A stretch of DNA of 64,000 nucleotides, taken from positions 199,956 through 263,955 of the forward strand of contig NZ_BLJO01000007.1 in assembly GCF_009932555.1 (NCBI RefSeq). Reading direction: 5' to 3'. A model generated the notes under the pieces. It ran no database searches, was not told the origin of the DNA, and saw only the letters and a list, made by a program, of their open reading frames with translations. The number at the start of each line of letters is the position of its first letter. Position 1 is the first letter of the stretch. Below are positions 1 through 64,000 of this stretch, piece after piece. This DNA is from Steroidobacter agaridevorans. Lineage in GTDB: Bacteria; Pseudomonadota; Gammaproteobacteria; Steroidobacterales; Steroidobacteraceae. The position numbers and the translations under genes are program-made.

Positions 1-1068
1 CGAGTTCTGCCGTACCGGGATCTCAACGATGCCATCGACGGCGTGATCCTGGTCTTTGCCGATGTCACCAAGGTGCGGCAGGCGCAGGCCGATGTGGCGC
101 GCAACGAAGGGCTCGCGCGCCAGCGCAGCCGGGAAATCGAGACGCTGTACAAGACCGCACCGGTGGGCATGGCGATGGTAGATCGCAACCGTCGCTTCCT
201 GCGCGTCAATCAGCACTTCGCCGTTCTTGCCGAGCACAGCATGGACGTTCTCATCGGGCGCACTTTGGAAGATATGATCCCTGCGCTGGCCGAGCGAATG
301 GCGGCGCCGGTCGTCGAAGTGTTCGAACAGGCCAAGGCGGCGGTCAATATCGATGCGACCGTGCGCATCAATGGCGACGCCGCGCGCGATTTTCTGATCG
401 ATTTCTATCCGTACGAGGAAGATGGCCGCGTGGCCGCGGTGGGCGTCATCCTCAAAGATGTCACGGAGCTCAGGCGGCTGGAAAAAGAACTGCGCCGCTT
501 GATGGATGAGCTGCAGCACCGGGTGAAGAACACGCTGGCCACCGTCGCTTCCATCGTGAACCAGACGGTGGGTTCGAAGACCGAACGCACCGAGCTCGTG
601 GACACGCTCAAACGGCGCATCGGCGCCCTCGCCGCCACGCATAACCTGCTCACGCTGCAGGATTGGCGCGACGCTTCGCTGCGAGACATCCTCGATGCCG
701 AGCTCACCCCTTATGACCACAAGGGCCGCATCAGTCTGGACGGGCCCGGAGTGCGGCTGCCGCCCAAGCACGCGCTCAGCCTGACATTGACGCTGCATGA
801 GCTGACGACGAACGCCGCGAAGTACGGCGCGTTGGCTCACGAGGGCGGCAAGCTCGCGATCGATTGGATCGTCAGCGTCGACGCTGCCGGCCGCTGCCTC
901 ACGCTGCGCTGGGTGGAGACCGGCGTTCCGGGCCTCTCGCCCGAGAAAGTCAAAGAGAGCTTCGGTACCAAGCTCATCCGGAACGCCGTTTCGCACGACC
1001 TGCAGGGGACGTGCGACTACCGGCTCGCGCCAGGCGGGTTGAACTGCACATTCTCGATGCGATTCTAG
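1..1068 (+). CDS. Sensor histidine kinase, HWE family, 3' part of a CheB/CheR-PAS type protein (5' truncated by window)
   Basis: The frame is open from base 1, so the true start lies upstream. The first residues (RVLPYRDLND, then DGVILVFADVT) look like the end of the PAS-like linker found after CheB/CheR modules in hybrid chemotaxis-type kinases. A short coiled coil and a PAS domain follow (about 150-440 nt). The H-box is ELQHRVKNTLATVASI (about 510-560). The ATP-binding part has LHELTTNAAKYGAL and RWVETG; the N-box His and WxE are the hallmarks of HWE kinases, which autophosphorylate and pass phosphate to a response regulator. The next gene, 10 bp downstream, is such a regulator. The CheB/CheR part is inferred, since it is outside the window. 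Confidence 0.85.
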   Translation, partial: RVLPYRDLNDAIDGVILVFADVTKVRQAQADVARNEGLARQRSREIETLYKTAPVGMAMVDRNRRFLRVNQHFAVLAEHSMDVLIGRTLEDMIPALAERMAAPVVEVFEQAKAAVNIDATVRINGDAARDFLIDFYPYEEDGRVAAVGVILKDVTELRRLEKELRRLMDELQHRVKNTLATVASIVNQTVGSKTERTELVDTLKRRIGALAATHNLLTLQDWRDASLRDILDAELTPYDHKGRISLDGPGVRLPPKHALSLTLTLHELTTNAAKYGALAHEGGKLAIDWIVSVDAAGRCLTLRWVETGVPGLSPEKVKESFGTKLIRNAVSHDLQGTCDYRLAPGGLNCTFSMRF

Positions 1069-1078
1069 GGGTGAAAAC

Positions 1079-1450
1079 GTGCCAAGCCTCGATGGCGCCA
1101 GCGTGCTGCTGCTTGAAGATGAATTCGTGGTCGCGCTCGACGCCGAGCAGATGCTGCAAGAGCTTGGAGTGGTGCGAGTCGAGACCGCCGCCACCTTGAG
1201 CGAAGCCGAAGCACGCGCGCGCGCAGGACACTTCGACGTCGCCGTGCTCGATGTGAACATCAACGGCCAGATGAGCTTTGACTTGGCGGAATCACTGCGC
1301 GCCCGTGGCACGGCCGTCGTATTCGCAACCGGCTACGAACTCAAGGACCGCGCCCTCCCTAACATCGACAGCGCGCTTTGCGTGAGCAAACCCTATACCA
1401 GCGAGCGCTTGCGGCAGGCGCTTTGCGCCGCGTTAGCGGAGGCTAAATAG
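1079..1450 (+). CDS. Single-domain response regulator (receiver only)
   Basis: This is a 123-residue receiver domain with no output domain. It shows the acidic pocket in LLLEDEF, the phospho-acceptor Asp in VAVLDVNING, the switch Thr in FATGY and the conserved Lys in CVSKPY. It starts at a GTG only 10 bp after the kinase stop, so the two are almost certainly co-transcribed and form a pair. Stand-alone receivers beside HWE kinases usually act by protein-protein contact or as phosphate sinks (family knowledge). The partner is inferred from adjacency. Confidence 0.9.
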   Translation: MPSLDGASVLLLEDEFVVALDAEQMLQELGVVRVETAATLSEAEARARAGHFDVAVLDVNINGQMSFDLAESLRARGTAVVFATGYELKDRALPNIDSALCVSKPYTSERLRQALCAALAEAK

Positions 1451-1517
1451 CCCTGGTGACTCGGGGCTCCCGGTGCGGCACAATTGTCTGAGTTGTTCAC
1501 TGAGCCCTCATAGCCCG

Positions 1518-2942
1518 ATGACTTACCTCTCGCGCCGCCTGTTCCTGGGCGGAGCCACGGCTTTGGCCGCATACCCCATGCTTACGCAATCAGCAGCTTC
1601 TGCGTCTTCTGCCGCCGCCGAAAATCCGCTCGTGCGGCAACGGGCCGATGCTCAGATCTTCCGTCATGACGGCAGCTACTACATGGCGGCATCGGTCCCT
1701 GAGTATGACCGCGTGATCATTCGGCGCTCACCGACCCTGGCGGGCCTGGGTACCGCGGAGGAAACAGTCGTGTGGCGACGGCCGGCGAGCGGCCGCATGG
1801 CAGGTTATATCTGGGCGCCCGAGCTGCACCTCCTCGACGGTCGCTGGCACATCTATTTCGCGGCCGGCGATGGTGACGACAAGTTTCGCATTCGAACTTA
1901 CGTGTTGCGTGCTGCCGGCTCCGATCCTGTTACGTCGAAGTGGGAGTTGCTGGGAAAGCTCGAAACGCCGTGGGACACGTTCACGCTGGACTCGACGATA
2001 TTCGAGCACCGCGGCGTGCGCTACATCAGCTGGGCGCAACACGAGCCAGGATTCGAGAACAACACGAACGTTTATCTCGCGCCGCTCGCCACACCCACTA
2101 CGCTCGCAAAGGCGCCAGCGCGGCTGACCGCGCCGACGCTCGAATGGGAGATTCAAGGCTTCAAGGTCAATGAAGGCCCAGCGTTTCTAGCGCGCCATGG
2201 ACGACTGTTCATGACCTACTCCGCGAGCGCGACCGACGATCGTTACTGCCTGGGCCTGCTCACTGCGGCCGACGACGCAGACATCATGAATCCCGCCGCG
2301 TGGACCAAAGCGCCGCAGCCCGTGTTCGTCAGCTCCCCGGCCACCAGCGTATATGGCCCCGGGCACAACAGTTTCACCGTCGATGAGCAAGGTCATGACC
2401 TGCTCGTCTATCACGGGCGCGATTACCAAAAGATCGTCGGCGATCCGCTGTTCGATCCGAATCGTCACACCCGGATTCAGCGGCTCTATTTCCGCGCGGA
2501 CGGCACGCCGGACTTCGGCATTCCGGTCGGCAATGGAGCGTTGCCTAATCGCTGGTCGCCCCGCGACAGCCCCAACCAGTTCGTCCGCGTCAGCGGCAAA
2601 CGCGTCACCGTCGGCGCCGGCCCGGTCGCCACCACTCAGTTCCGGCAGGTCCCCAGCCGCTTGGATCCCAAACAAATATCGCTCGTGCCCATCGAGTCAC
2701 CTACGAGCAAACTCGTCGTCGGCAGCGATTCAACCGTGACTGTGGCGCGCGACGATGGCAGCACCGCGTTCGCCCAGCGCAGCAGCTTCATCAAGCAGCG
2801 AGGGCTCGCCGATGCGAAAGGCGTTAGCTTCGCCTCCTCTGCTTCGCCAGCGAGCTACTTACGGAACAACAACGGCGCGTTGCGTCTTGGCGGCGTGAAT
2901 TCGGCAGCGGATCGAGCGTCAGCGACTTTCATTGCGAGCTGA
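1518..2942 (+). CDS. Tat-exported glycoside hydrolase family 43 protein with C-terminal AbfB-like domain
   Basis: Start chosen at ATG 1518 because it opens directly on a twin-arginine signal (SRRLFLGG, residues 5-12); an in-frame GTG 45 bp upstream would add a non-signal extension. The mature protein begins a five-bladed GH43 propeller. The likely base is Asp44 (ADAQIF), the pKa modulator Asp158 (FTLDSTIF) and the acid Glu219 (VNEGPAF). The C-terminal ~120 residues, ending SYLRNNNGALRL and ASATF, resemble a CBM42/AbfB arabinose-binding trefoil. It probably removes arabinofuranose or xylose from plant hemicellulose or pectin. The exact substrate cannot be read from sequence. Confidence 0.82.
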   Translation: MTYLSRRLFLGGATALAAYPMLTQSAASASSAAAENPLVRQRADAQIFRHDGSYYMAASVPEYDRVIIRRSPTLAGLGTAEETVVWRRPASGRMAGYIWAPELHLLDGRWHIYFAAGDGDDKFRIRTYVLRAAGSDPVTSKWELLGKLETPWDTFTLDSTIFEHRGVRYISWAQHEPGFENNTNVYLAPLATPTTLAKAPARLTAPTLEWEIQGFKVNEGPAFLARHGRLFMTYSASATDDRYCLGLLTAADDADIMNPAAWTKAPQPVFVSSPATSVYGPGHNSFTVDEQGHDLLVYHGRDYQKIVGDPLFDPNRHTRIQRLYFRADGTPDFGIPVGNGALPNRWSPRDSPNQFVRVSGKRVTVGAGPVATTQFRQVPSRLDPKQISLVPIESPTSKLVVGSDSTVTVARDDGSTAFAQRSSFIKQRGLADAKGVSFASSASPASYLRNNNGALRLGGVNSAADRASATFIAS

Positions 2943-2960
2943 AACATTAGCTGAGCCAGC

Positions 2961-3159
2961 TCATGTCTCCTGCAACTGATCGAAACTCCGCGCGAGAAAT
3001 TCGATGAGCGCGCGAACCGAGGGGAGCAGCCCCCGGCGCGATGGAAACACTGCGTGCACGATGCCGGGCTTCGATGTCCACTCGGGGATGAGCTTGATCA
3101 GACGACGGTCACGCAGTTCGTCCTCCACGATCATCATGACGCCGTCGATGTGAATAGCC
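2961..3159 (-). pseudogene. C-terminal remnant of a LysR-family regulator
   Basis: The minus strand from about 3159 down to a TGA at 2961-2963 reads as the last ~65 residues of a LysR effector-binding domain. Key stretches are ELRDRRLIKLIPEW, VHAVFPSRRGLLPSVRAL and IEFLARSFDQ, matching the family pattern eL..grLv.llP.w...avyPsrr.lsp.vRafidfL. No helix-turn-helix or N-terminal part follows. The homology stops at a GC hairpin (3159-3184), beyond which the DNA becomes AT-rich. I read it as the decayed tail of a deleted gene. Confidence 0.8.
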
Positions 3160-3184
3160 GGCCGCCGCCTTCAAGCGGCGGCCG
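3159..3184. repeat. GC-rich inverted repeat bordering the LysR remnant
   Basis: A perfect 10-bp stem (3159-3168 with 3175-3184) encloses a 6-base loop. It marks the boundary between the LysR remnant and the AT-rich chitinase upstream region. It could be a REP-like element or a deletion scar; there is no T-run that would make it an obvious terminator. Confidence 0.55.
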
Positions 3185-3229
3185 TGGTTGCGAGCAGACG
3201 CTACTGAGCATGTAATTGGTACTCACGAT

Positions 3230-3247
3230 AATACCTTTACAATACCA
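3230..3247 (-). promoter_or_regulatory. NagQ-like box (minus strand)
   Basis: On the minus strand the sequence is TGGTATT-GTAA-AGGTATT: two copies of TGGTATT, one exact and one with a single change, 4 bp apart. This is the pattern I recall for NagQ, the GntR-family repressor of N-acetylglucosamine genes in Xanthomonas. It lies 220 bp before the chitinase start in an AT-rich stretch. Another TGGTACT half-site is at 3217-3223. Confidence 0.6.
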
Positions 3248-3354
3248 ATAATTCCGCCGCCAGAGGTTCGGATCCTCATCTAATTATCCGTTTTTATTAC
3301 GGTTTCTCGTCTACCACGAGAGGCGCACGCCGGCACTTGCCTTTCGTTTTTCAT

Positions 3355-3372
3355 TGGTACTATATTGGACTT
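3355..3372 (+). promoter_or_regulatory. NagQ-like box (plus strand), chitinase promoter
   Basis: The sequence is TGGTACT-ATAT-TGGACTT: two imperfect TGGTATT copies (6/7 and 5/7) with the 4-bp spacing of NagQ boxes. It lies 95 bp upstream of the chitinase start, where an operator controlling initiation would be expected. The rest of 3184-3467 shows AT-rich promoter-like DNA and no gene. Confidence 0.55.
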
Positions 3373-3467
3373 ACGTGGTACCACCGTGTCTCATCGGCCA
3401 TGCCACGCGCGAAAGGAATCGATCAGGAAGGAGCTCAGCTCTCCCAACCATCACGGAGGAATTCGCA

Positions 3468-5255
3468 GTGACCGCATCAATTGCACGCGTCCCATTGGCC
3501 CTCGTCGCGATGTTTCTATGGCTGTTGTCTACATCGCTCGCGATGGCGCAAGCACAGCCGTGTCCCTATCCCGCGTGGAGCAGCAGCTCCATATATACAA
3601 ACGGCAACCGCGTCACGTATCAAAGCGCGGCGTACGAAGCGAAATGGTGGACACAGAACGAAATTCCCACGCAGTCCGGCGAATGGGGAGTGTGGCGCAA
3701 GCTGCATGATTGCAGCACCGGCGCGAATCAGCCGCCGACCGCCAATGCCGGAGCGGATCGCAATGTCACTCCCGGCTCGGCCACGACACTGGCGGGCTCC
3801 GGAACGGATGTCGACGGCTCCATCGCCAGTTATCTCTGGACACAAACAGCGGGACCCGGCGTCACCCTGAATGGCGCAAGCACCGCAACGGCAAGTTTCA
3901 CCGCGCCGTCCTCGAACACGACCTTGACGTTCCGCCTCAGGGTCACGGACAACCAAGGCGCGACCGCGACCGATGACGTCACGATCACCGTCACGCAGAA
4001 CCCCGGGGGTGGCGGCAAGCAGGTCGGCGCCTACTTCACCCAGTGGGGCATCTATCAGCGCAACTATCATGTGAAGAACATCGATACTTCCGGCGCGGCA
4101 TCGCGGCTCACGTTCATCAACTACGCGTTCGGCAACGTCTATAACGACGGACGCTGCGGCATCGTCACCCGGGCAGAAACCGGCACCGGCGATGGCGGCG
4201 ATGGTTATGCCGATTATCAGAAGTCTTACGACGCAGCGGGTTCGGTGGACGGTGTCGGCGATATCTGGAGTCAGCCGCTGAAAGGCAACTTCAATCAGTT
4301 GAAGAAACTCAAGGCGCGTCACCCGCAGATCAAGACGTTCATCTCGCTCGGCGGCTGGACGTGGTCGAAGAACTTCAGCCGCTTCTCACAAACAGACGCG
4401 GCACGCCAGACCCTGGTCGCCTCCTGCATCGATATCTATCTCAAAGGCAATCTGCCGGTCGCGGACGGCGCGGGCGGCCCGGCCGCGGGCGTGGGCGTAT
4501 TCGACGGCATCGATATCGACTGGGAATTCCCGGGCGGTGGCGGCATGCCGTACAACACCGTGAGCCCGGCGGACAAAACCAACTTCACGCTGCTGCTCGG
4601 CGAATTCCGTCGTCAGCTCACTCAGCTGACCGCGCAGACCGGCCGTCAGTACTACCTGACGGTGGCGATCGGCGCCGGCGCGGACAAGATCGACAACACG
4701 GAGCCCGCGGCGTACTCGCAGCATCTGGATTGGATCAATGTGATGAGCTACGACTATCACGGCGGGTTCGAGCCGCAGGGTCCGACGAATTTCCAGTCGA
4801 ATCTGCACATGGATCCCAACAATCCCGCCACGGGCGTGGCGAAGACCTATGCCACGGAGACCGCCGTGAACAAGTTGCTGGGTGCTGGCGTGCCGGCGAG
4901 CAAGCTGGTGATCGGCATTCCATTTTATGGCCGCGGCTGGACCGGCGTCGCCAATGGCGGCACGAACGGCCTGTATCAACCCGCCAGCGGGCCCGCGTTT
5001 GGCACGTATGAACAAGGCATCGAAGATTACAAAGTGCTCGCGCCGCGCAATGCGCCGAAGTTCTATCACCCGGTGACCAAGCAGCTGTGGACCTACAACG
5101 GCACCGAGTTCTGGAGCTTCGACGATGCAACGGTGATCGCGACCAAAGCCGCGTACGTCAATAATCTGGGACTGGGCGGTTTGTTCTCGTGGTCGCTGGA
5201 TGGCGACGATGCCAACGCGACGTTAGTGAAGGAGACCGCGAAGGTTCGGCAGTGA
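3468..5255 (+). CDS. Secreted chitinase: CBM5/12 - PKD - GH18
   Basis: Start chosen at GTG 3468 because a strong Shine-Dalgarno (ACGGAGGA, 3453-3460) precedes it and a signal peptide ending AMAQAQ follows. The longer open frame begins inside the putative NagQ box. Domains of the 595-residue product: ChtBD3-type chitin-binding module (about 33-80, with WWTQNEIP and GEWGVW), a PKD domain (about 88-178) and a GH18 barrel (about 184-595). The active-site motif is FDGIDIDWE with catalytic Glu353; MSYDYHGG is also present. It hydrolyses chitin outside the cell. A strong hairpin follows the gene. Confidence 0.95.
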   Translation: MTASIARVPLALVAMFLWLLSTSLAMAQAQPCPYPAWSSSSIYTNGNRVTYQSAAYEAKWWTQNEIPTQSGEWGVWRKLHDCSTGANQPPTANAGADRNVTPGSATTLAGSGTDVDGSIASYLWTQTAGPGVTLNGASTATASFTAPSSNTTLTFRLRVTDNQGATATDDVTITVTQNPGGGGKQVGAYFTQWGIYQRNYHVKNIDTSGAASRLTFINYAFGNVYNDGRCGIVTRAETGTGDGGDGYADYQKSYDAAGSVDGVGDIWSQPLKGNFNQLKKLKARHPQIKTFISLGGWTWSKNFSRFSQTDAARQTLVASCIDIYLKGNLPVADGAGGPAAGVGVFDGIDIDWEFPGGGGMPYNTVSPADKTNFTLLLGEFRRQLTQLTAQTGRQYYLTVAIGAGADKIDNTEPAAYSQHLDWINVMSYDYHGGFEPQGPTNFQSNLHMDPNNPATGVAKTYATETAVNKLLGAGVPASKLVIGIPFYGRGWTGVANGGTNGLYQPASGPAFGTYEQGIEDYKVLAPRNAPKFYHPVTKQLWTYNGTEFWSFDDATVIATKAAYVNNLGLGGLFSWSLDGDDANATLVKETAKVRQ

Positions 5256-5274
5256 CGAACGACTGAATCGACTC

Positions 5275-5316
5275 CCACAGGCGGCGTCGATCTTCATCGA
5301 TCGATGCCGCCTGTGG
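5275..5316. terminator. Bidirectional terminator-like hairpin between convergent genes
   Basis: A 17-bp stem (5275-5291 with 5300-5316, one G-T wobble) encloses an 8-base loop. It lies in the 69-bp gap between the chitinase stop and the convergent AprA-like gene's stop. There is no long T-run on either side, so efficiency is uncertain. Confidence 0.7.
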
Positions 5317-5324
5317 CACGAAGT

Positions 5325-6701
5325 TCAGCACGCCGGCGTTTCATTCTCGTCGCTTCCCACAAGGCACACGGTCGTCGTCGTGGAGAAGACAGGGCTGCCT
5401 GGGTCACGGAAAGCCGTTTCGGCGAACACTGCGCGGTAGCCCTTTTCTCCGCGCTGTGTCGAACAAACATAGCCGTCACGAGTCTTTTCGCACGGGTGCG
5501 ATGACCAATGGGCGTCGCGGAAATCTCGCGTGGAGCTGCGTGCACTCCACACGATAACGCGTCGTGGCGGCCGCTCCGGTCTCACGGTGACGATCAGGTT
5601 TCGATCTCTTACTGCGATCGACCAGGCGGTACGAGGCAATGGCTTGCCCGCCGCGGCGTAGCGATGGACCGCGCTCAGGCCGCCGATGACGCGATCGACG
5701 TCCCGCAAGCCGTGGCCTTGATTGGGCACATACAGCACATTCTTGGGGTCCTGCAGCTCCGGCCAGTAGAACTTCAGCGCGTCGAGCGGCCAATAGCGAT
5801 CGTTCGTGCTGAGCAGGATCAACTTGGGCAAGGTCAGCTGCTCGCGATAGCTGAAGGGATCGACGATCGACAGCAGCAGGCTGCCGCGTTCCGTCTCGAG
5901 CCGCCGCGGCAAATCGAGCGACGAATAGTCGCTGATCTGTTCGGAAAGGTCGCCCCAGGTTGCGCGCTGATATTCCATCTGCGCACGCATGTTCAGCACG
6001 TCGATCACCATCGGTGCGACAGCCATCACGCGCCCATCGACAGCCGCCGTCAGCCACGCTGTCCAGCCGCGTTTGGAGGCGCCCGCCACGGTGAACGAGT
6101 CGAGCGTCGCGCCCCACCGCTCTTGCGCGATCGATTGCACCGCGTCCATCGCACGAGTGGCGCTCTTCACCATCGGCAGCAGCAAGGGCCAATCGCTTTC
6201 GCCGGTGCGTAGATACTGATCGAACGTGTAGGCGATCAATGCATCTTCTTTGCGATCGAAGAGCGGCTGAAACGGCACCTGCCGCAACACCGCCACCGGC
6301 GCCTGGATCGATTCGGCAAGGCGGGCGAACAACGCCGCTTCGCGCGGCAACTGTGTTTCCTTGCGTTCGCCTTCGTACTCCGGTTTCCAACGCCCGCCAT
6401 GAATGAACAGCAGCGCGTGCCTGGCGTCGCCGTTCATGTTCGCTGGACGCAACACGAAGAGCTGATGTTTCCAGGGAATACCCCGCCAGGTTTGCGAGGT
6501 CAGCAAATACTCGACGTATTCCGCGCTGCCGATCCGACCCGATTTGACTTCCCGACGCGAGAAACTCTCATCGGGACGCGCGACATAGTCCATCAGCTCG
6601 CCGGGCGTGGCGCGCTCGCTCGACCTCGTCGGCGCAAACGCGGCGCAGGCCAGCACCGTGATGAGTAGGAAATCGCGAAGCAAAATCCTGAACTGGGCCA
6701 T
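5325..6701 (-). CDS. PhoPQ-activated pathogenicity-related protein family (AprA/PqaA-like), secreted alpha/beta hydrolase
   Basis: Start chosen at ATG 6701 because the product then opens with a signal-type helix (FLLITVLACAAFAP); a longer frame to 6809 gives no signal. The 458-residue protein matches the PhoPQ-related family: SWPLL-type region, GASKRGWTAWL with nucleophile Ser209, a later Asp in LLSTNDRYW and a His in PNQGHGLRD complete a plausible catalytic triad. The family is named for a Salmonella PhoPQ target; its substrate is not established. The final ~90 residues form a beta-rich tail. It converges on the chitinase gene. Confidence 0.85.
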   Translation of the reverse strand: MAQFRILLRDFLLITVLACAAFAPTRSSERATPGELMDYVARPDESFSRREVKSGRIGSAEYVEYLLTSQTWRGIPWKHQLFVLRPANMNGDARHALLFIHGGRWKPEYEGERKETQLPREAALFARLAESIQAPVAVLRQVPFQPLFDRKEDALIAYTFDQYLRTGESDWPLLLPMVKSATRAMDAVQSIAQERWGATLDSFTVAGASKRGWTAWLTAAVDGRVMAVAPMVIDVLNMRAQMEYQRATWGDLSEQISDYSSLDLPRRLETERGSLLLSIVDPFSYREQLTLPKLILLSTNDRYWPLDALKFYWPELQDPKNVLYVPNQGHGLRDVDRVIGGLSAVHRYAAAGKPLPRTAWSIAVRDRNLIVTVRPERPPRRVIVWSARSSTRDFRDAHWSSHPCEKTRDGYVCSTQRGEKGYRAVFAETAFRDPGSPVFSTTTTVCLVGSDENETPAC

Positions 6702-6850
6702 GGCTCGGCAAGTTCGGTTGTGCGGATAGGCGAACTCGATCGTATCCCCGGCAAGCGTGGACGACCAGCGCGGGATGGGGGCAGTTGGAACTACTACAGT
6801 GACCGCCACGTTGCTCCGATACCGGCGGCGGACTCATCCGTGGAGTTGTC

Positions 6851-7252
6851 ATGACCTCCTTTACGCGTGGCGCACTTGTTCGCGGGCTCGCAGTTGCATT
6901 GGCGACCGGGTTCGCGATGCCGACCCTTGCCGCCGAAGTTGCACCGGCCGCGTTCAACAACCACTGCAGAACGTGCCATTCCGTGAAGGAAGGCGACAAT
7001 CGACTCGGGCCGTCGCTGCACAACATCCATGGCGCCAAGGCCGGATCGTCCGCCGGCTTCGCCGCCTATTCGCAAGGCATGAAAAGCTCCGGCGTGGTCT
7101 GGGACGACGCGACGCTCGACAAGTTCATCGAGAATCCGGACCAGGTCATCCCGAACAACAACATGAAACCCTACAAGGGCATCGGCGATGCCGCCGTGCG
7201 CAAGCAGATCGTCGATTTCCTGAGGAGCTCCAGCAAGCCTGCGGATGGCTGA
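6851..7252 (+). CDS. Class I cytochrome c (cytochrome c2-like), periplasmic
   Basis: The 133-residue product has a signal peptide ending near TLAAE. It has one haem site, CRTCH (Cys39, Cys42, His43), and a distal ligand Met105 in NNNMKPY, with GPSLHNIHG between, as in small soluble c2-type electron carriers. It would shuttle electrons in the periplasm. A GGAG lies 5 bp before the ATG. It stands alone, divergent from the AprA-like gene. It could serve a periplasmic dehydrogenase, but nothing here names the partner. Confidence 0.92.
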   Translation: MTSFTRGALVRGLAVALATGFAMPTLAAEVAPAAFNNHCRTCHSVKEGDNRLGPSLHNIHGAKAGSSAGFAAYSQGMKSSGVVWDDATLDKFIENPDQVIPNNNMKPYKGIGDAAVRKQIVDFLRSSSKPADG

Positions 7253-7318
7253 CCACCCCGGAGTATTGCCGAGTGATATAAGATTCTCCCGATTCGACGA
7301 CGGGATTCTCTTTCGATC

Positions 7319-8461
7319 ATGACATTCTCCGAGCTGCAGCTGGCGCCCGAGCTGATCGCCGCGCTGGAAAAGCAGCAGATCAGCCACCCTACTCCCATCC
7401 AGAGCGCGGCGCTGCCGGCCTTGTTGGCCGGCCGCGATGCGTATCTGCACGCCGAAACCGGCACCGGCAAGACGCTCGCCTATTTGCTGCCCATCTTCGG
7501 CCGTCTCGACACCGCGCAAGCGGCCACGCAAACAGTGATCGTCGCGCCGACGCACGAGCTGGCGCTGCAGATCCATCGTCAGTGCTGCGACCTGGCGCAA
7601 AATGCCGGCTGGCCAGTGCGTTCGCTGCTGCTGATCGGCGGCACCTCCACCGAGCGGCAGATCGACAAGTTGAAAAAGAAGCCGCACGTCGTGGTCGGTT
7701 CACCGGGCCGGATCGCGGAGCTGATCGCCAAGGGCAAGCTCAAGGCGCAGTTCGTTCGCAGCGTCGTCATCGATGAGGCGGACCGACTGCTGAGCGACGA
7801 GAGCACGGTCGCCGTTCGCGCCATCATCCAGGCCGCGCCGCGCACCCGGCAGCTGATATTTGCGTCAGCAACGCTGGAGCGCGAGAGCATGGCGATCGCC
7901 AAAGAGTGGGCGCCGGAGCTGCTCATGCTTCAGGCAGGCGCCGCGGCGGTCAACGAAAACATCGAGCATCTCTATTTGATCTGCGAGGACGAGCGCGACA
8001 AGCCGGACCAGCTGCGTAAGCTTTTGCACGCACTCGCGCCGGAACGCGCCATCGTTTTCGTCCACCGCAACGATGTAGCGGAGCGGATCGCGCTCAAGCT
8101 GGCGCACCATAAAATCCCTGCCGCCGATCTGAACGCGGCGCTTCACAAGGAGGATCGAAAGCGCGCGATGGATGGATTTCGCAGCGGCAAGATTCGAGTG
8201 CTAATTACCTCGGACATCGCCGCACGCGGCCTGGATATCAAAGGCGTTACGCACGTTTTCAACTTCGACGTGCCCACGTTGAGCCAGGCGTATCTGCATC
8301 GCGTGGGCCGCACCGGTCGCGCAGGCGTCAGCGGGCTCGCGGTTACACTGATGACTGAAATCGAAGCGAGGCTGGTTCGCCGTTATCAGGAAGAACTCGG
8401 CATCGACATGCAACGCGTGCGCACGCGTGAAGGCAAGGTGCTGAGTGTCGAGCGGCCCTAG
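7319..8461 (+). CDS. DEAD-box ATP-dependent RNA helicase
   Basis: This 380-residue product is a minimal two-RecA-domain helicase with almost no C-terminal tail. Visible motifs are the Q motif (FSELQLAPELI, HPTPIQ), Walker A AETGTGKT (45-52), DEAD at 152-155, SAT at 183-185, and motifs V/VI ITSDIAARGLDI and HRVGRTGRAG. It unwinds short RNA duplexes; a role in ribosome assembly or RNA decay is typical of the family but not readable here. It converges with a second DEAD-box gene, and their TAG stops share the palindrome CTAG at 8458-8461. Confidence 0.95.
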   Translation: MTFSELQLAPELIAALEKQQISHPTPIQSAALPALLAGRDAYLHAETGTGKTLAYLLPIFGRLDTAQAATQTVIVAPTHELALQIHRQCCDLAQNAGWPVRSLLLIGGTSTERQIDKLKKKPHVVVGSPGRIAELIAKGKLKAQFVRSVVIDEADRLLSDESTVAVRAIIQAAPRTRQLIFASATLERESMAIAKEWAPELLMLQAGAAAVNENIEHLYLICEDERDKPDQLRKLLHALAPERAIVFVHRNDVAERIALKLAHHKIPAADLNAALHKEDRKRAMDGFRSGKIRVLITSDIAARGLDIKGVTHVFNFDVPTLSQAYLHRVGRTGRAGVSGLAVTLMTEIEARLVRRYQEELGIDMQRVRTREGKVLSVERP

Positions 8462-9714
8462 TTCAAACCGCCGCGCTCTCGCAGTTTATCTTTCTTGCTC
8501 TTGCGCTTTCCCTTGATGCCACCGTTCGAGGCGCCAGCTGCGACCGGCGCCGCTGTCTCCACCGGCTCGAATCCCGGCACGATCTCGCGCGGCAGAATCA
8601 TTCGGTGCCGCTTTTCGATCAACCTGAAATGCGCCTCCGTGCTGGCGCTCACGAAGCTCACTGCCACACCCGATTGGCCAGCGCGCCCGGTGCGGCCGAT
8701 CCGGTGAATGTAATCGTCCGTGGAGCGCGGCAGATCGTAGTTCACGACAGCGGGCAAGTGCACGATGTCGATACCGCGTGCAGCGATGTCCGTTGCAACC
8801 AGGACCTGCAACTGCTGTGCTTTGAAATCCGCCAGCGCTTGAGTTCGTGCACCCTGGCTCAGCTCGCCGTGGATCGCCGCGGCGTTGATTCCTGCCCTTC
8901 GCAACTTCTCCGCCACATGCTCGGTCGAGTATTTGGTGGCGACGAAAACCAGCACGCGGGCCCAGCCCTGTTCCCGAATCAAGCGAAGTAACAACTGAGT
9001 GCGGCGAGGCGCATCCACGTGGATGGCGCGCTGAGCGATATCCGGCACAGTCGCCGGTGTGGAGGGAACATCGACTCGCAGCGGGTCTCGCAGCAGAGTC
9101 TCAGCAAGCGCGTCAACCTCGGGCGGAAACGTTGCGGAGAACAGCAGGTTCTGACGGCGCTCGGGCAACAAGCTCAAGACCTGCGCAAGCTCGTCCGTAA
9201 AACCGAGGTCCAGCAAGCGATCGGCCTCGTCCAACACCAAGGTGGCAACGGATCGCAGACTCAAGGCATTGTGCTCCACCAGATCCAGCAGTCGACCGGG
9301 TGTCGCAACGACGATGTCCGCGCCGCCTCGCAACGCCATCATCTGAGGATTGATGGATACGCCACCGAACACCGTGGCCACTTTGATCGGATCCGGCAGA
9401 TAGCGGGCGTAGCTTTCGACCGATGCGCCGACCTGCGCGGCAAGCTCGCGCGTGGGCACCAGAATCAGCGAACGAACGGGCCGCGGCGTTTCGCGCCTGG
9501 CTTGCGAATACCGCTGCAACAATGGCAGAACGAACGCAGCCGTTTTGCCCGAGCCCGTATGAGCGCACGCCCAAACATCCCGCCCGCTCAGCACGCCGGG
9601 AATCACCGCACTCTGAATGGGCGTCGGCGCGGTGTAATTCCTCTCTTCGACGGCGCGAACGATTTGCGGAGACAGCGCGAGCGAGATAAAGGTCGACTGT
9701 GTATCGGAGGTCAT
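8458..9714 (-). CDS. DEAD-box ATP-dependent RNA helicase, RhlE-like
   Basis: Start chosen at ATG 9714 (MTSDTQSTFISLALSP), which gives the normal helicase N-terminus; the open frame runs on upstream into the neighbouring dehydrogenase without homology. The 418-residue protein has AHTGSGKTAA (51-60), VLDEADRLLD, FSATFP, VATDIAARGIDI and HRIGRTGRAG, then a short basic tail (GGIKGKRKSKKDKLRERG) that may bind RNA. It is related to, but clearly different from, the convergent helicase next to it. Its last codons overlap that gene's stop. Confidence 0.94.
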   Translation of the reverse strand: MTSDTQSTFISLALSPQIVRAVEERNYTAPTPIQSAVIPGVLSGRDVWACAHTGSGKTAAFVLPLLQRYSQARRETPRPVRSLILVPTRELAAQVGASVESYARYLPDPIKVATVFGGVSINPQMMALRGGADIVVATPGRLLDLVEHNALSLRSVATLVLDEADRLLDLGFTDELAQVLSLLPERRQNLLFSATFPPEVDALAETLLRDPLRVDVPSTPATVPDIAQRAIHVDAPRRTQLLLRLIREQGWARVLVFVATKYSTEHVAEKLRRAGINAAAIHGELSQGARTQALADFKAQQLQVLVATDIAARGIDIVHLPAVVNYDLPRSTDDYIHRIGRTGRAGQSGVAVSFVSASTEAHFRLIEKRHRMILPREIVPGFEPVETAAPVAAGASNGGIKGKRKSKKDKLRERGGLN

Positions 9715-9754
9715 GCCGCCATGATCGCACGTGCGGAGGCCGGATCGCAGCCGA

Positions 9755-10786
9755 TCATGGCCGCAACACGGCTCGGCCGCGAATTTTCCCATCGCGCAGG
9801 CGCTGATACACGTCCAATGCCTGCTCGAGCGGGAAAACCTCGACCTCCGCACGAATACGACCTGCGGCGGCGAGCGCGATCACTTCCATCAGCTCGGTGC
9901 GCGATCCCCAGTAGGGAATGGTGACTTGGCAACCGTACTGCGGATTGTTGGCCGCATAGTGGACGACGCCACCCGCCAATCCGACCACCGTCAAACGACT
10001 ATTACGGCCGACGATGCGCGCGCCGAGATCCACAGTCGCCTGCGCGCCAACGAAGTCGAATACAGCCGTCGCCCCACGCGGGCCGGCGAGATCCGCGATG
10101 GCGGCAGCGGCAGCATCGGCGTCGCGCGTATTGATGGCATGCCGCACTCCTAACTTGCGGGCATGTTCGAGCTTGCTGTCATCGATGTCCGCGGCGATCA
10201 GCTGTGCGGGAGTCAGCGCCTGAAGGATCTGGACGGCCATATGACCGAGACCGCCAATGCCGATGACGACGACGGTCGCATCCGGCGTCAACAGTGGCAG
10301 GGCCGCCTTGATGGCGTGGTAAGGCGTCAGGGCCGCATCGGACAATGGCGCCGCTGCGACGGGGTCCAGCTTGCCGAGAGCAACGAGCAACCGGGCGGAT
10401 GGCACGAGCATATATTCGGCCATGCCGCCGTCGGAGCCCAAACCGCCCCCCATGGTTGCGAGGCTGGCGTGATTCTCACAGTAGTTTTCCGCCGACGTCT
10501 GGCAGGTGCGGCATCGGCCGCAGCCCCAAGGCCCATACACCGCGACGGCATCGCCCTCCCGCCATTCGCGCACCCCTTCGCCCAGCGCTGCGATATGACC
10601 GGCGTTCTCGTGGCCCAGCACGAAGGGACCTTTGAGACCGAGCTCTTCGTCGAGGACGTGCAGGTCGGAGTGACAAACACCGGCGCCGGCGATCTTGATC
10701 GATACTTGTCCGGGCCCGGGCCGGGGCGCCGGCACATCGACCAGCTGCGCTGGCTTGCCAGTTTCGATGAATCGAACTGCTTTCAT
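9755..10786 (-). CDS. Zinc-dependent alcohol dehydrogenase, medium-chain (AdhP-like)
   Basis: Start chosen at ATG 10786 because GGGAGGG precedes it and the product opens with the standard MKAVRF. The 343-residue enzyme has catalytic zinc ligands Cys38 (GVCHSD) and His59-Glu60 (GHENAG), four structural-zinc cysteines (89, 92, 95, 103) and a Rossmann motif GIGGLG (about 175-180). It oxidises a primary alcohol, or reduces the aldehyde, with NAD(P). It is a cytoplasmic enzyme unrelated to the PQQ systems suggested by the nearby mxa-like genes. It is transcribed alone. Confidence 0.92.
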   Translation of the reverse strand: MKAVRFIETGKPAQLVDVPAPRPGPGQVSIKIAGAGVCHSDLHVLDEELGLKGPFVLGHENAGHIAALGEGVREWREGDAVAVYGPWGCGRCRTCQTSAENYCENHASLATMGGGLGSDGGMAEYMLVPSARLLVALGKLDPVAAAPLSDAALTPYHAIKAALPLLTPDATVVVIGIGGLGHMAVQILQALTPAQLIAADIDDSKLEHARKLGVRHAINTRDADAAAAAIADLAGPRGATAVFDFVGAQATVDLGARIVGRNSRLTVVGLAGGVVHYAANNPQYGCQVTIPYWGSRTELMEVIALAAAGRIRAEVEVFPLEQALDVYQRLRDGKIRGRAVLRP

Positions 10787-10907
10787 GACACCCTCCCGCG
10801 TCGTCGGTACTCGCGCGACCGGACGTGAGATGGCTGACAAACGGACGCCGCCTGATCCAGCCCATTGCGCAACTGGAGAAGAAACAGAGCGGGTTGCGCA
10901 TAGTTCC

Positions 10908-10938
10908 CGCCGACCGCGAGAGGTTCCCGCGGTCGGCG
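10908..10938. terminator. Hairpin after the DUF2167 gene
   Basis: A perfect 11-bp GC-rich stem (10908-10918 with 10928-10938) with a 9-base loop lies 40 bp after the stop of the minus-strand DUF2167 gene. There is no T-run. It is probably a terminator or transcript-stabilising structure. The rest of 10787-10977 shows no gene. Confidence 0.5.
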
Positions 10939-10977
10939 CGAATTCGCACAGCTTGCCGGCGTCGAGCAGTAGCTAGA

Positions 10978-11886
10978 TCAGGAAGCGCCCTCGGCCGCTT
11001 CCTTCTTACCCTTGATGAACTTCATGATGGCGCCGCCGGCGGCGACCACCGCGATAAAGATGATCTTGGCGAACTTGAGCAGGAATGCGCCGACCATGGC
11101 GAGCAAGCCCAGCTTCTTGGCCGCCAACCCGCCGACCAGTGCAGCGAGCCCGTACGCGGCCACCTTGTCCGTCGAGGGATCGAAGTCGGCGTAGCGCTTG
11201 CCCGAGTTGAAGTCGGTGACGCTGAGCAGCTCACGTGCCGCCGACTTGTCGGTCTCGATCGCCGACGCCGCGGTGATCAGGTTCAACGAGATGTAGCCCT
11301 CGCGACCGAGCACATAGGTGTTGTAGTTGATCGAGGGATCCTGGTCTGCGCCGCCTTTGTCGCGAGCTTCCGCCGCCCAGATCAAGCGATGAGTCGACGC
11401 GTCGTAGCTCGGCGTTTCGACCCAGCGGGTGACTTCGATCGGCGCAATGCCCATTTGCTCGCGGTGCTCGTTGGCCGCTTCGGTGCCGTCTTTCAGACTC
11501 TGCAGCAGCTCGTCGGCATCCCAATCCTTGGCGTCGTCGTCCTTGATATAGCCGGCGGGCTCGTAGTCGAGCGTCACGAACCAACCCGCTTGCGATTCGG
11601 GCAGGATCAACCCCAGGAAGCGATCGTCGGTCTGGTTGCCCATCGCGTCCATGACGGCCTTGCCTTCCCGGGCCGGAATATAGATGTAACCGGCCGGCAG
11701 CTGCAGGCTGGCCTGGTCACGCAACTCGATCTTCGCAGGACCCGTCTGTTTGGCCGCATCCGCGGCGGCCCAGGCGGCCTCCCCCGGTGAAGGCTGCGCA
11801 TCCGCCGCCGCCTCCTCGGCCTGAATCGTGGAAAACGAAAACGCGAGCCACACCGCTGAGATCGCGGCGGCAAATCCTCGTGTCAT
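10978..11886 (-). CDS. DUF2167 family membrane protein
   Basis: Start chosen at ATG 11886, preceded by AAGGAGCA and followed by a signal peptide (WLAFSFSTIQAEE). The 302-residue product matches DUF2167: conserved LPAGYIYIP near residue 60, FLGLILPE, WFVTLDYEPAGYIKDDDAKDWDADELL and IEVTRWVETPSYD. The C-terminal ~60 residues are hydrophobic (GLLAMVGAFLLKFAKIIFIAVVAAGG) and end in a basic KKE tail. It is an inner-membrane protein with its main domain in the periplasm. The family has no assigned function and the neighbours do not suggest one. Confidence 0.8.
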   Translation of the reverse strand: MTRGFAAAISAVWLAFSFSTIQAEEAAADAQPSPGEAAWAAADAAKQTGPAKIELRDQASLQLPAGYIYIPAREGKAVMDAMGNQTDDRFLGLILPESQAGWFVTLDYEPAGYIKDDDAKDWDADELLQSLKDGTEAANEHREQMGIAPIEVTRWVETPSYDASTHRLIWAAEARDKGGADQDPSINYNTYVLGREGYISLNLITAASAIETDKSAARELLSVTDFNSGKRYADFDPSTDKVAAYGLAALVGGLAAKKLGLLAMVGAFLLKFAKIIFIAVVAAGGAIMKFIKGKKEAAEGAS

Positions 11887-12007
11887 GTCCGTGCTCCTTG
11901 TTATGCACCCGTGCGGGTGCTCCACCGTGGCCAGGTCGGAATTCGGACGGCATTCAACCACCGCCCCACGGCACGGCTTGTGAGCATCGTCACATTTCGC
12001 AGGGTCT

Positions 12008-12757
12008 TCAGAGCTTCCGCAGCCAGATATTCCGAAAACGGACCTCGTGCGAGTGATCCTGCAGACGGATCGGCATGTTGCCGTGAGCTTTATATATTGG
12101 CGCCCCAATGTAAGCCGTGGCGCCTTTCAGTTCGGCATTGTTCTGTATCAGCACGCCGTTGTGGAGCACCGTCATCCGCCCCGGCGACTTCACCGCACCG
12201 TCCGGCGCAAAGCGTGGCGCCGTGAAAATAATGTCATAGGTCTGCCACTTGCCGGCCGGCAGGCTGGCGTTCACGAGCGGCGGATGTTGTTTGTAGATGG
12301 CGCCCGCCTGGCCGTTGACATACGTTTTGTTCTCGAACGAATCGAGCACCTGAACTTCGTACACGTCCTGCAGGAACACGCCGCTGTTGGCGCGATCCTG
12401 ATCGACTTTGTCCGCCGGCAATTGCGGCGCGTACCATTCGACATGCAGTTGCACGTCGCCGAAGCTGGCGCGAGTTTGAATGTCGCCCGTGCCCGGCGCG
12501 ACCACGAGCTCGCCCCGCTCCACGCGCCACTTCGCCGGCCCGCCATCCTTCTCGCTTTTCCAGGCGTTCAGATTCTTGCCGTCGAAAAGCACGATGGCGT
12601 CCGAGGGCGGCGCGCCGGCGGTCGGCCCCGGCGTCACCTTCACCGGCACCGGCGACCACACTTCGGTGGGTTTCGGGTCCCCGGCGGGCGCATTCGCCGC
12701 GGACGCGCCCACTGCCAACAAGCTCCCGAGCACTAGCAAGAATTCCGGTCGAAACAT
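12008..12757 (-). CDS. Exported DUF1080 (3-keto-disaccharide hydrolase-type) protein
   Basis: The 249-residue product has a signal peptide (FLLVLGSLLAVGASAANA) and a concanavalin-like beta-sandwich of the DUF1080 family. Typical features are IVLFDGKNLNAWKS, the RANSGVFLQDVYEVQVLDS core and a C-terminal IRLQDHSHEVRFRNIWLR. Members are exported and often accompany sugar or polysaccharide catabolism; some cleave 3-keto-glycosides. GAGGGCCG precedes the ATG. It is divergent from the mxa-like operon. The substrate is unknown. Confidence 0.88.
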   Translation of the reverse strand: MFRPEFLLVLGSLLAVGASAANAPAGDPKPTEVWSPVPVKVTPGPTAGAPPSDAIVLFDGKNLNAWKSEKDGGPAKWRVERGELVVAPGTGDIQTRASFGDVQLHVEWYAPQLPADKVDQDRANSGVFLQDVYEVQVLDSFENKTYVNGQAGAIYKQHPPLVNASLPAGKWQTYDIIFTAPRFAPDGAVKSPGRMTVLHNGVLIQNNAELKGATAYIGAPIYKAHGNMPIRLQDHSHEVRFRNIWLRKL

Positions 12758-12884
12758 CGGCCCTCCGGCGAAAAAAGCTTCGGCGTCCAGACGCCACTGC
12801 CGTTTTTTACCACAGGTGGCAAATCGCCGCGAAAGTCACCAGACTAGTAAAACAGCGACTCGGGCATCCTGCCCTCGCGCTGTG

Positions 12885-12939
12885 GCGCAGAGGGGAAAAG
12901 GCGCGACTTTTCCCCCTGCGCTCGCCGCCTGTGGCGGCG
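12885..12939 (+). promoter_or_regulatory. Tandem hairpins in the leader of the MoxR operon
   Basis: Two inverted repeats lie 60-115 bp before the moxR-type ATG. The first pairs 12885-12900 with 12907-12921 (15 bp, one bulged base, loop GCGCGA). The second pairs 12923-12929 with 12933-12939 (7 bp, 3-base loop). They could terminate, attenuate or stabilise the leader transcript. Confidence 0.45.
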
Positions 12940-12999
12940 GGCACATCCCTGTACCTGGGGTGGCACGTGTAGCAGGTCGGTAGAGCGAGGGCCGGTCCG

Positions 13000-14022
13000 A
13001 TGGCTTCCGACGAACAGCTGCAGGATTGGCGGGCTCGGGCGTTGCGGGTCGAGGAGGAAGTCGCCAAGGCCATCGTCGGCCAGCGCGACACCATCCGGCT
13101 GATCAACGTGGCGCTGTTCGCTCGCGGGCACGTGCTGCTCGAAGGCGATGTCGGCGTCGGCAAGACGACCATCCTGCGTGCGTTCTCTCGCGCCATCGGC
13201 GGAGATTTCGAGCGCGTCGAGGGCACCGTCGACCTGATGCCCGGCGACCTCATCTATCACACTTACGTCGACGCCGAAGGCAAGCCGAGGATCGAGGCCG
13301 GTCCGCTGCTCCGGCATGGCGAGCGGCTCGCGACATTCTTCTTCAACGAGATCAACCGCGCCCGCCCGCAGGTTCAATCGTTGCTGCTGCGGGCGATGGC
13401 GGAGCGCACCGTCTCGGCCTTCAATCGAGAGTATCGGTTTCCGCACATGATCGTGTTCGCGGACCGCAACCGGGTCGAGAAGGAGGAAACCTTCGAGCTC
13501 GCGTCCGCGGCTCGCGACCGTTTCATGTTCGAGCTGCGCATGCCCACGCCCGTCGCGCCGGAGATACGCCGCGCACTGGTGTTCGACCCGGCTTTTCACG
13601 ATGTCGATCAATTGATCGAACGCGTGACGCCCGCCATTCTGCCGTGGCAGCAGCTCAATGAAATCGGCGCGGCAATCCAGCGCAGCATCCATGCGAGTGA
13701 GGTGCTGGAGCGTTACGTTCTGGATTTATGGGATGCGAGCCAGGACCCGGTGCGCTTTGGCGTGCGCCTGGACGGCGTCGACATGAGCAAGCTCATTCTC
13801 GCCGGCGTGAGCCCGCGAGGCATGATGTCTCTGACGCGTGCCGCGCGTGTCGTAGCCTGGCTCGCCGGCCGGACTCACATCACTCCCGCCGACATCCATG
13901 CAGTGGCTCCCTGGACGCTCGGCCATCGAGTGTTCTTTACGCCGGTCTACGAACTGCGTCGTGCGCAGCTCGCCACGGCGCTCATCGAACAAATTCTGGA
14001 ACACGTCCCGACGCCGCGCTGA
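13000..14022 (+). CDS. mxaR: MoxR-family AAA+ ATPase (MxaR-like)
   Basis: The 340-residue AAA+ chaperone ATPase has Walker A GDVGVGKTT (49-57), Walker B FFFNEINRA and the MoxR-typical RARPQVQSLLLRAMAE that follows. MoxR ATPases assemble or insert cofactors into partner proteins with vWA-domain helpers. It is the first of six genes in the order R-S-A-C-K-L known from methylotroph mxa clusters, where the set is needed for metal insertion into PQQ methanol dehydrogenase. An alternative is the Bat (aerotolerance) operon, but there the TPR gene does not sit between two vWA genes. Confidence 0.85.
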   Translation: MASDEQLQDWRARALRVEEEVAKAIVGQRDTIRLINVALFARGHVLLEGDVGVGKTTILRAFSRAIGGDFERVEGTVDLMPGDLIYHTYVDAEGKPRIEAGPLLRHGERLATFFFNEINRARPQVQSLLLRAMAERTVSAFNREYRFPHMIVFADRNRVEKEETFELASAARDRFMFELRMPTPVAPEIRRALVFDPAFHDVDQLIERVTPAILPWQQLNEIGAAIQRSIHASEVLERYVLDLWDASQDPVRFGVRLDGVDMSKLILAGVSPRGMMSLTRAARVVAWLAGRTHITPADIHAVAPWTLGHRVFFTPVYELRRAQLATALIEQILEHVPTPR

Positions 14023-14024
14023 CG

Positions 14025-14879
14025 ATGAGCACCTCACGCGAGTTTCACTACAGATTGCCGCGCCGATCCGGCGGCTGGCGACCTGGCTCGCATCCCGGCT
14101 CGAGCCTCGGCGCCGGCCAGGAGTTCGTTTCGCACGTGAGCCTTTACGACCGACCGGACCCGCGCCGCTTGGACCTTCGCGCCAGCCTGCGCGAAGTGCG
14201 AGGAGATTGGCTGGTTCGCGTCAATCGGCAGCGGGTCAGTGTGCCGGTCCATGTCATCGCCGATGTTTCGACATCGATGAGCTTCGGCTTTCCCAAGTCG
14301 AAGCTGCACGTCGTCGCGGACTTCGTGACAGCCCTCGGACACAGCGCCTTCCGTGTCGGCGATGCGCTCGGCATGTTTGCGTTCGATGCGCATGAGCGCC
14401 CCGACCTGTTCGTGCCAGCGCTGTTGAGCCGTGGCGTCGGCGACGTGATGGCGTCGATGCTGGCCAGCTGCGCAGGGACTGCGGGAAGCAGCGAGGGATT
14501 GGAAGAAGCCGCGTTGCATCTGGCCGGACGGCCTGGCTTGATCTTTCTCGCGTCCGACTTTCATTGGCCGCTGGATCGACTCGACGAAGTGCTCGATCTG
14601 CTCGCCCATGCCTACATCGTGCCGCTGGTCATCTGGGACCCGGCCGAGATTCAGCCGCCGACACGTGATGGGCTGATGCCCCTGCGCGACCTGGAGTCCG
14701 GTCGCCCGAGCACAGTCTGGTTACGGCCAAGCATGCGTGCGCGTTGGCAGGAAGCCGTGCAACGTCGGCGCGCCGACTTGAATGCGATATTCAGTGCTCG
14801 TGGCATTCGCCCGTTCTATATCAGCGGCGAGTTCGACAGCGAGGCGCTGTCGCACTACTTCTTCGAGGCCACGGCATGA
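14025..14879 (+). CDS. mxaS: DUF58 / vWA-like protein (MxaS-like)
   Basis: ATG 14025 lies 2 bp after the ATPase stop. The 284-residue product carries the DUF58 hallmark and a vWA-type MIDAS (HVIADVSTSMSFG), then FVTALGHSAFRVGDALG and FLASDFHWP. Proteins of this kind are cytoplasmic partners of MoxR ATPases. It has no membrane segment. Second gene of the six-gene module; its stop overlaps the next start as ATGA. Confidence 0.83.
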   Translation: MSTSREFHYRLPRRSGGWRPGSHPGSSLGAGQEFVSHVSLYDRPDPRRLDLRASLREVRGDWLVRVNRQRVSVPVHVIADVSTSMSFGFPKSKLHVVADFVTALGHSAFRVGDALGMFAFDAHERPDLFVPALLSRGVGDVMASMLASCAGTAGSSEGLEEAALHLAGRPGLIFLASDFHWPLDRLDEVLDLLAHAYIVPLVIWDPAEIQPPTRDGLMPLRDLESGRPSTVWLRPSMRARWQEAVQRRRADLNAIFSARGIRPFYISGEFDSEALSHYFFEATA

Positions 14880-15733
14880 GTGTCAGAAATGCGCTCGCGC
14901 TGCCGATACTCCTGGGCATGACCCATGCGGTCGCTGCTCAGCAGTCAACGCCTGCTATCGTCGAGCAGCCGCGGCCGTTCGGCTATGTGATTGGAGATCT
15001 GGTCACACAACGCGTGTTGCTGACGACGTCGCGCCGGGATTTCGAACCTACGGCGCTGCCGCCGGTACAACGCGTGAACATCTGGCTGGAGCGCCGCGCC
15101 CCCAGAATCGAAAAGACCTCGGACGGGCGTCGCTGGCTGGTCGTCGATTATCAGTTGATCAACGCGCCGCAGGCCCTCACCACGGTCCAACTGCCCGCCT
15201 GGGCGATAGAGGATAAATCCGGCGGCGAGCGCTTGCAGATTCCGTCCGCACCCATCAGCGTCGCGCCGCTGATCTCGACTTCGTCCGGCGCCGACCCGCT
15301 CCGGCCAGATCGGGAACCATCGATCATCGACACTGCCCCTGCGCGCGCAAACGTATTGCTCTGGTCGATCGCATTGGCTGTGACGCTGGCAGCGTGGCTC
15401 GCCTGGCTACAATGGCGCAATTGGCTGGACAGTCACAACCGGCCGTTCGCCCGCGCCCTCCAACAATTGAGCCATGTCGATGAGACGGCGCCCGAGGCAT
15501 GGCAAGCCGTGCATCGCGCGTTCGATCAGACCGCCGGGCGTGTTCTGCAAATAGAAACATTGCCCGCGCTGTTCGAACGGGCCCCGTATCTGCAGCCGCG
15601 GCGCGCGGAGATCGAACGTTTCTTCGCTCAGTCGAACGAGCGATTCTTCGGCGCCGGGCCATCCGGCGAGCCAGTGTCCGTGCGTGCGCTTTGCCACGAG
15701 CTGCGCCGAATCGAACGGCGGCACGAGCGATGA
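14876..15733 (+). CDS. mxaA: MxaA-like membrane-anchored protein
   Basis: The start overlaps the upstream stop (ATGA, 14876-14879). The 285-residue product has a signal peptide ending VAAQQ, a beta-rich periplasmic domain (DLVTQRVLL, VDYQLINAP), one transmembrane helix (LLWSIALAVTLAAWLAW, about 160-180) and a cytoplasmic helical tail (WQAVHRAFDQTAGR, FFAQSNERFFG, ending LCHELRRIERRHER). Layout, length and position match MxaA, reported to act in calcium insertion into methanol dehydrogenase. DUF4381 proteins of Bat operons are about half this length and lack the long tail. Confidence 0.75.
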   Translation: MSVRNALALPILLGMTHAVAAQQSTPAIVEQPRPFGYVIGDLVTQRVLLTTSRRDFEPTALPPVQRVNIWLERRAPRIEKTSDGRRWLVVDYQLINAPQALTTVQLPAWAIEDKSGGERLQIPSAPISVAPLISTSSGADPLRPDREPSIIDTAPARANVLLWSIALAVTLAAWLAWLQWRNWLDSHNRPFARALQQLSHVDETAPEAWQAVHRAFDQTAGRVLQIETLPALFERAPYLQPRRAEIERFFAQSNERFFGAGPSGEPVSVRALCHELRRIERRHER

Positions 15734-16743
15734 CCAGCGCAATCGCCTTCGAGCATCCCTGGGTGCTGGCACTCCTGCCGATTGCACTGCTGCCGTTGTT
15801 ACGCAGACGACGTGACACGCTCGCCTTTCCGTCTGTCGCCTGGCTGCCGCCGGATCGTATCGGCCGCATCATCGGCTGGCTCTGGCCGGTGTTTGCAGTC
15901 CTTGCTCTGGCGAGCAGCATCGTCGCGCTGGCTCAGCCGGGACGCCCGCAGACACAGGTACTGCGCACTGGAAAAGGCGCGGAGATCCTCGTGCTCCTGG
16001 ATCGGAGTCGCAGCATGGACGATCTGATGCTGCCGGCCAACTGGCGAGAGATCGATCCGGCCAGCTTGCTGTATCACCTCGCAAAGGGCCCGCAAAAAGC
16101 TCAGGTGGCGCGCGAGCTGTTGTCGCAGTTCGTCGCGCGGCGTCCGGACGATCGCTTCTCGCTGATGTATTTCAGCAATCGACCGCTGGGCGTCGTGCCG
16201 TTCACTCAACACGATGCAGTCATGCAAGCAGGCATCGCGGCCGGCGCCATCGGCCGTGGATTGGCCGACACGGAAGTTGGCCGCGGACTGATCGCGGCAA
16301 TCGCTCAATTCGACCAGCGCGCTTACTCGGGCAGCCGAATCATGTTGTTGGTATCGGACGGCGGCGCGCATCTGGACGCTGAGACGATGCAGCGGATCCG
16401 CTTCGGGCTCGCGCGCAATCGCATCGCGCTCTATTGGATCTATCTGCGTTCCTACAACAGCGCCAAACTCGATTCGACCGAGCCGCGTTGGGAGAACGCA
16501 CCCGAGATGGCCCTGCACCGCTTCTTCCAGACGTTACAAACGCCGTATCGCGTATATCAGGCCGAAGATCCGGGGGAGCTCTCCAGGGCAGTCGCCGACG
16601 TCGAGCGACAACAGAACCTGCCGCTCGACTTCCTCGAGCAGATTCCGCGTCAGGACTACAGCCGTGTGTTTCTCGCCGTCGCCGCGTTTTCGTGCGCAAT
16701 GCTGCTGTTGTATCGGTCCATGTTGCTGCGGGGCTTGTCATGA
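15730..16743 (+). CDS. mxaC: vWA-domain membrane protein (MxaC-like)
   Basis: ATGA overlap with the upstream gene. The 337-residue product begins with FEHPWVLALLPIALLPLL, a second membrane helix follows (WLWPVFAVLALASSIVALA), then a vWA domain with intact MIDAS (LLDRSRSMDD), and a last helix (VFLAVAAFSCAMLLLY). This BatA-like architecture is shared by MxaC. It probably works with the MoxR ATPase at the membrane. The gene order assigns it to the mxa type rather than the Bat type. Confidence 0.8.
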   Translation: MTSAIAFEHPWVLALLPIALLPLLRRRRDTLAFPSVAWLPPDRIGRIIGWLWPVFAVLALASSIVALAQPGRPQTQVLRTGKGAEILVLLDRSRSMDDLMLPANWREIDPASLLYHLAKGPQKAQVARELLSQFVARRPDDRFSLMYFSNRPLGVVPFTQHDAVMQAGIAAGAIGRGLADTEVGRGLIAAIAQFDQRAYSGSRIMLLVSDGGAHLDAETMQRIRFGLARNRIALYWIYLRSYNSAKLDSTEPRWENAPEMALHRFFQTLQTPYRVYQAEDPGELSRAVADVERQQNLPLDFLEQIPRQDYSRVFLAVAAFSCAMLLLYRSMLLRGLS

Positions 16744-17276
16744 AACGATCGATCGTTCATGGCACGTTCGCCGCAGTCGCGCTCGCGTGTGGAAGTCTGG
16801 TCGCATATCACGCAGCTCGCCTCGACCAGATCAAGCGCACCAACTCGGCGATTGCGAGCGCGCGCATATCGAACTTCGAAGCGTCCGTGCCGGAAGCCCG
16901 CTTTGCCCGCGCGCTGGCGCTAGCTCGCGCCGGTGAGTCCGATGCTGCGGTGAAAGGATACAAATCGCTGATCGACGGCAATCGCCGCGATCTGAGTCAG
17001 GCCGCGGCCTACAACCTCGGCAACCTTTATATGCGCGATGCGCTCGCCGATGGTGCGAGCGAAGCCTTCAGATCGCTCCCGCTCATCGAGCTGGCGAAAC
17101 AGCGTTATCGGGACGTCTTACGCAATGAGCCGGCGCACTGGGATGCCCGATACAATCTGTCGCGCGCGCTACAGCTGGCGCCGGAGCTCGAGCAGGAGAT
17201 CGAGGAAAAGGAAGAGCCGCCGGAGAGAGAGCAGAGTCCGAGCACCCTGCAAGGCGTGAGGATCGATCTGCCATGA
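16740..17276 (+). CDS. mxaK: MxaK-like TPR protein
   Basis: ATGA overlap with the vWA gene. The 178-residue product has an N-terminal membrane anchor (FAAVALACGSLVAYHA) and TPR-like helices (ARFARALALARAGESDAA, AAYNLGNLYMRDAL, PLIELAKQRYRDVL, HWDARYNLSRALQL), ending in an acidic tail (EQEIEEKEEPPERE). The pair AYNLGNLYMR and WDARYNLSRALQ is typical of MxaK. It is probably a scaffold between the two flanking vWA proteins. Confidence 0.75.
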   Translation: MKRSIVHGTFAAVALACGSLVAYHAARLDQIKRTNSAIASARISNFEASVPEARFARALALARAGESDAAVKGYKSLIDGNRRDLSQAAAYNLGNLYMRDALADGASEAFRSLPLIELAKQRYRDVLRNEPAHWDARYNLSRALQLAPELEQEIEEKEEPPEREQSPSTLQGVRIDLP

Positions 17277-18241
17277 GCTCGCTGCGCCTGTCAGTGGACA
17301 AAGATTCGCGCGCCATCGCGCTCGCGCTGGTGCTGCTGTTGGCTGCGATCGTCATCCCACCCGTCGACCTGCCGCACGACACCTACGATTACCTGCTGGT
17401 CTTCGACATCAGCCAGAGCATGAACGTCGAGGATTACGAACTTGATGGACCGCCGGTCAGCCGCTTGGCCTTTGCACACGAGTCCGCTCGCCGCATGTTG
17501 CGAGAAATGCCGTGCGGCTCGCGTGTCGGTTGGGCTGCATTCACCGGATACCGAACCATCCCGCTGCTGGCGCCCGTCGAAGTCTGCGCCTACTACAACG
17601 ACTTGCTCGCTTCGCTCGATCAGATCGATGCCCGCATGCGCTGGTCCAATGCAAGCGAGATCACCAAGGGCGTTTATTGGTCGGTGCTGGCGGCGCAGGA
17701 AACAACACTGCCTGCCGGGGCTCACCCCGACATCGTCTTCATCAGCGACGGCCAGGAGGCGCCGCTGCTCGATCCGGCTTATCCGCCCCGCGTCCTCGAC
17801 GATCTGCAGAAACATTCGATCCGCGGCTGGCTCATTGGCGCGGGCAGCGACGTCCCCAGCCCGATCCCGAGAATCGATGAGGAAGGACATCGACAGGGTT
17901 TCTGGCGCGCCGACGAGGTCATTCAGCCGACCGCCTTTGGCGATGACAACGCACCTGCCATCGAACATCTGTCCGGACTTCGCGAGCCGCATCTAAGAGC
18001 CCTCGCGGATCAGGTCGGATTCAACTACGCGCGCTTGACGGGCCCCGAATCGCTGAGTGAGATCTTGCGCGATCAGCGCTACGCACGGCGACGGCCAACG
18101 CCGACCGATCTATTCTGGCTGCCTGCGGCCATCGCAGTGCTGTTGCTCGCGATGCGCTTTCGGCCGGATTCTCTAGTCCCGCTCTCCAGCCGTCGACAAA
18201 GGTCTACCGTGACCTTTACGGCATCGCGCCAGGAAACTTGA
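17273..18241 (+). CDS. mxaL: vWA-domain protein (MxaL-like)
   Basis: ATGA overlap with the TPR gene. The 322-residue product has an N-terminal helix (ALALVLLLAAIVIPPV), a vWA domain with MIDAS DISQSMNVEDY, and a C-terminal helix (LFWLPAAIAVLLLAM). The phrase D-I-x-Q-S-M-N-V-x-D-Y is characteristic of MxaL. It is the last gene of the module and faces a convergent sigma-factor gene. All five junctions of the module are overlaps or 2-bp gaps, so it is surely one transcript. No PQQ dehydrogenase, MxaJ or cytochrome cL gene adjoins it. Confidence 0.8.
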   Translation: MSSLRLSVDKDSRAIALALVLLLAAIVIPPVDLPHDTYDYLLVFDISQSMNVEDYELDGPPVSRLAFAHESARRMLREMPCGSRVGWAAFTGYRTIPLLAPVEVCAYYNDLLASLDQIDARMRWSNASEITKGVYWSVLAAQETTLPAGAHPDIVFISDGQEAPLLDPAYPPRVLDDLQKHSIRGWLIGAGSDVPSPIPRIDEEGHRQGFWRADEVIQPTAFGDDNAPAIEHLSGLREPHLRALADQVGFNYARLTGPESLSEILRDQRYARRRPTPTDLFWLPAAIAVLLLAMRFRPDSLVPLSSRRQRSTVTFTASRQET

Positions 18242-18248
18242 TCGGCCG

Positions 18249-18271
18249 GGGATAGGTCAAGGACCGATCCC
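18249..18271. terminator. Hairpin between mxaL-like and convergent sigma gene
   Basis: GGGAT-A-GGTC pairs with GACC-G-ATCCC across an AAG loop (stem of 5+4 bp around one mismatch). It lies in the 39-bp gap between two convergent stops, so it is probably a bidirectional terminator. Confidence 0.5.
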
Positions 18272-18280
18272 GTAATAAGC

Positions 18281-18955
18281 CTACAAACGAGCGAAGACTC
18301 GGGCGATCACACCGTCGCAATGCTCGCCGCCGAACTCGAACAGATCGCGCTCGGCCAGATCGATTTCCTGCGCCAACGATTCGCGCAGCAGGCTCCGTGC
18401 ACGGAAGTGGCGGCTGCGCACGGTGTCTTCGGGAATGCCGAGAATCTGTGCCGTGTCCTGAACACTGAGCTCTTCGACGGAGCGCATCACGAAGACCAAC
18501 CGGAACGGCTCCGGCAGCTCGTCGAGTTTGTGTTCGAGCAGATCCCGAATCTGCGCACGACCGGTAGCCTGGTCGGGCCGCTCCGAATCCTGTGCGGCCA
18601 CGGTATCGACGTCGGGACGGTTGGTTGAGCTGACCATGGGAATCACGTTCTGGCGGCGGTGTTGACGACGCAAGCGGCCCGAGCATTCATTCAGAACCAG
18701 ACGCGACAGCCAGGTGGACAGCGCCGCGTCACCGCGGAATTGCCGCAACGACTGATAGGCAGATAAATACGCATCCTGCAGCACATCGTCAGCTTCGGCG
18801 GGATCCTTGAGCACGGCCCTCGCGAGACGATAGAGACGACGGTTGTAGCGACGCATCAACCGCTCGAAGGCGACATGGTCGCCTCCAGCGATCCGGCGCG
18901 CCATCGACAGGTCATCCTCTTCCGTCGGCAGCAAGGGTGCGATATCGGTCGTCAT
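18281..18955 (-). CDS. ECF sigma-70 factor
   Basis: Start chosen at ATG 18955, 4 bp after the upstream gene's stop; the longer frame overlaps that gene. The 224-residue product has region 2 (FERLMRRYNRRLYRLARAVL, DVLQDAYLSAYQSL, ALSTWLSRLVLNEC) and region 4 (ELPEPFRLVFVMRSVEELS, QILGIPEDTVRSRHFRARSLLRE). It directs RNA polymerase to stress or envelope promoters. It is co-transcribed with an exported DUF4142 protein; no anti-sigma factor is adjacent. The C-terminal DLFEFGGEHCDGVIARV extension is also found in related factors. Confidence 0.93.
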   Translation of the reverse strand: MTTDIAPLLPTEEDDLSMARRIAGGDHVAFERLMRRYNRRLYRLARAVLKDPAEADDVLQDAYLSAYQSLRQFRGDAALSTWLSRLVLNECSGRLRRQHRRQNVIPMVSSTNRPDVDTVAAQDSERPDQATGRAQIRDLLEHKLDELPEPFRLVFVMRSVEELSVQDTAQILGIPEDTVRSRHFRARSLLRESLAQEIDLAERDLFEFGGEHCDGVIARVFARL

Positions 18956-18959
18956 GGGA

Positions 18960-19493
18960 TCAGCTACCGGTCTTACCCAATGAAGCCTGCAAGTGCCTGG
19001 CATGTTCCCGATGCGCGACGAACGCCGGACGCACCTTGACCAGCAGCGCTTTCAACTCGGCATTCTGCGCGCTGGGAATCAGCGTCTGGTCGAGCGCGTC
19101 CAGCACGGCCTGATGATAAGTGACTTCATGATCGATGTAGGCTTTATCGAACGCCGCGCCACTCAGCTTTTTCAGCGCCGCCAGGTTGGCATCGCCGCCC
19201 TTCTGCAAGCTCTTGCTGGTGTCGTTCGACTCCGGCGTGACGTGCAGTTTCTCGACCAGGTCCACGGCGGATTGGTTGACGCCGCTATGGTCCATGACCA
19301 TGCGTTGCGCAAAGGCTTTGACGTCCTTGGATTGCGTGCGCGATTCCGCCAGCTTGCCAGCGTCGATATCGACCTGGTTCGCCGTAACCACGATGTCGGC
19401 AATCTGCGCATCCGTGGGGCCGGCATTCGCCGCTCCAGCGTCGACTGCAGCCAGCGCAAGCGCCGCACCGAACGCGGTAAGCCACTTGTTCAT
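18960..19493 (-). CDS. Exported DUF4142 protein
   Basis: Start chosen at ATG 19493 with GGAG 7 bp before it; the longer frame lacks support. The 177-residue product has a signal peptide ending AGAANAG and an all-helical ferritin-like DUF4142 domain (VVTANQVDIDAGKLAESR, VKAFAQRMVMDHSGVNQ, FDKAYIDHEVTYHQAVLDALDQ, FVAHREHARHLQ). The His/Asp pattern resembles metal- or stress-related periplasmic bundles. The function is not established. It precedes the ECF sigma gene, suggesting stress control. Confidence 0.85.
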   Translation of the reverse strand: MNKWLTAFGAALALAAVDAGAANAGPTDAQIADIVVTANQVDIDAGKLAESRTQSKDVKAFAQRMVMDHSGVNQSAVDLVEKLHVTPESNDTSKSLQKGGDANLAALKKLSGAAFDKAYIDHEVTYHQAVLDALDQTLIPSAQNAELKALLVKVRPAFVAHREHARHLQASLGKTGS

Positions 19494-19567
19494 TTCATCG
19501 CTCCTGAGTTGAGGGGCCGTACATGACATTCGATGTCACGAGTCGGCGCCCCGTTCCCGCGAAGCCT

Positions 19568-20329
19568 TCACAGCTGAATCAGCTCACGAACCCGCTTCGA
19601 CTGGCGCTCGCTGACTTGAATCTCGCTGTGCTGAGCATCCTTCATCGTGAGCAGCAACGATCCTTTGAACATCGGGCTGATGGTTGCAACCCGGTCGAGA
19701 TTGGCGATGATCGAGCGGTGCGCGCGAAAGAACGGCGGGCTCGACAACCTCGCTTCGAGGTCGCCGATGGCATAGTGGGTGCGATACCAGGCGTCGCAGG
19801 TCTTCACCTTCGTGACGCCGTCTTCGACACGGAAGAAGCAGACCTCAGCCAGTGGGATCAGCAGGTAGCGATCGCGCTGAATGGCCAGCACGTGCTGCAA
19901 CGGCTGAGATCGTGAGCGCGCGACGGTGCTGGCTCGAATGACCTCTTGCGCGACTTCGGCCGGCTTCGGAACGAGTTGTTCGAGCCGCGCTACGACAGCC
20001 TGCAGGCGCGATAGTGTGACCGGCTTGAGCAGATACGCCACCGCGTTGGCTTCGAACGCAGCCAAAGCATACTCGTCATACGCAGTCACGAACACGATCA
20101 GCGGCAATTCTTCCGGCGGCAACGCCTGAACTACTTCGAACCCATTCAGGCCCGGCATCTGCACGTCGAGGAACACCACCTGCGGCCGGGAACGCTGGAT
20201 GGTCTCCAGAGCGGCGAGACCATCATGGGCCTCCGCTTCGATCACGATGCTGGGATACGTAGCCAGCAGCTTGCGCAAACGCGACCGCGCAGCCGCTTCG
20301 TCGTCGGCGATGAGCGCTCTAATTTCCAT
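19568..20329 (-). CDS. LytTR-family response regulator
   Basis: The 253-residue product has a receiver domain (acidic pair Asp9-Asp10, phospho-acceptor Asp55 in VVFLDVQMPG, FVTAYDEYAL, LLKPV) and a C-terminal LytTR DNA-binding domain (about 150-253: LIPLAEVCFFRVEDG, FFRAHRSIIANLDRV, ERQSKRVRELI). It binds DNA as a transcription factor. Its start overlaps the kinase gene's end by 11 bp, so the two form a two-component system. Confidence 0.93.
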   Translation of the reverse strand: MEIRALIADDEAAARSRLRKLLATYPSIVIEAEAHDGLAALETIQRSRPQVVFLDVQMPGLNGFEVVQALPPEELPLIVFVTAYDEYALAAFEANAVAYLLKPVTLSRLQAVVARLEQLVPKPAEVAQEVIRASTVARSRSQPLQHVLAIQRDRYLLIPLAEVCFFRVEDGVTKVKTCDAWYRTHYAIGDLEARLSSPPFFRAHRSIIANLDRVATISPMFKGSLLLTMKDAQHSEIQVSERQSKRVRELIQL

Positions 20330-22175
20330 GCAGTGGCACCAAAACAGTCACTGACGTTCCGCGTCCGTCGGGTCGGCTGCCAATCGCGAATCTCGCGGCC
20401 TGCGCATACAGCGCATGCAGGCGCTCTGTCACATTCCGCAGGCCGACACCCGGCTTATCCTGGAAGCCCGGCCGCAATCCCACGCCATCGTCATCCACTT
20501 GCAGTCGCAAGTAGTCGCCCTCACGTTTCGCGGCAACGCTGATGCAGCCGCCTTCGCGCAGCGGCGCGAGCCCGTGCCTGATCGCATTCTCGAGTAACGG
20601 CTGGAGCAGCAACGAAGGCACCGATTCATTGCCGCAAGCATCGCCGCGTGAGAGTTGAACTCGCAGGCGGTCGCCAAACCGTTCCTGCTCGATGTCCAAA
20701 TAGTGGCGGGCAAACTCGAGCTCGTCATCCAATGTCGACAGCTCCCGCGCATGCCGCGATAGCGCGTACCGGAAACATTCGGCGAGACGTTCCGTCATGC
20801 GTTCGGCTTGCTGTGGCCGGGAACCGATGAGATCGGCGATGGTGTTGAGTGTATTGAACAGAAAGTGTGGATCCACCTGCGTCCGCAGCGCCTTCAGCTC
20901 AGCCTCCGTCAACAGCCGCTTGAGCCGCTCCTCTCGTACGTGCAGGGCGCGCTGCTCCTGCTCGAAGTAGATCGCATCCAAGCGGCGACTCACGTGCGCG
21001 CCTATAGCATTCAGGAACCCGAGCTCCTCCGCCATCAAGGTCCGCGCCTGATGGCTGGCCGAGACTTCGAGGCGATAACCCGGACGATTGTCTGTTTCAA
21101 CCGAGATCGATGCGAGAGCGGTCGTCGAGGTTGTGGCCACATCGCCGGCCGGAATCCATCGCGCACCGACCCGCAGCGTGGATCGCACAGCGAGCAACGC
21201 GGCGTCGAACAGCTGTTCCTGGTCGTAGACGCGCCGAACTGACTCTTCGAAAAGATTCGCAGCGGCGAGGTAATCGGCGCGATTCAGGTAAACGCGATCG
21301 ACCAGAAAGTTCAGTGCGCGAATCAGGAACGGTGCACTCAGCATAAAAGCGGCACAGCCCAGCGTCGTCACGACGACCGCGAATCCTGGCGGCACATTGA
21401 ACACGAACGCACTGGCCAACGTCGCGATCGACACGCTCGTGAGCAGCCAGAGGCTGCGCTTGAGGACGACATCGGCGTAATGAGTCTGGGCCAGTGAGAC
21501 TGCAATGAGTATCGACCAGGGAATGGCCCAGTGCTCGCCGATCAAACTCAGCGCGGCATGCAGGCCGGTGGGCAGCCACGAGCTCCGCAGGGTCAGCAAC
21601 GCCGCGCCTACTTGCAAGACAGCGAGCAGGAACGCGCCGCGTCCAAACCACCGCGACGTCGATCCTGCCGGCGCGATCTCATGTCGGCCGACGCGATAGA
21701 GCATCAGCGCGATGGCGGTCACGATCAGGGCGACATAGAGCGATGCCTCCGGATACCAGCTGGCGTCGAGCTCGAGCGCCTGAGTCGCTCCGACCCATGC
21801 GAACAGGCTCAGGTTCAGGATCGATGCGACGCCGGTGAACCCTAAAAACGCGCGAGCCAGGCGGCTCGTCATTCCAAGCCGTGCCTGCAGGAGACGGCCG
21901 ATCGCGATCGGACCGAGTATCGTGCAACTCCATGCCAACGTCTCGGCCAGGCGGACGCTGCTCGCCTCCTCATCCAGCCCCGCGAGCTGCAGCGTGTATC
22001 GCAAGAATCTACCGAGCGTCCAGATGAATCCGACGACCCACAGCAGCTGATAGCCGCTGGGGCCGCCGGTGGCGCGATCGACTCGGAATTGCATGAGCCC
22101 CAACGATGCGCAGAGCGCCGCGCCCGTTGCCATTCCGATGGCCTGAAGCGCGGAATAAGTGAGCTCATTCTCCAT
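20319..22175 (-). CDS. LytS-type sensor histidine kinase (His_kinase/HATPase)
   Basis: The 618-residue kinase has about eight hydrophobic helices in its first 290 residues (7TM-like sensor), a GAF-like stretch (about 300-400), the LytS-type phospho-acceptor His437 in QVDPHFLFNTLNTIADL, and an ATP-binding domain with ENAIRHGL and DDDGVGLRPG. It phosphorylates the LytTR regulator encoded next. It starts 1 bp after the stop of a TPR/haem protein gene, which may be its sensory partner. Confidence 0.92.
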   Translation of the reverse strand: MENELTYSALQAIGMATGAALCASLGLMQFRVDRATGGPSGYQLLWVVGFIWTLGRFLRYTLQLAGLDEEASSVRLAETLAWSCTILGPIAIGRLLQARLGMTSRLARAFLGFTGVASILNLSLFAWVGATQALELDASWYPEASLYVALIVTAIALMLYRVGRHEIAPAGSTSRWFGRGAFLLAVLQVGAALLTLRSSWLPTGLHAALSLIGEHWAIPWSILIAVSLAQTHYADVVLKRSLWLLTSVSIATLASAFVFNVPPGFAVVVTTLGCAAFMLSAPFLIRALNFLVDRVYLNRADYLAAANLFEESVRRVYDQEQLFDAALLAVRSTLRVGARWIPAGDVATTSTTALASISVETDNRPGYRLEVSASHQARTLMAEELGFLNAIGAHVSRRLDAIYFEQEQRALHVREERLKRLLTEAELKALRTQVDPHFLFNTLNTIADLIGSRPQQAERMTERLAECFRYALSRHARELSTLDDELEFARHYLDIEQERFGDRLRVQLSRGDACGNESVPSLLLQPLLENAIRHGLAPLREGGCISVAAKREGDYLRLQVDDDGVGLRPGFQDKPGVGLRNVTERLHALYAQAARFAIGSRPDGRGTSVTVLVPLHGN

Positions 22176-22176
22176 A

Positions 22177-22992
22177 TCAGTTATCGACGCCGGGCGCGTG
22201 ACACATCACGCATCTGGAACCGGTGCCCGCGCGTACCTGGGCAATTGCAGCAGGCGATACTGCCGCGCCTTTCTTCAGATCTTCCAGCCGTGCTCGTGAC
22301 TGTTCCGCCGCGAAGCTCGAGGCGCCTGTCACTTGTTTGTACTCCCGTCTCGCGTTTTCGAGCTGGCCTGTTTCCGCATAGACGTCTCCAAGCAGTACAT
22401 GCAGAACATCCTCGGGTCGCCGGCGCGTCGTAGCGTCCATCACAAACTTTAAATCCGCCGTGACGGCTGCGGTATCACGCAAGCCGATCGGCAAATGAAT
22501 GATGGTAAACCCGCGCGTCAACCGAACGGGGGTCGACTTGGGCGCCTCACGAACCGCGGAGTTCATCTCCTCGATCGCGGACTTGAGCGCCGACGGATCC
22601 TGCTTTAGCGAGGCAATCGACATTCTCGCCATGCCATGACTGGCCAATAGCAGCGCATTCTTCTTATCCAGTGCGAGCGCGCGTGCGTAGGCGTCGCGTG
22701 CGCGTTCCCCCACTCCGATGAGCAGATCAGGCTCCGACTGCGACTGATACAACAAGCCCTGCTGTGACATATAGGCGTTGCCGAGCGCTTCCCACAGATC
22801 CGCATTGTTGGGCGCTTGCGCGACCGCAGTTTCGAGATCCTTCACCAGCGGATCGACCGACTGCAGATTCCCCTGTCGGAACTGCAATTGCAACTGCCGG
22901 GCCCGGGCCAGCACTTCGGCCTCTCGATCCGGTGACGCGAGCGCGCCGACAGCGAGACAAACGAGCGTAAGAGTTCCGATCGACCTGCGCAT
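22177..22992 (-). CDS. Exported TPR protein with C-terminal single haem-c motif
   Basis: The 271-residue product has a signal peptide (LTLVCLAVGALASP), TPR-like helices (DLWEALGNAYMSQQGLL, ARDAYARALALDKKNALLLASHG, HVLLGDVYAETGQLENARREY) and, only 7 residues from the end, a CxxCH site (Cys261, Cys264, His265). That places a haem-binding cysteine pair on a disordered tail after a scaffold. It is 1 bp from the LytS-type kinase gene in one operon, so it may report redox or a ligand to that kinase (inference). Whether haem is attached is untested. Confidence 0.8.
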   Translation of the reverse strand: MRRSIGTLTLVCLAVGALASPDREAEVLARARQLQLQFRQGNLQSVDPLVKDLETAVAQAPNNADLWEALGNAYMSQQGLLYQSQSEPDLLIGVGERARDAYARALALDKKNALLLASHGMARMSIASLKQDPSALKSAIEEMNSAVREAPKSTPVRLTRGFTIIHLPIGLRDTAAVTADLKFVMDATTRRRPEDVLHVLLGDVYAETGQLENARREYKQVTGASSFAAEQSRARLEDLKKGAAVSPAAIAQVRAGTGSRCVMCHAPGVDN

Positions 22993-23231
22993 GAAGGGTC
23001 CCTCTGGGTGAGTTTTCGATGCAGGTCGTAACTTTGAGCGCGGTCCCGCTCGTAGACGATTGCTTTCGATCCAGCGCGGGCGATCCGTGTACGAGCGCGG
23101 TCAGGCAGGTGCGAGCGCCCGTGAAAGAGCGGCCGTTGCGGGATTCACGCAGTTATCACGGCCGGAATCACGCCTTTCGAACGGGCAGATCCGACATTAC
23201 GCGGGCCATCCCAACTTCAGGAGATCTCATC

Positions 23232-23582
23232 ATGACGCGCCTACTGGGCCCGGCTTCGGCCGCGTTATTGTTTCTTGCCGTCAATCCCGCGCAGGCCTGG
23301 CAATCGTCGCCAGAGAGGCAGTTGGTAAGAACGGAGCGCGTCACGTACGCGGACCTCGATCTTTCCCGGCAGGCGGATGCCCAGATTCTGCTCGGCCGGA
23401 TAAAGAAGGCCGCTTACCGCGCATGCGGCGGCGATCCGCGACGGCATCCCGCCCATACCTTGATGCCTCGCCGTACTGAAATGGCGTTCAAGGACTGCCG
23501 CCAGGATGCGATCGCGCGCGCCCTCGGTTCCATCGATGCGCCGGTCTTGGCACAGGCTCGTGTGCAGCCTGCCGGAAAATAA
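23232..23582 (+). CDS. UrcA family protein, exported
   Basis: Start chosen at ATG 23232, preceded by AGGAG and followed by a signal peptide (ASAALLFLAVNPAQAW). The 116-residue product has the UrcA pattern: VTYADLDLSRQADAQILLGRIKKAAYRACGG in its middle (shown only in part), then FKDCRQDAIARAL. Two cysteines probably form a disulphide. UrcA proteins are small exported proteins of unknown function common in sphingomonads and relatives. It is divergent from the TPR-kinase operon. Confidence 0.85.
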   Translation: MTRLLGPASAALLFLAVNPAQAWQSSPERQLVRTERVTYADLDLSRQADAQILLGRIKKAAYRACGGDPRRHPAHTLMPRRTEMAFKDCRQDAIARALGSIDAPVLAQARVQPAGK

Positions 23583-23593
23583 AGCAGACGGGA

Positions 23594-23620
23594 CGGCAGC
23601 CGTTATGCCTATGGCTGCCG
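23594..23620. terminator. Hairpin between UrcA and helicase-nuclease genes
   Basis: An 8-bp stem (CGGCAGCC with GGCTGCCG) and 11-base loop sits across the 26-bp gap between two convergent stops, overlapping the end of the helicase gene. It is probably a bidirectional terminator. Confidence 0.45.
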
Positions 23621-26600
23621 CCCGAACTTCCGGCGAGGTTTGGCCGTCTTCTTGGGCGCCGATTCCGCGGGCTCATCCTCCGCCGCGGCTGGCGCCGATG
23701 GAGGTGCAGCCAGGACCGGCCGGCCCATCATTTCCTGGAGCTCTTCAACCAGCGACTTCGCCGGCGCCTCTTCGACCGGGGCGATCGTTATTTCTTCCGG
23801 ACCGATCGGCTTGATGCCGAGCTCCGTCAGACGATCGAACACGCGACGTAACGCTGCGTCCGGATCTCGATAGAACGCGCTGGCACGGATGCGCACGAAC
23901 TCCCAGCCCAAGCGCTCGAGAACGGCTTGGCGCGCGATGTCCTCACCGAGGCTCTCGGGCGTGCGATAACGGTCGCCGTCGCACTCCACTGCCAGTCGCT
24001 TGTCGTCGCTCTCGACCACCATGTCGATGCGGAAGTGACCGATGCTCATCTGCTGCTTGACGCGATAGCCGGCGGCAGTCAGACGCTTCGCCACTTCGCG
24101 CTCGAGCGGCGACTCCGGCTCCAGGCGCTCGCGCTCGGCGCCCGGCGGAGCCAGATTCGGCTGTTGCACGTGCTGGAGCAGCTGAAAACGCAGGTCGTCG
24201 ATCTTCAAGTCATGCTCGGCATCGAACGAATACACGACCCACAACTGGTCTCGCGCGCGGCTCGCGGCGACGTTGTAACGTTTCTTGACCAGCTCGTACG
24301 CGCCTTCTCGCACCGTACGCAGAGCCGACTCCTCCGGCGCGCTATCTACGAGCGACAACAAGATGATGTCGCGCTCGTCGCCTTGGAACTCTGCCGAGAT
24401 GCCGGCGAGGATGCGTCGCTTCTCCAGCTCGACGCTATCGATCCGCTTGTGAAGCAGCGACTGGATCAGCAACGCCTGCTCCTCCTTGAGCATCGAGATC
24501 ACACCGATCGTCTTGCCCTCGTAGGCAGGATGGCGCGTCATCGCCTTGATCAGCGACACGATCGCCTCGGCCTCTCGCTGGTTCACATCGCCTTGCCGCA
24601 CGCCGGCCACGGGATACGGAACGCACGCGGGCTTGATGTGCGTCGAGTTCGCCGCACGCAGCGGCAGGATCTTGCCGTCATAGGACAGCCGGTTGCTGAA
24701 CGCGATGATCTCCGGCACCGAGCGGAAATGTTCGATCAGGCGCACCGCGTCGCCGAACGCCTGCCGTCCGATGTCATAGATGGAAGACATCGCGTCGAAC
24801 AGATGCGCGTTCGGGAAGTCATGCAGCATCGACTTGCGCAGGTTCTCGAGTGCCGTTTGCTCCTTGCCCACGCCCAATGGCGTCACTTGCTCATGGTCGC
24901 CCACGATGACGACTTGCCGCGCCATGTACAGCGGAATGAGCGCATTGAGATCGGCCTGGCTCGCCTCGTCGACGATCACCAGGTCGAAGCGCGTCGCCCG
25001 GGGATCGAACGTTTCGGCGACCATGGAGATCGGCATGATCCACACCGGCACCGCTTCGACGGAATGTTTCATGAGCTTGCGCGCTTCGGTGAGCAGCGTC
25101 TGCCGGCGCTCGGGATGACGCGTCGACATCAAGCGCTTCGCCGTGTCCAGCCAGCCGACCAGCGCTTGCCGGATCGCATTGTTTCCTTGCAGGCGCGCCA
25201 GCTGCTGGCCCCACGCGGTCGCATCGATCAGCTCTTGGGTCACCGGCCGCAAGCGATCGCGAGTGCGGTCGGCTTCGTACTGCAGAGTCTGGGCATCGAG
25301 CCGGTCCAGCTGCACCAGTGCGTCATGCAGCTGACGATAGATCCAGGCCAGCTCCAGATCGCCCGGCGGATGCCCCTTGTCATGCGGCGCCTTGCGATCT
25401 TGCAAGCGATCCGCCCATCGAGGCGCAACGTCACGGAGCCGCGTCAACAACTCATCACGCTCAGCGGTCAGTGGCTTCACGGCCAGCAGGCGTTGCGCGT
25501 ACTCACGAGCCGCTCGAAAGGCACTCGCATCGCGAGCTTCAACGGCTGCGAGCAGCCTCGAGATGCAGCCAGCGCCAACGGAGTTCGGATCGATCTCGCC
25601 GATGCGAGCGGCAAGCTGCTCGAACCACTCGTTGATCTCGCGCTGCTTACGGCGATCCGATTCGATCGCAAGCAGCGGCGGCAGCACCTCCGACGATAGG
25701 CGCTCGACCGTCTGATACTCCGCGAGCGGGCTCGGCTCGCGCGGAATCTGCGCAACCAACTCGTCCAATCGCAGACCTTCGCTGCGCAGGTGCTCGGCCA
25801 GCGAGCCCCACGTGTGGGCATGCCAATCCAGGCAGTGGCGGATCTCGTCGGTGAGCGCACGGCAGGCCAGCTCCGGCTCCGGCCCCATCGACCGAAACAG
25901 CGAATTGATGTGCCCACCGATGAGCGCGTTCCAGGAGTCTTCGATTTCGAGCCGGCGCACTTCCAGGTCGGCCACCATCGCCAACACATGGAAGTGATCG
26001 ATGCGCGACGGCTCCCCCGCCGCGACCGATGCCGCCTTCACGAACTGGCGCCACTCCGAGCGCGTCGCCATCGTTACGAAGCCCAAGCCCCGCCCCGCTT
26101 CCAGGTGTTGCACGATCTCCTGGGCGATGCGTCGCTGCGTTTCCGGCGACATGGACTTGGCCAATTGCGGCCGATGGTGGCGCAACAGCGCGCATTGGGC
26201 ATTCGCCTCGGCCGCTTCTTCGATGCCGTGAATCAATTGTTCCCAAACTTCACGCTGCGTGCCGCCGTTAATGCCGGCGACAATGGCGTACGGTCGCCAC
26301 GCCTGCCGCCGCCGCAGCTCCGAGAATTCCTCCGCCAGCGTGGCGACCAACTCCTGGATCGCAGCGCTGCTGCCGGTTTGTGTCCATCGATGCACGCCAG
26401 CGGACAAGTCCGCCGCTGCGAGCCGTTGATGTTCCGACGCCAGCGATTCGAACTCGCGCTCGGAGGGCAGCTCATCGAGATTGGGTAGCGGCCGACGCGC
26501 ATCCTCCTCTTCATCCGCGGTAAAGGCCGCGCCCAAAGCATATAAACGACCCAGCTCGTTGGAATTGAGGGGCAGCGGCGCCGCCAGCTTGACCGGCCCT

Positions 26601-28333
26601 GGAATCCACGCGTGCTGTGCGCCGTGCGCCTTGACGTACTTCGCCGCGTCGGCCGGCGAGAAACGCCGCTCATCGACCGTGATCTCGCGATACTCGTTTT
26701 CCAGCGCCGCGCGCAAATCACCCTGCAGCGCCTTCAAGTCGGCGAGCAACTCTTTGCGCCGTTGTCCGAGCCGCGTCGCCCGCGACACCAACGACGCGCT
26801 GGTCTCGGTCGTCAGTCGTTCGGTGATGGATCCGATGGATGTTTCCAATTGCCGCCGCGCATCCTGATCGCTGCCCAACACGGCGACACATAACGGACGC
26901 AGCACTTCCGGCACTTTGTCGCGCAGTACACGCAAAGCTTTCGCAGTCTGCGCCGTGACCAGGATCGACTTGCCCTGCGCGAGCTGGTGGCCGATCAAGT
27001 TCGCGATCGTATGCGTCTTGCCGGTGCCGGGCGGGCCTTGCACCAGCACCGAGCCGCTATGGCTCAGGCGCTTGATGATCTGGATCTGTTCCTGATTCGC
27101 TTCCTTGCCGAGCAGCACGTCATCGTCATCGAGCGGCGTGGCGAGCACCGCTTGAGTGGCAGTGTCCTCCGGCAACGGCTTCGGCGCCGGCGTTTCCTCG
27201 ACCGACGTGCCCGAAATCTGCACCATCGCCGGCGCGAAGGCTTTGCGCTGATCGATATCGTCGATGATGGCGTCGACCGCATTCGCGATGCCGCCGACAC
27301 GCTTGCGCAGGATCAGCATCGGATCGCGCCACATGCGCGGCGCGTCGGAAGGCTCGTCGGCGACGTGCTCTTTGAACAAACGACCGCTGGTGGGCGACAG
27401 CGTCTGCACCAGCGTCTTCAGATAGATCTCGGTGTCGTCGGCGCCCCACGGATGCAAACCGGAGTTTTCCAGCTCGGCGGTCCGATTGCGCAGCGACGCC
27501 GCCGCCGTGTTTTGCAAATCCACGAACAGCGCGCTGTACAGTTCGGTCGGCCGGTCCGTCTCGTGAATGCTGAATTCCGCGGCGCTGGCGTCGAAGCGCA
27601 GCTCGACGCGCTTGAGCATCACCGGATGATCGATAGGCACACTGCCCTCGATCGACGAGACCGCGCGCCAGTTGAGCCGCCCGTCGGCGGCGACCAGCTC
27701 GAGCAGCTCGCCGTCGCGCTCGATGGCCGAATGAATTTCATAGAACAGCTCGAAAAAGCCCAACGCCTTGCGCGCGGCGAGCTCCGTAACAGCCCACTCC
27801 TCGCGCTGCGCAACCCAGGCTTCGAAGTCGGCCAGGCGCTGTTCGTCATCGTCGAAACGAATATTGAGCGGAGCGCTGTCGGCCGCGGCGACGTTGCGAG
27901 TCGCAGAGAAATACGCCGCCTTGGTGGGATCGTCCCAGTCGGGCTGCAGCCAGTTGGCGACGTTGAATGGCGGCGTGGGACACGGCGTCGACACCGGCCG
28001 TGCGATTCGCAGCAGACAGTCGTCCTCCACCTGCACGCCAGTGTCGAGGCCGGGACGATTGATCTGCACGCAGGGGTGATCCGGCGCATCGGCCAACCGT
28101 ATCGCCCGCGGATGCTGACTCACATGTCGAACTGGAGGAAACCGCAGCTGGTTGGCTTCCTTCAGGAACAGGTAGAGCTGCCGGAGTTTGTGCCGAATGT
28201 GCTCGATCATCGGCTCAGTATTCGACGCCGAGCCTGAACCAGATTTGAAGGCGTCGTTCAGAATGGCCCACACGCCGTCGCCATTCAGGAACAAGGCCTG
28301 AAAATCCCGCGAGGTGCTACAGGACCGACCCAT
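23609..28333 (-). CDS. Large SF1 helicase with C-terminal restriction-endonuclease-like domain
   Basis: The 1574-residue protein has an unknown N-terminal ~380 residues, then an SF1 helicase core: Walker A GPPGTGKTHTI (about 440), Walker B VIVDEASQAD (about 1120), GDHEQVTPLG (motif III), ISAEFQGDERDIILLS (motif V) and RYNVAASRARDQLW (motif VI). About 550 residues inserted between Walker A and B are helical. The last ~150 residues are a PD-(D/E)XK-type nuclease (about 1430-1500) with FRIDMVVE and LAVECDG, like MTES_1575/DUF559 endonucleases. Start is uncertain: ATG 28333 or ATG 28210, both with weak ribosome sites. A role in DNA processing or phage defence is an inference. Confidence 0.85.
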   Translation of the reverse strand: MGRSCSTSRDFQALFLNGDGVWAILNDAFKSGSGSASNTEPMIEHIRHKLRQLYLFLKEANQLRFPPVRHVSQHPRAIRLADAPDHPCVQINRPGLDTGVQVEDDCLLRIARPVSTPCPTPPFNVANWLQPDWDDPTKAAYFSATRNVAAADSAPLNIRFDDDEQRLADFEAWVAQREEWAVTELAARKALGFFELFYEIHSAIERDGELLELVAADGRLNWRAVSSIEGSVPIDHPVMLKRVELRFDASAAEFSIHETDRPTELYSALFVDLQNTAAASLRNRTAELENSGLHPWGADDTEIYLKTLVQTLSPTSGRLFKEHVADEPSDAPRMWRDPMLILRKRVGGIANAVDAIIDDIDQRKAFAPAMVQISGTSVEETPAPKPLPEDTATQAVLATPLDDDDVLLGKEANQEQIQIIKRLSHSGSVLVQGPPGTGKTHTIANLIGHQLAQGKSILVTAQTAKALRVLRDKVPEVLRPLCVAVLGSDQDARRQLETSIGSITERLTTETSASLVSRATRLGQRRKELLADLKALQGDLRAALENEYREITVDERRFSPADAAKYVKAHGAQHAWIPGPVKLAAPLPLNSNELGRLYALGAAFTADEEEDARRPLPNLDELPSEREFESLASEHQRLAAADLSAGVHRWTQTGSSAAIQELVATLAEEFSELRRRQAWRPYAIVAGINGGTQREVWEQLIHGIEEAAEANAQCALLRHHRPQLAKSMSPETQRRIAQEIVQHLEAGRGLGFVTMATRSEWRQFVKAASVAAGEPSRIDHFHVLAMVADLEVRRLEIEDSWNALIGGHINSLFRSMGPEPELACRALTDEIRHCLDWHAHTWGSLAEHLRSEGLRLDELVAQIPREPSPLAEYQTVERLSSEVLPPLLAIESDRRKQREINEWFEQLAARIGEIDPNSVGAGCISRLLAAVEARDASAFRAAREYAQRLLAVKPLTAERDELLTRLRDVAPRWADRLQDRKAPHDKGHPPGDLELAWIYRQLHDALVQLDRLDAQTLQYEADRTRDRLRPVTQELIDATAWGQQLARLQGNNAIRQALVGWLDTAKRLMSTRHPERRQTLLTEARKLMKHSVEAVPVWIMPISMVAETFDPRATRFDLVIVDEASQADLNALIPLYMARQVVIVGDHEQVTPLGVGKEQTALENLRKSMLHDFPNAHLFDAMSSIYDIGRQAFGDAVRLIEHFRSVPEIIAFSNRLSYDGKILPLRAANSTHIKPACVPYPVAGVRQGDVNQREAEAIVSLIKAMTRHPAYEGKTIGVISMLKEEQALLIQSLLHKRIDSVELEKRRILAGISAEFQGDERDIILLSLVDSAPEESALRTVREGAYELVKKRYNVAASRARDQLWVVYSFDAEHDLKIDDLRFQLLQHVQQPNLAPPGAERERLEPESPLEREVAKRLTAAGYRVKQQMSIGHFRIDMVVESDDKRLAVECDGDRYRTPESLGEDIARQAVLERLGWEFVRIRASAFYRDPDAALRRVFDRLTELGIKPIGPEEITIAPVEEAPAKSLVEELQEMMGRPVLAAPPSAPAAAEDEPAESAPKKTAKPRRKFGRQP

Positions 28334-28402
28334 CCTGCAGCACCTGATTTAACAATCGCACGGCCTCACGGCGACGTGCATGTATAAGTTGCAGGTGTGC
28401 CG

Positions 28403-28741
28403 TTAAATAGACACCAGGCGCCACTTGCCGTCGAGGCCATCCCCTTTGGTTTCTCCGGGCGCATCTTTCGAGTAGGTGTACACGGGCTTGCCGCGATAAC
28501 TCCACTGGCGAGCGGCGCCTCGCTGGATGGATTTCCAATCGCCCACGACGGTCGATGCGCCTTCGGATGCGAGCACCGGCGGCCAGGTCTCGGCACATTT
28601 ATTTGTACAGTGGGACCGGCCGTCGACGTCCAGGTCGTAGGTATAGAGGGCCAAGCCCTCCTGGTTGCGCAGGACATAGGCGCCCCGGTCCTCAAAGACA
28701 CTGATATCTGCCGGCGTCGTGGGTGGCAATGTTTCGTTCAC
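28403..28741 (-). CDS. Single-domain PF03640 (secreted repeat) protein
   Basis: Start chosen at GTG 28741 because it overlaps the MBL gene's stop as GTGA, indicating coupled translation. The 112-residue product holds one PF03640-type unit: YVLRNQEGLALYTYDLD, CTNKCAETWPPVLA and ARQWSYRGKPVYTYSKDAPGE. These are the same signatures found three to four times in the two large paralogues upstream. It has no signal peptide of its own, which is odd for this exported family. Last gene of operon A. Confidence 0.8.
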   Translation of the reverse strand: MNETLPPTTPADISVFEDRGAYVLRNQEGLALYTYDLDVDGRSHCTNKCAETWPPVLASEGASTVVGDWKSIQRGAARQWSYRGKPVYTYSKDAPGETKGDGLDGKWRLVSI

Positions 28742-29691
28742 GGCAACTTTCCTTCCAGCTCCTGATAAACCTTCGCCACTGCCACCGGCCCCTGACTGCC
28801 GCTGGCGGGCCACTTCTTGTACGGCCCCCAATTCGCCTGCTCGATCGCCGGACAATTCTTTGCCGACTCGCACTTCAATCCGGCGGCGTGCAGCCGCTTC
28901 GACTCGGCGATCACAGACTGGGTGGCCTTCTTGAACTCGACCAGGTCGCGCTTCATTGCAGGCCCCTCATCCGTGAATCCATGCCCCGGGATGTACAAGG
29001 AAACATCCATCGCCAATGCCTTGTCGATGGTGGCCAGCCATTCGCTGGGATACGCACTGCGCATCGCAGGGAACAAGCCGCGCAGATACACCTCGCTCAT
29101 GAATAACACCTTGCTGGCCGGCAGATAGACGACCAGGTCGCCACCTGTATGCGCGCGTCCCAGGTTCAGCACTTGAATCTCGGTACCGCCGAGCTTGATC
29201 GTCTCGCGATCCTTCACCAATTTGCTCGGCACCGCCGCGTTCTTGGACCTGGCGAGCGCGTCCTTCGAGAAGGCGGTGGAAACAAACACCGCGTCGGGAT
29301 ACGCAGAAGTGAAGGCGGCGTTGCCGCCGGTGTGATCGCCGTGATCCGAGCCCACCACCACATACTTGACGGGCTGCGACGTCACCTTCTTGATCCGATC
29401 GATCAGCTGCTGGCTTTCGGCCACGTTGCCCTGCCCGTCGACCACCAGCACGCCCTCCTGGGTGATCACCACGAGAGAGACGGTGGTGAAGAGAGCGCCG
29501 CTCGGATCCGGCGAGTGCACTCCTTCAAATATATAAGCGTCGGACGCGACCTTCTGCCACCGCGGGAAATCTTCCTTTTTCAGGCCATTGTCGGCCAGCG
29601 CCGAAGAGCGGACCGAGTCCGGGCCGGACGCCACTGCGCCAACACTCAGGAGACCGGCCAGCAGGCCGGCGAGAAGACGACTGGAGCTCAT
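28738..29691 (-). CDS. Exported metallo-beta-lactamase-fold hydrolase
   Basis: The 317-residue product has a signal peptide (LLAGLLAGLLSVGAVAS). MBL-fold landmarks: VLVVDGQGN, a metal motif VVGSDHGDHTGGN, GRAHTGGDLVVYLP and YIPGHG. In the usual HxHxDH the first His is Ser115 here, so one zinc-1 ligand is missing while His117, Asp119 and His120 remain. The family hydrolyses esters, lactams or sulphates in the periplasm. It lies between a TonB receptor and a PF03640 gene in operon A. Confidence 0.85.
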   Translation of the reverse strand: MSSSRLLAGLLAGLLSVGAVASGPDSVRSSALADNGLKKEDFPRWQKVASDAYIFEGVHSPDPSGALFTTVSLVVITQEGVLVVDGQGNVAESQQLIDRIKKVTSQPVKYVVVGSDHGDHTGGNAAFTSAYPDAVFVSTAFSKDALARSKNAAVPSKLVKDRETIKLGGTEIQVLNLGRAHTGGDLVVYLPASKVLFMSEVYLRGLFPAMRSAYPSEWLATIDKALAMDVSLYIPGHGFTDEGPAMKRDLVEFKKATQSVIAESKRLHAAGLKCESAKNCPAIEQANWGPYKKWPASGSQGPVAVAKVYQELEGKLP

Positions 29692-29749
29692 GCGATTCGA
29701 CCTCGTTGCAGTTGGGGCGGACGTTGCCGTCCGCCCCGTGCCGTTGCGT

Positions 29750-32686
29750 TTAGAACTGGAAGCGCACGCCGACGCGATAGTAACGACCGAGGCGGTCGTA
29801 ATAATCGGCGTTGTCCTGGCCGTTGTAGTAACCGCCGCCGCGGGTACCGGCGACCAGCGCAGGTTCTTCGTTCAACAGGTTCTCGACCACCATGAACAGC
29901 TCAGCGCCCGAGTCGAGCAGCTTGCCGTTGAGCGACAGATCGAAGTACTTCACGCCATCGATGTGATTGCCGTCGATCGTCGGATTCGCCAGCGTCGACG
30001 TGGGGCAGCCCTCGGTACAAACAATAAAGGAGTTGTTGTACTTGCCCGAGCTGATGCCGCGCATCGTCAGCGTCGCCGTGACCGGCTCCCAGTTGTAGCC
30101 GGCAGAAACGAGATAGCGATACTTCGGCGACTGCAACGCATTGCCCAGTCCGATCCCGGCGCCGCCGGCGTTCAGGCCCGATCCTTCCACGGTCGCGCCC
30201 GAGTCCTTGGTCTGCAGCTTGTCGAAGTACGTGCCCAGAGCACGCAACTGCAGATCGCCCGGCCCGATCGGCAGGTTGTAGCTCATCTCGACGTCATAGC
30301 CGGACGCTTCCTGTCCCAGGATGTTCTGCGGCTGGTTGTACACGGTGACGATCTTGCCGTCCGCACCGCGAATGACGTAACGGCACAGGTCGGTGATGCC
30401 ACGCTCGCAGCGGTTGGCGTTTTCCTGCGCGCCGAGCGAAGCAATCGCGCCGTCGATCTCGATGTTGTAGTAGTCGATCGACATCGTGAAGCCCGGGATG
30501 AAGCGCGGCGAGAACACGATGCCGATACCGGTCGTGTCGGCCTCTTCCGGCTTCAGCTCCGGATTGCCGATGGTGACGCTCGTGACCAGGTATTGCGATT
30601 GATCTCTCGGATCGGTGAAGTTGCTGCCGCCGCTTTGTCCGGCATTGAACAGATCGCCGAGGCTGGGTGCACGGATATCGCGCGAACGCGTCAAGCGCAC
30701 ACGAATGTCGTCGATCGGTTGCCAGGTCGTACCGGCCTTCCAGGTGACCACATCGCCCGAGGTGCTGTAGTCCGTCCAACGCACGGCGCCGTTGAAGTCC
30801 AGCGACTGCGCAGCGGGTACGTTTGCCGCCAGCGGCACAACGGTTTCGACGAAGCCTTCCGTCACGTTGTAGTCACCCTTCGAGGCGTGATAGTTGCCGG
30901 CGAAGAACACACTCGGGCTGGCCTCGTCGAGCACGCTGGCCACACCGTCGACTTCCTCACGACGATGCTCGGCGCCGAATGCCAGGGAGATCGGCCCGGC
31001 CCAGGAAGAGAACGGCTGGCCGCTGGCGCTGATCGCGACCACGTCCTGCGTCAGCTCCTGATCGGCCCAACCCGTTTCGGTGATGTAGTCGATCACCGCC
31101 TGCGAGTTCACGCCGATGCCGAAGGGGTTGTACGGCACGCAGGCGGGATCGTCGTTCGCGGGGTTCGCGTCTGCGTTGACCGAGCACACGATGCGGCCCG
31201 AAGGATCGCGAACGGAATTGATCGCCTTGGTGTAATTCGGGTTGATGCGATTGCCCGGCGCCGTTTGCAACGCCTCCGTGGTGCTGCGTTGAGCGTAGGC
31301 GTCCCATGACCAATCGTCGCCGGCCATGGTGAAGCTGCCCTCGACGCCGAGCGCATAGCGCTTGAAGGTGCGCGTGTTATCGCCTGCCAGCGGCGGCAGG
31401 TCGGCGTTGGTCGTGCCCATGGCCAACGAGGTGACGTTGTTGGCGATCATGCCGTTGCGGATTTCATCCGGAATGAACGGGTTGGTGACCGGAATCTTCA
31501 GATTGAAATCGAACGTGCGCAGCGCGTGGTGATTGATCGCGCGCGTCTTGGACCAGCCCAGCTCGGCGAACACCGAAGTGTTGTCCGTCACATCGAAGCT
31601 GGCGCGACCGAACGCGGTGCTGCGATCCATCTGCATGGTCAGCGACTGCAGGTTGTCGTTGCGCGAACGTTCCCAATCGCCGCCCGACATATAGGGGTTG
31701 CTGATGACACTGCCGAAGTTGAACGGCAGATAGGCGCCGCCCTCGACGAAGTCCGTGCCGCGCAGCGGACAACCCGCTTGCACGGCAGTGTTCGGGGCCG
31801 TGCCGTAGTAACAGCCCGTGATCAAGCCGCCCGCAGTGGCTTGCGACATGCCGGTGTTGAATCGTTTGATCAGCTGCGGCTGGCCGTTGGTCGGGGTGTA
31901 AGCCGGATTGTTCATCAGCTGATATCCAGCATCGTTCCACGGACGGTTGTTGCCGCGGATCTCATCGGAGCCGGCCCATTCGGCGCTGAACAACACGTGG
32001 CCGCGAGAATCGGCGAACGGCGCGCCCAACGCCAGCGAGTACAGCTGGCTTTCGTTGTCGTGATACGTGGTCTCGCCGACTTGGGCCGTGCCCTTGATGC
32101 CGGTGAATTCTTTGTCGAGGATGAAGTTCACCACACCGGCCAACGCATCGGAGCCGTACACGGCGGACGCGCCGCCGGTCACGATTTCCACACGCTGGAT
32201 CAGCGCGGTCGGAATGGAGTTGACGTCGGGCGCGCCGGTGGCGGTATCGCCCGTGCCCAGCGTGGCCGGGACCATGCGCTTGCCATCCAACAGAACCAGG
32301 GTGCGATTGGCGCCCAGGCCGCGCAGGTTCAATGTGTTGATGCCAGCCGTGCCGGAGCTGATGTTACCGGAATAGTTGTGCGAGCTGCGGCCACCCGAGA
32401 GCGCCGGCAGGCGGTTCACCGAGTCGGCAAGGTTGGTCGTCGCCATCTGTGCGAGCTGCTCGGTACCGAGCACGGAGATCGGCGTCGGCGCTTCATAGCC
32501 ATCGCGCACGATGCGCGTGCCCGTCACGGTGACTACGTCGAGCACTGCGCCGCTGCTCTCCTGACTCTGCGCCTCTTGCGCGGACGCTGTGCCGGCGGCC
32601 AGCGTCGTCAACGCCAGCAGCGTGCTGCCGGCAATCCCCAGCGTACGGCGCACGGCCGCAGTCACCGAGTTCGTTTCCTTCATCAT
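29750..32686 (-). CDS. TonB-dependent outer-membrane receptor (operon A)
   Basis: Start chosen at ATG 32686 with GGGGAG 7 bp upstream, followed by a signal peptide (LLALTTLAAGTASAQ). The 978-residue receptor has a plug domain with VVTVTGTRIVRDG, LADSVNRLPALSGG, TLNLRGLGANRTLVLLDGKR, VEIVTGGASAVYGSDALAGVVNF, and a beta-barrel ending in YRVGVRFQF, the terminal-Phe assembly signal. It imports a ligand using TonB energy. No FecR-type signalling extension is present. Position in operon A suggests it takes up that system's substrate. Confidence 0.93.
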   Translation of the reverse strand: MMKETNSVTAAVRRTLGIAGSTLLALTTLAAGTASAQEAQSQESSGAVLDVVTVTGTRIVRDGYEAPTPISVLGTEQLAQMATTNLADSVNRLPALSGGRSSHNYSGNISSGTAGINTLNLRGLGANRTLVLLDGKRMVPATLGTGDTATGAPDVNSIPTALIQRVEIVTGGASAVYGSDALAGVVNFILDKEFTGIKGTAQVGETTYHDNESQLYSLALGAPFADSRGHVLFSAEWAGSDEIRGNNRPWNDAGYQLMNNPAYTPTNGQPQLIKRFNTGMSQATAGGLITGCYYGTAPNTAVQAGCPLRGTDFVEGGAYLPFNFGSVISNPYMSGGDWERSRNDNLQSLTMQMDRSTAFGRASFDVTDNTSVFAELGWSKTRAINHHALRTFDFNLKIPVTNPFIPDEIRNGMIANNVTSLAMGTTNADLPPLAGDNTRTFKRYALGVEGSFTMAGDDWSWDAYAQRSTTEALQTAPGNRINPNYTKAINSVRDPSGRIVCSVNADANPANDDPACVPYNPFGIGVNSQAVIDYITETGWADQELTQDVVAISASGQPFSSWAGPISLAFGAEHRREEVDGVASVLDEASPSVFFAGNYHASKGDYNVTEGFVETVVPLAANVPAAQSLDFNGAVRWTDYSTSGDVVTWKAGTTWQPIDDIRVRLTRSRDIRAPSLGDLFNAGQSGGSNFTDPRDQSQYLVTSVTIGNPELKPEEADTTGIGIVFSPRFIPGFTMSIDYYNIEIDGAIASLGAQENANRCERGITDLCRYVIRGADGKIVTVYNQPQNILGQEASGYDVEMSYNLPIGPGDLQLRALGTYFDKLQTKDSGATVEGSGLNAGGAGIGLGNALQSPKYRYLVSAGYNWEPVTATLTMRGISSGKYNNSFIVCTEGCPTSTLANPTIDGNHIDGVKYFDLSLNGKLLDSGAELFMVVENLLNEEPALVAGTRGGGYYNGQDNADYYDRLGRYYRVGVRFQF

Positions 32687-32804
32687 CAAACATCTCCCCT
32701 TATGTCGAGAAATCAATGAGCTCGCCTATTTGCGACAAGCCGAGGGTGCGCACCGGCGCTGCGGCCGGCGCAACAATTCAAATTCGAGTGAGCCGATGCG
32801 TCGG

Positions 32805-33884
32805 CTAGCGGGACTGGGAGACGGTGATGCTGGGCTCGCCGCGATCCAGATAAACCTGAGCCATATAAATGTTCACTGACGACGAAATCGCCGTCATCTT
32901 GCCGTTCTGATCCGGATAGCCATCGGCGTGTTGCCACAGCTTGCGCCAGAAGCCCGATGGGTCGAGCTGACCGTACGACAGGTGATGCGTCGACCAGCCC
33001 ATCACGGTGCGATAGTAGGTGTCGACATCCGCGTAGCCGGCCATCAACCCTTCCGCTCTGCCTTCGGTCAGCTGCAAGCGGAACTGCATGCCGCGGAACC
33101 GATACTCGTTGGTGTTCCCGAAGAACACCGCCCAGGGCCAGGTCACATCCTTGGCTTCCGTCTGCAGCACGCCGTTGACGATCTTCCCCTGCAACTGGTT
33201 GTAGAAACGTTTGCTGAAACGGTTGTCGACGCGCTGGGTGCCGCCCGGCATGATCTTGTCGCCGCCGGCATCGGTGAGCAGCGGATCCAGGCCCCGCAGA
33301 ATCGTCACCTGCACCGAGTCGTCGTTCCGCAGACTGTCGACGCCCGTGAGCTCGATGATCGAACGGTTGTAAGTCAGCTGACGAACCAGGCGATTGCCGA
33401 ACAGGCGGAACTGCCCTTCGGGCCCGCGAAATTGCGGGCTGCAGCCGATCACGCGATACAACGCGTTGTCGATGCCCTTCTCACCGGTGGGACTGGTGAA
33501 ATCTTTTGGCCCGACCTTGCCGTCCAGATTCAGGCCGATCGCGATCGGTCCCCGCGCTTCCGGCATCGGAAAGTTATCTTTGGAATCTTCCGGGTAGTAC
33601 TTCAACGCTTCGCGCGCCAGGTGCGTATCGATCTCGGTGCCGCCTTTCGGATACAGCTTGGCGAACACTTCACGCGGCCCGTACTTGTTGAGACCGTCGG
33701 GACACTCCGCCTTGCCGTCGGGCGTTTGATAGACGCCCCAGTACATGTCGGTGGTGACGTATGCGATGCGGCCATCGGGAGGTGCGGTGCCGTCGGCGGC
33801 GGAAGCAATCGCAGGCGCTACCGCGAGCGTTGCCACCGCGGTGAACGCACGCCATCCCAGTTGCTTAGCGAATGAATGTTTCAT
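32805..33884 (-). CDS. Exported protein of unknown function, paralogue of the 41592-42668 product
   Basis: Start chosen at ATG 33884 with GGGGGGA before it. The 359-residue product has a signal peptide (FTAVATLAVAPAIASAAD). I recognise no catalytic family. Conserved with its paralogue (358 residues): YVTTDMYWGVYQTPDGKAECP, IAIGLNLDGKVGPKDFTSPTGE, DNALYRVIGC, IELTGVDSLRNDDSVQVT, LLTDAGGDKIMPGGTQRVD, LMAGYADVDTYY and GWSTHHLSYGQ. The architecture suggests an all-beta periplasmic protein. Both copies follow a multi-repeat PF03640 gene, so the two gene products very probably work together. Confidence 0.8.
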   Translation of the reverse strand: MKHSFAKQLGWRAFTAVATLAVAPAIASAADGTAPPDGRIAYVTTDMYWGVYQTPDGKAECPDGLNKYGPREVFAKLYPKGGTEIDTHLAREALKYYPEDSKDNFPMPEARGPIAIGLNLDGKVGPKDFTSPTGEKGIDNALYRVIGCSPQFRGPEGQFRLFGNRLVRQLTYNRSIIELTGVDSLRNDDSVQVTILRGLDPLLTDAGGDKIMPGGTQRVDNRFSKRFYNQLQGKIVNGVLQTEAKDVTWPWAVFFGNTNEYRFRGMQFRLQLTEGRAEGLMAGYADVDTYYRTVMGWSTHHLSYGQLDPSGFWRKLWQHADGYPDQNGKMTAISSSVNIYMAQVYLDRGEPSITVSQSR

Positions 33885-33906
33885 CGTTCCCCCCGCAGTC
33901 GACCGC

Positions 33907-35250
33907 TCAAGTCTCGCTATGGGCGAAATCGTCTCGCACCCACAGAACCGTGAAACCATTGCGCTGGCCGTACATTTCGCCCGTCTGATCGCCTCTCACA
34001 TCGCCAGGCTCGACATCGTCCGCATAGGTGTAGAGCGGGCTGCCTCGATAGGCCCACACGCGAATGGCGCCAGCTTCGCCGGCGGTCGCGAGCCGGCCCG
34101 AGCGCGGCTCGATCTCGATCACCGACCACAACTTGTTGTCGCTCCTGGCGTTGGCATCGGCCAGCACGTACGGCCACTTCTTCAAACAACGGTCGACATT
34201 GCCGCCGCCGCAAATGGCGATGCGATATTCGGACGGCGAACCTGGGTAATCGCACGACAGCTGATCCAAGGAATCGTCCGAGCACAAATATGCGTACACG
34301 GCTTTGCCCTTGGCATCCGCGACCGCGACACCCTTTTGCGTGTCGATCAACTGGAACGGTTTCGGCAGGGCCGCGACCCGCTGCGTATAAACGTTGCTCC
34401 AGCCCGGCACGTCGGAGCCTTGCTGGCTGTAGAGATTGATGTCGCGGTTGTACGTGTACAGCGGCTGCTTGCGGAAAGCCCACTGACGCACGCCGGCGGC
34501 GCGCTCGACAATGGACCATTCGCCATCGGCTCTGGCCAGCGCCGGTGCGAGCACAGGCTTCCATGTGTCTTCACAAGCGCCCCGGCAATTCGATTTGTCC
34601 GGGCCGTCCTGGTCGGACGCGTAAACGGAATAGCCGTCGGCGTTCACGAGCAAACGGCCATTGAAGGTCGTCACGACGCTGAATCCCGGCGGAATCTTTG
34701 GCGACGGTCCGACCGGATAGCGGCCGGCCATTTGTTTCAACTGCTCGCGGTTCGTGCCACCGAGCACGTCGCCGGGCTGGCGATCGAGCACGGAGGTGTA
34801 CAGCGCCTGGCCATCATAGGCCCACTGCTTCGCACCGTCCGGCCGCGTAATCACAGTCCACTTATCGACCGGCTTCGCGTCCGCCGGCGCAATCACGGGC
34901 GGCCACATCGCGGCACAAGTCGGGCGCGTATCGAGATGCGGCAACACGAGCCCCGGCGGATAAGGACTGAATAGCCCCTCGCTGGTCGTCGTCACCTTGT
35001 TCGTGCAAGTGGATCGGCCCTTCTCATCGCCGACATAACCGCCGCGCAACGATTGGTACGGCCATTTATAGATCGTCTTGCCCTTGGCGTCGGCGAACAC
35101 CGGCCCTTCCAGCTCGGTGACGATGACTTGAATGCCAGGTGGCATCGGTGCACGAACGTATTGCTCTTTGACGACAGCCGGCGTCGAGGCAGCGAACGCG
35201 TGCCCCGCCGCCACGACACCGAGGAGCGCGCTATAGATGTAGTGTCTCAT
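33907..35250 (-). CDS. Exported multi-repeat PF03640 protein (operon A)
   Basis: Start chosen at ATG 35250, 8 bp after the DUF1552 stop, with a signal peptide (LLGVVAAGHAFAAS). The 447-residue product has four PF03640-like units, each with a Y-x-Y-x-x-D turn, a C-x3-C-x3-W-x-P motif and Q-W-(A/S)-Y-x-G-x-P-L-Y-T. Examples: CTNKV..MWPPVIAPADAKPV, QWAYDGQALYTS, CRGACEDTWKPVLAP, QWAFRKQPLYTY and WAYRGSPLYTYADD. The domain is often found in lipoproteins near electron-transfer genes; its function is unknown. It is paralogous to the 42682-44121 product over its whole length. Confidence 0.82.
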   Translation of the reverse strand: MRHYIYSALLGVVAAGHAFAASTPAVVKEQYVRAPMPPGIQVIVTELEGPVFADAKGKTIYKWPYQSLRGGYVGDEKGRSTCTNKVTTTSEGLFSPYPPGLVLPHLDTRPTCAAMWPPVIAPADAKPVDKWTVITRPDGAKQWAYDGQALYTSVLDRQPGDVLGGTNREQLKQMAGRYPVGPSPKIPPGFSVVTTFNGRLLVNADGYSVYASDQDGPDKSNCRGACEDTWKPVLAPALARADGEWSIVERAAGVRQWAFRKQPLYTYNRDINLYSQQGSDVPGWSNVYTQRVAALPKPFQLIDTQKGVAVADAKGKAVYAYLCSDDSLDQLSCDYPGSPSEYRIAICGGGNVDRCLKKWPYVLADANARSDNKLWSVIEIEPRSGRLATAGEAGAIRVWAYRGSPLYTYADDVEPGDVRGDQTGEMYGQRNGFTVLWVRDDFAHSET

Positions 35251-35258
35251 CGTCGCAA

Positions 35259-36608
35259 TCAGGCGAGGATCTCGCCGATCTCCTGAGACGTGGTATTCGA
35301 CTGCGTTCCCCACGACGGCACATCCACACCCATCAGCTTCAGCGCGGTATAGCCCATGCGCGTGCTCGCCGAACCCTTGCCGTCGATATGCAAGCCGGTC
35401 TTCATCTTGCCGCCCGCACGCCCCGCCGTGAGCATGGGCAGCCCGTCGATGGAATGAATCTTCGCGAACGACTGGTCGGTCGTCGCGTAGATCAGCATGT
35501 TGTCCAACAACGTGCCGTCGCCTTCCTTCACCTTGGAGAAGGCTTCCACGAAATAAGCCCAGTTCTCCATCGCGCGGCGCGTGAACCACGAAGCATTCGG
35601 TTGATAGCCCAGGCTTTCGTCGATGGGCTCCTCGTGAGTGGCAGTGTGATGCGGCTTGTCGTAGCCGTTCTTGGTCGTGCCCGAGAACGGCTTCGAGTAA
35701 AGCATGTTGAACACGCGCGTTTGATCGCACGCCACCGCCATGACCATCAGGTCGGTCATGATCTTGTGACGAGCCGCGACATGTTCCGCGTCGATGCCGG
35801 AGATCGCCTGCTCGACCGACTTCTTCGAAGGAACGACACACGCCTCACGCGGTTCGGGTCGCGTGACCTGCAACTCGAACTGACGCTCCAGATCGCGCAG
35901 CGAGCTGAAATATTGATCGAGGCGCTGCCTGTCGGCCGCGCCCACACTCGCCTGCATCTTCTTGGCGTCTTCCAGCACGCCCGACAGCGCGCTCTTGCGC
36001 ACCATGGTCATCGGGTCCGGCTTGAACTCGGGTGCATTGGGATCCTGGAAGCCGGCGCCGAACAGCTTCTCGTAGAGCGCCAGGGGCGAAGCGATCGCCG
36101 TGTTCACCGTGGTGGCATTCTCATAGCTGAGCGTATCGCGCTCATCGCTCGTGGCCGTCACGCTCAAAGACTGATAGCGCGTGCCGGCGGAAATCCTGCG
36201 CGCCACCGTCACGTCGATGGTCTGTCCCGGCCGATCGAACGTGCTCATCGGCGGCGAGCCGGCGCGCTGAATGACCCAGCCCGTGTAATGGCACAGGTTG
36301 GGCGCCGCGTCCCGGAAGCCGTTGAAGTTCGTGAGCAGATTGATGTGCTGACGCACCGGCTTGAAAGAAACGATCTCCTCAGGCAGGTCGTAGTCCGCAC
36401 CGATCTTCTTCGGCACGAAAATGGACTTGCTCATCCCGCAGCCCCACGACCACGTGCCGAAGCGCACCGGCAACGGTGCGCCGTCCGCATAGGCGGTGCC
36501 GTTGGTATTGAGGAAACAATCGAGCAGCGGCAGCGCCACGCTCACGGCGGCGCCGCCGAGCATGCCGCGCAGGACACGTCGTCTTGTGATGGGCCGTTTC
36601 ATCATCAT
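35259..36608 (-). CDS. Tat-exported DUF1552 protein
   Basis: The 449-residue product opens with a twin-arginine signal (TRRRVLRGMLGGAAVSVALPLLD) and matches DUF1552, a sulphatase-fold-like family (LPVRFGTWSWGCGM, HYTGWVIQRAGSPP, SLRDLERQFE, YDKPHHTATHEEP, NMLIYATTDQSFAKIHSIDGLP). The family is abundant in Planctomycetes and Myxobacteria, nearly always beside a DUF1592/DUF1588 protein, as here (14 bp gap). Function unknown; the Tat signal implies a cofactor or a complex folded in the cytoplasm. Confidence 0.9.
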   Translation of the reverse strand: MMMKRPITRRRVLRGMLGGAAVSVALPLLDCFLNTNGTAYADGAPLPVRFGTWSWGCGMSKSIFVPKKIGADYDLPEEIVSFKPVRQHINLLTNFNGFRDAAPNLCHYTGWVIQRAGSPPMSTFDRPGQTIDVTVARRISAGTRYQSLSVTATSDERDTLSYENATTVNTAIASPLALYEKLFGAGFQDPNAPEFKPDPMTMVRKSALSGVLEDAKKMQASVGAADRQRLDQYFSSLRDLERQFELQVTRPEPREACVVPSKKSVEQAISGIDAEHVAARHKIMTDLMVMAVACDQTRVFNMLYSKPFSGTTKNGYDKPHHTATHEEPIDESLGYQPNASWFTRRAMENWAYFVEAFSKVKEGDGTLLDNMLIYATTDQSFAKIHSIDGLPMLTAGRAGGKMKTGLHIDGKGSASTRMGYTALKLMGVDVPSWGTQSNTTSQEIGEILA

Positions 36609-36622
36609 TCCCCCGAACTCGT

Positions 36623-38332
36623 TCAGTTCATGACAGTGAGGATTTCGATTTCCTCGGTCGGCGCGGCGAGTTCCTGCTTCGACGGCGGCGCCGGAACGAT
36701 CCTCGAGAACGCTTCGCTCATCGCAATGTCACGCAGCAGATCGACGACGCGATAGCCGGAGTCGGCGAAGTCCTGCTCGAAGATCTCGAGCATGGGATCG
36801 CGGGTGTCGATCGATCCGCCGGTCGCGTAGCTGTACACCTGCTTCACCAGACAGGTCGGCAGCGCCGGGCTGTTTCTCAGCGCCTCGCCCAGCCCCACCG
36901 CGTCCTTGAACGGCTTGCCATCCAACTCGCCGCTGGTGTCGATCTGCGCGCCATTCTCGGTCGTGCGGAACTGACCCGCGCCATCGAAGTTCTCCAGCGT
37001 CAGCCCGATCGGATCCGTGATCTTGTGACAACCGGCGCACGACGGATTGGTGCGATGGACTTCCAGCTTCTCGCGAGCCGTCTTCAAGCTCGAATCGGGA
37101 TCTTCGACGGCCGAGAAGTCGACGTTCGGCGGCGGGGGCGGCACTCTCTGGCAGAGGAACACTTCACGCAGCGCCTTGCCACGCAACGTCGCCGAGCTGC
37201 GCGCAGGATGTGCGTGCAACGTGAGGAAGCTGACGTGGGTCAGGATGCCAGCACGACCGCTGTTGGCGGGTAGCTCATAAGAGCTCCAGCCCGGCGCTGC
37301 GCCGACCTGATACACAGGGCCGAGTGCGCGCGAAATGAAGGTCGAGCGAGTCGTGAACAGGTCGCGGTAGTCCGCATTCTTGTGCAGCAGATGATCGACG
37401 ACGGTGCGCAAGGTCTGCTCACGCGCATCCTGCAGCGTCGCGCCGGTGATCGACGGATACTTCTGTGGATCCTTGCTGAGCGAATCGAAGTGATCGAAGC
37501 CGAACATGTCGTCGAAGAACGCGCGCACACCGTTCTCGAGACGCGGACTTGCGAGCATACGTTCCACTTCGCGCTTACGGCCTCGCTGCGTGTACAGCTC
37601 GCCCTTCTCGGCGGCATCGAGCAGCTCTTCGTCGGGAATGGAATTCCACAACAGGAAACTGAGCCGCGAAGCGAGTCCATAATTGTCCAGCCGACGATGG
37701 CCGGACCGATCCGGATCGGGCTCGGTCGTATCCTCGATCAACAGGAACTGCGGATTGATCAGCATGCTTTCCAGCACGACCTGCAAACCGCCATAGAAGT
37801 CGTCGAGGGAATCCGCGGCTCGATGGGCGTTGCCGACCAGCTCGGCCACTTTCTGTTCGCTGAGCGGACGACGGAACAACAACCGCCCGGCGTTGCGAAC
37901 GAAAGTCGCCGCGCACTCATCGTCCGGCTCGGTCGCGACCGCGGGCTTGCACGGCACGAGCGCATCTCGATGCGAAGGAACGCCGCGATCCAGATTGCCT
38001 TCGCTCATCACCTGCGAAGCGATCGACACCGCCGCGCGCTGGAAGTCCTGCATCTGCCCCATCGTGACGCTCACCTGCGACGCGTTCAGCGCCAGCAGGC
38101 CGTCGACTCGCTGCAACGGGGCGAAAGCCGAGCCGACGTCGATGCTCGGCCCGAACATATACTCGATGGAATTCGCGAACTGCGCGCCCGTCATCAACCT
38201 GACGCGCGCGGGGCTGCCGGCATTCGTCGGCAACGACGGCTCTCTCGTCAGCAAGACCACGGCAGCGATCGCCGCGACCGCGGCTACACCACCGACGATC
38301 CAGCGCCGACGTCCGGCCTCATCCCCCTTCAT
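36623..38332 (-). CDS. Membrane-anchored DUF1592/DUF1588/DUF1585 protein with CxxCH
   Basis: Start chosen at ATG 38332; the frame also opens at GTG 38416, but that codon lies inside the putative operator. The 569-residue product has one N-terminal membrane helix (WIVGGVAAVAAIAAVVLL). It then shows the planctomycete-type domains: FARNAGRLLFRRPLS-like region, ASRLSFLLWNSIPDEELL, RGKALREVFLCQRVPPPPPNVDF (part) and NPSCAGCHKITDPIGLTLENFD. The CAGCH could bind haem c or be structural. First gene of operon A, paired with DUF1552. Function unknown; a periplasmic redox complex is a guess. Confidence 0.87.
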   Translation of the reverse strand: MKGDEAGRRRWIVGGVAAVAAIAAVVLLTREPSLPTNAGSPARVRLMTGAQFANSIEYMFGPSIDVGSAFAPLQRVDGLLALNASQVSVTMGQMQDFQRAAVSIASQVMSEGNLDRGVPSHRDALVPCKPAVATEPDDECAATFVRNAGRLLFRRPLSEQKVAELVGNAHRAADSLDDFYGGLQVVLESMLINPQFLLIEDTTEPDPDRSGHRRLDNYGLASRLSFLLWNSIPDEELLDAAEKGELYTQRGRKREVERMLASPRLENGVRAFFDDMFGFDHFDSLSKDPQKYPSITGATLQDAREQTLRTVVDHLLHKNADYRDLFTTRSTFISRALGPVYQVGAAPGWSSYELPANSGRAGILTHVSFLTLHAHPARSSATLRGKALREVFLCQRVPPPPPNVDFSAVEDPDSSLKTAREKLEVHRTNPSCAGCHKITDPIGLTLENFDGAGQFRTTENGAQIDTSGELDGKPFKDAVGLGEALRNSPALPTCLVKQVYSYATGGSIDTRDPMLEIFEQDFADSGYRVVDLLRDIAMSEAFSRIVPAPPSKQELAAPTEEIEILTVMN

Positions 38333-38410
38333 CAAGTCACGCACGTATCCGTTTCTCCGGTTTCGTCCGGGCGGAGCATCCCCGCCCAGCGTATGACTTC
38401 GGATCGAATG

Positions 38411-38449
38411 TGACACACAAAAATTATCAACTCAATACTTTGTGTGTCA
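38411..38449 (-). promoter_or_regulatory. 39-bp inverted-repeat operator of operon A
   Basis: TGACACACAAA (38411-38421) and its perfect complement TTTGTGTGTCA (38439-38449) flank a 17-bp AT-rich spacer. The left edge is 79 bp before ATG 38332. The same element with the same 39-bp span lies before operon B. A degenerate half-site TGACACAT is at 38567-38574. The remainder of 38450-38718 shows two hairpins and no gene. Confidence 0.75.
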
Positions 38450-38631
38450 TTTGTTGCAGCGTTGTAGCGCGGATAAACCGGCGACGACAATCTTTCGAAG
38501 CGCGCCGGTTTCGTGCATTACTTTTACGGGGAGGTCCCCGCACGCTGCAAATACGCACTCGGAAGGTGACACATACAACTGTCCGCTGTCAGGTCATCGG
38601 AAAATCGATGCGCGGACGGGTGTTTTGACGA

Positions 38632-38652
38632 CGATATTTCGTCGTCGGCGCC
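38632..38652. repeat. Hairpin downstream of the Lrp/AsnC gene
   Basis: GACGACGA pairs with TCGTCGTC across a TATT loop, and a second short GC hairpin (CCCGCT with AGCGGG) lies just beside it. They follow the minus-strand regulator gene and may end operon B transcription, although the bases after the stem on that strand are A-rich rather than T-rich. Confidence 0.4.
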
Positions 38653-38718
38653 CGCTGCGGAGCGGGTCGTTGATAATTACTACTTGGGGGTGCGAGCGCT
38701 CCGCGGGCCTACAAGCCG

Positions 38719-39195
38719 TCACATGAGCGGCAGCGAGGTCGTGTACTTGACCTGCGCCACCGACGTCATGCAACGGACCTCGCGGATGTGCGGGACGTGA
38801 TCGAGCTTGTCGAAATGAAAGCGGTGGTAGGCATCTATATCGGGCACGACCACTCTCAACATGAAATCGAATGCCCCCAGGATCGCGTGACACTCCAGCA
38901 CCTCCGGCAACTCACGGATGGCCCGCGAGAACTCGGCGATGCTGGTGGGATCCTTCTTGTTGACCCTGACGTGCACGAACAGCTGCGTGCCGACGCCGAG
39001 CTTGGTGCGATCGAGCAACGCGACCACGCCCGAGATCCAGCCGTCTCTTCTGAATTGTTGAATGCGTCGCCAGCACTGCGGCTGGGACAAGCCGACTTCG
39101 GAAGCGATCTTGCTGCACGGGAGCGATGCGTCGCTCTGCAAGAGAACGAGAATCCTGCGATCGATATCGTCGATGACTGGCGTCTCGTTCTCCAT
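38719..39195 (-). CDS. Lrp/AsnC-family transcriptional regulator
   Basis: Start chosen at ATG 39195 with GGAG 7 bp upstream. The 158-residue product has an N-terminal helix-turn-helix (IDDIDRRILVLLQSDAS, KIASEVGLSQPQCWRRIQQF) and a C-terminal RAM/AsnC ligand-binding domain (FVHVRVNKKDPTSIAEF, EVLECHAILGAFDFMLRVVVPDIDAYHRF). Lrp proteins form octamers binding well-spaced DNA sites in response to small ligands. It is the last gene of operon B and lies just upstream of operon A, so it is the natural candidate to bind the two shared inverted repeats. Confidence 0.92.
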   Translation of the reverse strand: MENETPVIDDIDRRILVLLQSDASLPCSKIASEVGLSQPQCWRRIQQFRRDGWISGVVALLDRTKLGVGTQLFVHVRVNKKDPTSIAEFSRAIRELPEVLECHAILGAFDFMLRVVVPDIDAYHRFHFDKLDHVPHIREVRCMTSVAQVKYTTSLPLM

Positions 39196-39215
39196 GGCGT
39201 GCTCCGTGCGTTGGG

Positions 39216-40088
39216 TTAGTTCGCCGGCGGAATGAAGCCTTGAATCTGCTTCACCGCGTACTCCACCTTGAGATCGAAGGCGCGCTTGCCGAGCTTGGCG
39301 CTCGACTTGCGACCGTCGCCGACGATGCCGTTCTTCAGCGCCGGATCGGTCACGGCCTGCGGCTTGCCATCCGGACCGACCGGAATGCCGACGGCGTCCT
39401 TCAGCTTGTTCTTGCGCACGTACGTGCCGTCCTTGTCGAGGTACATCATGATGGATGTATCCGTCAGGCCGCCGTGCAGGCTCTGCGGATACCCCATGGC
39501 GGCAACCTCCTTGTCGAAGGCCGTGTTCGCCGGCATGTACACCTGATCGCAATAGAACACGTGAATGCCCTGCGCGCTGTACTTGTCGTTCAGCTTCGTG
39601 GCCACGCGACGATAAACATTCTTATCGCCTTCGCCCTGCCCGCCGCCGTGGTCGCCCATCAGGACCACATTCTTGAAGCCGGTCGCGATCGACTGCTCCG
39701 TCATGCGCTCCAGCACGGCCTCCAACAGATCGGGCGTCAGGCCGATCGTGCCAGGCAATTCGGCGCTGGCATTGTTCGGCGTGATCGGCAGCACCGGCAT
39801 TGCGATGGCATTGCCGAGCTTCTGCGCGATTGCTTTGACGATGCCGCGCGCCATCAGATTGTGGCCGCCGTTGGCATTCTGCGGACCGCGCTGCTCGACG
39901 CCGCCGGTGTAGATAAGTGCAGTCGTCTTGCCGGCAGCCAAGGCATCCCGCACTTCGGGCCAGGTCATCAGCTCGAACTCGACCCGCTGTGAAGAGGACG
40001 CCGCGTTCGCCATGCCCGGCATCGTCGCGCTCAGCGCTGCCGTTGCGAGGAATGCTGCCGTCAGGCTTGCTTTGAGAACTTTGCGCAT
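39216..40088 (-). CDS. Exported creatininase-family protein with altered metal site
   Basis: The 290-residue product has a signal peptide (LTAAFLATAALSATMPGMANA), unusual for this mostly cytoplasmic amidohydrolase family. The fold markers are present: YTGGVEQRGP (canonical GSxEQHGP), MGDHGGGQGEG (canonical NGHGGN) and LHGGLTDTS (canonical HAGExETS). Glu65 and His147 are kept, but the usual metal-binding His after EQ is Arg67, and His76 stands where the next acidic ligand is expected. It may have lost or changed its metal chemistry. It lies between the transporter and regulator genes of operon B. Confidence 0.8.
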   Translation of the reverse strand: MRKVLKASLTAAFLATAALSATMPGMANAASSSQRVEFELMTWPEVRDALAAGKTTALIYTGGVEQRGPQNANGGHNLMARGIVKAIAQKLGNAIAMPVLPITPNNASAELPGTIGLTPDLLEAVLERMTEQSIATGFKNVVLMGDHGGGQGEGDKNVYRRVATKLNDKYSAQGIHVFYCDQVYMPANTAFDKEVAAMGYPQSLHGGLTDTSIMMYLDKDGTYVRKNKLKDAVGIPVGPDGKPQAVTDPALKNGIVGDGRKSSAKLGKRAFDLKVEYAVKQIQGFIPPAN

Positions 40089-40111
40089 GTCTTGCCTTTT
40101 ACTCTCTACTA

Positions 40112-41452
40112 TCAGCCGGCGCCGGCCGGAGCCGAAACCGTTTGCGGTGAAACCTCATCATCGCGCTCCGCGTCACGATCGATCTCGCCCTCGTAGCGCT
40201 TCACGAACAAGCTCGCCAGGACGCCGAGCACTGCCGCCGCCGTCAGGAAGTAGGCCGGCGCGGACAACGATCCCGTCTCGCGAATCAAAGCGGTGGCAGC
40301 CAGCGGCGCGGCGCCACTGAAGAAGGTCATGCCGATGTTGAACACCAATGCAATGCCCGTGAAACGGATGCGCGTGGGAAACAGATCGGCGATCAGGAAA
40401 GCAAACGTTCCATTGAACAGCCCGGCCACGATTCCGCCCAACACGAGCGGCAGCCACGGATTCGCGGTGCTGCCGACGATGGCGTCGTACCACGCGAACG
40501 AGAACAGCACGAACATCGACGTGCCCAACAACATGAGATGGCGGGGCGCGATGCGGCTGCCGAGCCACGCCGTCGCCAACAAAGCGAAGCTGTGGACGAT
40601 CAATGCCATGTTCTGAGCCACGATGGCCTTGTTCGGGTCGACGCTCAGGACGGTTTTGAGATAGGCCGGCATGTACGCGAACAGCAAGCCGTTGAACGCT
40701 CCTGTGCTCGCCACCAGCCCGATGCCGATCAGCACCCGGCGCGGATGATTCCGCAGCAGTTCCGCGAACGGACTCGACGACGCTTGTTTCTTCACGCGCT
40801 CGAACTCGGGCGATTCCTCCAGCGAGCGGCGCACCCAGAAGCCCAGCAGACCCAATGCGCCGCCGATCCAGAACGGAATCCGCCAGCCGTACGAGCTCAC
40901 TTGTTCCGGCGTCATGAAGCTCTGGATCACCAGGCTGAGCACGGTCGCGATCACGACGCCGCCCATGACACAGAAGAACACGAAGCCGCTGGCGAACGCG
41001 GCGCGCTTCGGCGCGACTTCCACCACATACGTCATGGCGCCAGGCAGCTCGCCGCCCAGACAGAATCCCTGCAACAGTCGCAGGAACACCATCAACATCG
41101 GCGCAGCGAGACCCCACTGCTCGAAGGAAGGCACCAGGCCCATGCCCAGCGTCGCACCCGACATGCCGAGCAGCGAGATGACGAACACTCGCCGGCGACC
41201 GAAGCGATCGCCGAAGTGGCTCAGCACGATCCCGCCGACCGGCCGCGCGACATAGCCGACCGCGAAGGCGCCGAACGACGCCATCAACGAAACCAATGAG
41301 GACGACGCAGGGAAGATGGCGCGCGCGATCTCCGCCGCGAATATTCCGTAGATGATGAAGTCGTAATACTCGAGCGCCCCGCCCAGACTGGCGAGCAGCG
41401 TGGTGCGTCTGCTCGACGCGGACAATCGAGATGTTTCGGGTGTAGAGCTCAA
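40112..41452 (-). CDS. MFS transporter, metabolite:H+ symporter (MHS/ProP-like) type
   Basis: Start chosen at TTG 41452 because AGGGGAG lies 6 bp upstream; a TTG at 41476 would lie upstream of that site. The product (446 residues) has twelve predicted helices. MHS-family signatures: EYYDFIIYGIFA in helix 1, GGIVLSHFGDRFGRRRVF in loop 2-3, LLQGFCLGGELPGA in helix 4, and a TRIRFTG motif in loop 10-11. MHS members import carboxylates, betaines or dicarboxylates. The substrate is not evident. Third gene of operon B after a 139-bp gap, so it may have its own promoter. Confidence 0.88.
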   Translation of the reverse strand: MSSTPETSRLSASSRRTTLLASLGGALEYYDFIIYGIFAAEIARAIFPASSSLVSLMASFGAFAVGYVARPVGGIVLSHFGDRFGRRRVFVISLLGMSGATLGMGLVPSFEQWGLAAPMLMVFLRLLQGFCLGGELPGAMTYVVEVAPKRAAFASGFVFFCVMGGVVIATVLSLVIQSFMTPEQVSSYGWRIPFWIGGALGLLGFWVRRSLEESPEFERVKKQASSSPFAELLRNHPRRVLIGIGLVASTGAFNGLLFAYMPAYLKTVLSVDPNKAIVAQNMALIVHSFALLATAWLGSRIAPRHLMLLGTSMFVLFSFAWYDAIVGSTANPWLPLVLGGIVAGLFNGTFAFLIADLFPTRIRFTGIALVFNIGMTFFSGAAPLAATALIRETGSLSAPAYFLTAAAVLGVLASLFVKRYEGEIDRDAERDDEVSPQTVSAPAGAG

Positions 41453-41591
41453 CTGTGTCTCCCCTGCTCTATCCAAGCTGATCGATGGTGCACGCCAGAC
41501 CGTCAGCTTGTCCGCGCGAGCGCGCGTGAGCCAACCACTCGATCTATCGTGTGTGGAGCTGCCGCCGGCCGTCGAGCCGCGCAGCGCCGCT

Positions 41592-42668
41592 TCAACGCTT
41601 GCTCACCAGCTCCTGGTCGGGACGCTGGATGAACACCTGGGTGAATTTCACTCGCATGGCCGAGGAAATCGCGGTGTTCCAGCCGGTCTTCGGATCGGGA
41701 TAACCGTCGGCGAGACGGTCCATCGCCTGGTGCTGCGTGATCGACGAGAACTGTCCGTAGCTCTGATGGTGAGTGGACCAGCCTTCGTTCTTGCGCAGCG
41801 TGTAGCTGTCCACATCGGCGTAGCCGGCCAGCAGGCCTTCGGCCGTCTGCGGCGTCAGCTTCAATTTGAAGCGAGCGCCGCGGAATACTTGATACTGATA
41901 AGAAACACCGCGGCCCCAAGGAATCAGCAGCGTGTCCATCGGATTGGAGATCAACGTGCCGTCGACGATCTTGCCCTTCGCCTTGCTGATGTAGCGCTTG
42001 CCCCAGCGCATGTCGATCCGCTGCGTGCCGCCCGGCACGAACGCGTCGCCGGTGGCGTCGGTCAGGAGATTGTCCAGACCGCGATAGGTCGTGATCGTCA
42101 CATCGTCATCGTTGTTCAGGTCGTCGACACCGGCGATCTCGATCAGCACGCGGCTGTCTTCGCTGGATTTCATGAACAGATTTTCGAAGTGCGCGAACGA
42201 GCCGCCGGCGCGATATCCGGCGATGCAGCCATTGGCGCGATACAACTGATTGTCGACGCCCGGCTCGCCTTCGGGGCTCACGAAATCGTTCGCGTCCTCC
42301 TTGCCGTCCAGGTTCAGGCCATAGGAGATCTTGCCCTGCACTTCCTTGTACGGCATTTTGTAAGTGGCCGTTTCGGGATGCCACTGCTCGCCCTCGCGCT
42401 TGAGCTGCGTCTCGACCACGGTGCGCTGCTGGCCGTCCTCGGGGAATATTTTCTTGAACTCTTCGCGATTGCCGTCGTTGAAGCCCTGCGGACACTCTTC
42501 CTTGCCGTCCTTGGTTTCGTACACGGCCCAGACTCTCTCGGTCATCACATAGCCGATGACGCCATTTTCCAGCACCGGGCTTTCTTCCCTCGGCGCGGCG
42601 CCAGCCGTGTTGGCGAGGCACAAGCTCATCGCTACACCCAGGGTCAGCGAAATGCGCTTCGATCTCAT
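41592..42668 (-). CDS. Exported protein of unknown function, paralogue of the 32805-33884 product
   Basis: Start chosen at ATG 42668, directly behind GGAGG. The 358-residue product has a signal peptide (LTLGVAMSLCLANTAGAAP). It aligns along its length with the operon A copy: YVMTERVWAVYETKDGKEECP, ISYGLNLDGKEDANDFVSPEGE, DNQLYRANGC, IEIAGVDDLNNDDDVTIT, LLTDATGDAFVPGGTQRID, LLAGYADVDSY and EGWSTHHQSYGQ. No known family is recognised. It follows the large PF03640 gene by 13 bp, as its paralogue does. Confidence 0.8.
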   Translation of the reverse strand: MRSKRISLTLGVAMSLCLANTAGAAPREESPVLENGVIGYVMTERVWAVYETKDGKEECPQGFNDGNREEFKKIFPEDGQQRTVVETQLKREGEQWHPETATYKMPYKEVQGKISYGLNLDGKEDANDFVSPEGEPGVDNQLYRANGCIAGYRAGGSFAHFENLFMKSSEDSRVLIEIAGVDDLNNDDDVTITTYRGLDNLLTDATGDAFVPGGTQRIDMRWGKRYISKAKGKIVDGTLISNPMDTLLIPWGRGVSYQYQVFRGARFKLKLTPQTAEGLLAGYADVDSYTLRKNEGWSTHHQSYGQFSSITQHQAMDRLADGYPDPKTGWNTAISSAMRVKFTQVFIQRPDQELVSKR

Positions 42669-42681
42669 GTTCAGCCTCCGA

Positions 42682-44121
42682 CTAGAAACTGTAGGCGCTG
42701 TTGCCGAAATCGTCCCTGAGCCAGAACGCCCGATAGCCGTTGCGGCGTCCATTGAATTCACCGAAGGAATCGCAGTTGGCATCGCCCGGCTGACGATCCA
42801 GCGAGCACGTGTACACCGGCCGCTCGCGATAGGCCCACACGCTCGAGGCGCCGGCCTGACCCTGGGTCGCGCGACGGCCCGTGTTCGGGTCGATCGACAT
42901 CACGCTCCACAGCCTGCTGTCGCTCTTGGCGTTGGCGGCCGCCGGCACGTATGGAAAGCTTTCCTGACATAGCTTGGGATCGCTGTTGCCACAGATCGCC
43001 AGGCGATACGCCTGCTCGGTATCGGGATGATCGCAAGCGAGCTGGTCGCGCGCATCGTCGCCGCAGTTATATATGTAGACGGTCATGCCCTTCGCATCCG
43101 CGAGCACCTGCCCGGCAATCGAGTCCTGCACGGTGAAGTCCTTCGGCGGAGCGATCGCGCGCTGGGTGTAGACGTTGTGCCAGCCCGGCACATCGCTGCC
43201 CACCAGACTGCGCGTGCTTCGATCCAGAACATAGGTGTACAGCGGCTTCTTGCGGAACGTCCATTGCTTGATGCCCGGCGAGCGCTCGATGATGCCCCAC
43301 TCGCCATTCGGCACGGCGGTCACCGCCGCAAACACCGGCGCCCAGTCTTTCAGGCACTCGCGCATGCACTTCGATTTGTTCGGCTCGTCGCCATCCCACG
43401 TGTAAACGGAAAAGCCCTTGTGGTCCGTGAGCAAGCGGCCCGTGGCCGTTTGCAGCGGACCGTATCGATTCGGATCGGCATCGGTGCCAGCGAACTCGGG
43501 CGGAACATTCGCCGGCGGCCCGACCGGGACACGCACGGCGGGCCCGTCGCCGGATCTCTGGATCTTCGTGCCGCCGAGCACGTCGCCCGGCTTCTTATCC
43601 AGGTCGGAGGTGTACAAGGGATAGCCGCCGTAGCTCCACTGCAGCTTGCCGTCGGCGCGCTTGATCGTGGTCCACTCGTTGTGCCCCGAGCCGACAGGCT
43701 TGGCGTCCGCCGGCGCGATCAACGGCGGCCACACCTGCGTGCAGCTCTTGCGTGCCTCCACATTCGGCAGCACCAGCCCGCCCGGATACGGACTCATCAG
43801 GCCCGAGGTCACCTTCTGCACTTCGTCGGTACAGCTGGAAATGCCGCTGTCTTTGCGATCGCCGATATCGCCGTTGCGCAGCTTGGTCAGCGGCCAGATA
43901 TAAAGCGTCTTGCCGTTCGCATCGGCGAACACCGGCCCATCGAGCTCGGTATTGACGACCTGGATGCCGGGCGGCATCGGCACGCGCACATAGTTTTCTT
44001 TATCCGTGCTGGACGCCGACTGCCAATAGTCCGCTATCGGCTGCTCCTGAGCAGCCAATGCAAGCGAGGCGCACATAGTCGCGCCCGCCAGAACCCCCAC
44101 CGAACCCCGCAGTCGTCGCAT
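42682..44121 (-). CDS. Exported multi-repeat PF03640 protein (operon B)
   Basis: Start chosen at ATG 44121 with AGAGAG 4 bp upstream. The 479-residue product has a signal peptide (VLAGATMCASLALAAQ) and PF03640-like units. Repeats include YVRVPMPPGIQVV, CTQVWPPLIAPADAKPV, LQWSYGGYPLYTSDLDKKPGD, CMRECLKDWAPVFA, QWTFRKKPLYTYVLD and WAYRERPVYTC. Compared with the operon A paralogue it shares the opening Y-V-R-x-P-M-P-P-G-I-Q and the closing NGxxxxWxRDDF. Many paired cysteines suggest disulphides. First gene of operon B. Confidence 0.82.
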   Translation of the reverse strand: MRRLRGSVGVLAGATMCASLALAAQEQPIADYWQSASSTDKENYVRVPMPPGIQVVNTELDGPVFADANGKTLYIWPLTKLRNGDIGDRKDSGISSCTDEVQKVTSGLMSPYPGGLVLPNVEARKSCTQVWPPLIAPADAKPVGSGHNEWTTIKRADGKLQWSYGGYPLYTSDLDKKPGDVLGGTKIQRSGDGPAVRVPVGPPANVPPEFAGTDADPNRYGPLQTATGRLLTDHKGFSVYTWDGDEPNKSKCMRECLKDWAPVFAAVTAVPNGEWGIIERSPGIKQWTFRKKPLYTYVLDRSTRSLVGSDVPGWHNVYTQRAIAPPKDFTVQDSIAGQVLADAKGMTVYIYNCGDDARDQLACDHPDTEQAYRLAICGNSDPKLCQESFPYVPAAANAKSDSRLWSVMSIDPNTGRRATQGQAGASSVWAYRERPVYTCSLDRQPGDANCDSFGEFNGRRNGYRAFWLRDDFGNSAYSF

Positions 44122-44191
44122 AATTCTCTCTTGTGTCAAACCATCTCGGATACTGCCTTACTGCGGTCCGGCAGCGGTGACTTAACGAATT

Positions 44192-44230
44192 TGACACACA
44201 AATTCCTTACTAGCAACAAATCGTGTGTCA
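44192..44230 (-). promoter_or_regulatory. 39-bp inverted-repeat operator of operon B
   Basis: TGACACACAAA (44192-44202) and GTGTGTCA (44223-44230) form an inverted repeat with exactly the same outer span (39 bp) as the element before operon A. Its left edge is 70 bp before ATG 44121. An extra half-site TGTGTCA is at 44132-44138. The rest of 44231-44397 shows no gene. Confidence 0.72.
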
Positions 44231-44397
44231 CTAAATTTTTAGCTAAACAGAGCGGGTTTCGTGCATGAATTCGACATGCACGTCGGGGCCGTATCGTCCG
44301 GCTCAAGCGGTTGGGCGGCGGGCTCCGGGCCGAATGGAATCCAGGGAATAGCGGAAAGTCACGGATCTGCCGGTCGCGATTTCCGCCTCCAGTCCCT

Positions 44398-44946
44398 TTA
44401 TTCCGCGAGTGTCGAGAAATCGCAGGCCGTAGTGTTGAATCTTGTACGAAACGTCCGAGTGACCGGCGCTTCGCCGGGAAATCGGCACTCCGCGTCGAGC
44501 CGTATGCCGTTTCCCGCCATACGAGCAATCACACGGAACGCATCCGACGAGTTGCCGCGGCGGATCCACGTTGTCATCGGGCCCGACCATTGGAACTTGC
44601 TCCGAAGCACCTCGTCGCGCACGCGCCGATGTTCGCCTTTTCGGACGTAGCCAGAACGCTCCAACTCACGCATCGCCCGACTGATTTGTTCGAGACCGAA
44701 CAAATTCGCGCGCTCGCCGCGGAACTCGTCCAGATCGTATTTCAAATGCACATCGACCACGCCATCGCAGGGCTCTTCGACCGCCTCCCGATCACTGCGA
44801 TAGACATTCAATTTGGAGAAGCCGCCAGTCTCGACCTTGCACTTTTTCAAGGCAAGTACGCACATGAACTCCACCACGGCCGGCGAGTGCCGCCAGCGTC
44901 GCTGGTCATCGATGTCTCGCAAATCTACGTCGCGCAGTTTCGTCAT
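44398..44946 (-). CDS. Uncharacterised protein, paralogue of the 48738-49508 product
   Basis: The 182-residue product has no signal peptide or membrane segment and no family I recognise. It aligns with the 256-residue product of 48738-49508: HSPAVVEF...SKLNV, RAMRELERSGYVRKGEHRRVRDEVLR (part) and SDAFRVIARMAGNGIRLDAE. The middle may be a small helical domain and the DAFR...GIRLDAE part a beta-rich one. It overlaps the upstream gene as ATGA, so both are translated together. It is shorter than the paralogue at its C-terminus. Confidence 0.7.
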   Translation of the reverse strand: MTKLRDVDLRDIDDQRRWRHSPAVVEFMCVLALKKCKVETGGFSKLNVYRSDREAVEEPCDGVVDVHLKYDLDEFRGERANLFGLEQISRAMRELERSGYVRKGEHRRVRDEVLRSKFQWSGPMTTWIRRGNSSDAFRVIARMAGNGIRLDAECRFPGEAPVTRTFRTRFNTTACDFSTLAE

Positions 44947-45677
44947 GTTCGATTGCGCCTTCGCCGCGTCAGCTTTGCCGGCACCGGACGCTCGTCCAGC
45001 AACCGATAATTGCGAAACTCGATGTGTTTCAAATGCCGCACCGAGCGCGGGATCGTGGCGAGAATTGCATCCTTGAAACGCTCACTGAGCACCAGGACCG
45101 GCTCCGGCGCGTTCGTCACCAGTGCGATATCGCTCTTGGCGAGCGCCGCTCGGGAGAGGCAGTAGGTTTGCGGAAACCCGGTTCTGCCGTAGGTAATGTG
45201 ATCTTCGATCCGCCCACCGTCCTTGGTCCATTTGACTCGCTGTGTCTTGACGAAACACTTCGCTTCCAGCCTCGGCTTCAAGAACACCATCTCGAAGGAC
45301 TTGTTTGTTTCCTCGTCGAATGCTTCCGTCGCGATACACTCGACCTGGCGGCCGAACTGCCTCTTGAGCTTCTTGGCAGCCGCCGGGGTTGCCACCAGGT
45401 ACCTGTTCCAAAGCTCATCGACCGGCGGCCGCTTTCCCGAGACGAGAATCTCGAATCGCAGCTGCTGTTTCCTGATGCCGGCAACCACATCGGCGTATTT
45501 CATGCCGCGAATCCATTCCCTGTTGGTGTCCTGGATCCATCCGATGGAAAAAAATCCAGGACATGGCTCATCGTCTCGGCTCGTGAGATAGCGCTTTGGC
45601 ATCAGCGAACGCGGAGGTGGCTTGGCTTCAGACGAAGTGACCGTGGCCCGCGATGAGGCAGTCCGTTTGCCGCTCAT
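44943..45677 (-). CDS. Uncharacterised protein, possibly DUF1629/Imm11-like
   Basis: The 244-residue product has a low-complexity basic N-terminus and no signal peptide; an alternative start is Met26 (MPKRYLTSRDDEPCPG). The second half (YCLSRAALAKSDIALV, VLVLSERFKDAILAT, HLKHIEFRNYRLLDE) resembles the pattern of DUF1629/Imm11 proteins, in which a conserved 'sek/serfkda' helix and a final beta strand end the domain. These are immunity proteins of contact-dependent toxins, but no toxin gene adjoins it. The assignment is tentative. It forms a two-gene operon with the next gene. Confidence 0.55.
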   Translation of the reverse strand: MSGKRTASSRATVTSSEAKPPPRSLMPKRYLTSRDDEPCPGFFSIGWIQDTNREWIRGMKYADVVAGIRKQQLRFEILVSGKRPPVDELWNRYLVATPAAAKKLKRQFGRQVECIATEAFDEETNKSFEMVFLKPRLEAKCFVKTQRVKWTKDGGRIEDHITYGRTGFPQTYCLSRAALAKSDIALVTNAPEPVLVLSERFKDAILATIPRSVRHLKHIEFRNYRLLDERPVPAKLTRRRRNRT

Positions 45678-45778
45678 GATTGTCCAAGTGAGTCCTATGC
45701 AATCATCACACTAACGAACGGCATTCAGCGGGCGCAAGGACGTGACATGAATATCGAGCGCCCCATCACACTGAGCAA

Positions 45779-46336
45779 TCAACCTTTGGCATCGGTAGCC
45801 GGTGACGACGAGGCAGGTAGACGCGGCGCCGGCCACTCCTTGGTAATTGCAGGTTGCACGGGCCGCTCCAGGTGAGTGGACAGCACGACGTAGCTGCGTG
45901 TCCTGATCACGCCCGGCACGTCATAAATGCGCGCGAGCAATCCCTCGAGTGCTCGCGAGTCCTTCGTGCGCACTTTGAGCAGCATGCAGGTATCGCCAGC
46001 GACCGAGTGGATCTCCTCCACTTCGGGATATTTCGCGATGCCCAGCAGCTCCGGCGTCTTGCCCCATCCAGCCGTATCGACATGGACAAACGCGAGCAGC
46101 GTTTTTTGGACGGCAATGGGATTGATCAGCGCCGCGGTCTGATGGATTGCTCCCGAGCGCTTCAAGCGCTTGACCCGTTCATGGACCGCCGGCGCCGACA
46201 GCCCGACCTGCTCGCCCAGCTCCGCATAGCTGCGGGTCGCGTCCTCGACCAGCAGGCCTAACAATTTTCGGTCGAAGGCGTCGAGCTCGCGGGCCCGACC
46301 TTCATTCTGCCGAACATCCTCTGCTTCTAAGTTCAT
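45779..46336 (-). CDS. Lrp/AsnC-family transcriptional regulator
   Basis: Start chosen at ATG 46336, which leaves a 48-bp divergent gap to the MFS gene; the longer frame would overlap that gene. The 185-residue product has the HTH (LDAFDRKLLGLLVEDATR, AELGEQVGLSAPAVHERVKRL) and AsnC/RAM domain (FVHVDTAGWGKTPELL, EVEEIHSVAGDTCMLLKVRTKD, IRTRSYVVLSTHLERP). It probably controls itself and the divergent MFS-hydrolase operon through the palindrome at 46354-46374. Confidence 0.92.
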   Translation of the reverse strand: MNLEAEDVRQNEGRARELDAFDRKLLGLLVEDATRSYAELGEQVGLSAPAVHERVKRLKRSGAIHQTAALINPIAVQKTLLAFVHVDTAGWGKTPELLGIAKYPEVEEIHSVAGDTCMLLKVRTKDSRALEGLLARIYDVPGVIRTRSYVVLSTHLERPVQPAITKEWPAPRLPASSSPATDAKG

Positions 46337-46353
46337 ATCGCAGATTCCGCTTG

Positions 46354-46374
46354 TGGCCGAATAGGATTCGGCCA
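46354..46374. promoter_or_regulatory. Palindromic operator in the AsnC/MFS divergent promoter
   Basis: TGGCCGAAT and ATTCGGCCA form a perfect 9-bp inverted repeat around AGG, centred in the 48-bp gap between the regulator and transporter genes. It is the only dyad there and is well placed to block both promoters. It ends 10 bp before the MFS start codon. Confidence 0.65.
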
Positions 46375-46384
46375 ATATGCAACC

Positions 46385-47596
46385 ATGACGAACGCAGATC
46401 AACCCCTCGCTGGCGCCATCGGAACCCCGACAGGGCTTCCGCGGATGGCTTATGTGCTCACCGGTTGCGTGGCGGTCATCGGCTCGAACTCGCTTGGGCT
46501 AGGACCGATTGCACCGGAAGTCGCCCGCTCGCTCGGATCCACGGTGCCGACCGTGATGATGGCGGCCGCCGCGTTTGGTCTGGGCACGGCCGCGAGCGCA
46601 TTGTTTCTAGCGCGTCATATCGATCGCATCGGCTCGCGGCGCATGTTGCAAATTGCGCTGGCGCTCCTGGCCGCGGCACTCGTATTGAGCGCCCTGTCAC
46701 CGATGGTTTCCGTTCTCATTGTTTCTCAGCTGATTGCAGGCATCGCGTCGGGCATTGCGTTGCCGGCAATTTATTCGAGTGCTGCCGCTATCGCTCCGTC
46801 GGGACGAGAGAGCAGAACGATTGGTGTCGTACTCACCGGCTGGACACTCAGCATGGTGGTCGGTGTTGCATTGTCCGCGGTGTTAGCGGACTTCGTGCAC
46901 TGGCGTGCTGTGTTTGCGGCGATCGCCATCCTCGCGGTGGCGGCAATCGCGATGCTCTCTGTCAGTAAATATCGAGAAGTTCTGGCAACCGAGTCCGCGC
47001 CATTGCCGCTGGAGGCACTGCAGATCAAAGGCATCAAGCCTCTGCTCATTGCCTGCGGCGCATTTATGGCTGCGTTCTACGGCATTTATGGCTATCTCGG
47101 CGACTACCTTCACCATGGCCTCGGCCAGCCTGTCAGCGCCAATGGACTAGCTGCGCTTGTTTACGGCCTGGGCTTCGGCGCAGCGACATTGTTGGACAAT
47201 GTCGTCGACCGCCTCGGCGCACAGCGAGTAATGCCTGCTGCGTTTCTTGCTACCGGCGTCGTGTATGTGAGCATGGCCTTGTTCGGCGGGAGTTTCACAA
47301 TGCTGCTGATCGCTGTGTTTCTCTGGGGACTCGCCAATCATTTCGGCCTGAATGTTCTGATCATGCGCTTGAGCGCGATCGATCCGGCGCGCCGCGGGAC
47401 GATCATGGGGCTGAACAGCGCCGTCACGTATCTCGCTGGCTTTGTCGGAACAGCTGCGTTCGGGCCGCTTCACACGGAATTTGGATTCGCTGTTTCGACC
47501 TTCGTCGCGGCGGGGCTCATGGTGGTCGCTGTGCTCGCCGCGGCATCGCGCCCGGCAGAAGCTGTTACCCTCAATCTCGGCGGTGAGCGATCGTGA
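46385..47596 (+). CDS. MFS transporter, drug/metabolite exporter (DHA1-like)
   Basis: The 403-residue product has twelve predicted helices and the AraJ/DHA1-like pattern: LGPIAPEVARSLG in helix 1, ARHIDRIGSRRMLQIAL in loop 2-3, QLIAGIASGIALPAIYSSAAAI in helix 4 (part) and GVVLTGWTLSMVVGVALSAVL in helix 5. Such carriers export small metabolites or drugs with proton exchange. It is divergent from an AsnC regulator and overlaps an alpha/beta hydrolase gene as GTGA. The substrate is unknown. Confidence 0.9.
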   Translation: MTNADQPLAGAIGTPTGLPRMAYVLTGCVAVIGSNSLGLGPIAPEVARSLGSTVPTVMMAAAAFGLGTAASALFLARHIDRIGSRRMLQIALALLAAALVLSALSPMVSVLIVSQLIAGIASGIALPAIYSSAAAIAPSGRESRTIGVVLTGWTLSMVVGVALSAVLADFVHWRAVFAAIAILAVAAIAMLSVSKYREVLATESAPLPLEALQIKGIKPLLIACGAFMAAFYGIYGYLGDYLHHGLGQPVSANGLAALVYGLGFGAATLLDNVVDRLGAQRVMPAAFLATGVVYVSMALFGGSFTMLLIAVFLWGLANHFGLNVLIMRLSAIDPARRGTIMGLNSAVTYLAGFVGTAAFGPLHTEFGFAVSTFVAAGLMVVAVLAAASRPAEAVTLNLGGERS

Positions 47597-48291
47597 GCAC
47601 CTTCGTTCTGATCCACGGTGGCGGCGACGTAGGTTGGTCCTGGCACCGTGTGGAAGCACAGCTTCGCGAACACGGCCACGATGTAGTCGCGCCCGACCTT
47701 CCGTGCGATGACGACTCTGCTGGCCTGAAGGAATACGCCGACTCAGTCGTCGAGGCGATCGGCCACCGGAAGAATCTGATCGTCGTGGGTCATTCGTACG
47801 GCGGCTTCACCGCTCCGTTGGTTGCCGCCCGGCTCCCTACCGACGCCCTCGTGCTAGTGGCTGGGATGATTCCATGGCCCAGCGAAACACCCGATGAGTA
47901 CTGGGAAACCTCCGGCTGTAGCGCAGCCATTCGAGCGCAGGCCGCGCGCGACGGCGGCCTGACCGGCAACGAAGATCCGCTCGTGACTTTTTATCATGAT
48001 GTGCCACGCACGTTGGCTGAAGAGGCGCTTCGCCACGAACGCTCGCAGTCCTCGACTCCGGGCGCTTCGCCATGGCCGCTCGAGGCTTGGCCAAACGTGC
48101 GCACACACTTTGTGCTGTGTACGGAAGATCGCGTATTCCCAAGCGACTGGCTTCGCCGTCTCGTACGCCAACGTCTTCGCATCTCGCCCGATGAAATTAC
48201 GGCAGGACATTGCGTAGCGCTCAGCCGGCCGCAAGCGCTCGCGACGCTGCTGTTGCACTACGCCTCGGAAGCAGAACGACAATTGCAGTGA
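47593..48291 (+). CDS. Alpha/beta hydrolase
   Basis: GTG start overlaps the transporter's stop (GTGA), so the two are translationally coupled. The 232-residue protein is a small cytoplasmic alpha/beta hydrolase: oxyanion HGGGDVGWSW, nucleophile elbow VGHSYGGF, acid Asp in CTEDRVFP and His in AGHCVALSRP. It resembles salicylate-esterase or MhpC-like hydrolases acting on small esters. It may process the compound handled by the transporter. Confidence 0.9.
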   Translation: MSTFVLIHGGGDVGWSWHRVEAQLREHGHDVVAPDLPCDDDSAGLKEYADSVVEAIGHRKNLIVVGHSYGGFTAPLVAARLPTDALVLVAGMIPWPSETPDEYWETSGCSAAIRAQAARDGGLTGNEDPLVTFYHDVPRTLAEEALRHERSQSSTPGASPWPLEAWPNVRTHFVLCTEDRVFPSDWLRRLVRQRLRISPDEITAGHCVALSRPQALATLLLHYASEAERQLQ

Positions 48292-48343
48292 CTGTCGGTT
48301 CGTTGTAAATATTCTGCCCGCGTGATTTCAGAGGAGACACGCC

Positions 48344-48736
48344 ATGGAGCAATTCACCGGCGGTTGCCTGTGCGGCAACGTGCGAATTGTGGCGTCGGGG
48401 CAGCCGTACCGAGTCGGTCTGTGCCACTGTCTCGACTGCCGCAAACATCATGGGGCGCTGTTTCATGCGTCCGCGATATTTCCTCAGGATGCGGTGACCA
48501 TCGAGGGCGAAACACGCGAGTACGCCGGGCGGTCTTTCTGTCCTCGCTGCGGCTCGCCCGTTTTCGCACGCAGCGCCGACGAAATCGGCGTGAACCTGGG
48601 CTCGCTGGATGCCCCTGACCAGCTGAAGCCGACCTACGAGCTCTGGACGATCCGTCGCGAGTCCTGGTTACCGCCGTTTCCGCTCGCGCGGCGCTACGAG
48701 CGCGATCGTGAGGGCGCGGGTCGGTTTGAGGAGTAG
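48344..48736 (+). CDS. GFA-family (glutathione-dependent formaldehyde-activating enzyme-like) zinc protein
   Basis: The 130-residue product shows the complete GFA zinc pattern: GGCLCGNVR, CHCLDCRKHHGA and FCPRCGSPVF, that is two zinc sites built from C-x-C, C-x-C-x2-C and C-x2-C. GGAG lies before the ATG. Family members bind glutathione or act in small-aldehyde detoxification, but most are unproven. It ends 1 bp from a convergent gene. Confidence 0.92.
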   Translation: MEQFTGGCLCGNVRIVASGQPYRVGLCHCLDCRKHHGALFHASAIFPQDAVTIEGETREYAGRSFCPRCGSPVFARSADEIGVNLGSLDAPDQLKPTYELWTIRRESWLPPFPLARRYERDREGAGRFEE

Positions 48737-48737
48737 G

Positions 48738-49508
48738 TCAGCGTACGTCCTTCCAATCCTCCAGGGTCTCCGCCGGTATTGGCTTCTTCAACGAAAAATG
48801 CAGCTTTGCCGTGCGTCCGTCCGCCGTGATCGATGGCTTGTTCTGACTGCGCCTCGTGTCGATGCGCCGCACTCCCTGATGCTGGGTATTCCGACCTCGG
48901 TGGCTGAGCACCACCTCGATCTTGTCGGCTGCCAGCCAGCGCACGCTGTCCAGAACATATTCGCAAAAGAAATGCGGTGGGTACCAACTATCGAGAAGGT
49001 GAAAGGACTCCAAGCCGCCGCCTTTGCGTTTGACTTCGGCGTCGATGCAGATGCCCTTGTGAGTCGTCCGAGCCATCAGTCGAAAGGCATCCCGAGTCCG
49101 GGCGTTGCGTCGCCACTTTGTCATGTCCGACCTGATCCGCAACCCCAGCCGGCGCACCTCCTTCCTCACCCGTTCGCTGGATCCTTTCGGGATGTATGCG
49201 GCCCGTTCGAGTATCTTCATCCCGCGATGGATCAGATTGACGAAGAACTTGTCGGCCTCCTGATCCCCGAGTCGATCGATCCGCTCCAGATCGAAAGCAA
49301 GATCGAGCTCTCCGACCTTCAGATGTGGCGGCTTCAAGCGCGAGCGAGCAGCTTGCATGATGTTCAGTCTGGAGAGCGCTTGCGTTCTGATGCGACAAGC
49401 ATCCAGGGCAAGCGCGTATGCGTACTCGACAATGCGGGGTGAGTGTACCGCGCGCACGTACCGCACGCCGTCGGCAGGATAGATCGTGATGTGGGCGAGA
49501 TAGGTCAT
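48738..49508 (-). CDS. Uncharacterised protein, paralogue of the 44398-44946 product
   Basis: The 256-residue soluble product has no recognised family. Shared with the paralogue 4 kb away: HSPRIVEY...SRLNI, RGMKILERAAYIPKGSSERVRKEVRR (part) and RDAFRLMARTTHKGICIDAE. It has an extra ~75 residues at the C-terminus (FFCEYVLDSVRWLAADKIEVVLSHR, KLHFSLKKPIPAETLEDW). The basic helical centre could bind nucleic acid, but nothing proves it. It is transcribed alone and converges on the GFA gene. Confidence 0.7.
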   Translation of the reverse strand: MTYLAHITIYPADGVRYVRAVHSPRIVEYAYALALDACRIRTQALSRLNIMQAARSRLKPPHLKVGELDLAFDLERIDRLGDQEADKFFVNLIHRGMKILERAAYIPKGSSERVRKEVRRLGLRIRSDMTKWRRNARTRDAFRLMARTTHKGICIDAEVKRKGGGLESFHLLDSWYPPHFFCEYVLDSVRWLAADKIEVVLSHRGRNTQHQGVRRIDTRRSQNKPSITADGRTAKLHFSLKKPIPAETLEDWKDVR

Positions 49509-49660
49509 ATGACGTTCGTAACGTAGTCCGTGTTCAGGGCTTCAGCTCATCCGTGTTGCTCACGAACGCCTGCATCCTGCCGTCCGGCGACTATGACGGC
49601 ACTTTGCCAGCAGGGACATTAGATGAAACGGACGCCGCCGTCGACTGCGAGCCGCAGCGC

Positions 49661-51712
49661 TCAGAACGTTCCGGTCACTGTAAACCGCACGGTGCGGGGC
49701 TCCACCGGATGGAAGTGGATGTCTTCGACCGGCGCCGCCTCGCCCGGCAATTGCGACTCATAGAAGTAGGTGATGTCGTTGTCGTCGCTGTCGAAGATGT
49801 TGAAGACGGCGGCGCTCACGCTTAGCGTGTCGGTGATGCGATAGCCCGCTTCGAGATTGACCAGGGTGGTCGGCTCCGATTCGACGCTGCCGTCCTCGAT
49901 CAGCGGAGCTTTGCCGAAGTGCCGGAAGCGCGCACCGCCGAACCAGCCGCTCGGATGATCGATCGCGACGCCGATGGACGCGACGTTCTCGACCGCGCCA
50001 GGAATGCGACTGCCGACAGGATCGTCGACGGAAGCGCGTGACCATGCGAGATCGGCATCGACGATCAGCCATGAGAGCGGGTTCCAGATCGCACCGACTT
50101 CGACCCCGCGACGTTTGCTCTCGCGGCTCGGTTCCGTGACTCCTGCATCGCCGACGAACAACAGCTCCGAATCGAGCTCGAGCGTCCACAACGACACGCT
50201 CAATTGCATCTTCGGCAGGATGGCCGTGCGCACGCCGACATCGGCGCCCAACGCACCGACCAGCGGATCGACCCGGTCGGCCGGCGTGACGCCATCGGTC
50301 GGATCGACCCGGAGGGTCGTGCCGCGAGCATCGTTGCTGTGAAACCCTTTGCCGACGTTGACGAAGAGCTCGGTTTCCTTCCAAGGCCCCAGGATCAACG
50401 AGAACTTCGGACTCGCGATCGAATCGGACGCCGTCCCCGAATTCTCCGGCCGATTGCTGCCCACATCGAAGTCGAAATAGTCGGCGCGAATGCCCGCCGA
50501 CGTGCGCACCTGTTCGGTCCATGTCGTTGTCAGGCTCGAGTAGGCGGAGTAGCTGGTCTGCACGACGGCATCCTCGCGACCGGTGCCGATGCGCTCGCGA
50601 GCGACGGTTCGATACAGACCGACGATATCGATATCGTCCCGACGGAATTCGACGCCGATCTCGAGCTCGCTTGCAAGCTTGCCGAGTCGCAGCGGACGCC
50701 GCCATTCCACGGCCCCGCCAAAGATGCGCCTGTCGTCGAGCTGTTCGAATTGATCGCCATCGATCGGGTCGAGCGCGTACGTGAAGTTGGAGAACAGATC
50801 GAGGCGATAGTCGATGGCGTAGCCCCGCGCCTGAAGTTCGCCCGATCCGCGTCGCGAGATCCAGTCGGCGCCGAGGCTGTAGCGATGCGATTCGCCGCCG
50901 TCGGTGGGATCGATGAAGCCGAAGCGATCAAGAGCGCCATCGCGAACCAGGCGCAGAGGAATCTGATCCGTCGAGCGCCATTCGCCCTCGTAGACCTGCG
51001 ACGTGATCGCGAGGCAATCGACATCCGTCTCGCGCGAGTAGCGGAGCAATGCGTTCGTTTTACGAAAATTCTCGTCCAGCAGCCAGGGACCGTCGGTCTG
51101 CGAGTGCTCGACGCCGAATAACAACGTGCCGTTGCCAATGCGCGGCGACAAGGCGAGCAACGCACGCCGATAGCCGTCCTCGCCTGCGTCGAGCTGTGCA
51201 ATCGGGGTATCGACCGAATTGCGATATCGCATGTTGATCGCGCCGGCCGCGGAAAAATTGCCGGTGTCGGCGTAGTACGTGCCTTTCCGATAGTCGATGG
51301 AGTTGACGAGCTCGGGGATGACGAAGTTGATGTCCGTATAGCCCTGGCCGTGGCCGTGCGATGGCATGTTGACAGGAACGCCATCGACGCTGGTCGCGAG
51401 ATCGGTGCCGTGATCGAGATTGAACCCGCGCAGGAAATATTGATTCGCTTTGCCGCCGCCACTGTGCTGAGTGACGATCAGGCCCGGCACCACTTCAAGC
51501 AACTCCCCCACGCGCAACACCGGCCGCAGGTCGAGCTGTTCGGATGTCACGACGCCGACGGTGGCGGAGATCGGATCGCCTTCGAGTCGATCCAGCTTGC
51601 CCGTGACAACGACTTCTTCGAGCCAACCCGTGGTCGTGGGAATGCCACCGGCCTGCAGCAACGCCGGCGCCAGTGCAAGGCCGAGCCCGGCAGCGATCGA
51701 CGATCGGCGCAT
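49661..51712 (-). CDS. TonB-dependent outer-membrane receptor
   Basis: The 683-residue receptor has a signal peptide ending LLQAGG. The plug domain shows EEVVVTGKLDRLEGDPIS, VGELLEVVPGLIVTQHSGG, YFLRGFNLDHGTDLATSVDG and NSIDYRKGTYYADTGNFSAAGAINM (part). The barrel ends PRTVRFTVTGTF with the terminal Phe. The plug and PGLIVTQHSGGGKANQYFLRGF pattern match a group of short receptors often called TonB-dependent receptors for cobalamin-like or metal ligands. The ligand is unknown. It has no operon partner. Confidence 0.92.
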   Translation of the reverse strand: MRRSSIAAGLGLALAPALLQAGGIPTTTGWLEEVVVTGKLDRLEGDPISATVGVVTSEQLDLRPVLRVGELLEVVPGLIVTQHSGGGKANQYFLRGFNLDHGTDLATSVDGVPVNMPSHGHGQGYTDINFVIPELVNSIDYRKGTYYADTGNFSAAGAINMRYRNSVDTPIAQLDAGEDGYRRALLALSPRIGNGTLLFGVEHSQTDGPWLLDENFRKTNALLRYSRETDVDCLAITSQVYEGEWRSTDQIPLRLVRDGALDRFGFIDPTDGGESHRYSLGADWISRRGSGELQARGYAIDYRLDLFSNFTYALDPIDGDQFEQLDDRRIFGGAVEWRRPLRLGKLASELEIGVEFRRDDIDIVGLYRTVARERIGTGREDAVVQTSYSAYSSLTTTWTEQVRTSAGIRADYFDFDVGSNRPENSGTASDSIASPKFSLILGPWKETELFVNVGKGFHSNDARGTTLRVDPTDGVTPADRVDPLVGALGADVGVRTAILPKMQLSVSLWTLELDSELLFVGDAGVTEPSRESKRRGVEVGAIWNPLSWLIVDADLAWSRASVDDPVGSRIPGAVENVASIGVAIDHPSGWFGGARFRHFGKAPLIEDGSVESEPTTLVNLEAGYRITDTLSVSAAVFNIFDSDDNDITYFYESQLPGEAAPVEDIHFHPVEPRTVRFTVTGTF

Positions 51713-51842
51713 GACGCTGTTCTCCTTCGCGAGCGATGACGGCTATACGGCCGTCGTTCGCTACTGGATGCAGCAGAAAATCAGCGTACCTGCGTAGTCT
51801 TGTGTGTCGGGCTCTGAGAGAAAAAAATATGAATTTTTATTT

Positions 51843-51884
51843 CCCCCTGCCGTACACGGGAGGGGGCCAGGGGGTGGGTCTTCC
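51843..51884 (+). repeat. Interspersed GC-rich repeat, copy 1
   Basis: An imperfect palindrome (CCCCCTGCC-GTACAC-GGGAGGGGG) followed by AGGGGGTGGGTCTTCC lies between the RskA-like stop and the TonB receptor. The same unit occurs inverted at 63489-63532. An A/T-rich flank starting GAGA and containing long A or T runs precedes both copies. Confidence 0.7.
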
Positions 51885-51895
51885 GACCGGCTAAC

Positions 51896-52621
51896 TCAAA
51901 TAGAAAGAATCGCCGCCTGATAAACCACCGGCCCGGTCGGCGCGCCGGTCGGCGACCCGCCGGCTGGCTCCAGACTGACTGCCAGTCCCTGCGCACTCGC
52001 GAGCAGCGAGCGCAGCTCGACGGGCAGATCCGTATCGACCGACGCAGTGCCCGTCGGCAACAAGCCCAGTGAGCGCGGGGCTGCGCCACCTGCCGGCAGA
52101 ATCCATAGTTCATACGAATTGGCCGGCGCGGGCGCCGTCGCATTGATCGACCTGATCGCGAGCCGCCCTTGCTGAACATCGGCACGCACCAGCCAAAGCG
52201 GCTGCGACTCCGGGCCGTTCACAACGGCCACGTACTGCTGAGCTTGCGGGGTCACTTCCGTTGGCGTACGCGCGAGCAACACTGCGAGCACGACCGCTGC
52301 AGCAGTAGCAACCAAGCTCAAGCCGCGCCACAACCCAAGCCGCTCGAACCAACGCGCACGAGCGCGTTCACGCTCCGCCTGAGCCGCAGCCTTGCCGCCC
52401 GTCCGTTCGAGCACTTGTTCCCAAACACGCGCACGCGGCTGCACCCCACCCGTAGCTTCAGCCAGCGGGCCAAGCTGCCGTTCCCAATGCCACACGGCAG
52501 AACGAACCTGATACGAATCCCGCATCCAGCTCTCGAAACGACGCCGTGCACGGCCGGTCAACGTGCCGAGCACGTATTCTGAGGCGAGCCGCTGCACCAG
52601 TTGTGGGTTGTCGTATCTCAT
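51896..52621 (-). CDS. RskA-type anti-sigma factor
   Basis: Start chosen at ATG 52621, which overlaps the sigma gene's stop as ATGA. The 241-residue product has an N-terminal anti-sigma domain (YDNPQLVQRLASEYVLGTL, RRRFESWMRDSYQVRSAVWHWE), one transmembrane helix (GLSLVATAAAVVLAVLLA, about 105-125) and a periplasmic RskA domain (QYVAVVNGPESQPLWLVRAD, SYELWILPAGGAAPRSLGLL, LAVSLEPAGGSPTGAPTGPVV). It holds the sigma factor inactive at the membrane until proteolysis releases it. Confidence 0.92.
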   Translation of the reverse strand: MRYDNPQLVQRLASEYVLGTLTGRARRRFESWMRDSYQVRSAVWHWERQLGPLAEATGGVQPRARVWEQVLERTGGKAAAQAERERARARWFERLGLWRGLSLVATAAAVVLAVLLARTPTEVTPQAQQYVAVVNGPESQPLWLVRADVQQGRLAIRSINATAPAPANSYELWILPAGGAAPRSLGLLPTGTASVDTDLPVELRSLLASAQGLAVSLEPAGGSPTGAPTGPVVYQAAILSI

Positions 52622-53163
52622 TGTTCGAGACACTTCTGCAGGCTGACCAGGCCGCGACGGATCCAGCTTTTCACAGTGCCCAGCGGGGTCTGCAGCTTCT
52701 GCGTCAGCTCCGCATGCGTGAGCCCTTCGAAGAACGCCAGCGTCACACTGCGCCGCTGCACGTCGGTCAACGTGTCGAGGCACTTATGGACGCGCGCCGC
52801 CATGTCATTACTCATCGCCATGGCGGAGGGATCCGGCCCTTCGAACGCCAGCGTGTTCGACATGTCCTCGTCCAACTCCTGGGTCGGACGCTGCGCGCGC
52901 AATTTATCGAGCGCGAGGTAGCGCTGCACCGAATACAACCAGGTGAGCACGCCGCCGCGCTCGGCCTGGTACTCGGACGCGCGATGCCAAACCTTCACGA
53001 ACAGGTCCTGCAAGACATCCTCTGCCAATTCACGCCGCTTCAACATATAAACGCCGGCGCCCAACAGCTTCGGCGCCGTCAATTCATATAGACGAGCGAA
53101 CGCCTGGCGATCGCCGCGCGCCGTCGCCTGCAAGAGCCGAGCGAGTTCTTCTTGCTCCGCCAA
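52618..53163 (-). CDS. ECF sigma factor, SigK-like
   Basis: Start chosen at TTG 53163: GGTGGAG lies 5 bp upstream and the protein then begins just before region 2. The longer ATG frame (53322) would start upstream of the putative promoter. The 181-residue product has FARLYELTAPKLLGAGVYML, AEDVLQDLFVKVWHRA, VLTWLYSVQRYLALDKLR and region 4 LTDVQRRSVTLAFFEGLTHAEL, PLGTVKSWIRRGLVSLQKCL. It pairs with the RskA-like anti-sigma and probably drives its own operon and the divergent DUF4331 operon. Confidence 0.92.
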   Translation of the reverse strand: MAEQEELARLLQATARGDRQAFARLYELTAPKLLGAGVYMLKRRELAEDVLQDLFVKVWHRASEYQAERGGVLTWLYSVQRYLALDKLRAQRPTQELDEDMSNTLAFEGPDPSAMAMSNDMAARVHKCLDTLTDVQRRSVTLAFFEGLTHAELTQKLQTPLGTVKSWIRRGLVSLQKCLEQ

Positions 53164-53223
53164 ATCTACTCCACCTGTCCCACTGGTCCGGCGGCCCGGT
53201 CCGCCCTCCAGCCTTGCAACTAA

Positions 53224-53251
53224 TGTACGTGGCAGCGCGCCAATTGGAGGC
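53224..53251 (-). promoter_or_regulatory. Putative ECF promoter of the sigma/anti-sigma operon
   Basis: On the minus strand GCCTCC (53251-53246) is followed after 16 bp by CGTACA (53229-53224). The same bipartite motif occurs on the other strand facing the DUF4331 gene. It lies 61 bp before the TTG start. Confidence 0.55.
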
Positions 53252-53278
53252 GCCCCGCGACAAAAAAATCTGCCGGGT

Positions 53279-53306
53279 GCATCCGGATCGCCGGTCGCCC
53301 CGTACT
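53279..53306 (+). promoter_or_regulatory. Putative ECF promoter of the DUF4331 operon
   Basis: GCATCC (53279-53284), 16 bp, then CGTACT (53301-53306), about 50 bp before ATG 53358. It matches the divergent promoter at 10 of 12 motif positions with identical spacing and resembles the CCATCC/CG-type promoters known for SigK. Confidence 0.58.
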
Positions 53307-53357
53307 CCTCCTCGCAGCTCACCTACTTATGTTCAGCTCGCCAGGAGGATACTTCAT

Positions 53358-54812
53358 ATGAGCAGCTCAATACGCCGGGCCGTGCTTGCCGCCGCGGCGG
53401 CAGGAACTGCGCTGACGGCCGGCTTGCCGGCCCAGGCTTCCAGCCACCGGGAAGCGCCGTTCATCACCACGATGCCGCGAGTGGACGGCACCGATTTCTA
53501 CATGTTCCGCAGCTACGAGGGCGGCCGGGACGGCTTCGTCACGCTGATCGCCAACTACCTGCCGCTGCAGGATCCGTATGGCGGTCCGAACTACTTCGAT
53601 CTGGAATCCGACGCCATCTACGAAATCCATGTCGACAACAACGGCGACGCGCGCGAAGACCTGACCTTCCGCTTCAACTTCGCCAACGTGGTGGCCGACC
53701 TCAAGGTGCCGGTGGGCGATCAGATGGTGTCGGTGCCGCTCAAGAACATCGGCGGCATCGGCCCCGGCCAGAACGACACCGACGCGCTCAACGTGCGCCA
53801 GACATACACCATCGACTTCATCCAGGGCAATCGTCGCAGCGGGAACTCCCGCTCGATCACATCGAATTCCGGTGAAACCCAGTTCCGCAAGCCGGCCGAC
53901 TACGTCGGCACGAAGTCCCTCGGCAACTACGAAACGTACGCCCGCGATCACATCTACGACGTGGTGATTCCGGGCTGTGGCAGCGGCCGCGCCTTTGTCG
54001 GTCAGCGCAAGGAAGGTTTCGCCGTGAATCTCGGCCCGGTGTTCGACCTGGTGAATCTCAACCCGCTCGGCCCGCCAAACGCCATTCCGAATCCGATCGG
54101 CAATCAGAACATCACGACGCTCGCGCTCGAAGTGCCGATCTCGTGTCTCACGCGCAGCAACGATCCGATCATTGGCGCCTGGACCACGGCGAGCTTGCGG
54201 CAGGCTCGCATCCTCAATCCGAAGCCCAACTTCGATAACAACCGCAGACCGCAGGTCTCGGGCGGTGCCTGGACGCAGGTGTCGCGCCTGAGTGCCCCGC
54301 TGGTGAACGAAGTGGTTATTGGCTTGAAGGATAAAGATCGGTTCAACGCGAGCCAGCCGCGCGATGACGCCCAGTTTGCAACCTACGTCACCAATCCCAC
54401 GTTGCCGGAGCTGCTCGAGATCCTGTTCAACGGTGTGGCCGTTGCGCCCAACCTGTTTCCTCGCACGGATCTCGTCGCGGCGTTCCTCACCGGCGTCCAG
54501 GGGTTGAATCAGCCGGCGAACGTGCAGCCCGCGGAGATGATGCGACTGAACACCAGCATCGCCGCGAAACCCGCTGGCAATCAGCACACGCTCGGTGTGC
54601 TGGGCGGCGACACGTCCGGCTTCCCGAACGGCCGTCGGCCCGGCGATGACGTGGTCGACATCGAGCTGCGAGTCGCCATGGGCGCGCTGATCCAGGACGC
54701 GACCGTCGCACCAAACAACAAGGCGCCGCTGACGGATGGCACGCCCGTCAGCGCAGCTGACTTCGATGAGCGCTTCCCGTATCTGCGCTCGCCGAGCCCG
54801 GGAGCGAAGTAA
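53358..54812 (+). CDS. Exported DUF4331 protein
   Basis: Start chosen at ATG 53358 with AGGAGG at 53343-53348. The 484-residue product has a signal peptide (VLAAAAAGTALTAGLPAQAS), then the DUF4331 opening SSHREAPFITTMPRVDGTDFYMFRSYE (part). Other landmarks: YEIHVDNNGDAREDLTFRF, GNRRSGNSRSI, VVIPGCGSGRAFVGQRKEGF, LVNEVVIGLKDKDRFNAS and GRRPGDDVVDIELR. The first gene of a four-gene operon facing the SigK-like pair. The family is secreted and often sigma-controlled; its function is not known. Confidence 0.92.
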   Translation: MSSSIRRAVLAAAAAGTALTAGLPAQASSHREAPFITTMPRVDGTDFYMFRSYEGGRDGFVTLIANYLPLQDPYGGPNYFDLESDAIYEIHVDNNGDAREDLTFRFNFANVVADLKVPVGDQMVSVPLKNIGGIGPGQNDTDALNVRQTYTIDFIQGNRRSGNSRSITSNSGETQFRKPADYVGTKSLGNYETYARDHIYDVVIPGCGSGRAFVGQRKEGFAVNLGPVFDLVNLNPLGPPNAIPNPIGNQNITTLALEVPISCLTRSNDPIIGAWTTASLRQARILNPKPNFDNNRRPQVSGGAWTQVSRLSAPLVNEVVIGLKDKDRFNASQPRDDAQFATYVTNPTLPELLEILFNGVAVAPNLFPRTDLVAAFLTGVQGLNQPANVQPAEMMRLNTSIAAKPAGNQHTLGVLGGDTSGFPNGRRPGDDVVDIELRVAMGALIQDATVAPNNKAPLTDGTPVSAADFDERFPYLRSPSPGAK

Positions 54813-54834
54813 CAAACAGGCAAGGAGCACATCC

Positions 54835-55086
54835 ATGAACTTCAATCGCAAGTCTCTGGTGCTGGTTGCACTGCTCGCCGCGGGTTGCGGCGGTGGGGGC
54901 GGATACGGCGGCGGAAATGACAATCCGGCGCCGGCGCCGCCGACCGGAGCGAACGGCACCGCGTTCGTTTCGTTCATCAAAGCACAACTCGCACAAACCT
55001 CGGACACCGCAGAGCCTACCGAAGTGAACGATCTGCAGTTCCAGTTCGACGAAAGCGAGACTTCCTTCGATGACGTGCTTCAATAG
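54835..55086 (+). CDS. Small glycine-rich lipoprotein
   Basis: ATG 54835 follows AAGGAG. The 83-residue product has a lipobox LLAAGC (Cys18), a glycine run and an acidic C-terminal half (TEPTEVNDLQFQFDESETSFDDV). It would be lipidated and anchored to a membrane. Its end overlaps the next gene by 17 bp. It may act as an anchor or partner for the DUF4331 protein; nothing else is known. Confidence 0.75.
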   Translation: MNFNRKSLVLVALLAAGCGGGGGYGGGNDNPAPAPPTGANGTAFVSFIKAQLAQTSDTAEPTEVNDLQFQFDESETSFDDVLQ

Positions 55087-56257
55087 CAGCACTGTCTCCC
55101 CAGGGCGGCACCTCCTCCCCGCCGCCCTGGCTTTTCTGTGCATCGCGCTCTTGCCGATGCGCGGGCAGGCTGCTCCGTATCGGCCGGCATCGGATTCGGT
55201 GGTGCTCGCAACGGTGCCGGCCAGAGCGCGCACATCGACGACGGGCCCGCGAGATTTGCAGACTGCGGTGGTGCAAGCGTCCGCAGATATCGAGTCAGCT
55301 CGTACCAGCGGCGACCCCCGGTATTTGGGCTACGCGCAGGCCGCCCTCGCGCCATGGCGGAATGCCAAGGATGCTCCGCTGCCCGTGATTCTGCTCCGGG
55401 CGCAGATCCACCAGCACAATCATTCATTCGAAGCGGCGCTCGCGGATCTCGATCACGCACTCGTGCTCGATCCACGCAACCCGCAGGCACGGCTGACCCG
55501 AGCGGCAATTCAACAGGTGCAAGGCAACTACACAGCCGCCGCGGCAGACTGTCGCAGTCTCGCATTGCTTGTTGAACCATTGGTCACGGCCGATTGTATG
55601 AGTCGCGTCAGCAGCCATCGTGGTGCGGCTCGCGGCGCTTACCGAAAGTTGCTGGCGATGCGCGATCGTGCGGCTGGAATGGAGCCCCGGCAGCGCAGAG
55701 AGATCGAGTTGACGCTGGCGGATATTTCGATGCGGATCGGGGAGATCGAAACGGCGCGCCTGCACTTCGACCAGGCGCTCACCGCCACCGACGCGGACGC
55801 CTATACGCTGCTGACCTTTGCTGATTTTCTTTTGGAGCAGCGTGAGTATCGCCAGGTCGTCGAGCTGTTCGAACGCTACCCCGATTACGCCGATTTGCTA
55901 CTGCGAGCCGCCCTCGCCTCACGCGCGATAAATGCAGCGAACGCCGGGCAGTTGTCACAACGGCTTCGCGAGCAATATGCAGCTCACCAGCGCCGCGGCG
56001 ACTTTGTTCCGTCGCGTGACTACGCGAGATTCTTGCTTGATATCGAAGGCAAGGCGTCGGCAGCGCTGGATGCGGCTCTCTTCAACTGGAAGAGCCAGCG
56101 CGAGCCGGCGGATGCGCTCATTGTGGTCCGCGCGGCAATTGCAACCGGGCAGCCAGCGGCTGCGGCGCCGGTGGTGACATTCGTTCGCGAGCAGGGATTG
56201 GAAGATGTACGGCTGCTGCCGCTCCTGTCCCACATCTTACCGGAGCGCCGCACATGA
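55070..56257 (+). CDS. Exported TPR-repeat protein
   Basis: The 395-residue product has a signal peptide (LLPAALAFLCIALLPMRGQAAP) and tetratricopeptide helices (about 105-180 and 225-300): FEAALADLDHALVLDPRNPQARLTRAAI (part), GNYTAAAADCRSLALL, IGEIETARLHFDQALTATDADAYTLL (part). It overlaps the lipoprotein gene and joins HupE by ATGA. It is probably a periplasmic scaffold for this operon's proteins. Confidence 0.85.
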   Translation: MTCFNSSTVSPGRHLLPAALAFLCIALLPMRGQAAPYRPASDSVVLATVPARARTSTTGPRDLQTAVVQASADIESARTSGDPRYLGYAQAALAPWRNAKDAPLPVILLRAQIHQHNHSFEAALADLDHALVLDPRNPQARLTRAAIQQVQGNYTAAAADCRSLALLVEPLVTADCMSRVSSHRGAARGAYRKLLAMRDRAAGMEPRQRREIELTLADISMRIGEIETARLHFDQALTATDADAYTLLTFADFLLEQREYRQVVELFERYPDYADLLLRAALASRAINAANAGQLSQRLREQYAAHQRRGDFVPSRDYARFLLDIEGKASAALDAALFNWKSQREPADALIVVRAAIATGQPAAAAPVVTFVREQGLEDVRLLPLLSHILPERRT

Positions 56258-57366
56258 AATTCGTCGCCCTCGCGCTGCTGATGCTGATCGGTTCCCAGAC
56301 TTACGCGCACAAACCGAGTGACAGTTATCTACAGCTCACGCCGACTGCTGAAGGATTCACCGGCGAGTGGCGCATCGCCCTGCGCGATCTCGAGCCTGCT
56401 GTCGGGCTGGATCGCGATGGCGATCGAAAGATCACCTGGGGCGAAGTACGCACACGGCACAACGAGATCGCCAACTATGCGCTAGGCCGGCTGGCGATCG
56501 CTGCGGGTGGATCGCCGTGTAACATTCGTGCCGGAGCGCAGCTGGTCGATGACCTGAGCGATGGCGCATACACGGTGTTGCCACTCGTCGTGACCTGCGA
56601 GCGCAACGTCGCGCCGTGGAGTCTCGATTACTCGTTATTGTTCGATATAGACGCGACCCATCGAGGGCTCGTGTCTTTCCGTGGCCCGGACACTCAGCAG
56701 ACCTTCGCGCTCTCGCCGCAGAACAATCGCGCGGTGCTATCGGCCGACGCGGCAAGTCCGGTGCAACAGTTCGTCACGATGGCTCGCGAAGGTGTGTGGC
56801 ATATCTGGATCGGCTTCGATCACATCCTATTCCTGCTGGCTCTGCTGCTGCCCGCCGGACTGCGTGCAACTCGTGAGCCTGACACAAGGGCCGGCTGGGC
56901 GCCGCTGTGGAAGGACGTGCTGACGCTCGTGACTGCGTTCACCGTCGCGCACAGCATTACGCTTTCGCTGGCGGCGATTAAGATCGTGTCCTTACCGCCG
57001 CGCTTGATCGAAACGACCATCGCGCTTTCCATCGTAGTGGCGGGACTACGCATGCGTTATGCGATCTCGCAACCGGCAGCCTGGATCGCATTCGGCTTCG
57101 GCCTCATCCACGGCTTCGGCTTCGCCAACGTGCTTGCCGATCTGCAGCTGCCAACCGGTTCGCTGGCGCTATCGCTGTTCGCATTCAACGTCGGCGTCGA
57201 GCTGGGCCAGTGCGCCATCGTCCTGCTCGCACTGCCGCTGATCAGGTACGCACAGCGCCATTCGTTCTACCGGCGCACGTTCATGCCTGCTGCCGCCGTG
57301 CTCATCGCCGCAGTCGGAGTCGCTTGGTCAGTCGAGCGCGGCGCGGGAATATCTCTCAGCTTGTAG
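56254..57366 (+). CDS. HupE/UreJ-family membrane protein with periplasmic N-terminal domain
   Basis: ATGA overlap with the TPR gene. The 370-residue product has a signal sequence, an N-terminal ~170-residue periplasmic domain containing an EF-hand-like DRDGDRKITWGE, then six to seven helices of the HupE/UreJ_2 type: EGVWHIWIGFDHILFLLALLLP (part), TLVTAFTVAHSITLSLAA, AFGFGLIHGFGFANVLAD, FNVGVELGQCAIVL. The conserved His residues in these helices suggest metal transport (nickel or cobalt in known relatives). Last gene of the DUF4331 operon. Confidence 0.9.
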   Translation: MKFVALALLMLIGSQTYAHKPSDSYLQLTPTAEGFTGEWRIALRDLEPAVGLDRDGDRKITWGEVRTRHNEIANYALGRLAIAAGGSPCNIRAGAQLVDDLSDGAYTVLPLVVTCERNVAPWSLDYSLLFDIDATHRGLVSFRGPDTQQTFALSPQNNRAVLSADAASPVQQFVTMAREGVWHIWIGFDHILFLLALLLPAGLRATREPDTRAGWAPLWKDVLTLVTAFTVAHSITLSLAAIKIVSLPPRLIETTIALSIVVAGLRMRYAISQPAAWIAFGFGLIHGFGFANVLADLQLPTGSLALSLFAFNVGVELGQCAIVLLALPLIRYAQRHSFYRRTFMPAAAVLIAAVGVAWSVERGAGISLSL

Positions 57367-57600
57367 AGCGATACTGGCGGTGCTCTGCGCATCGAACCCT
57401 CTCACATGTTGCGGGCGCGTAATGTCCATGGAACGTACGCGTCTGACGAAGCGGCCGCGGCTGTCAAAGATATCGTCTCAGGGATTGTTCTGACTTGTTT
57501 GTGCGAGCGAACCAGCGCGAAGGTCACGCAGCTCGGCAGACACTGTTCCCGTGTCGCCGTCAACAAAGCGGGGATTTGTCAACAAGGGGAGCTATTAGCT

Positions 57601-58008
57601 ATGAACGATCTTCCGAAGCTGGTCACACTGGTCGGACTCACAGTTGCGTTTGCCAATCTCGCGTCCGCAACCGGCGAAGAACCGCCACCGCCGACGGACA
57701 AGGGAATATGTCACAACATCGGCGGCCCGCGGGATCTGGGCGCGAACTGTGACGGCACTGGCACGTGTACGTACACTCTGGACACCGGGGCGACAATTAC
57801 CGTTGCACCCGGCAACTTTCTTGGAATTCTGATTCCACCGACGAGCGAAGGCGCACTTGCTGCCCACCTTGCTCACGGCGATGGCCCCGTCCAGACGACC
57901 TACGATCCGCCTCTGCACCTGGCATCGACAGGCGGCCCACACAGAGCGTCGAACGTCGAATGCGTCGGCACGAGAGTGCTGCCGCAACCGCCCGAGCCCG
58001 GCAATTAA
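57601..58008 (+). CDS. Small exported protein of unknown function
   Basis: Start chosen at ATG 57601 with GGGGAG before it. The 135-residue product has a signal peptide (TLVGLTVAFANLASATG), a Pro-rich start (EEPPPPTDKGICHNIGGP) and a cysteine-bearing core (NCDGTGTCTYTLDTG, LAAHLAHGDGPVQTTYDPP). The motif HL.HGDGP is common in small exported unknowns. The 234 bp before it hold no gene. It converges on the GH106 gene. Confidence 0.7.
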   Translation: MNDLPKLVTLVGLTVAFANLASATGEEPPPPTDKGICHNIGGPRDLGANCDGTGTCTYTLDTGATITVAPGNFLGILIPPTSEGALAAHLAHGDGPVQTTYDPPLHLASTGGPHRASNVECVGTRVLPQPPEPGN

Positions 58009-58021
58009 GCCGAACGCGGCT

Positions 58022-58070
58022 GGGAATTGCGGCGTGATGCGCGGGTCGCGCCGATCTCGCCGCAATTCCC
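58022..58070. terminator. Long hairpin between convergent genes
   Basis: A perfect 13-bp stem (58022-58034 with 58058-58070) with a 23-base loop fills the 64-bp gap between the convergent stops at 58008 and 58073. It is probably a bidirectional terminator. Confidence 0.65.
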
Positions 58071-58072
58071 GC

Positions 58073-60721
58073 TCACTTGACCGCACGAATCAGCGTCACC
58101 GGCCCGAGCAATCCGGACGGTGACGGCTGGAGCTTGTCCTGATCTTCCTCTTTGAAGCGCGCGCCATAACGCAGCTCCAGTAGACGTTTGCTCACCGGCC
58201 GCGCTGACAGCGTGTTGATCGCTGTGTTCATCACAAGCACTTCGACTTCGTTCTTACCGGGACGTAGCAGCGGCGTTACATCCAAGCGCCACGGTGGCAT
58301 CCAGACCGCGCCTGCATCCTTGCCATTCACACGGACCAACGCTGCGTCGCGGACCGGCGCCTCCAGCAAAGCTCGCGGCCGATCTTGCCGAATGTCCGGC
58401 AGCGGCGTGTCGGCGCCAAAATCCAAGAGGAGTCGAGCGTCGTTATCAAGGTCTGCTTTCTTGAGTGCAAAGCTGCGCTGGTAAGTGACGCTGCCAGAGT
58501 AATGCTTCAGCTTCGGATCATCCGTCCACGACGTACCGGGCTGCGGAGGCGGGGCTGAAATTCCTTTGGCTTGCACTCGCCATCCTTTGGACAGATCCAG
58601 CATCGGGCTGAGTCGATGCTCGGTCGCTGGCTCGAGCTGATCGAGTCCGCTGACGAACACCAGGAGCTTCGATTCGTACGGCGCCAGGTGAACGGCGATG
58701 TTTCCACTGCCTGCCGATTCGCGCTCACCAGTCACGGCATCCCACCATTCGCCGCGCCCGTTGTCGCCCGCGAAGCGAGCTTGAGTTGTGATGGGCCGCT
58801 GGCCGGTGTTGGCGATGAAATACAGATAGCCATTGTCGAGGCGGCGACGAATGAAACCGAACGCGGAATTTGAAGAAGCCAGCGCCACCGTCGGCTCCAA
58901 TACAGAACGCAGCGTCGCGCCGAGCGATTCAGGCGGGACGACGTGAACGCGCTGCTTCGATTCGAGCAGTTGTCGTGAAAGCTGCTGAACTCTCTGCGCG
59001 CCCGCCGCGCCGTCCATCAATCCTCCAGCGCTGCCGGGGAGCGCGCCGGTGACGATGACCAGTCCGCCGTTGTCGACCCAGGCAGCGATGCGCTCGAACG
59101 CGGCTGGGTCGATGCGATTGAGGCCCGGGAGAATCAGCAGGCGATGCGTCAACTTGCCAGCCACGATGGCGCTCGCATCGATGAAGTCGAACGTTTGTCC
59201 GGCATCGAGGACCTGCCCGACCAGATTGGGCTGAAACCGCTGACGCATCTCTTCATTCACCGACGCTCGTGCCGGCCGCATGTCGGCAAACGCATCTTCG
59301 GTCGGCAGATAGATCGCAACGGCGGAATCAGGCTTGCCCTCGCGCAGCATCGCGCTGACTCGATGCACATAGCGCGTCACCGTCGGCATCACGGGATACC
59401 AGGGATTGCGATCGTTGAAGGAGGCGGCCGCGTAGAACGCCCAACCGGGCTCGGCCACTTGCGGCGGCGAATAGGGCCAGCCGTGCCCGATGATCTGATT
59501 CACGCCCTGCAGGAAATGACGATCGACTTCGGCCTTCATATCGAGCGGCGTCGCGGCCCACGACGGCGAGTGCAGCCAGGTCCAGGTCTCGGATGAGACC
59601 ACATCCCTCTCATATATATGAGCCGCCGAAGTCGCCCAGCGCGTCGAGTTGAAGCGTCGCCAGTCGGCGCCCTCGCCCTCCGGCAAATCGACCAGTGCAT
59701 TGCTCGACAGCGTCGGCGGCGGAAGTCCGTAGACCTGCGCGCGAAAGCGAGTGCCGCGCTGATTGGCCCAAGCGTTGATCGGCTTCAAGTATCTGTCATC
59801 CACGAGTTCGGACAACGTGCGCGCCCAGTCAAAACGAACTGCGGCTCCTTCGGAACCTTCCGCGAACAGCGCCGGTAGATGATCGAGCAGGTCGTAACCA
59901 CGCCGGCGCTCGAACTCCTGCGGAAGATCGTCTGTCCAGCTCGCGCCGTAGGATTCCAGACTGTCGGAGAACATCGCGTACGGCTTCGTGGCGCCATCGA
60001 AAGCACTCAGCAAACGATCTCCAACCGTCGTCAGATGATTCGCGACCGCGGCGGAACTGATGTGGTCGATGACAAAGCCTTCCGCACCCACCGCCGCCCG
60101 CTTGACCTGCTGCCCCGTGCGCCCGGCAACAAACAAATAAGCCTTGCGCTCCCGCGCCGCCGGGCGCACATCGGCTGTGGCTCCCTTCGGCACTGGCACT
60201 CTCGCTTCATCCAGAAACAAAGCCACAGCACGTTCCCCGGGCTCCATGAAAGGCAGACCGATCGTGGCAGCACCTGCCGGCAGCGGCAGTTCCACCCTTC
60301 TGATCTCGGCCGCAGCCTCGGTGATCGGGATGTGAGGTCCACCGAAAGGCCAGCCGCTACCTAATGTCACATCCATGCGCATGCCCGAGGCACGCGCAGT
60401 CTCGCTCGTGTGGCGCAGAGCAGTCAGAAACGGATCCGACAGATAGGGTGTATTGACGATGCCGGTCGATGGATCGTCGGTGGACAGCGCATACACCGGC
60501 TGCACCTCGAAGCCACCGAAGCCGCCCGCTTTCATGGCGGCAATCTCACGATCGAGCTCCTGGTGCTCAACCGCCGGGCCGAACCACCACCAACGCATCA
60601 TCGGCCGCGCATCCGCGGGCGGCTGCTGAAATCTCTGCCAGAGCAGCTCCGAATCGCCACGCTCCTGCGCGACGCAGACACTGCAGAAGAGCGAGATAAG
60701 AAAGACTGTTATACGTTGCAC
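58073..60721 (-). CDS. Exported alpha-L-rhamnosidase, GH106-type
   Basis: Start chosen at GTG 60721: GGGGAAAGG lies just upstream and a signal peptide (ITVFLISLFCSVCVAQ) follows; a TTG at 60751 lacks both. The 882-residue enzyme opens with the GH106 signature ARPMMRWWWFGPAVEHQELD (residues about 37-56) and GGFEVQPVYALS, has a flavin-free TIM barrel (LGSGWPFGGP, SDSLESYGASW, GHGWPYSPPQ) and a C-terminal beta-sandwich (SGSVTYQRSFALKKADL, LVRVNGKDAGAVWMPPW). It releases L-rhamnose from rhamnogalacturonan. It is divergent from a GH105-type gene. Confidence 0.9.
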   Translation of the reverse strand: MQRITVFLISLFCSVCVAQERGDSELLWQRFQQPPADARPMMRWWWFGPAVEHQELDREIAAMKAGGFGGFEVQPVYALSTDDPSTGIVNTPYLSDPFLTALRHTSETARASGMRMDVTLGSGWPFGGPHIPITEAAAEIRRVELPLPAGAATIGLPFMEPGERAVALFLDEARVPVPKGATADVRPAARERKAYLFVAGRTGQQVKRAAVGAEGFVIDHISSAAVANHLTTVGDRLLSAFDGATKPYAMFSDSLESYGASWTDDLPQEFERRRGYDLLDHLPALFAEGSEGAAVRFDWARTLSELVDDRYLKPINAWANQRGTRFRAQVYGLPPPTLSSNALVDLPEGEGADWRRFNSTRWATSAAHIYERDVVSSETWTWLHSPSWAATPLDMKAEVDRHFLQGVNQIIGHGWPYSPPQVAEPGWAFYAAASFNDRNPWYPVMPTVTRYVHRVSAMLREGKPDSAVAIYLPTEDAFADMRPARASVNEEMRQRFQPNLVGQVLDAGQTFDFIDASAIVAGKLTHRLLILPGLNRIDPAAFERIAAWVDNGGLVIVTGALPGSAGGLMDGAAGAQRVQQLSRQLLESKQRVHVVPPESLGATLRSVLEPTVALASSNSAFGFIRRRLDNGYLYFIANTGQRPITTQARFAGDNGRGEWWDAVTGERESAGSGNIAVHLAPYESKLLVFVSGLDQLEPATEHRLSPMLDLSKGWRVQAKGISAPPPQPGTSWTDDPKLKHYSGSVTYQRSFALKKADLDNDARLLLDFGADTPLPDIRQDRPRALLEAPVRDAALVRVNGKDAGAVWMPPWRLDVTPLLRPGKNEVEVLVMNTAINTLSARPVSKRLLELRYGARFKEEDQDKLQPSPSGLLGPVTLIRAVK

Positions 60722-60896
60722 GTTCCTTTCCCCTTTCGACCAGGATAGCAACGTGAAGCGCGCCCGATCGATGTCATAGCGGAATCGATCAAGTCAAAAC
60801 ACGCATTCTTCTCCCTCTGTGCAAACTCATTCCGACAACCAATAATTCACCGCCGCGCGACCGCTGGCGGCAGCGTCCGAAATGCATGAGGACTTC

Positions 60897-62315
60897 ATGG
60901 AACGTTTGCTCCAGACCAACGCGATTCGCTCATTGTGCGCACTGGCGATGCTTGCGACGGCGAGCGCGGCGCTCGCTCAGTCCCAGCCCACTCAGATCCA
61001 CACTTCGCCTCGCGTCGATCCGGGCGTGTACTCAGGGCGACTGACGCCGAACTACCCCACGCCGTATCAACCTGCCACGACACAGAGCATCGAGGCGACT
61101 CTGCAGCGAGTGCACGCTTATCTCGAACAAGCGGCCCCACTGCGTGTTGTGAATGGTGCGACCGGCGCCGAGGTGTCCGACCTGAAGAAACTGCCGGACC
61201 TCGCGGCACTGGACCGGACGGATCTGCTGATTCTCACCTATGAATGGGGTGTGACTTACTCGGGCATGCTGCTCGCCGCCGACGTCACGGGCGATACGCG
61301 CTATCGGAAGTACACGCAGGAGAGACTGGCCGGAATCGCGACGCTCGCCGCGCACGCGAAGAAACATCTCGCCGCCGATGGATCGGTCCCTGCCGTGGCG
61401 CATGGCATGAGCATGCGATCGATCGTGAAGCCGCGCTCGCTGGATGATGCGGGTTCGATGTGCGCCGCCATGATCAAAGCGAATCGGGCCGGTCTGGGTA
61501 ACGACCTGCGACCGTGGATCGACAACTACGTGCAGTTCGTTTCCGGCACACAGTTCCGGCTCGCGGATGGGACGCTGGCGCGCAATCGTCCGTTGCCGGA
61601 GTCGCTGTGGCTGGACGATCTCTATATGAGCGTGCCGTGCCTGGCGCAAGCAGGCAAGCTGACCGGCGACAATCGTTACTTCGACGATGCCGTCAAACAG
61701 ATCCTGCAATTCTCCGAACGAATGTTCGTACAGGAGCGCGGGCTCTTCATGCACGGCTGGGTGCAAGGCATGCAGCCCCATCCGGTGTTTCCATGGGGGC
61801 GCGCCAATGGCTGGGCGACGATGGCCATGGTCGAGCTGCTGGAGGTGTTGCCCGAGACTCATCCCGGTCGCGCCAGGATTCTGGAGATCTACCGAACGCA
61901 TGCCGCTGCACTCGCAGCGGCTCAGGGTCATGCTGGCCTGTGGCATCAACTGCTGGATCGGCGTGAATCGTACGAAGAGACCTCGGCGAGCGCGATGTTC
62001 GTCTATGCGCTGGCGAGAGGCATCAATCGCGGCTGGCTCGATGCGCGAGCGTTCGGGCCGGCCGTGTCACTGGGATGGAATGCCGTCACGACCAAGGTGA
62101 ACGCGAAGGGCCAGGTCGAAGGCACTTGCGTGGGCACGGGCATGGGCTGGGATCCCATGTTTTATATGTATCGGCCCGTGCACGTGCTGGCGGCGCACGG
62201 CTATGGGCCGGTGTTCCTGGCGGGTGCGGAAATGATCGCCTTGTTACGTGCTCAGGCCGACGTCGTCGTCAACGACGGCGGCGTGCACTTCGGCAAGGCG
62301 ACCAGCCCGCACTAG
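60897..62315 (+). CDS. Exported GH105/GH88-type unsaturated glycuronyl hydrolase
   Basis: Start at ATG 60897 (GAGG upstream) or 60882. The 472-residue product has a signal peptide (LCALAMLATASAALAQS) and an (alpha/alpha)6 barrel. The catalytic Asp pattern is WLDDLYMSVP with the earlier SLDDAGSMCAAM, plus GMQPHPVFPWGRANGWATMAMVELL (part) and TGMGWDPMFYMYRP. The family cleaves the unsaturated galacturonyl end left by pectate or rhamnogalacturonan lyases. It shares a 175-bp divergent promoter with the GH106 gene. Confidence 0.88.
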   Translation: MERLLQTNAIRSLCALAMLATASAALAQSQPTQIHTSPRVDPGVYSGRLTPNYPTPYQPATTQSIEATLQRVHAYLEQAAPLRVVNGATGAEVSDLKKLPDLAALDRTDLLILTYEWGVTYSGMLLAADVTGDTRYRKYTQERLAGIATLAAHAKKHLAADGSVPAVAHGMSMRSIVKPRSLDDAGSMCAAMIKANRAGLGNDLRPWIDNYVQFVSGTQFRLADGTLARNRPLPESLWLDDLYMSVPCLAQAGKLTGDNRYFDDAVKQILQFSERMFVQERGLFMHGWVQGMQPHPVFPWGRANGWATMAMVELLEVLPETHPGRARILEIYRTHAAALAAAQGHAGLWHQLLDRRESYEETSASAMFVYALARGINRGWLDARAFGPAVSLGWNAVTTKVNAKGQVEGTCVGTGMGWDPMFYMYRPVHVLAAHGYGPVFLAGAEMIALLRAQADVVVNDGGVHFGKATSPH

Positions 62316-62316
62316 C

Positions 62317-63339
62317 TCAGTTGTTCGCGGTCATCTGGGTGCGGGCCTCGCGAATCGCATTGGCGAGGTCCAGCACGGCCGTGGCGTAGAACGTCGACCG
62401 GTTGTAGCGAGTGATGGCTTCGAAGTTGCCGAAGCCGGCCACGAATTTCGACGGCTTGCCCGGCGTGGGCAGCTCGACGACGGAGCACGCGCCCTCGGGC
62501 AGACGCTTCACGGAAAACCTGACGCCCTTTTCCTTCAACGCCTCAACCTCGTGACTGCGCTCCAGGCCGGTCACCAGGTCGGCCGCACTGCCTTTGGGCA
62601 ACTGCACCGGCACCAGCGCCGGCTCGCCATCGGCCCAGCCGAACGACTTGAGGTAGCTGGCGATGCTGCCGATCGCATCGGACGTGCTGCCGGCGAGATC
62701 GATGACGCCGTCACCGTCGAAATCCACGGCGTACTTGCGGACGCTCGACGGCATGAACTGCGGCAGGCCCATGGCGCCCGCGTACGAACCTTTGATTTTC
62801 AGCGGATCGATGCTCAGGTCGCGCGCCATCAGCAGCAGCTCCTTGAGCTCGTCACGGAAGTATTCCTGTCGACGCGGCCCGTCGAACGCGATCGTCGTCA
62901 GCGAATCGACGACTCGGAACGAGCCGGTGTTCTGGCCGAACGCGGTCTCGACGCCGAGGATGCCGAGGATCACCTCGGGTGAAACGCCATATTCAGCCTG
63001 GGCACGACGCAAGTCCGCTTCGTGCAGGTCCCAGAAGCGGGTGCCGGCGGCGATGCGAGCCTTGGTTAGAAACTTGGCGCGGTACTTGGGATACGAACGC
63101 ACCGGCGGCGTCGCCGACTTCGGCCGCTCCGGGCCGATCAAGCGGGACACGACGGGCTGATGCCGCGCGTCGCCGAGAATGCGCTCGAGCTCGGTGGCAT
63201 CCAGGCCGTGCTCGGTCTGCATGGCCTCGATGAATTCACGCACTTCGGCGCGAGCCAGATATCCGGTGCTGGCGTTCGCCGAGTGGACGCTCAGAAAAGT
63301 AGCCAGCACCACGGCGGCCGCGGCAAAACGAAAGGTCAT
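62317..63339 (-). CDS. mltB: Membrane-bound lytic murein transglycosylase B (GH103)
   Basis: The 340-residue product has a signal peptide (AAAAVVLATFLSVHSANAS), then the MltB fold: VSPEVILGILGVETAFGQNTG with catalytic Glu, YAGAMGLPQFMPSSVRKYAVDFDGDGVIDL (part) and FVAGFGNFEAITRYNRSTFYATAVLDLA (part). It cuts peptidoglycan glycan strands, leaving 1,6-anhydro ends. There is no lipobox, so it is a soluble form. It converges on GH105 with a 1-bp gap. Confidence 0.93.
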   Translation of the reverse strand: MTFRFAAAAVVLATFLSVHSANASTGYLARAEVREFIEAMQTEHGLDATELERILGDARHQPVVSRLIGPERPKSATPPVRSYPKYRAKFLTKARIAAGTRFWDLHEADLRRAQAEYGVSPEVILGILGVETAFGQNTGSFRVVDSLTTIAFDGPRRQEYFRDELKELLLMARDLSIDPLKIKGSYAGAMGLPQFMPSSVRKYAVDFDGDGVIDLAGSTSDAIGSIASYLKSFGWADGEPALVPVQLPKGSAADLVTGLERSHEVEALKEKGVRFSVKRLPEGACSVVELPTPGKPSKFVAGFGNFEAITRYNRSTFYATAVLDLANAIREARTQMTANN

Positions 63340-63488
63340 CGCGCTTCCCGAAAAAAAAGTGATCCAGGTCTCAGCCCAACTCGACGGGCCCGGGGGTTGT
63401 CCCCCGTTGTTTGTTCATCGGCTGGATGAAGCAAAACATAATGTGCCCGGGGAATTTATGGAAGTGATCGTGCTCACAATCTTTGAGT

Positions 63489-63532
63489 GGAAGACCCACC
63501 CCCTAACCCCCTCCCGTGTACGGGAGGGGGAA
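63489..63532 (-). repeat. Interspersed GC-rich repeat, copy 2 (inverted)
   Basis: The reverse complement of copy 1 (51843-51884): CTCCCGTGTACGGGAG core palindrome with CCCACCCCCTAACCCC beside it. It is the main feature of the 308-bp space 63340-63647 before the last gene; the rest of that space shows only a T-rich stretch and no gene. Confidence 0.7.
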
Positions 63533-63647
63533 CAAGAGTTTTTTATTTTCTCCTGCGGAGGGCCCGGAGCCCGGAATCGCGCGGCGCATGCTGGCTGCAC
63601 CGCTGGCGCCAGGGTACATTCCGCAGCAATTCGCTCCGGAGACTCGC

Positions 63648-64000
63648 GTGACGCGCAAGGCTTATTTATCGACGCTGGCCGTGCTGTTTGGCGTGCTATG
63701 GATTGCGCTCGCCATCGCGCCGCTTCACCGGTCGGATTGGCTGCTCGAAAACGTGCTGCTACTCCTGGGCGTCGCCGGCCTCGTGGCCACGTCGCGCGTC
63801 TTCCCGCTGTCTCGCGTGTCGTACACGACGCTGTTCGTGTTCTTCTGCCTGCATACGATCGGTGCGCACTACACCTACTCCGAAGTCCCATACGACCGGA
63901 CAGTGCAAAGCTTATTCGGGTTCTCCATCGACGAGCTGTTCGGCTGGGAGCGCAACAACTTCGACCGGGTGGTTCACTTCAGCTACGGGCTGCTGCTCGC
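63648..64000 (+). CDS. DUF2238 (YjdF-like) membrane protein, 5' part (truncated by window end)
   Basis: The frame is open to the window edge. Start chosen at GTG 63648 with GGAG 7 bp upstream; an in-frame ATG 63588 is possible. The visible 117 residues have three hydrophobic segments (STLAVLFGVLWIALAI, ENVLLLLGVAGLVAT, TLFVFFCLHTIGAHYTYSEVP) and end in the DUF2238 signature ERNNFDRVVHFSYGLLLA. It is an inner-membrane protein of unknown function. Confidence 0.85.
   Translation, partial: MTRKAYLSTLAVLFGVLWIALAIAPLHRSDWLLENVLLLLGVAGLVATSRVFPLSRVSYTTLFVFFCLHTIGAHYTYSEVPYDRTVQSLFGFSIDELFGWERNNFDRVVHFSYGLLL

Follow-up and report, generated by a model that had tools for sequence, protein, structure and literature searches.

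Which regulator, if any, recognises the 39-bp inverted repeat that precedes two minus-strand operons of Steroidobacter agaridevorans? We examined the repeat in a window of 64,000 nucleotides (the whole stretch of DNA that was analysed) and in related genomes. An earlier note on this DNA had suggested a shared operator but proposed no particular regulator. The repeat TGACACAC-N23-GTGTGTCA is present letter-perfect at 38411-38449 and 44192-44230, the coordinates given in that note, and lies 78 bp from ATG 38332 and 70 bp from ATG 44121, the likely starts, in agreement with the 70-80 bp noted before. GTG 38416 indeed falls within the first site. The two operons and their sites comprise the following features.

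38411..38449, minus strand: predicted PaaX-type operator of operon 1; arms 38411-38421 and 38439-38449, TTG 38435-38433 on the minus strand; exact repeat, 48.3 bits
36623..38332, minus strand: operon 1 gene 1, PSCyt3/PSD protein (Pfam DUF1592, DUF1588, DUF1595, DUF1585); start ATG 38332 chosen from the start list
35259..36608, minus strand: operon 1, DUF1552 (HXXSHH) protein (Pfam)
33907..35250, minus strand: operon 1, Lipoprotein_15 repeat protein (Pfam); start by inspection
32805..33884, minus strand: operon 1, protein X, family not known, without Pfam or NCBIfam match; start by inspection
29750..32716, minus strand: operon 1, TonB-dependent receptor (Pfam)
28738..29691, minus strand: placed in operon 1 by position, metallo-beta-lactamase-fold hydrolase, nearest to quinoprotein-relay models but below their cut-offs
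44192..44230, minus strand: predicted PaaX-type operator of operon 2; arms 44192-44199 and 44223-44230, TTG 44216-44214 on the minus strand; exact repeat, 36.5 bits
42682..44121, minus strand: operon 2 gene 1, Lipoprotein_15 repeat protein (Pfam); start ATG 44121
41592..42668, minus strand: operon 2, protein X paralogue, by similarity to protein X of operon 1; start by inspection
40112..41476, minus strand: operon 2, MFS transporter, nearest to a metabolite/H+ symporter model (2A0106) but below its cut-off
39216..40088, minus strand: operon 2, creatininase-family amidohydrolase (Pfam), below the NCBIfam creatininase cut-off
38719..39195, minus strand: operon 2, Lrp/AsnC-type regulator (Pfam); start by inspection

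The two operons are related, which corrects the earlier note: their Lipoprotein_15 proteins are 53% identical and the proteins X that follow them 47%. At E <= 0.001 neither Pfam nor NCBIfam matched protein X, and with no match in Pfam an assignment of this gene, the fourth in the module, to DUF4331 was not supported. The AlphaFold2 model of protein X from operon 2 (mean pLDDT 89.4) found no PDB match at E <= 0.001, so the fold yields no function. Judged by eye from its N-terminus, protein X of operon 1 was taken as secreted. No paa genes were found in either operon.

The exact repeat occurs in the 8-Mb draft genome only at the two window sites. With up to 3 mismatches allowed, the window held 2 matches against 0.14 expected, and at least 2 were reached in 1 of 100 shuffles; the whole genome held 12 places compared with 6 for the reversed control. 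When the gap between the arms TGACACA and TGTGTCA was left free from 10 to 40, three places were found genome-wide, every one with a gap of 25 (span 39), and none with the control. Perfect 8-bp inverted repeats of span 39 number seven in the window, both operator sites counted; the repeat form itself is therefore not rare, and the common sequence is the unusual part. Two additional half-sites, TGACACAT (38567) and TGACACAA (44131), were rejected, as half-sites with at most 1 mismatch occur in the window at chance level (33 seen versus 39.8 expected) and the one at 44131 is not conserved in Peristeroidobacter agariperforans.

The third free-gap match sits between paaA and a PaaX gene of the same genome. 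PaaX proteins form a winged-helix, GntR-like family that governs phenylacetate catabolism. A fourth site, with 1 mismatch to a version of the pattern that contains TTG in the spacer, precedes a thioesterase gene and paaK (paaI-paaK), whose PaaK scores above the NCBIfam cut-off. At up to 1 mismatch, the TTG-containing pattern has four places in the genome, each upstream of genes (paaA, paaI-paaK, operon 1 and operon 2); the other three genome places carry 3 mismatches each, against three control places. These close matches do not show the scatter of many copies inside genes that, by the earlier note, would have refuted a shared operator. The E. coli PaaX site is TGATTC(N27)GAATCA, also of span 39 (PMC9493321), and our search of one strand of 19 kb of E. 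coli K-12 returned a sole match, TGATTC-N27-GAATCG, which ends 13 bp before paaA. Both window sites fit the form TGAnnC-N27-GnnTCA with an outer span of 39.

The same element accompanies paaX across the family. A 39-bp site matching 11 or more of the 14 arm bases was found at 27 of the 28 paaX-type loci, the exception being L071. (L071 was left out of both trees; L053, cut out of frame in the first tree, was left out of the second.) At 12 or more of 14 arm bases, these loci gave 27 matches at span 39 and 8 at span 41; of the remaining spans between 24 and 55, none gave more than 3. We trained a weight matrix on 27 sites next to paaX in other genomes; it gave the scores listed above for the window sites and at most 5.1 in the rest of the window, shifted readings aside. 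With the P. agariperforans orthologues (42.1 and 35.5) excluded, no score in loci L102-L179 (1.17 Mb with overlaps) exceeded 18.6. The exact pattern was found at 41 sites in 30 of 217 family genomes, and the reversed control at none. Thirty-four of these sites lie at paa genes (29 at paaX and/or paaA, 2 at paaI-paaK and 3 at paaJ) and 6 at the PSCyt3-DUF1552-Lipoprotein_15 module; the remaining one is some 4 kb away from a PaaK gene.

This comparative evidence, which comes from sequence, supports the suggestion of a shared operator. We estimate a probability of roughly 90% that a PaaX-family repressor uses each 39-bp element as its operator. Seven span-39 repeats in one window and the partial paralogy of the operons could point instead to chance, or to recent copying of a single promoter, but we consider this hardly credible, given that the two spacers differ, that P. 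agariperforans retains both sites, and that the count of 41 sites faces a control of zero.

The earlier note had called the spacers unrelated. They do differ, yet not wholly, as TTG stands at motif positions 15-17 in both, in the direction of transcription, and likewise in this genome's sites at paaA and paaI-paaK. TTG was present in 18 of the 27 matrix-training sites and 12 of 26 further sites of family genomes; that it is not universal counts against the PaaX reading. Where present, it pointed toward the target gene at 17 of 17 sites of the loci compared. ATGACA-N16-GATAAT also lies within the operon 1 site (2 promoter-like sites found versus 1.1 expected), and this second promoter reading, which rivals the TTG in the target direction, likewise weighs against the PaaX reading. 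Arms of 8-11 bp located 70-78 bp upstream of the likely starts would also be able to pair in RNA, so that the repeats might be leader hairpins and not DNA operators. We regard this as very improbable, because paaX loci hold the span at 39 while their spacers vary, the E. coli PaaX site has an equal span (PMC9493321), and TTG faces the target gene as a promoter element would.

How far the putative operator follows the module can be seen in other genomes. The module consists of PSCyt3/DUF1592, DUF1552, Lipoprotein_15 and protein X genes together with TonB receptor, MFS and creatininase-like genes. In P. agariperforans (L030), the operon 1 site is conserved before the orthologous operon, and the orthologue of the operon 2 site (L030:4177) differs by a single base in its 7-bp arms and has several spacer changes. 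The site is also found with the module in two genomes of another genus, g18. One of them, G187, carries a site before MFS-creatininase and a second between a PaaX paralogue and LP15-TonB-PSCyt3-DUF1552-LP15-X; the other, G188, carries it before MFS-creatininase-LP15-TonB-PSCyt3-DUF1552-LP15-X.

Several counts speak against the PaaX reading. Of the 7 Lipoprotein_15 copies identified in the S. agaridevorans genome, just 2 belong to site-bearing operons. Lipoprotein_15 copies occur in 8 of 120 family genomes, and a scan of their 1.5-kb flanks together with the genome-wide exact pattern located the site at copies in two, this genome and P. agariperforans. A search of 78 module loci drawn from a wider range of genomes found the relaxed site in P. 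agariperforans only. In L082, an 11/14 arm-base match lies inside a Lipoprotein_15 gene. The metagenome-assembled genome G147 has TGATAC-N27-GTATCA in its paaA promoter and candidate sites before a TonB gene (2 arm mismatches) and a PSCyt3 gene (3). Since sites with up to 3 mismatches occur there at chance (91 versus 89 in the control) and no near-perfect palindromes were found in those intergenic stretches, these candidates add little support.

The last gene of operon 2 encodes an Lrp/AsnC protein, and Lrp-like genes 33-44% identical to it lie less than 10 kb from the site in 8 of 10 paaA loci (L033 and L034 being the exceptions). Another regulator such as this one might therefore own the operator and act at the paa sites as well. 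We find this very unlikely. Lrp boxes are 15-bp degenerate palindromes, the site adjoins paaX in nearly all paaX-type loci, and its span is that of the E. coli PaaX site (PMC9493321). The G187 and G188 module contigs also gave no strong match to the operon 2 Lrp beyond an overlap of 46% over 127 with the G188 creatininase gene.

If a PaaX-family repressor is the regulator, the genome offers two candidates, both PF07848 proteins above cut-off with three PaaX Pfam domains each. PaaX1, identified by Pfam and position, adjoins paaA. PaaX2 (C7:66956-67909) is divergent from a third module copy, TonB-PSCyt3-DUF1552-LP15-X-creatininase, and scores 259.4 bits against the PaaX equivalog TIGR02277, under the cut-off of 264.55, so we name it PaaX-like only. 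PaaX2 and not the paa PaaX might read the operator in vivo and respond to an inducer other than phenylacetyl-CoA, which overlaps with our main reading and which we hold to be possible though doubtful. Its counterpart in P. agariperforans is likewise divergent from the module, as is the G187 PaaX paralogue, with a site in between. By eye, PaaX1 and PaaX2 look very alike in their N-terminal winged-helix regions, which makes recognition of the same site plausible. On the other hand, the score just below the cut-off means that the site of PaaX2 may have changed, and its own promoter has no site at 11/14 arm bases either here or in P. agariperforans, which also counts against the PaaX reading in general. 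A GC-rich repeat of span 39 at the PaaX2 start, TGGCGCA-N25-TGCGCCA (L027:9719-9757), was discarded because its right arm is not kept in P. agariperforans. Moreover, just one PaaX match was found in G188 (89% complete), although the site precedes its module; G147 also has a single match, and its module sites are weak.

Under regulation by PaaX, a dimer or a pair of dimers would grip both half-sites, which are separated by about three helical turns, across the promoter and would keep RNA polymerase off. The inducer of E. coli PaaX is phenylacetyl-CoA. This compound or a relative may free PaaX, and its release would then induce both operons along with those of paaA and paaI-paaK. We tentatively suggest, at somewhat below even odds, that the module, including the TonB receptor, MFS and creatininase-like genes, serves to take up an aromatic compound and oxidise it to phenylacetyl-CoA by a route not yet characterised, recruited into the PaaX regulon and placed beside its own PaaX paralogue in two genera. 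If true, this would be a first function for one class of PSCyt3-type genes, for which none was known in 2017 (PMC5615132). The kind of operator is already known; the targets are new, and for their families we found no known function. The regulatory link names a condition (phenylacetate or a compound yielding it) and mutants (paaX1, paaX2) with which to probe them, and the specificity of the exact pattern within the family, where nearly all sites are at paa genes or the module, makes the link testable at once.

The literature searched on PaaX operators, regulon and TonB contained no printed link between PaaX and the module; none of the matches listed for PaaX with TonB had a title on the module, and no literature joining DUF1592 with DUF1552 was found. 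PaaX reportedly controls penicillin G acylase in E. coli and is said to control the upper styrene pathway in Pseudomonas sp. Y2. As in those cases, PaaX would here reach past paa to peripheral genes. The targets are unrelated: a PSCyt3/DUF1552/Lipoprotein_15/TonB module, of which the chemistry is not known. With the E. coli PaaX operator, the window sites share the 39-bp outer span, palindromic TGA...TCA arms and a PaaX-family gene in the genome, while the arms read TGACAC/GTGTCA instead of TGATTC/GAATCA; unlike the E. coli operator, the element also lies upstream of two operons where paa genes were not found. The planctomycete-type PSCyt/PSD genes of Verrucomicrobia belong to the same domain families as the module. 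There, PSCyt3 genes usually adjoin a family of genes of unknown function, which is not named there; DUF1552 is counted 3 times in the paper and was not found in its main text (PMC5615132). The verrucomicrobial PSCyt genes point to carbohydrates and not aromatics (PMC5615132), which we count against the PaaX reading. Some of the PSCyt/PSD genes in Verrucomicrobia are tied to carbohydrate-binding modules, whereas here, in a gammaproteobacterium, they are accompanied by Lipoprotein_15, protein X and a predicted PaaX-type operator.

The earlier note had described an inverted repeat shared by two minus-strand operons. Two exact copies of TGACACAC-N23-GTGTGTCA indeed lie at the positions it named, 78 bp (operon 1) and 70 bp (operon 2) from the likely ATG starts, and a pattern search across the 8.0-Mb draft genome, in which the window is contig C7, 199956-263955, revealed no exact copies besides these two. 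The operon limits were set by position alone.

28738-38332, minus strand: operon 1, with genes in the order PSCyt3/PSD protein (DUF1592/1588/1595/1585), DUF1552, Lipoprotein_15 (LP15), protein X, TonB receptor, metallo-hydrolase
38411-38449: 39-bp site ahead of operon 1
38719-44121, minus strand: operon 2, with genes in the order LP15, X, MFS, creatininase-like, Lrp/AsnC
44192-44230: 39-bp site ahead of operon 2

Paralogous pairs across the two operons are 53% and 47% identical. Protein X (32805-33884 and 41592-42668) has no Pfam or NCBIfam match, and the predicted structure of its operon 2 copy, a confident model, found no PDB match at E <= 0.001. Upstream of operon 2 are three ORFs without a Pfam match (44398-44946, 44943-45677 and 48738-49508), the first and last of which resemble each other by eye.

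With the arms TGACACA and TGTGTCA and the gap left free between 10 and 40, the whole draft genome contained three places, every one spanning 39 bp (reversed control, 0). The third is flanked by paaA (Pfam PaaA_PaaC) and by a gene carrying the three PaaX domains. When TTG in the spacer was added to the pattern, four places had at most one mismatch, namely paaA, operon 1, operon 2 and paaI-paaK, the last upstream of genes for a 4HBT thioesterase and a phenylacetate-CoA ligase (PaaK, exceeding its NCBIfam cut-off); a further three had three mismatches, versus 3 places in the control. A looser pattern gave 16 places versus 5 in the control, and the 12 besides these four appear, by eye, to be GC-rich and to lack the other features.

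Across the family, exact TGACACA-N25-TGTGTCA occurred at 41 sites in 30 of 217 genomes, and never in the reversed control. Judged by protein matches to our query set (for the last site also Pfam and NCBIfam), paaX and/or paaA adjoin 29 sites (in G151 only paaX), paaI-paaK two and paaJ three. The gene module of the window operons accounts for six: two in this genome, one in Peristeroidobacter agariperforans, two in G187 and one in G188, the last two being draft genomes of another genus. The P. agariperforans operon 2 site has one arm base changed and hence falls outside the 41. The remaining site, in the L217:2750-9797 region of G207, has an indolepyruvate-oxidoreductase-like gene, whose score falls short of the cut-off, on one side and a molybdo-oxidoreductase Fe-S gene on the other, with a PaaK gene about 4 kb away; this may be a PaaX-controlled branch of anaerobic phenylacetate metabolism.

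A PaaX2-like search (E <= 1e-30) of 120 family genomes found matches in 31. The search supplied 30 loci, with none for G032, where the match was weak, or for the additional match in this genome and in P. agariperforans; 28 remain after setting aside PaaX2, the second PaaX-like protein of this genome, and its P. agariperforans counterpart. In a scan with the span fixed at 39, 27 of the 28 had a site next to paaX that matched 11 or more of the 14 arm bases, L071 having none; neither PaaX2 locus had one at this threshold. With the span free between 24 and 55 and 12 of 14 arm bases, 27 of 28 loci matched at 39 and eight at 41, and no further span exceeded three. Lowering the requirement to 11 of 14 raised the counts for spans 37 and 41 to 18 and 17 loci, probably because the ACAC repeat was read in a shifted register. 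A weight matrix was trained on these 27 sites, to which neither this genome nor P. agariperforans contributed; it gave the window sites 48.3 and 36.5 bits. The window's eight highest-scoring places all fall on the two sites or on shifted readings of the first, leaving at most 5.1 bits for every other place. The P. agariperforans copies scored 42.1 and 35.5; with these set aside, the best score in 1.17 Mb of partly overlapping loci (L102-L179) was 18.6.

TTG stood at positions 15-17 toward the target gene in 17/17 sites of our first site-neighbourhood survey, and was present in 12/26 further family sites counted by hand; among the 27 training sites it pointed toward paaA in 18 and toward paaX in none. 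It may be a -35 element. A promoter scan offered a competing candidate, ATGACA-N16-GATAAT, within the operon 1 site.

Besides the Lrp/AsnC gene of operon 2 itself, eight of ten paaA loci (L028, L035-L041) have Lrp/AsnC-like genes no more than 10 kb from the site, which slightly raises the odds that such a regulator, not PaaX, acts at the operator; we still regard this as very improbable. For PaaX as the predicted regulator, either the protein beside paaA (PaaX1) or PaaX2 could read the sites, because their winged-helix regions are, by eye, closely similar. The PaaX2 gene (C7:66956-67909; L027:9757-10713) lies on the same contig about 170 kb from the window operons and diverges from the module's third copy (TonB-PSCyt3-DUF1552-LP15-X-creatininase), where the 39-bp site is absent. 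TGGCGCA-N25-TGCGCCA at the PaaX2 start (span 39, L027:9719-9757) was rejected, as its right arm is not conserved in P. agariperforans. The PaaX2 pair of these two species is sister to the paa PaaX of the genus (99/98) and the module PaaX of G187 is placed elsewhere (87/92, weak), so PaaX paralogues seem, from the tree, to have come to adjoin the module more than once.

P. agariperforans KA5-B (G011; L030, L136) keeps both operons and both sites. In G188, a single exact site precedes the consecutive genes MFS-creatininase-LP15-TonB-PSCyt3-DUF1552-LP15-X, and the relaxed pattern also matches once within the PSCyt3 gene there. G187 has one site ahead of MFS-creatininase; its second separates LP15-TonB-PSCyt3-DUF1552-LP15-X, after which come cytochromes c' and c, from a PaaX paralogue in divergent orientation. 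PaaX matches number one in G188 (89% complete) and two above the cut-off in G187, plus a third below it (22.2 bits). By identity, PSCyt3, DUF1552, LP15 and X of both genomes are closer to the third module copy here than to operon 1, and the identity of their MFS and creatininase genes to those of operon 2 is 76-80%. Among the best 78 loci of 173 relatives in an LP15-alignment search, many on short contigs, X was near LP15 in 74, DUF1552 in 61, PSCyt3 in 58 and PaaX in two; the relaxed site occurred only in P. agariperforans (L136). For the LP15 loci of the 120 family genomes, a separate scan took in 1.5-kb flanks and would miss operons starting further off; the exact pattern was searched across whole genomes. 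One of the two PaaX loci, in MAG Biocath_Gamma_028 (L105/L110), is an island that combines paa genes, PaaX and PaaK with TonB, LP15-X, a PSCyt3-DUF1552-LP15-X set and the homogentisate pathway, which ties the module to aromatic catabolism beyond the Steroidobacteraceae; candidate sites ahead of its module genes are weak. Two of seven LP15 paralogues in this genome lie in site-bearing operons and five have no site. Since most module copies were seen without it, the site-module link is confined to a subset of modules.

The sequence, position and conservation of the sites and the gene content of the operons are direct observations. From gene content, a putative substrate yielding phenylacetyl-CoA would be taken up by the TonB receptor and MFS protein, its amide hydrolyzed by the creatininase-like protein, and periplasmic oxidation carried out by PSCyt3, with cytochromes c in relatives. 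By analogy with E. coli PaaX, as described in a review (PMC9493321), PaaX on the site would repress by excluding RNA polymerase, and phenylacetyl-CoA would release it. In 19 kb around paa of E. coli K-12, a one-strand search for TGATTC and GAATC at gaps of 15-40 gave a single match, whose gap is 27 and whose end lies 13 bp upstream of paaA. The site that the review gives for E. coli PaaX, TGATTC(N27)GAATCA (PMC9493321), likewise spans 39 bp, as do the sites described here.
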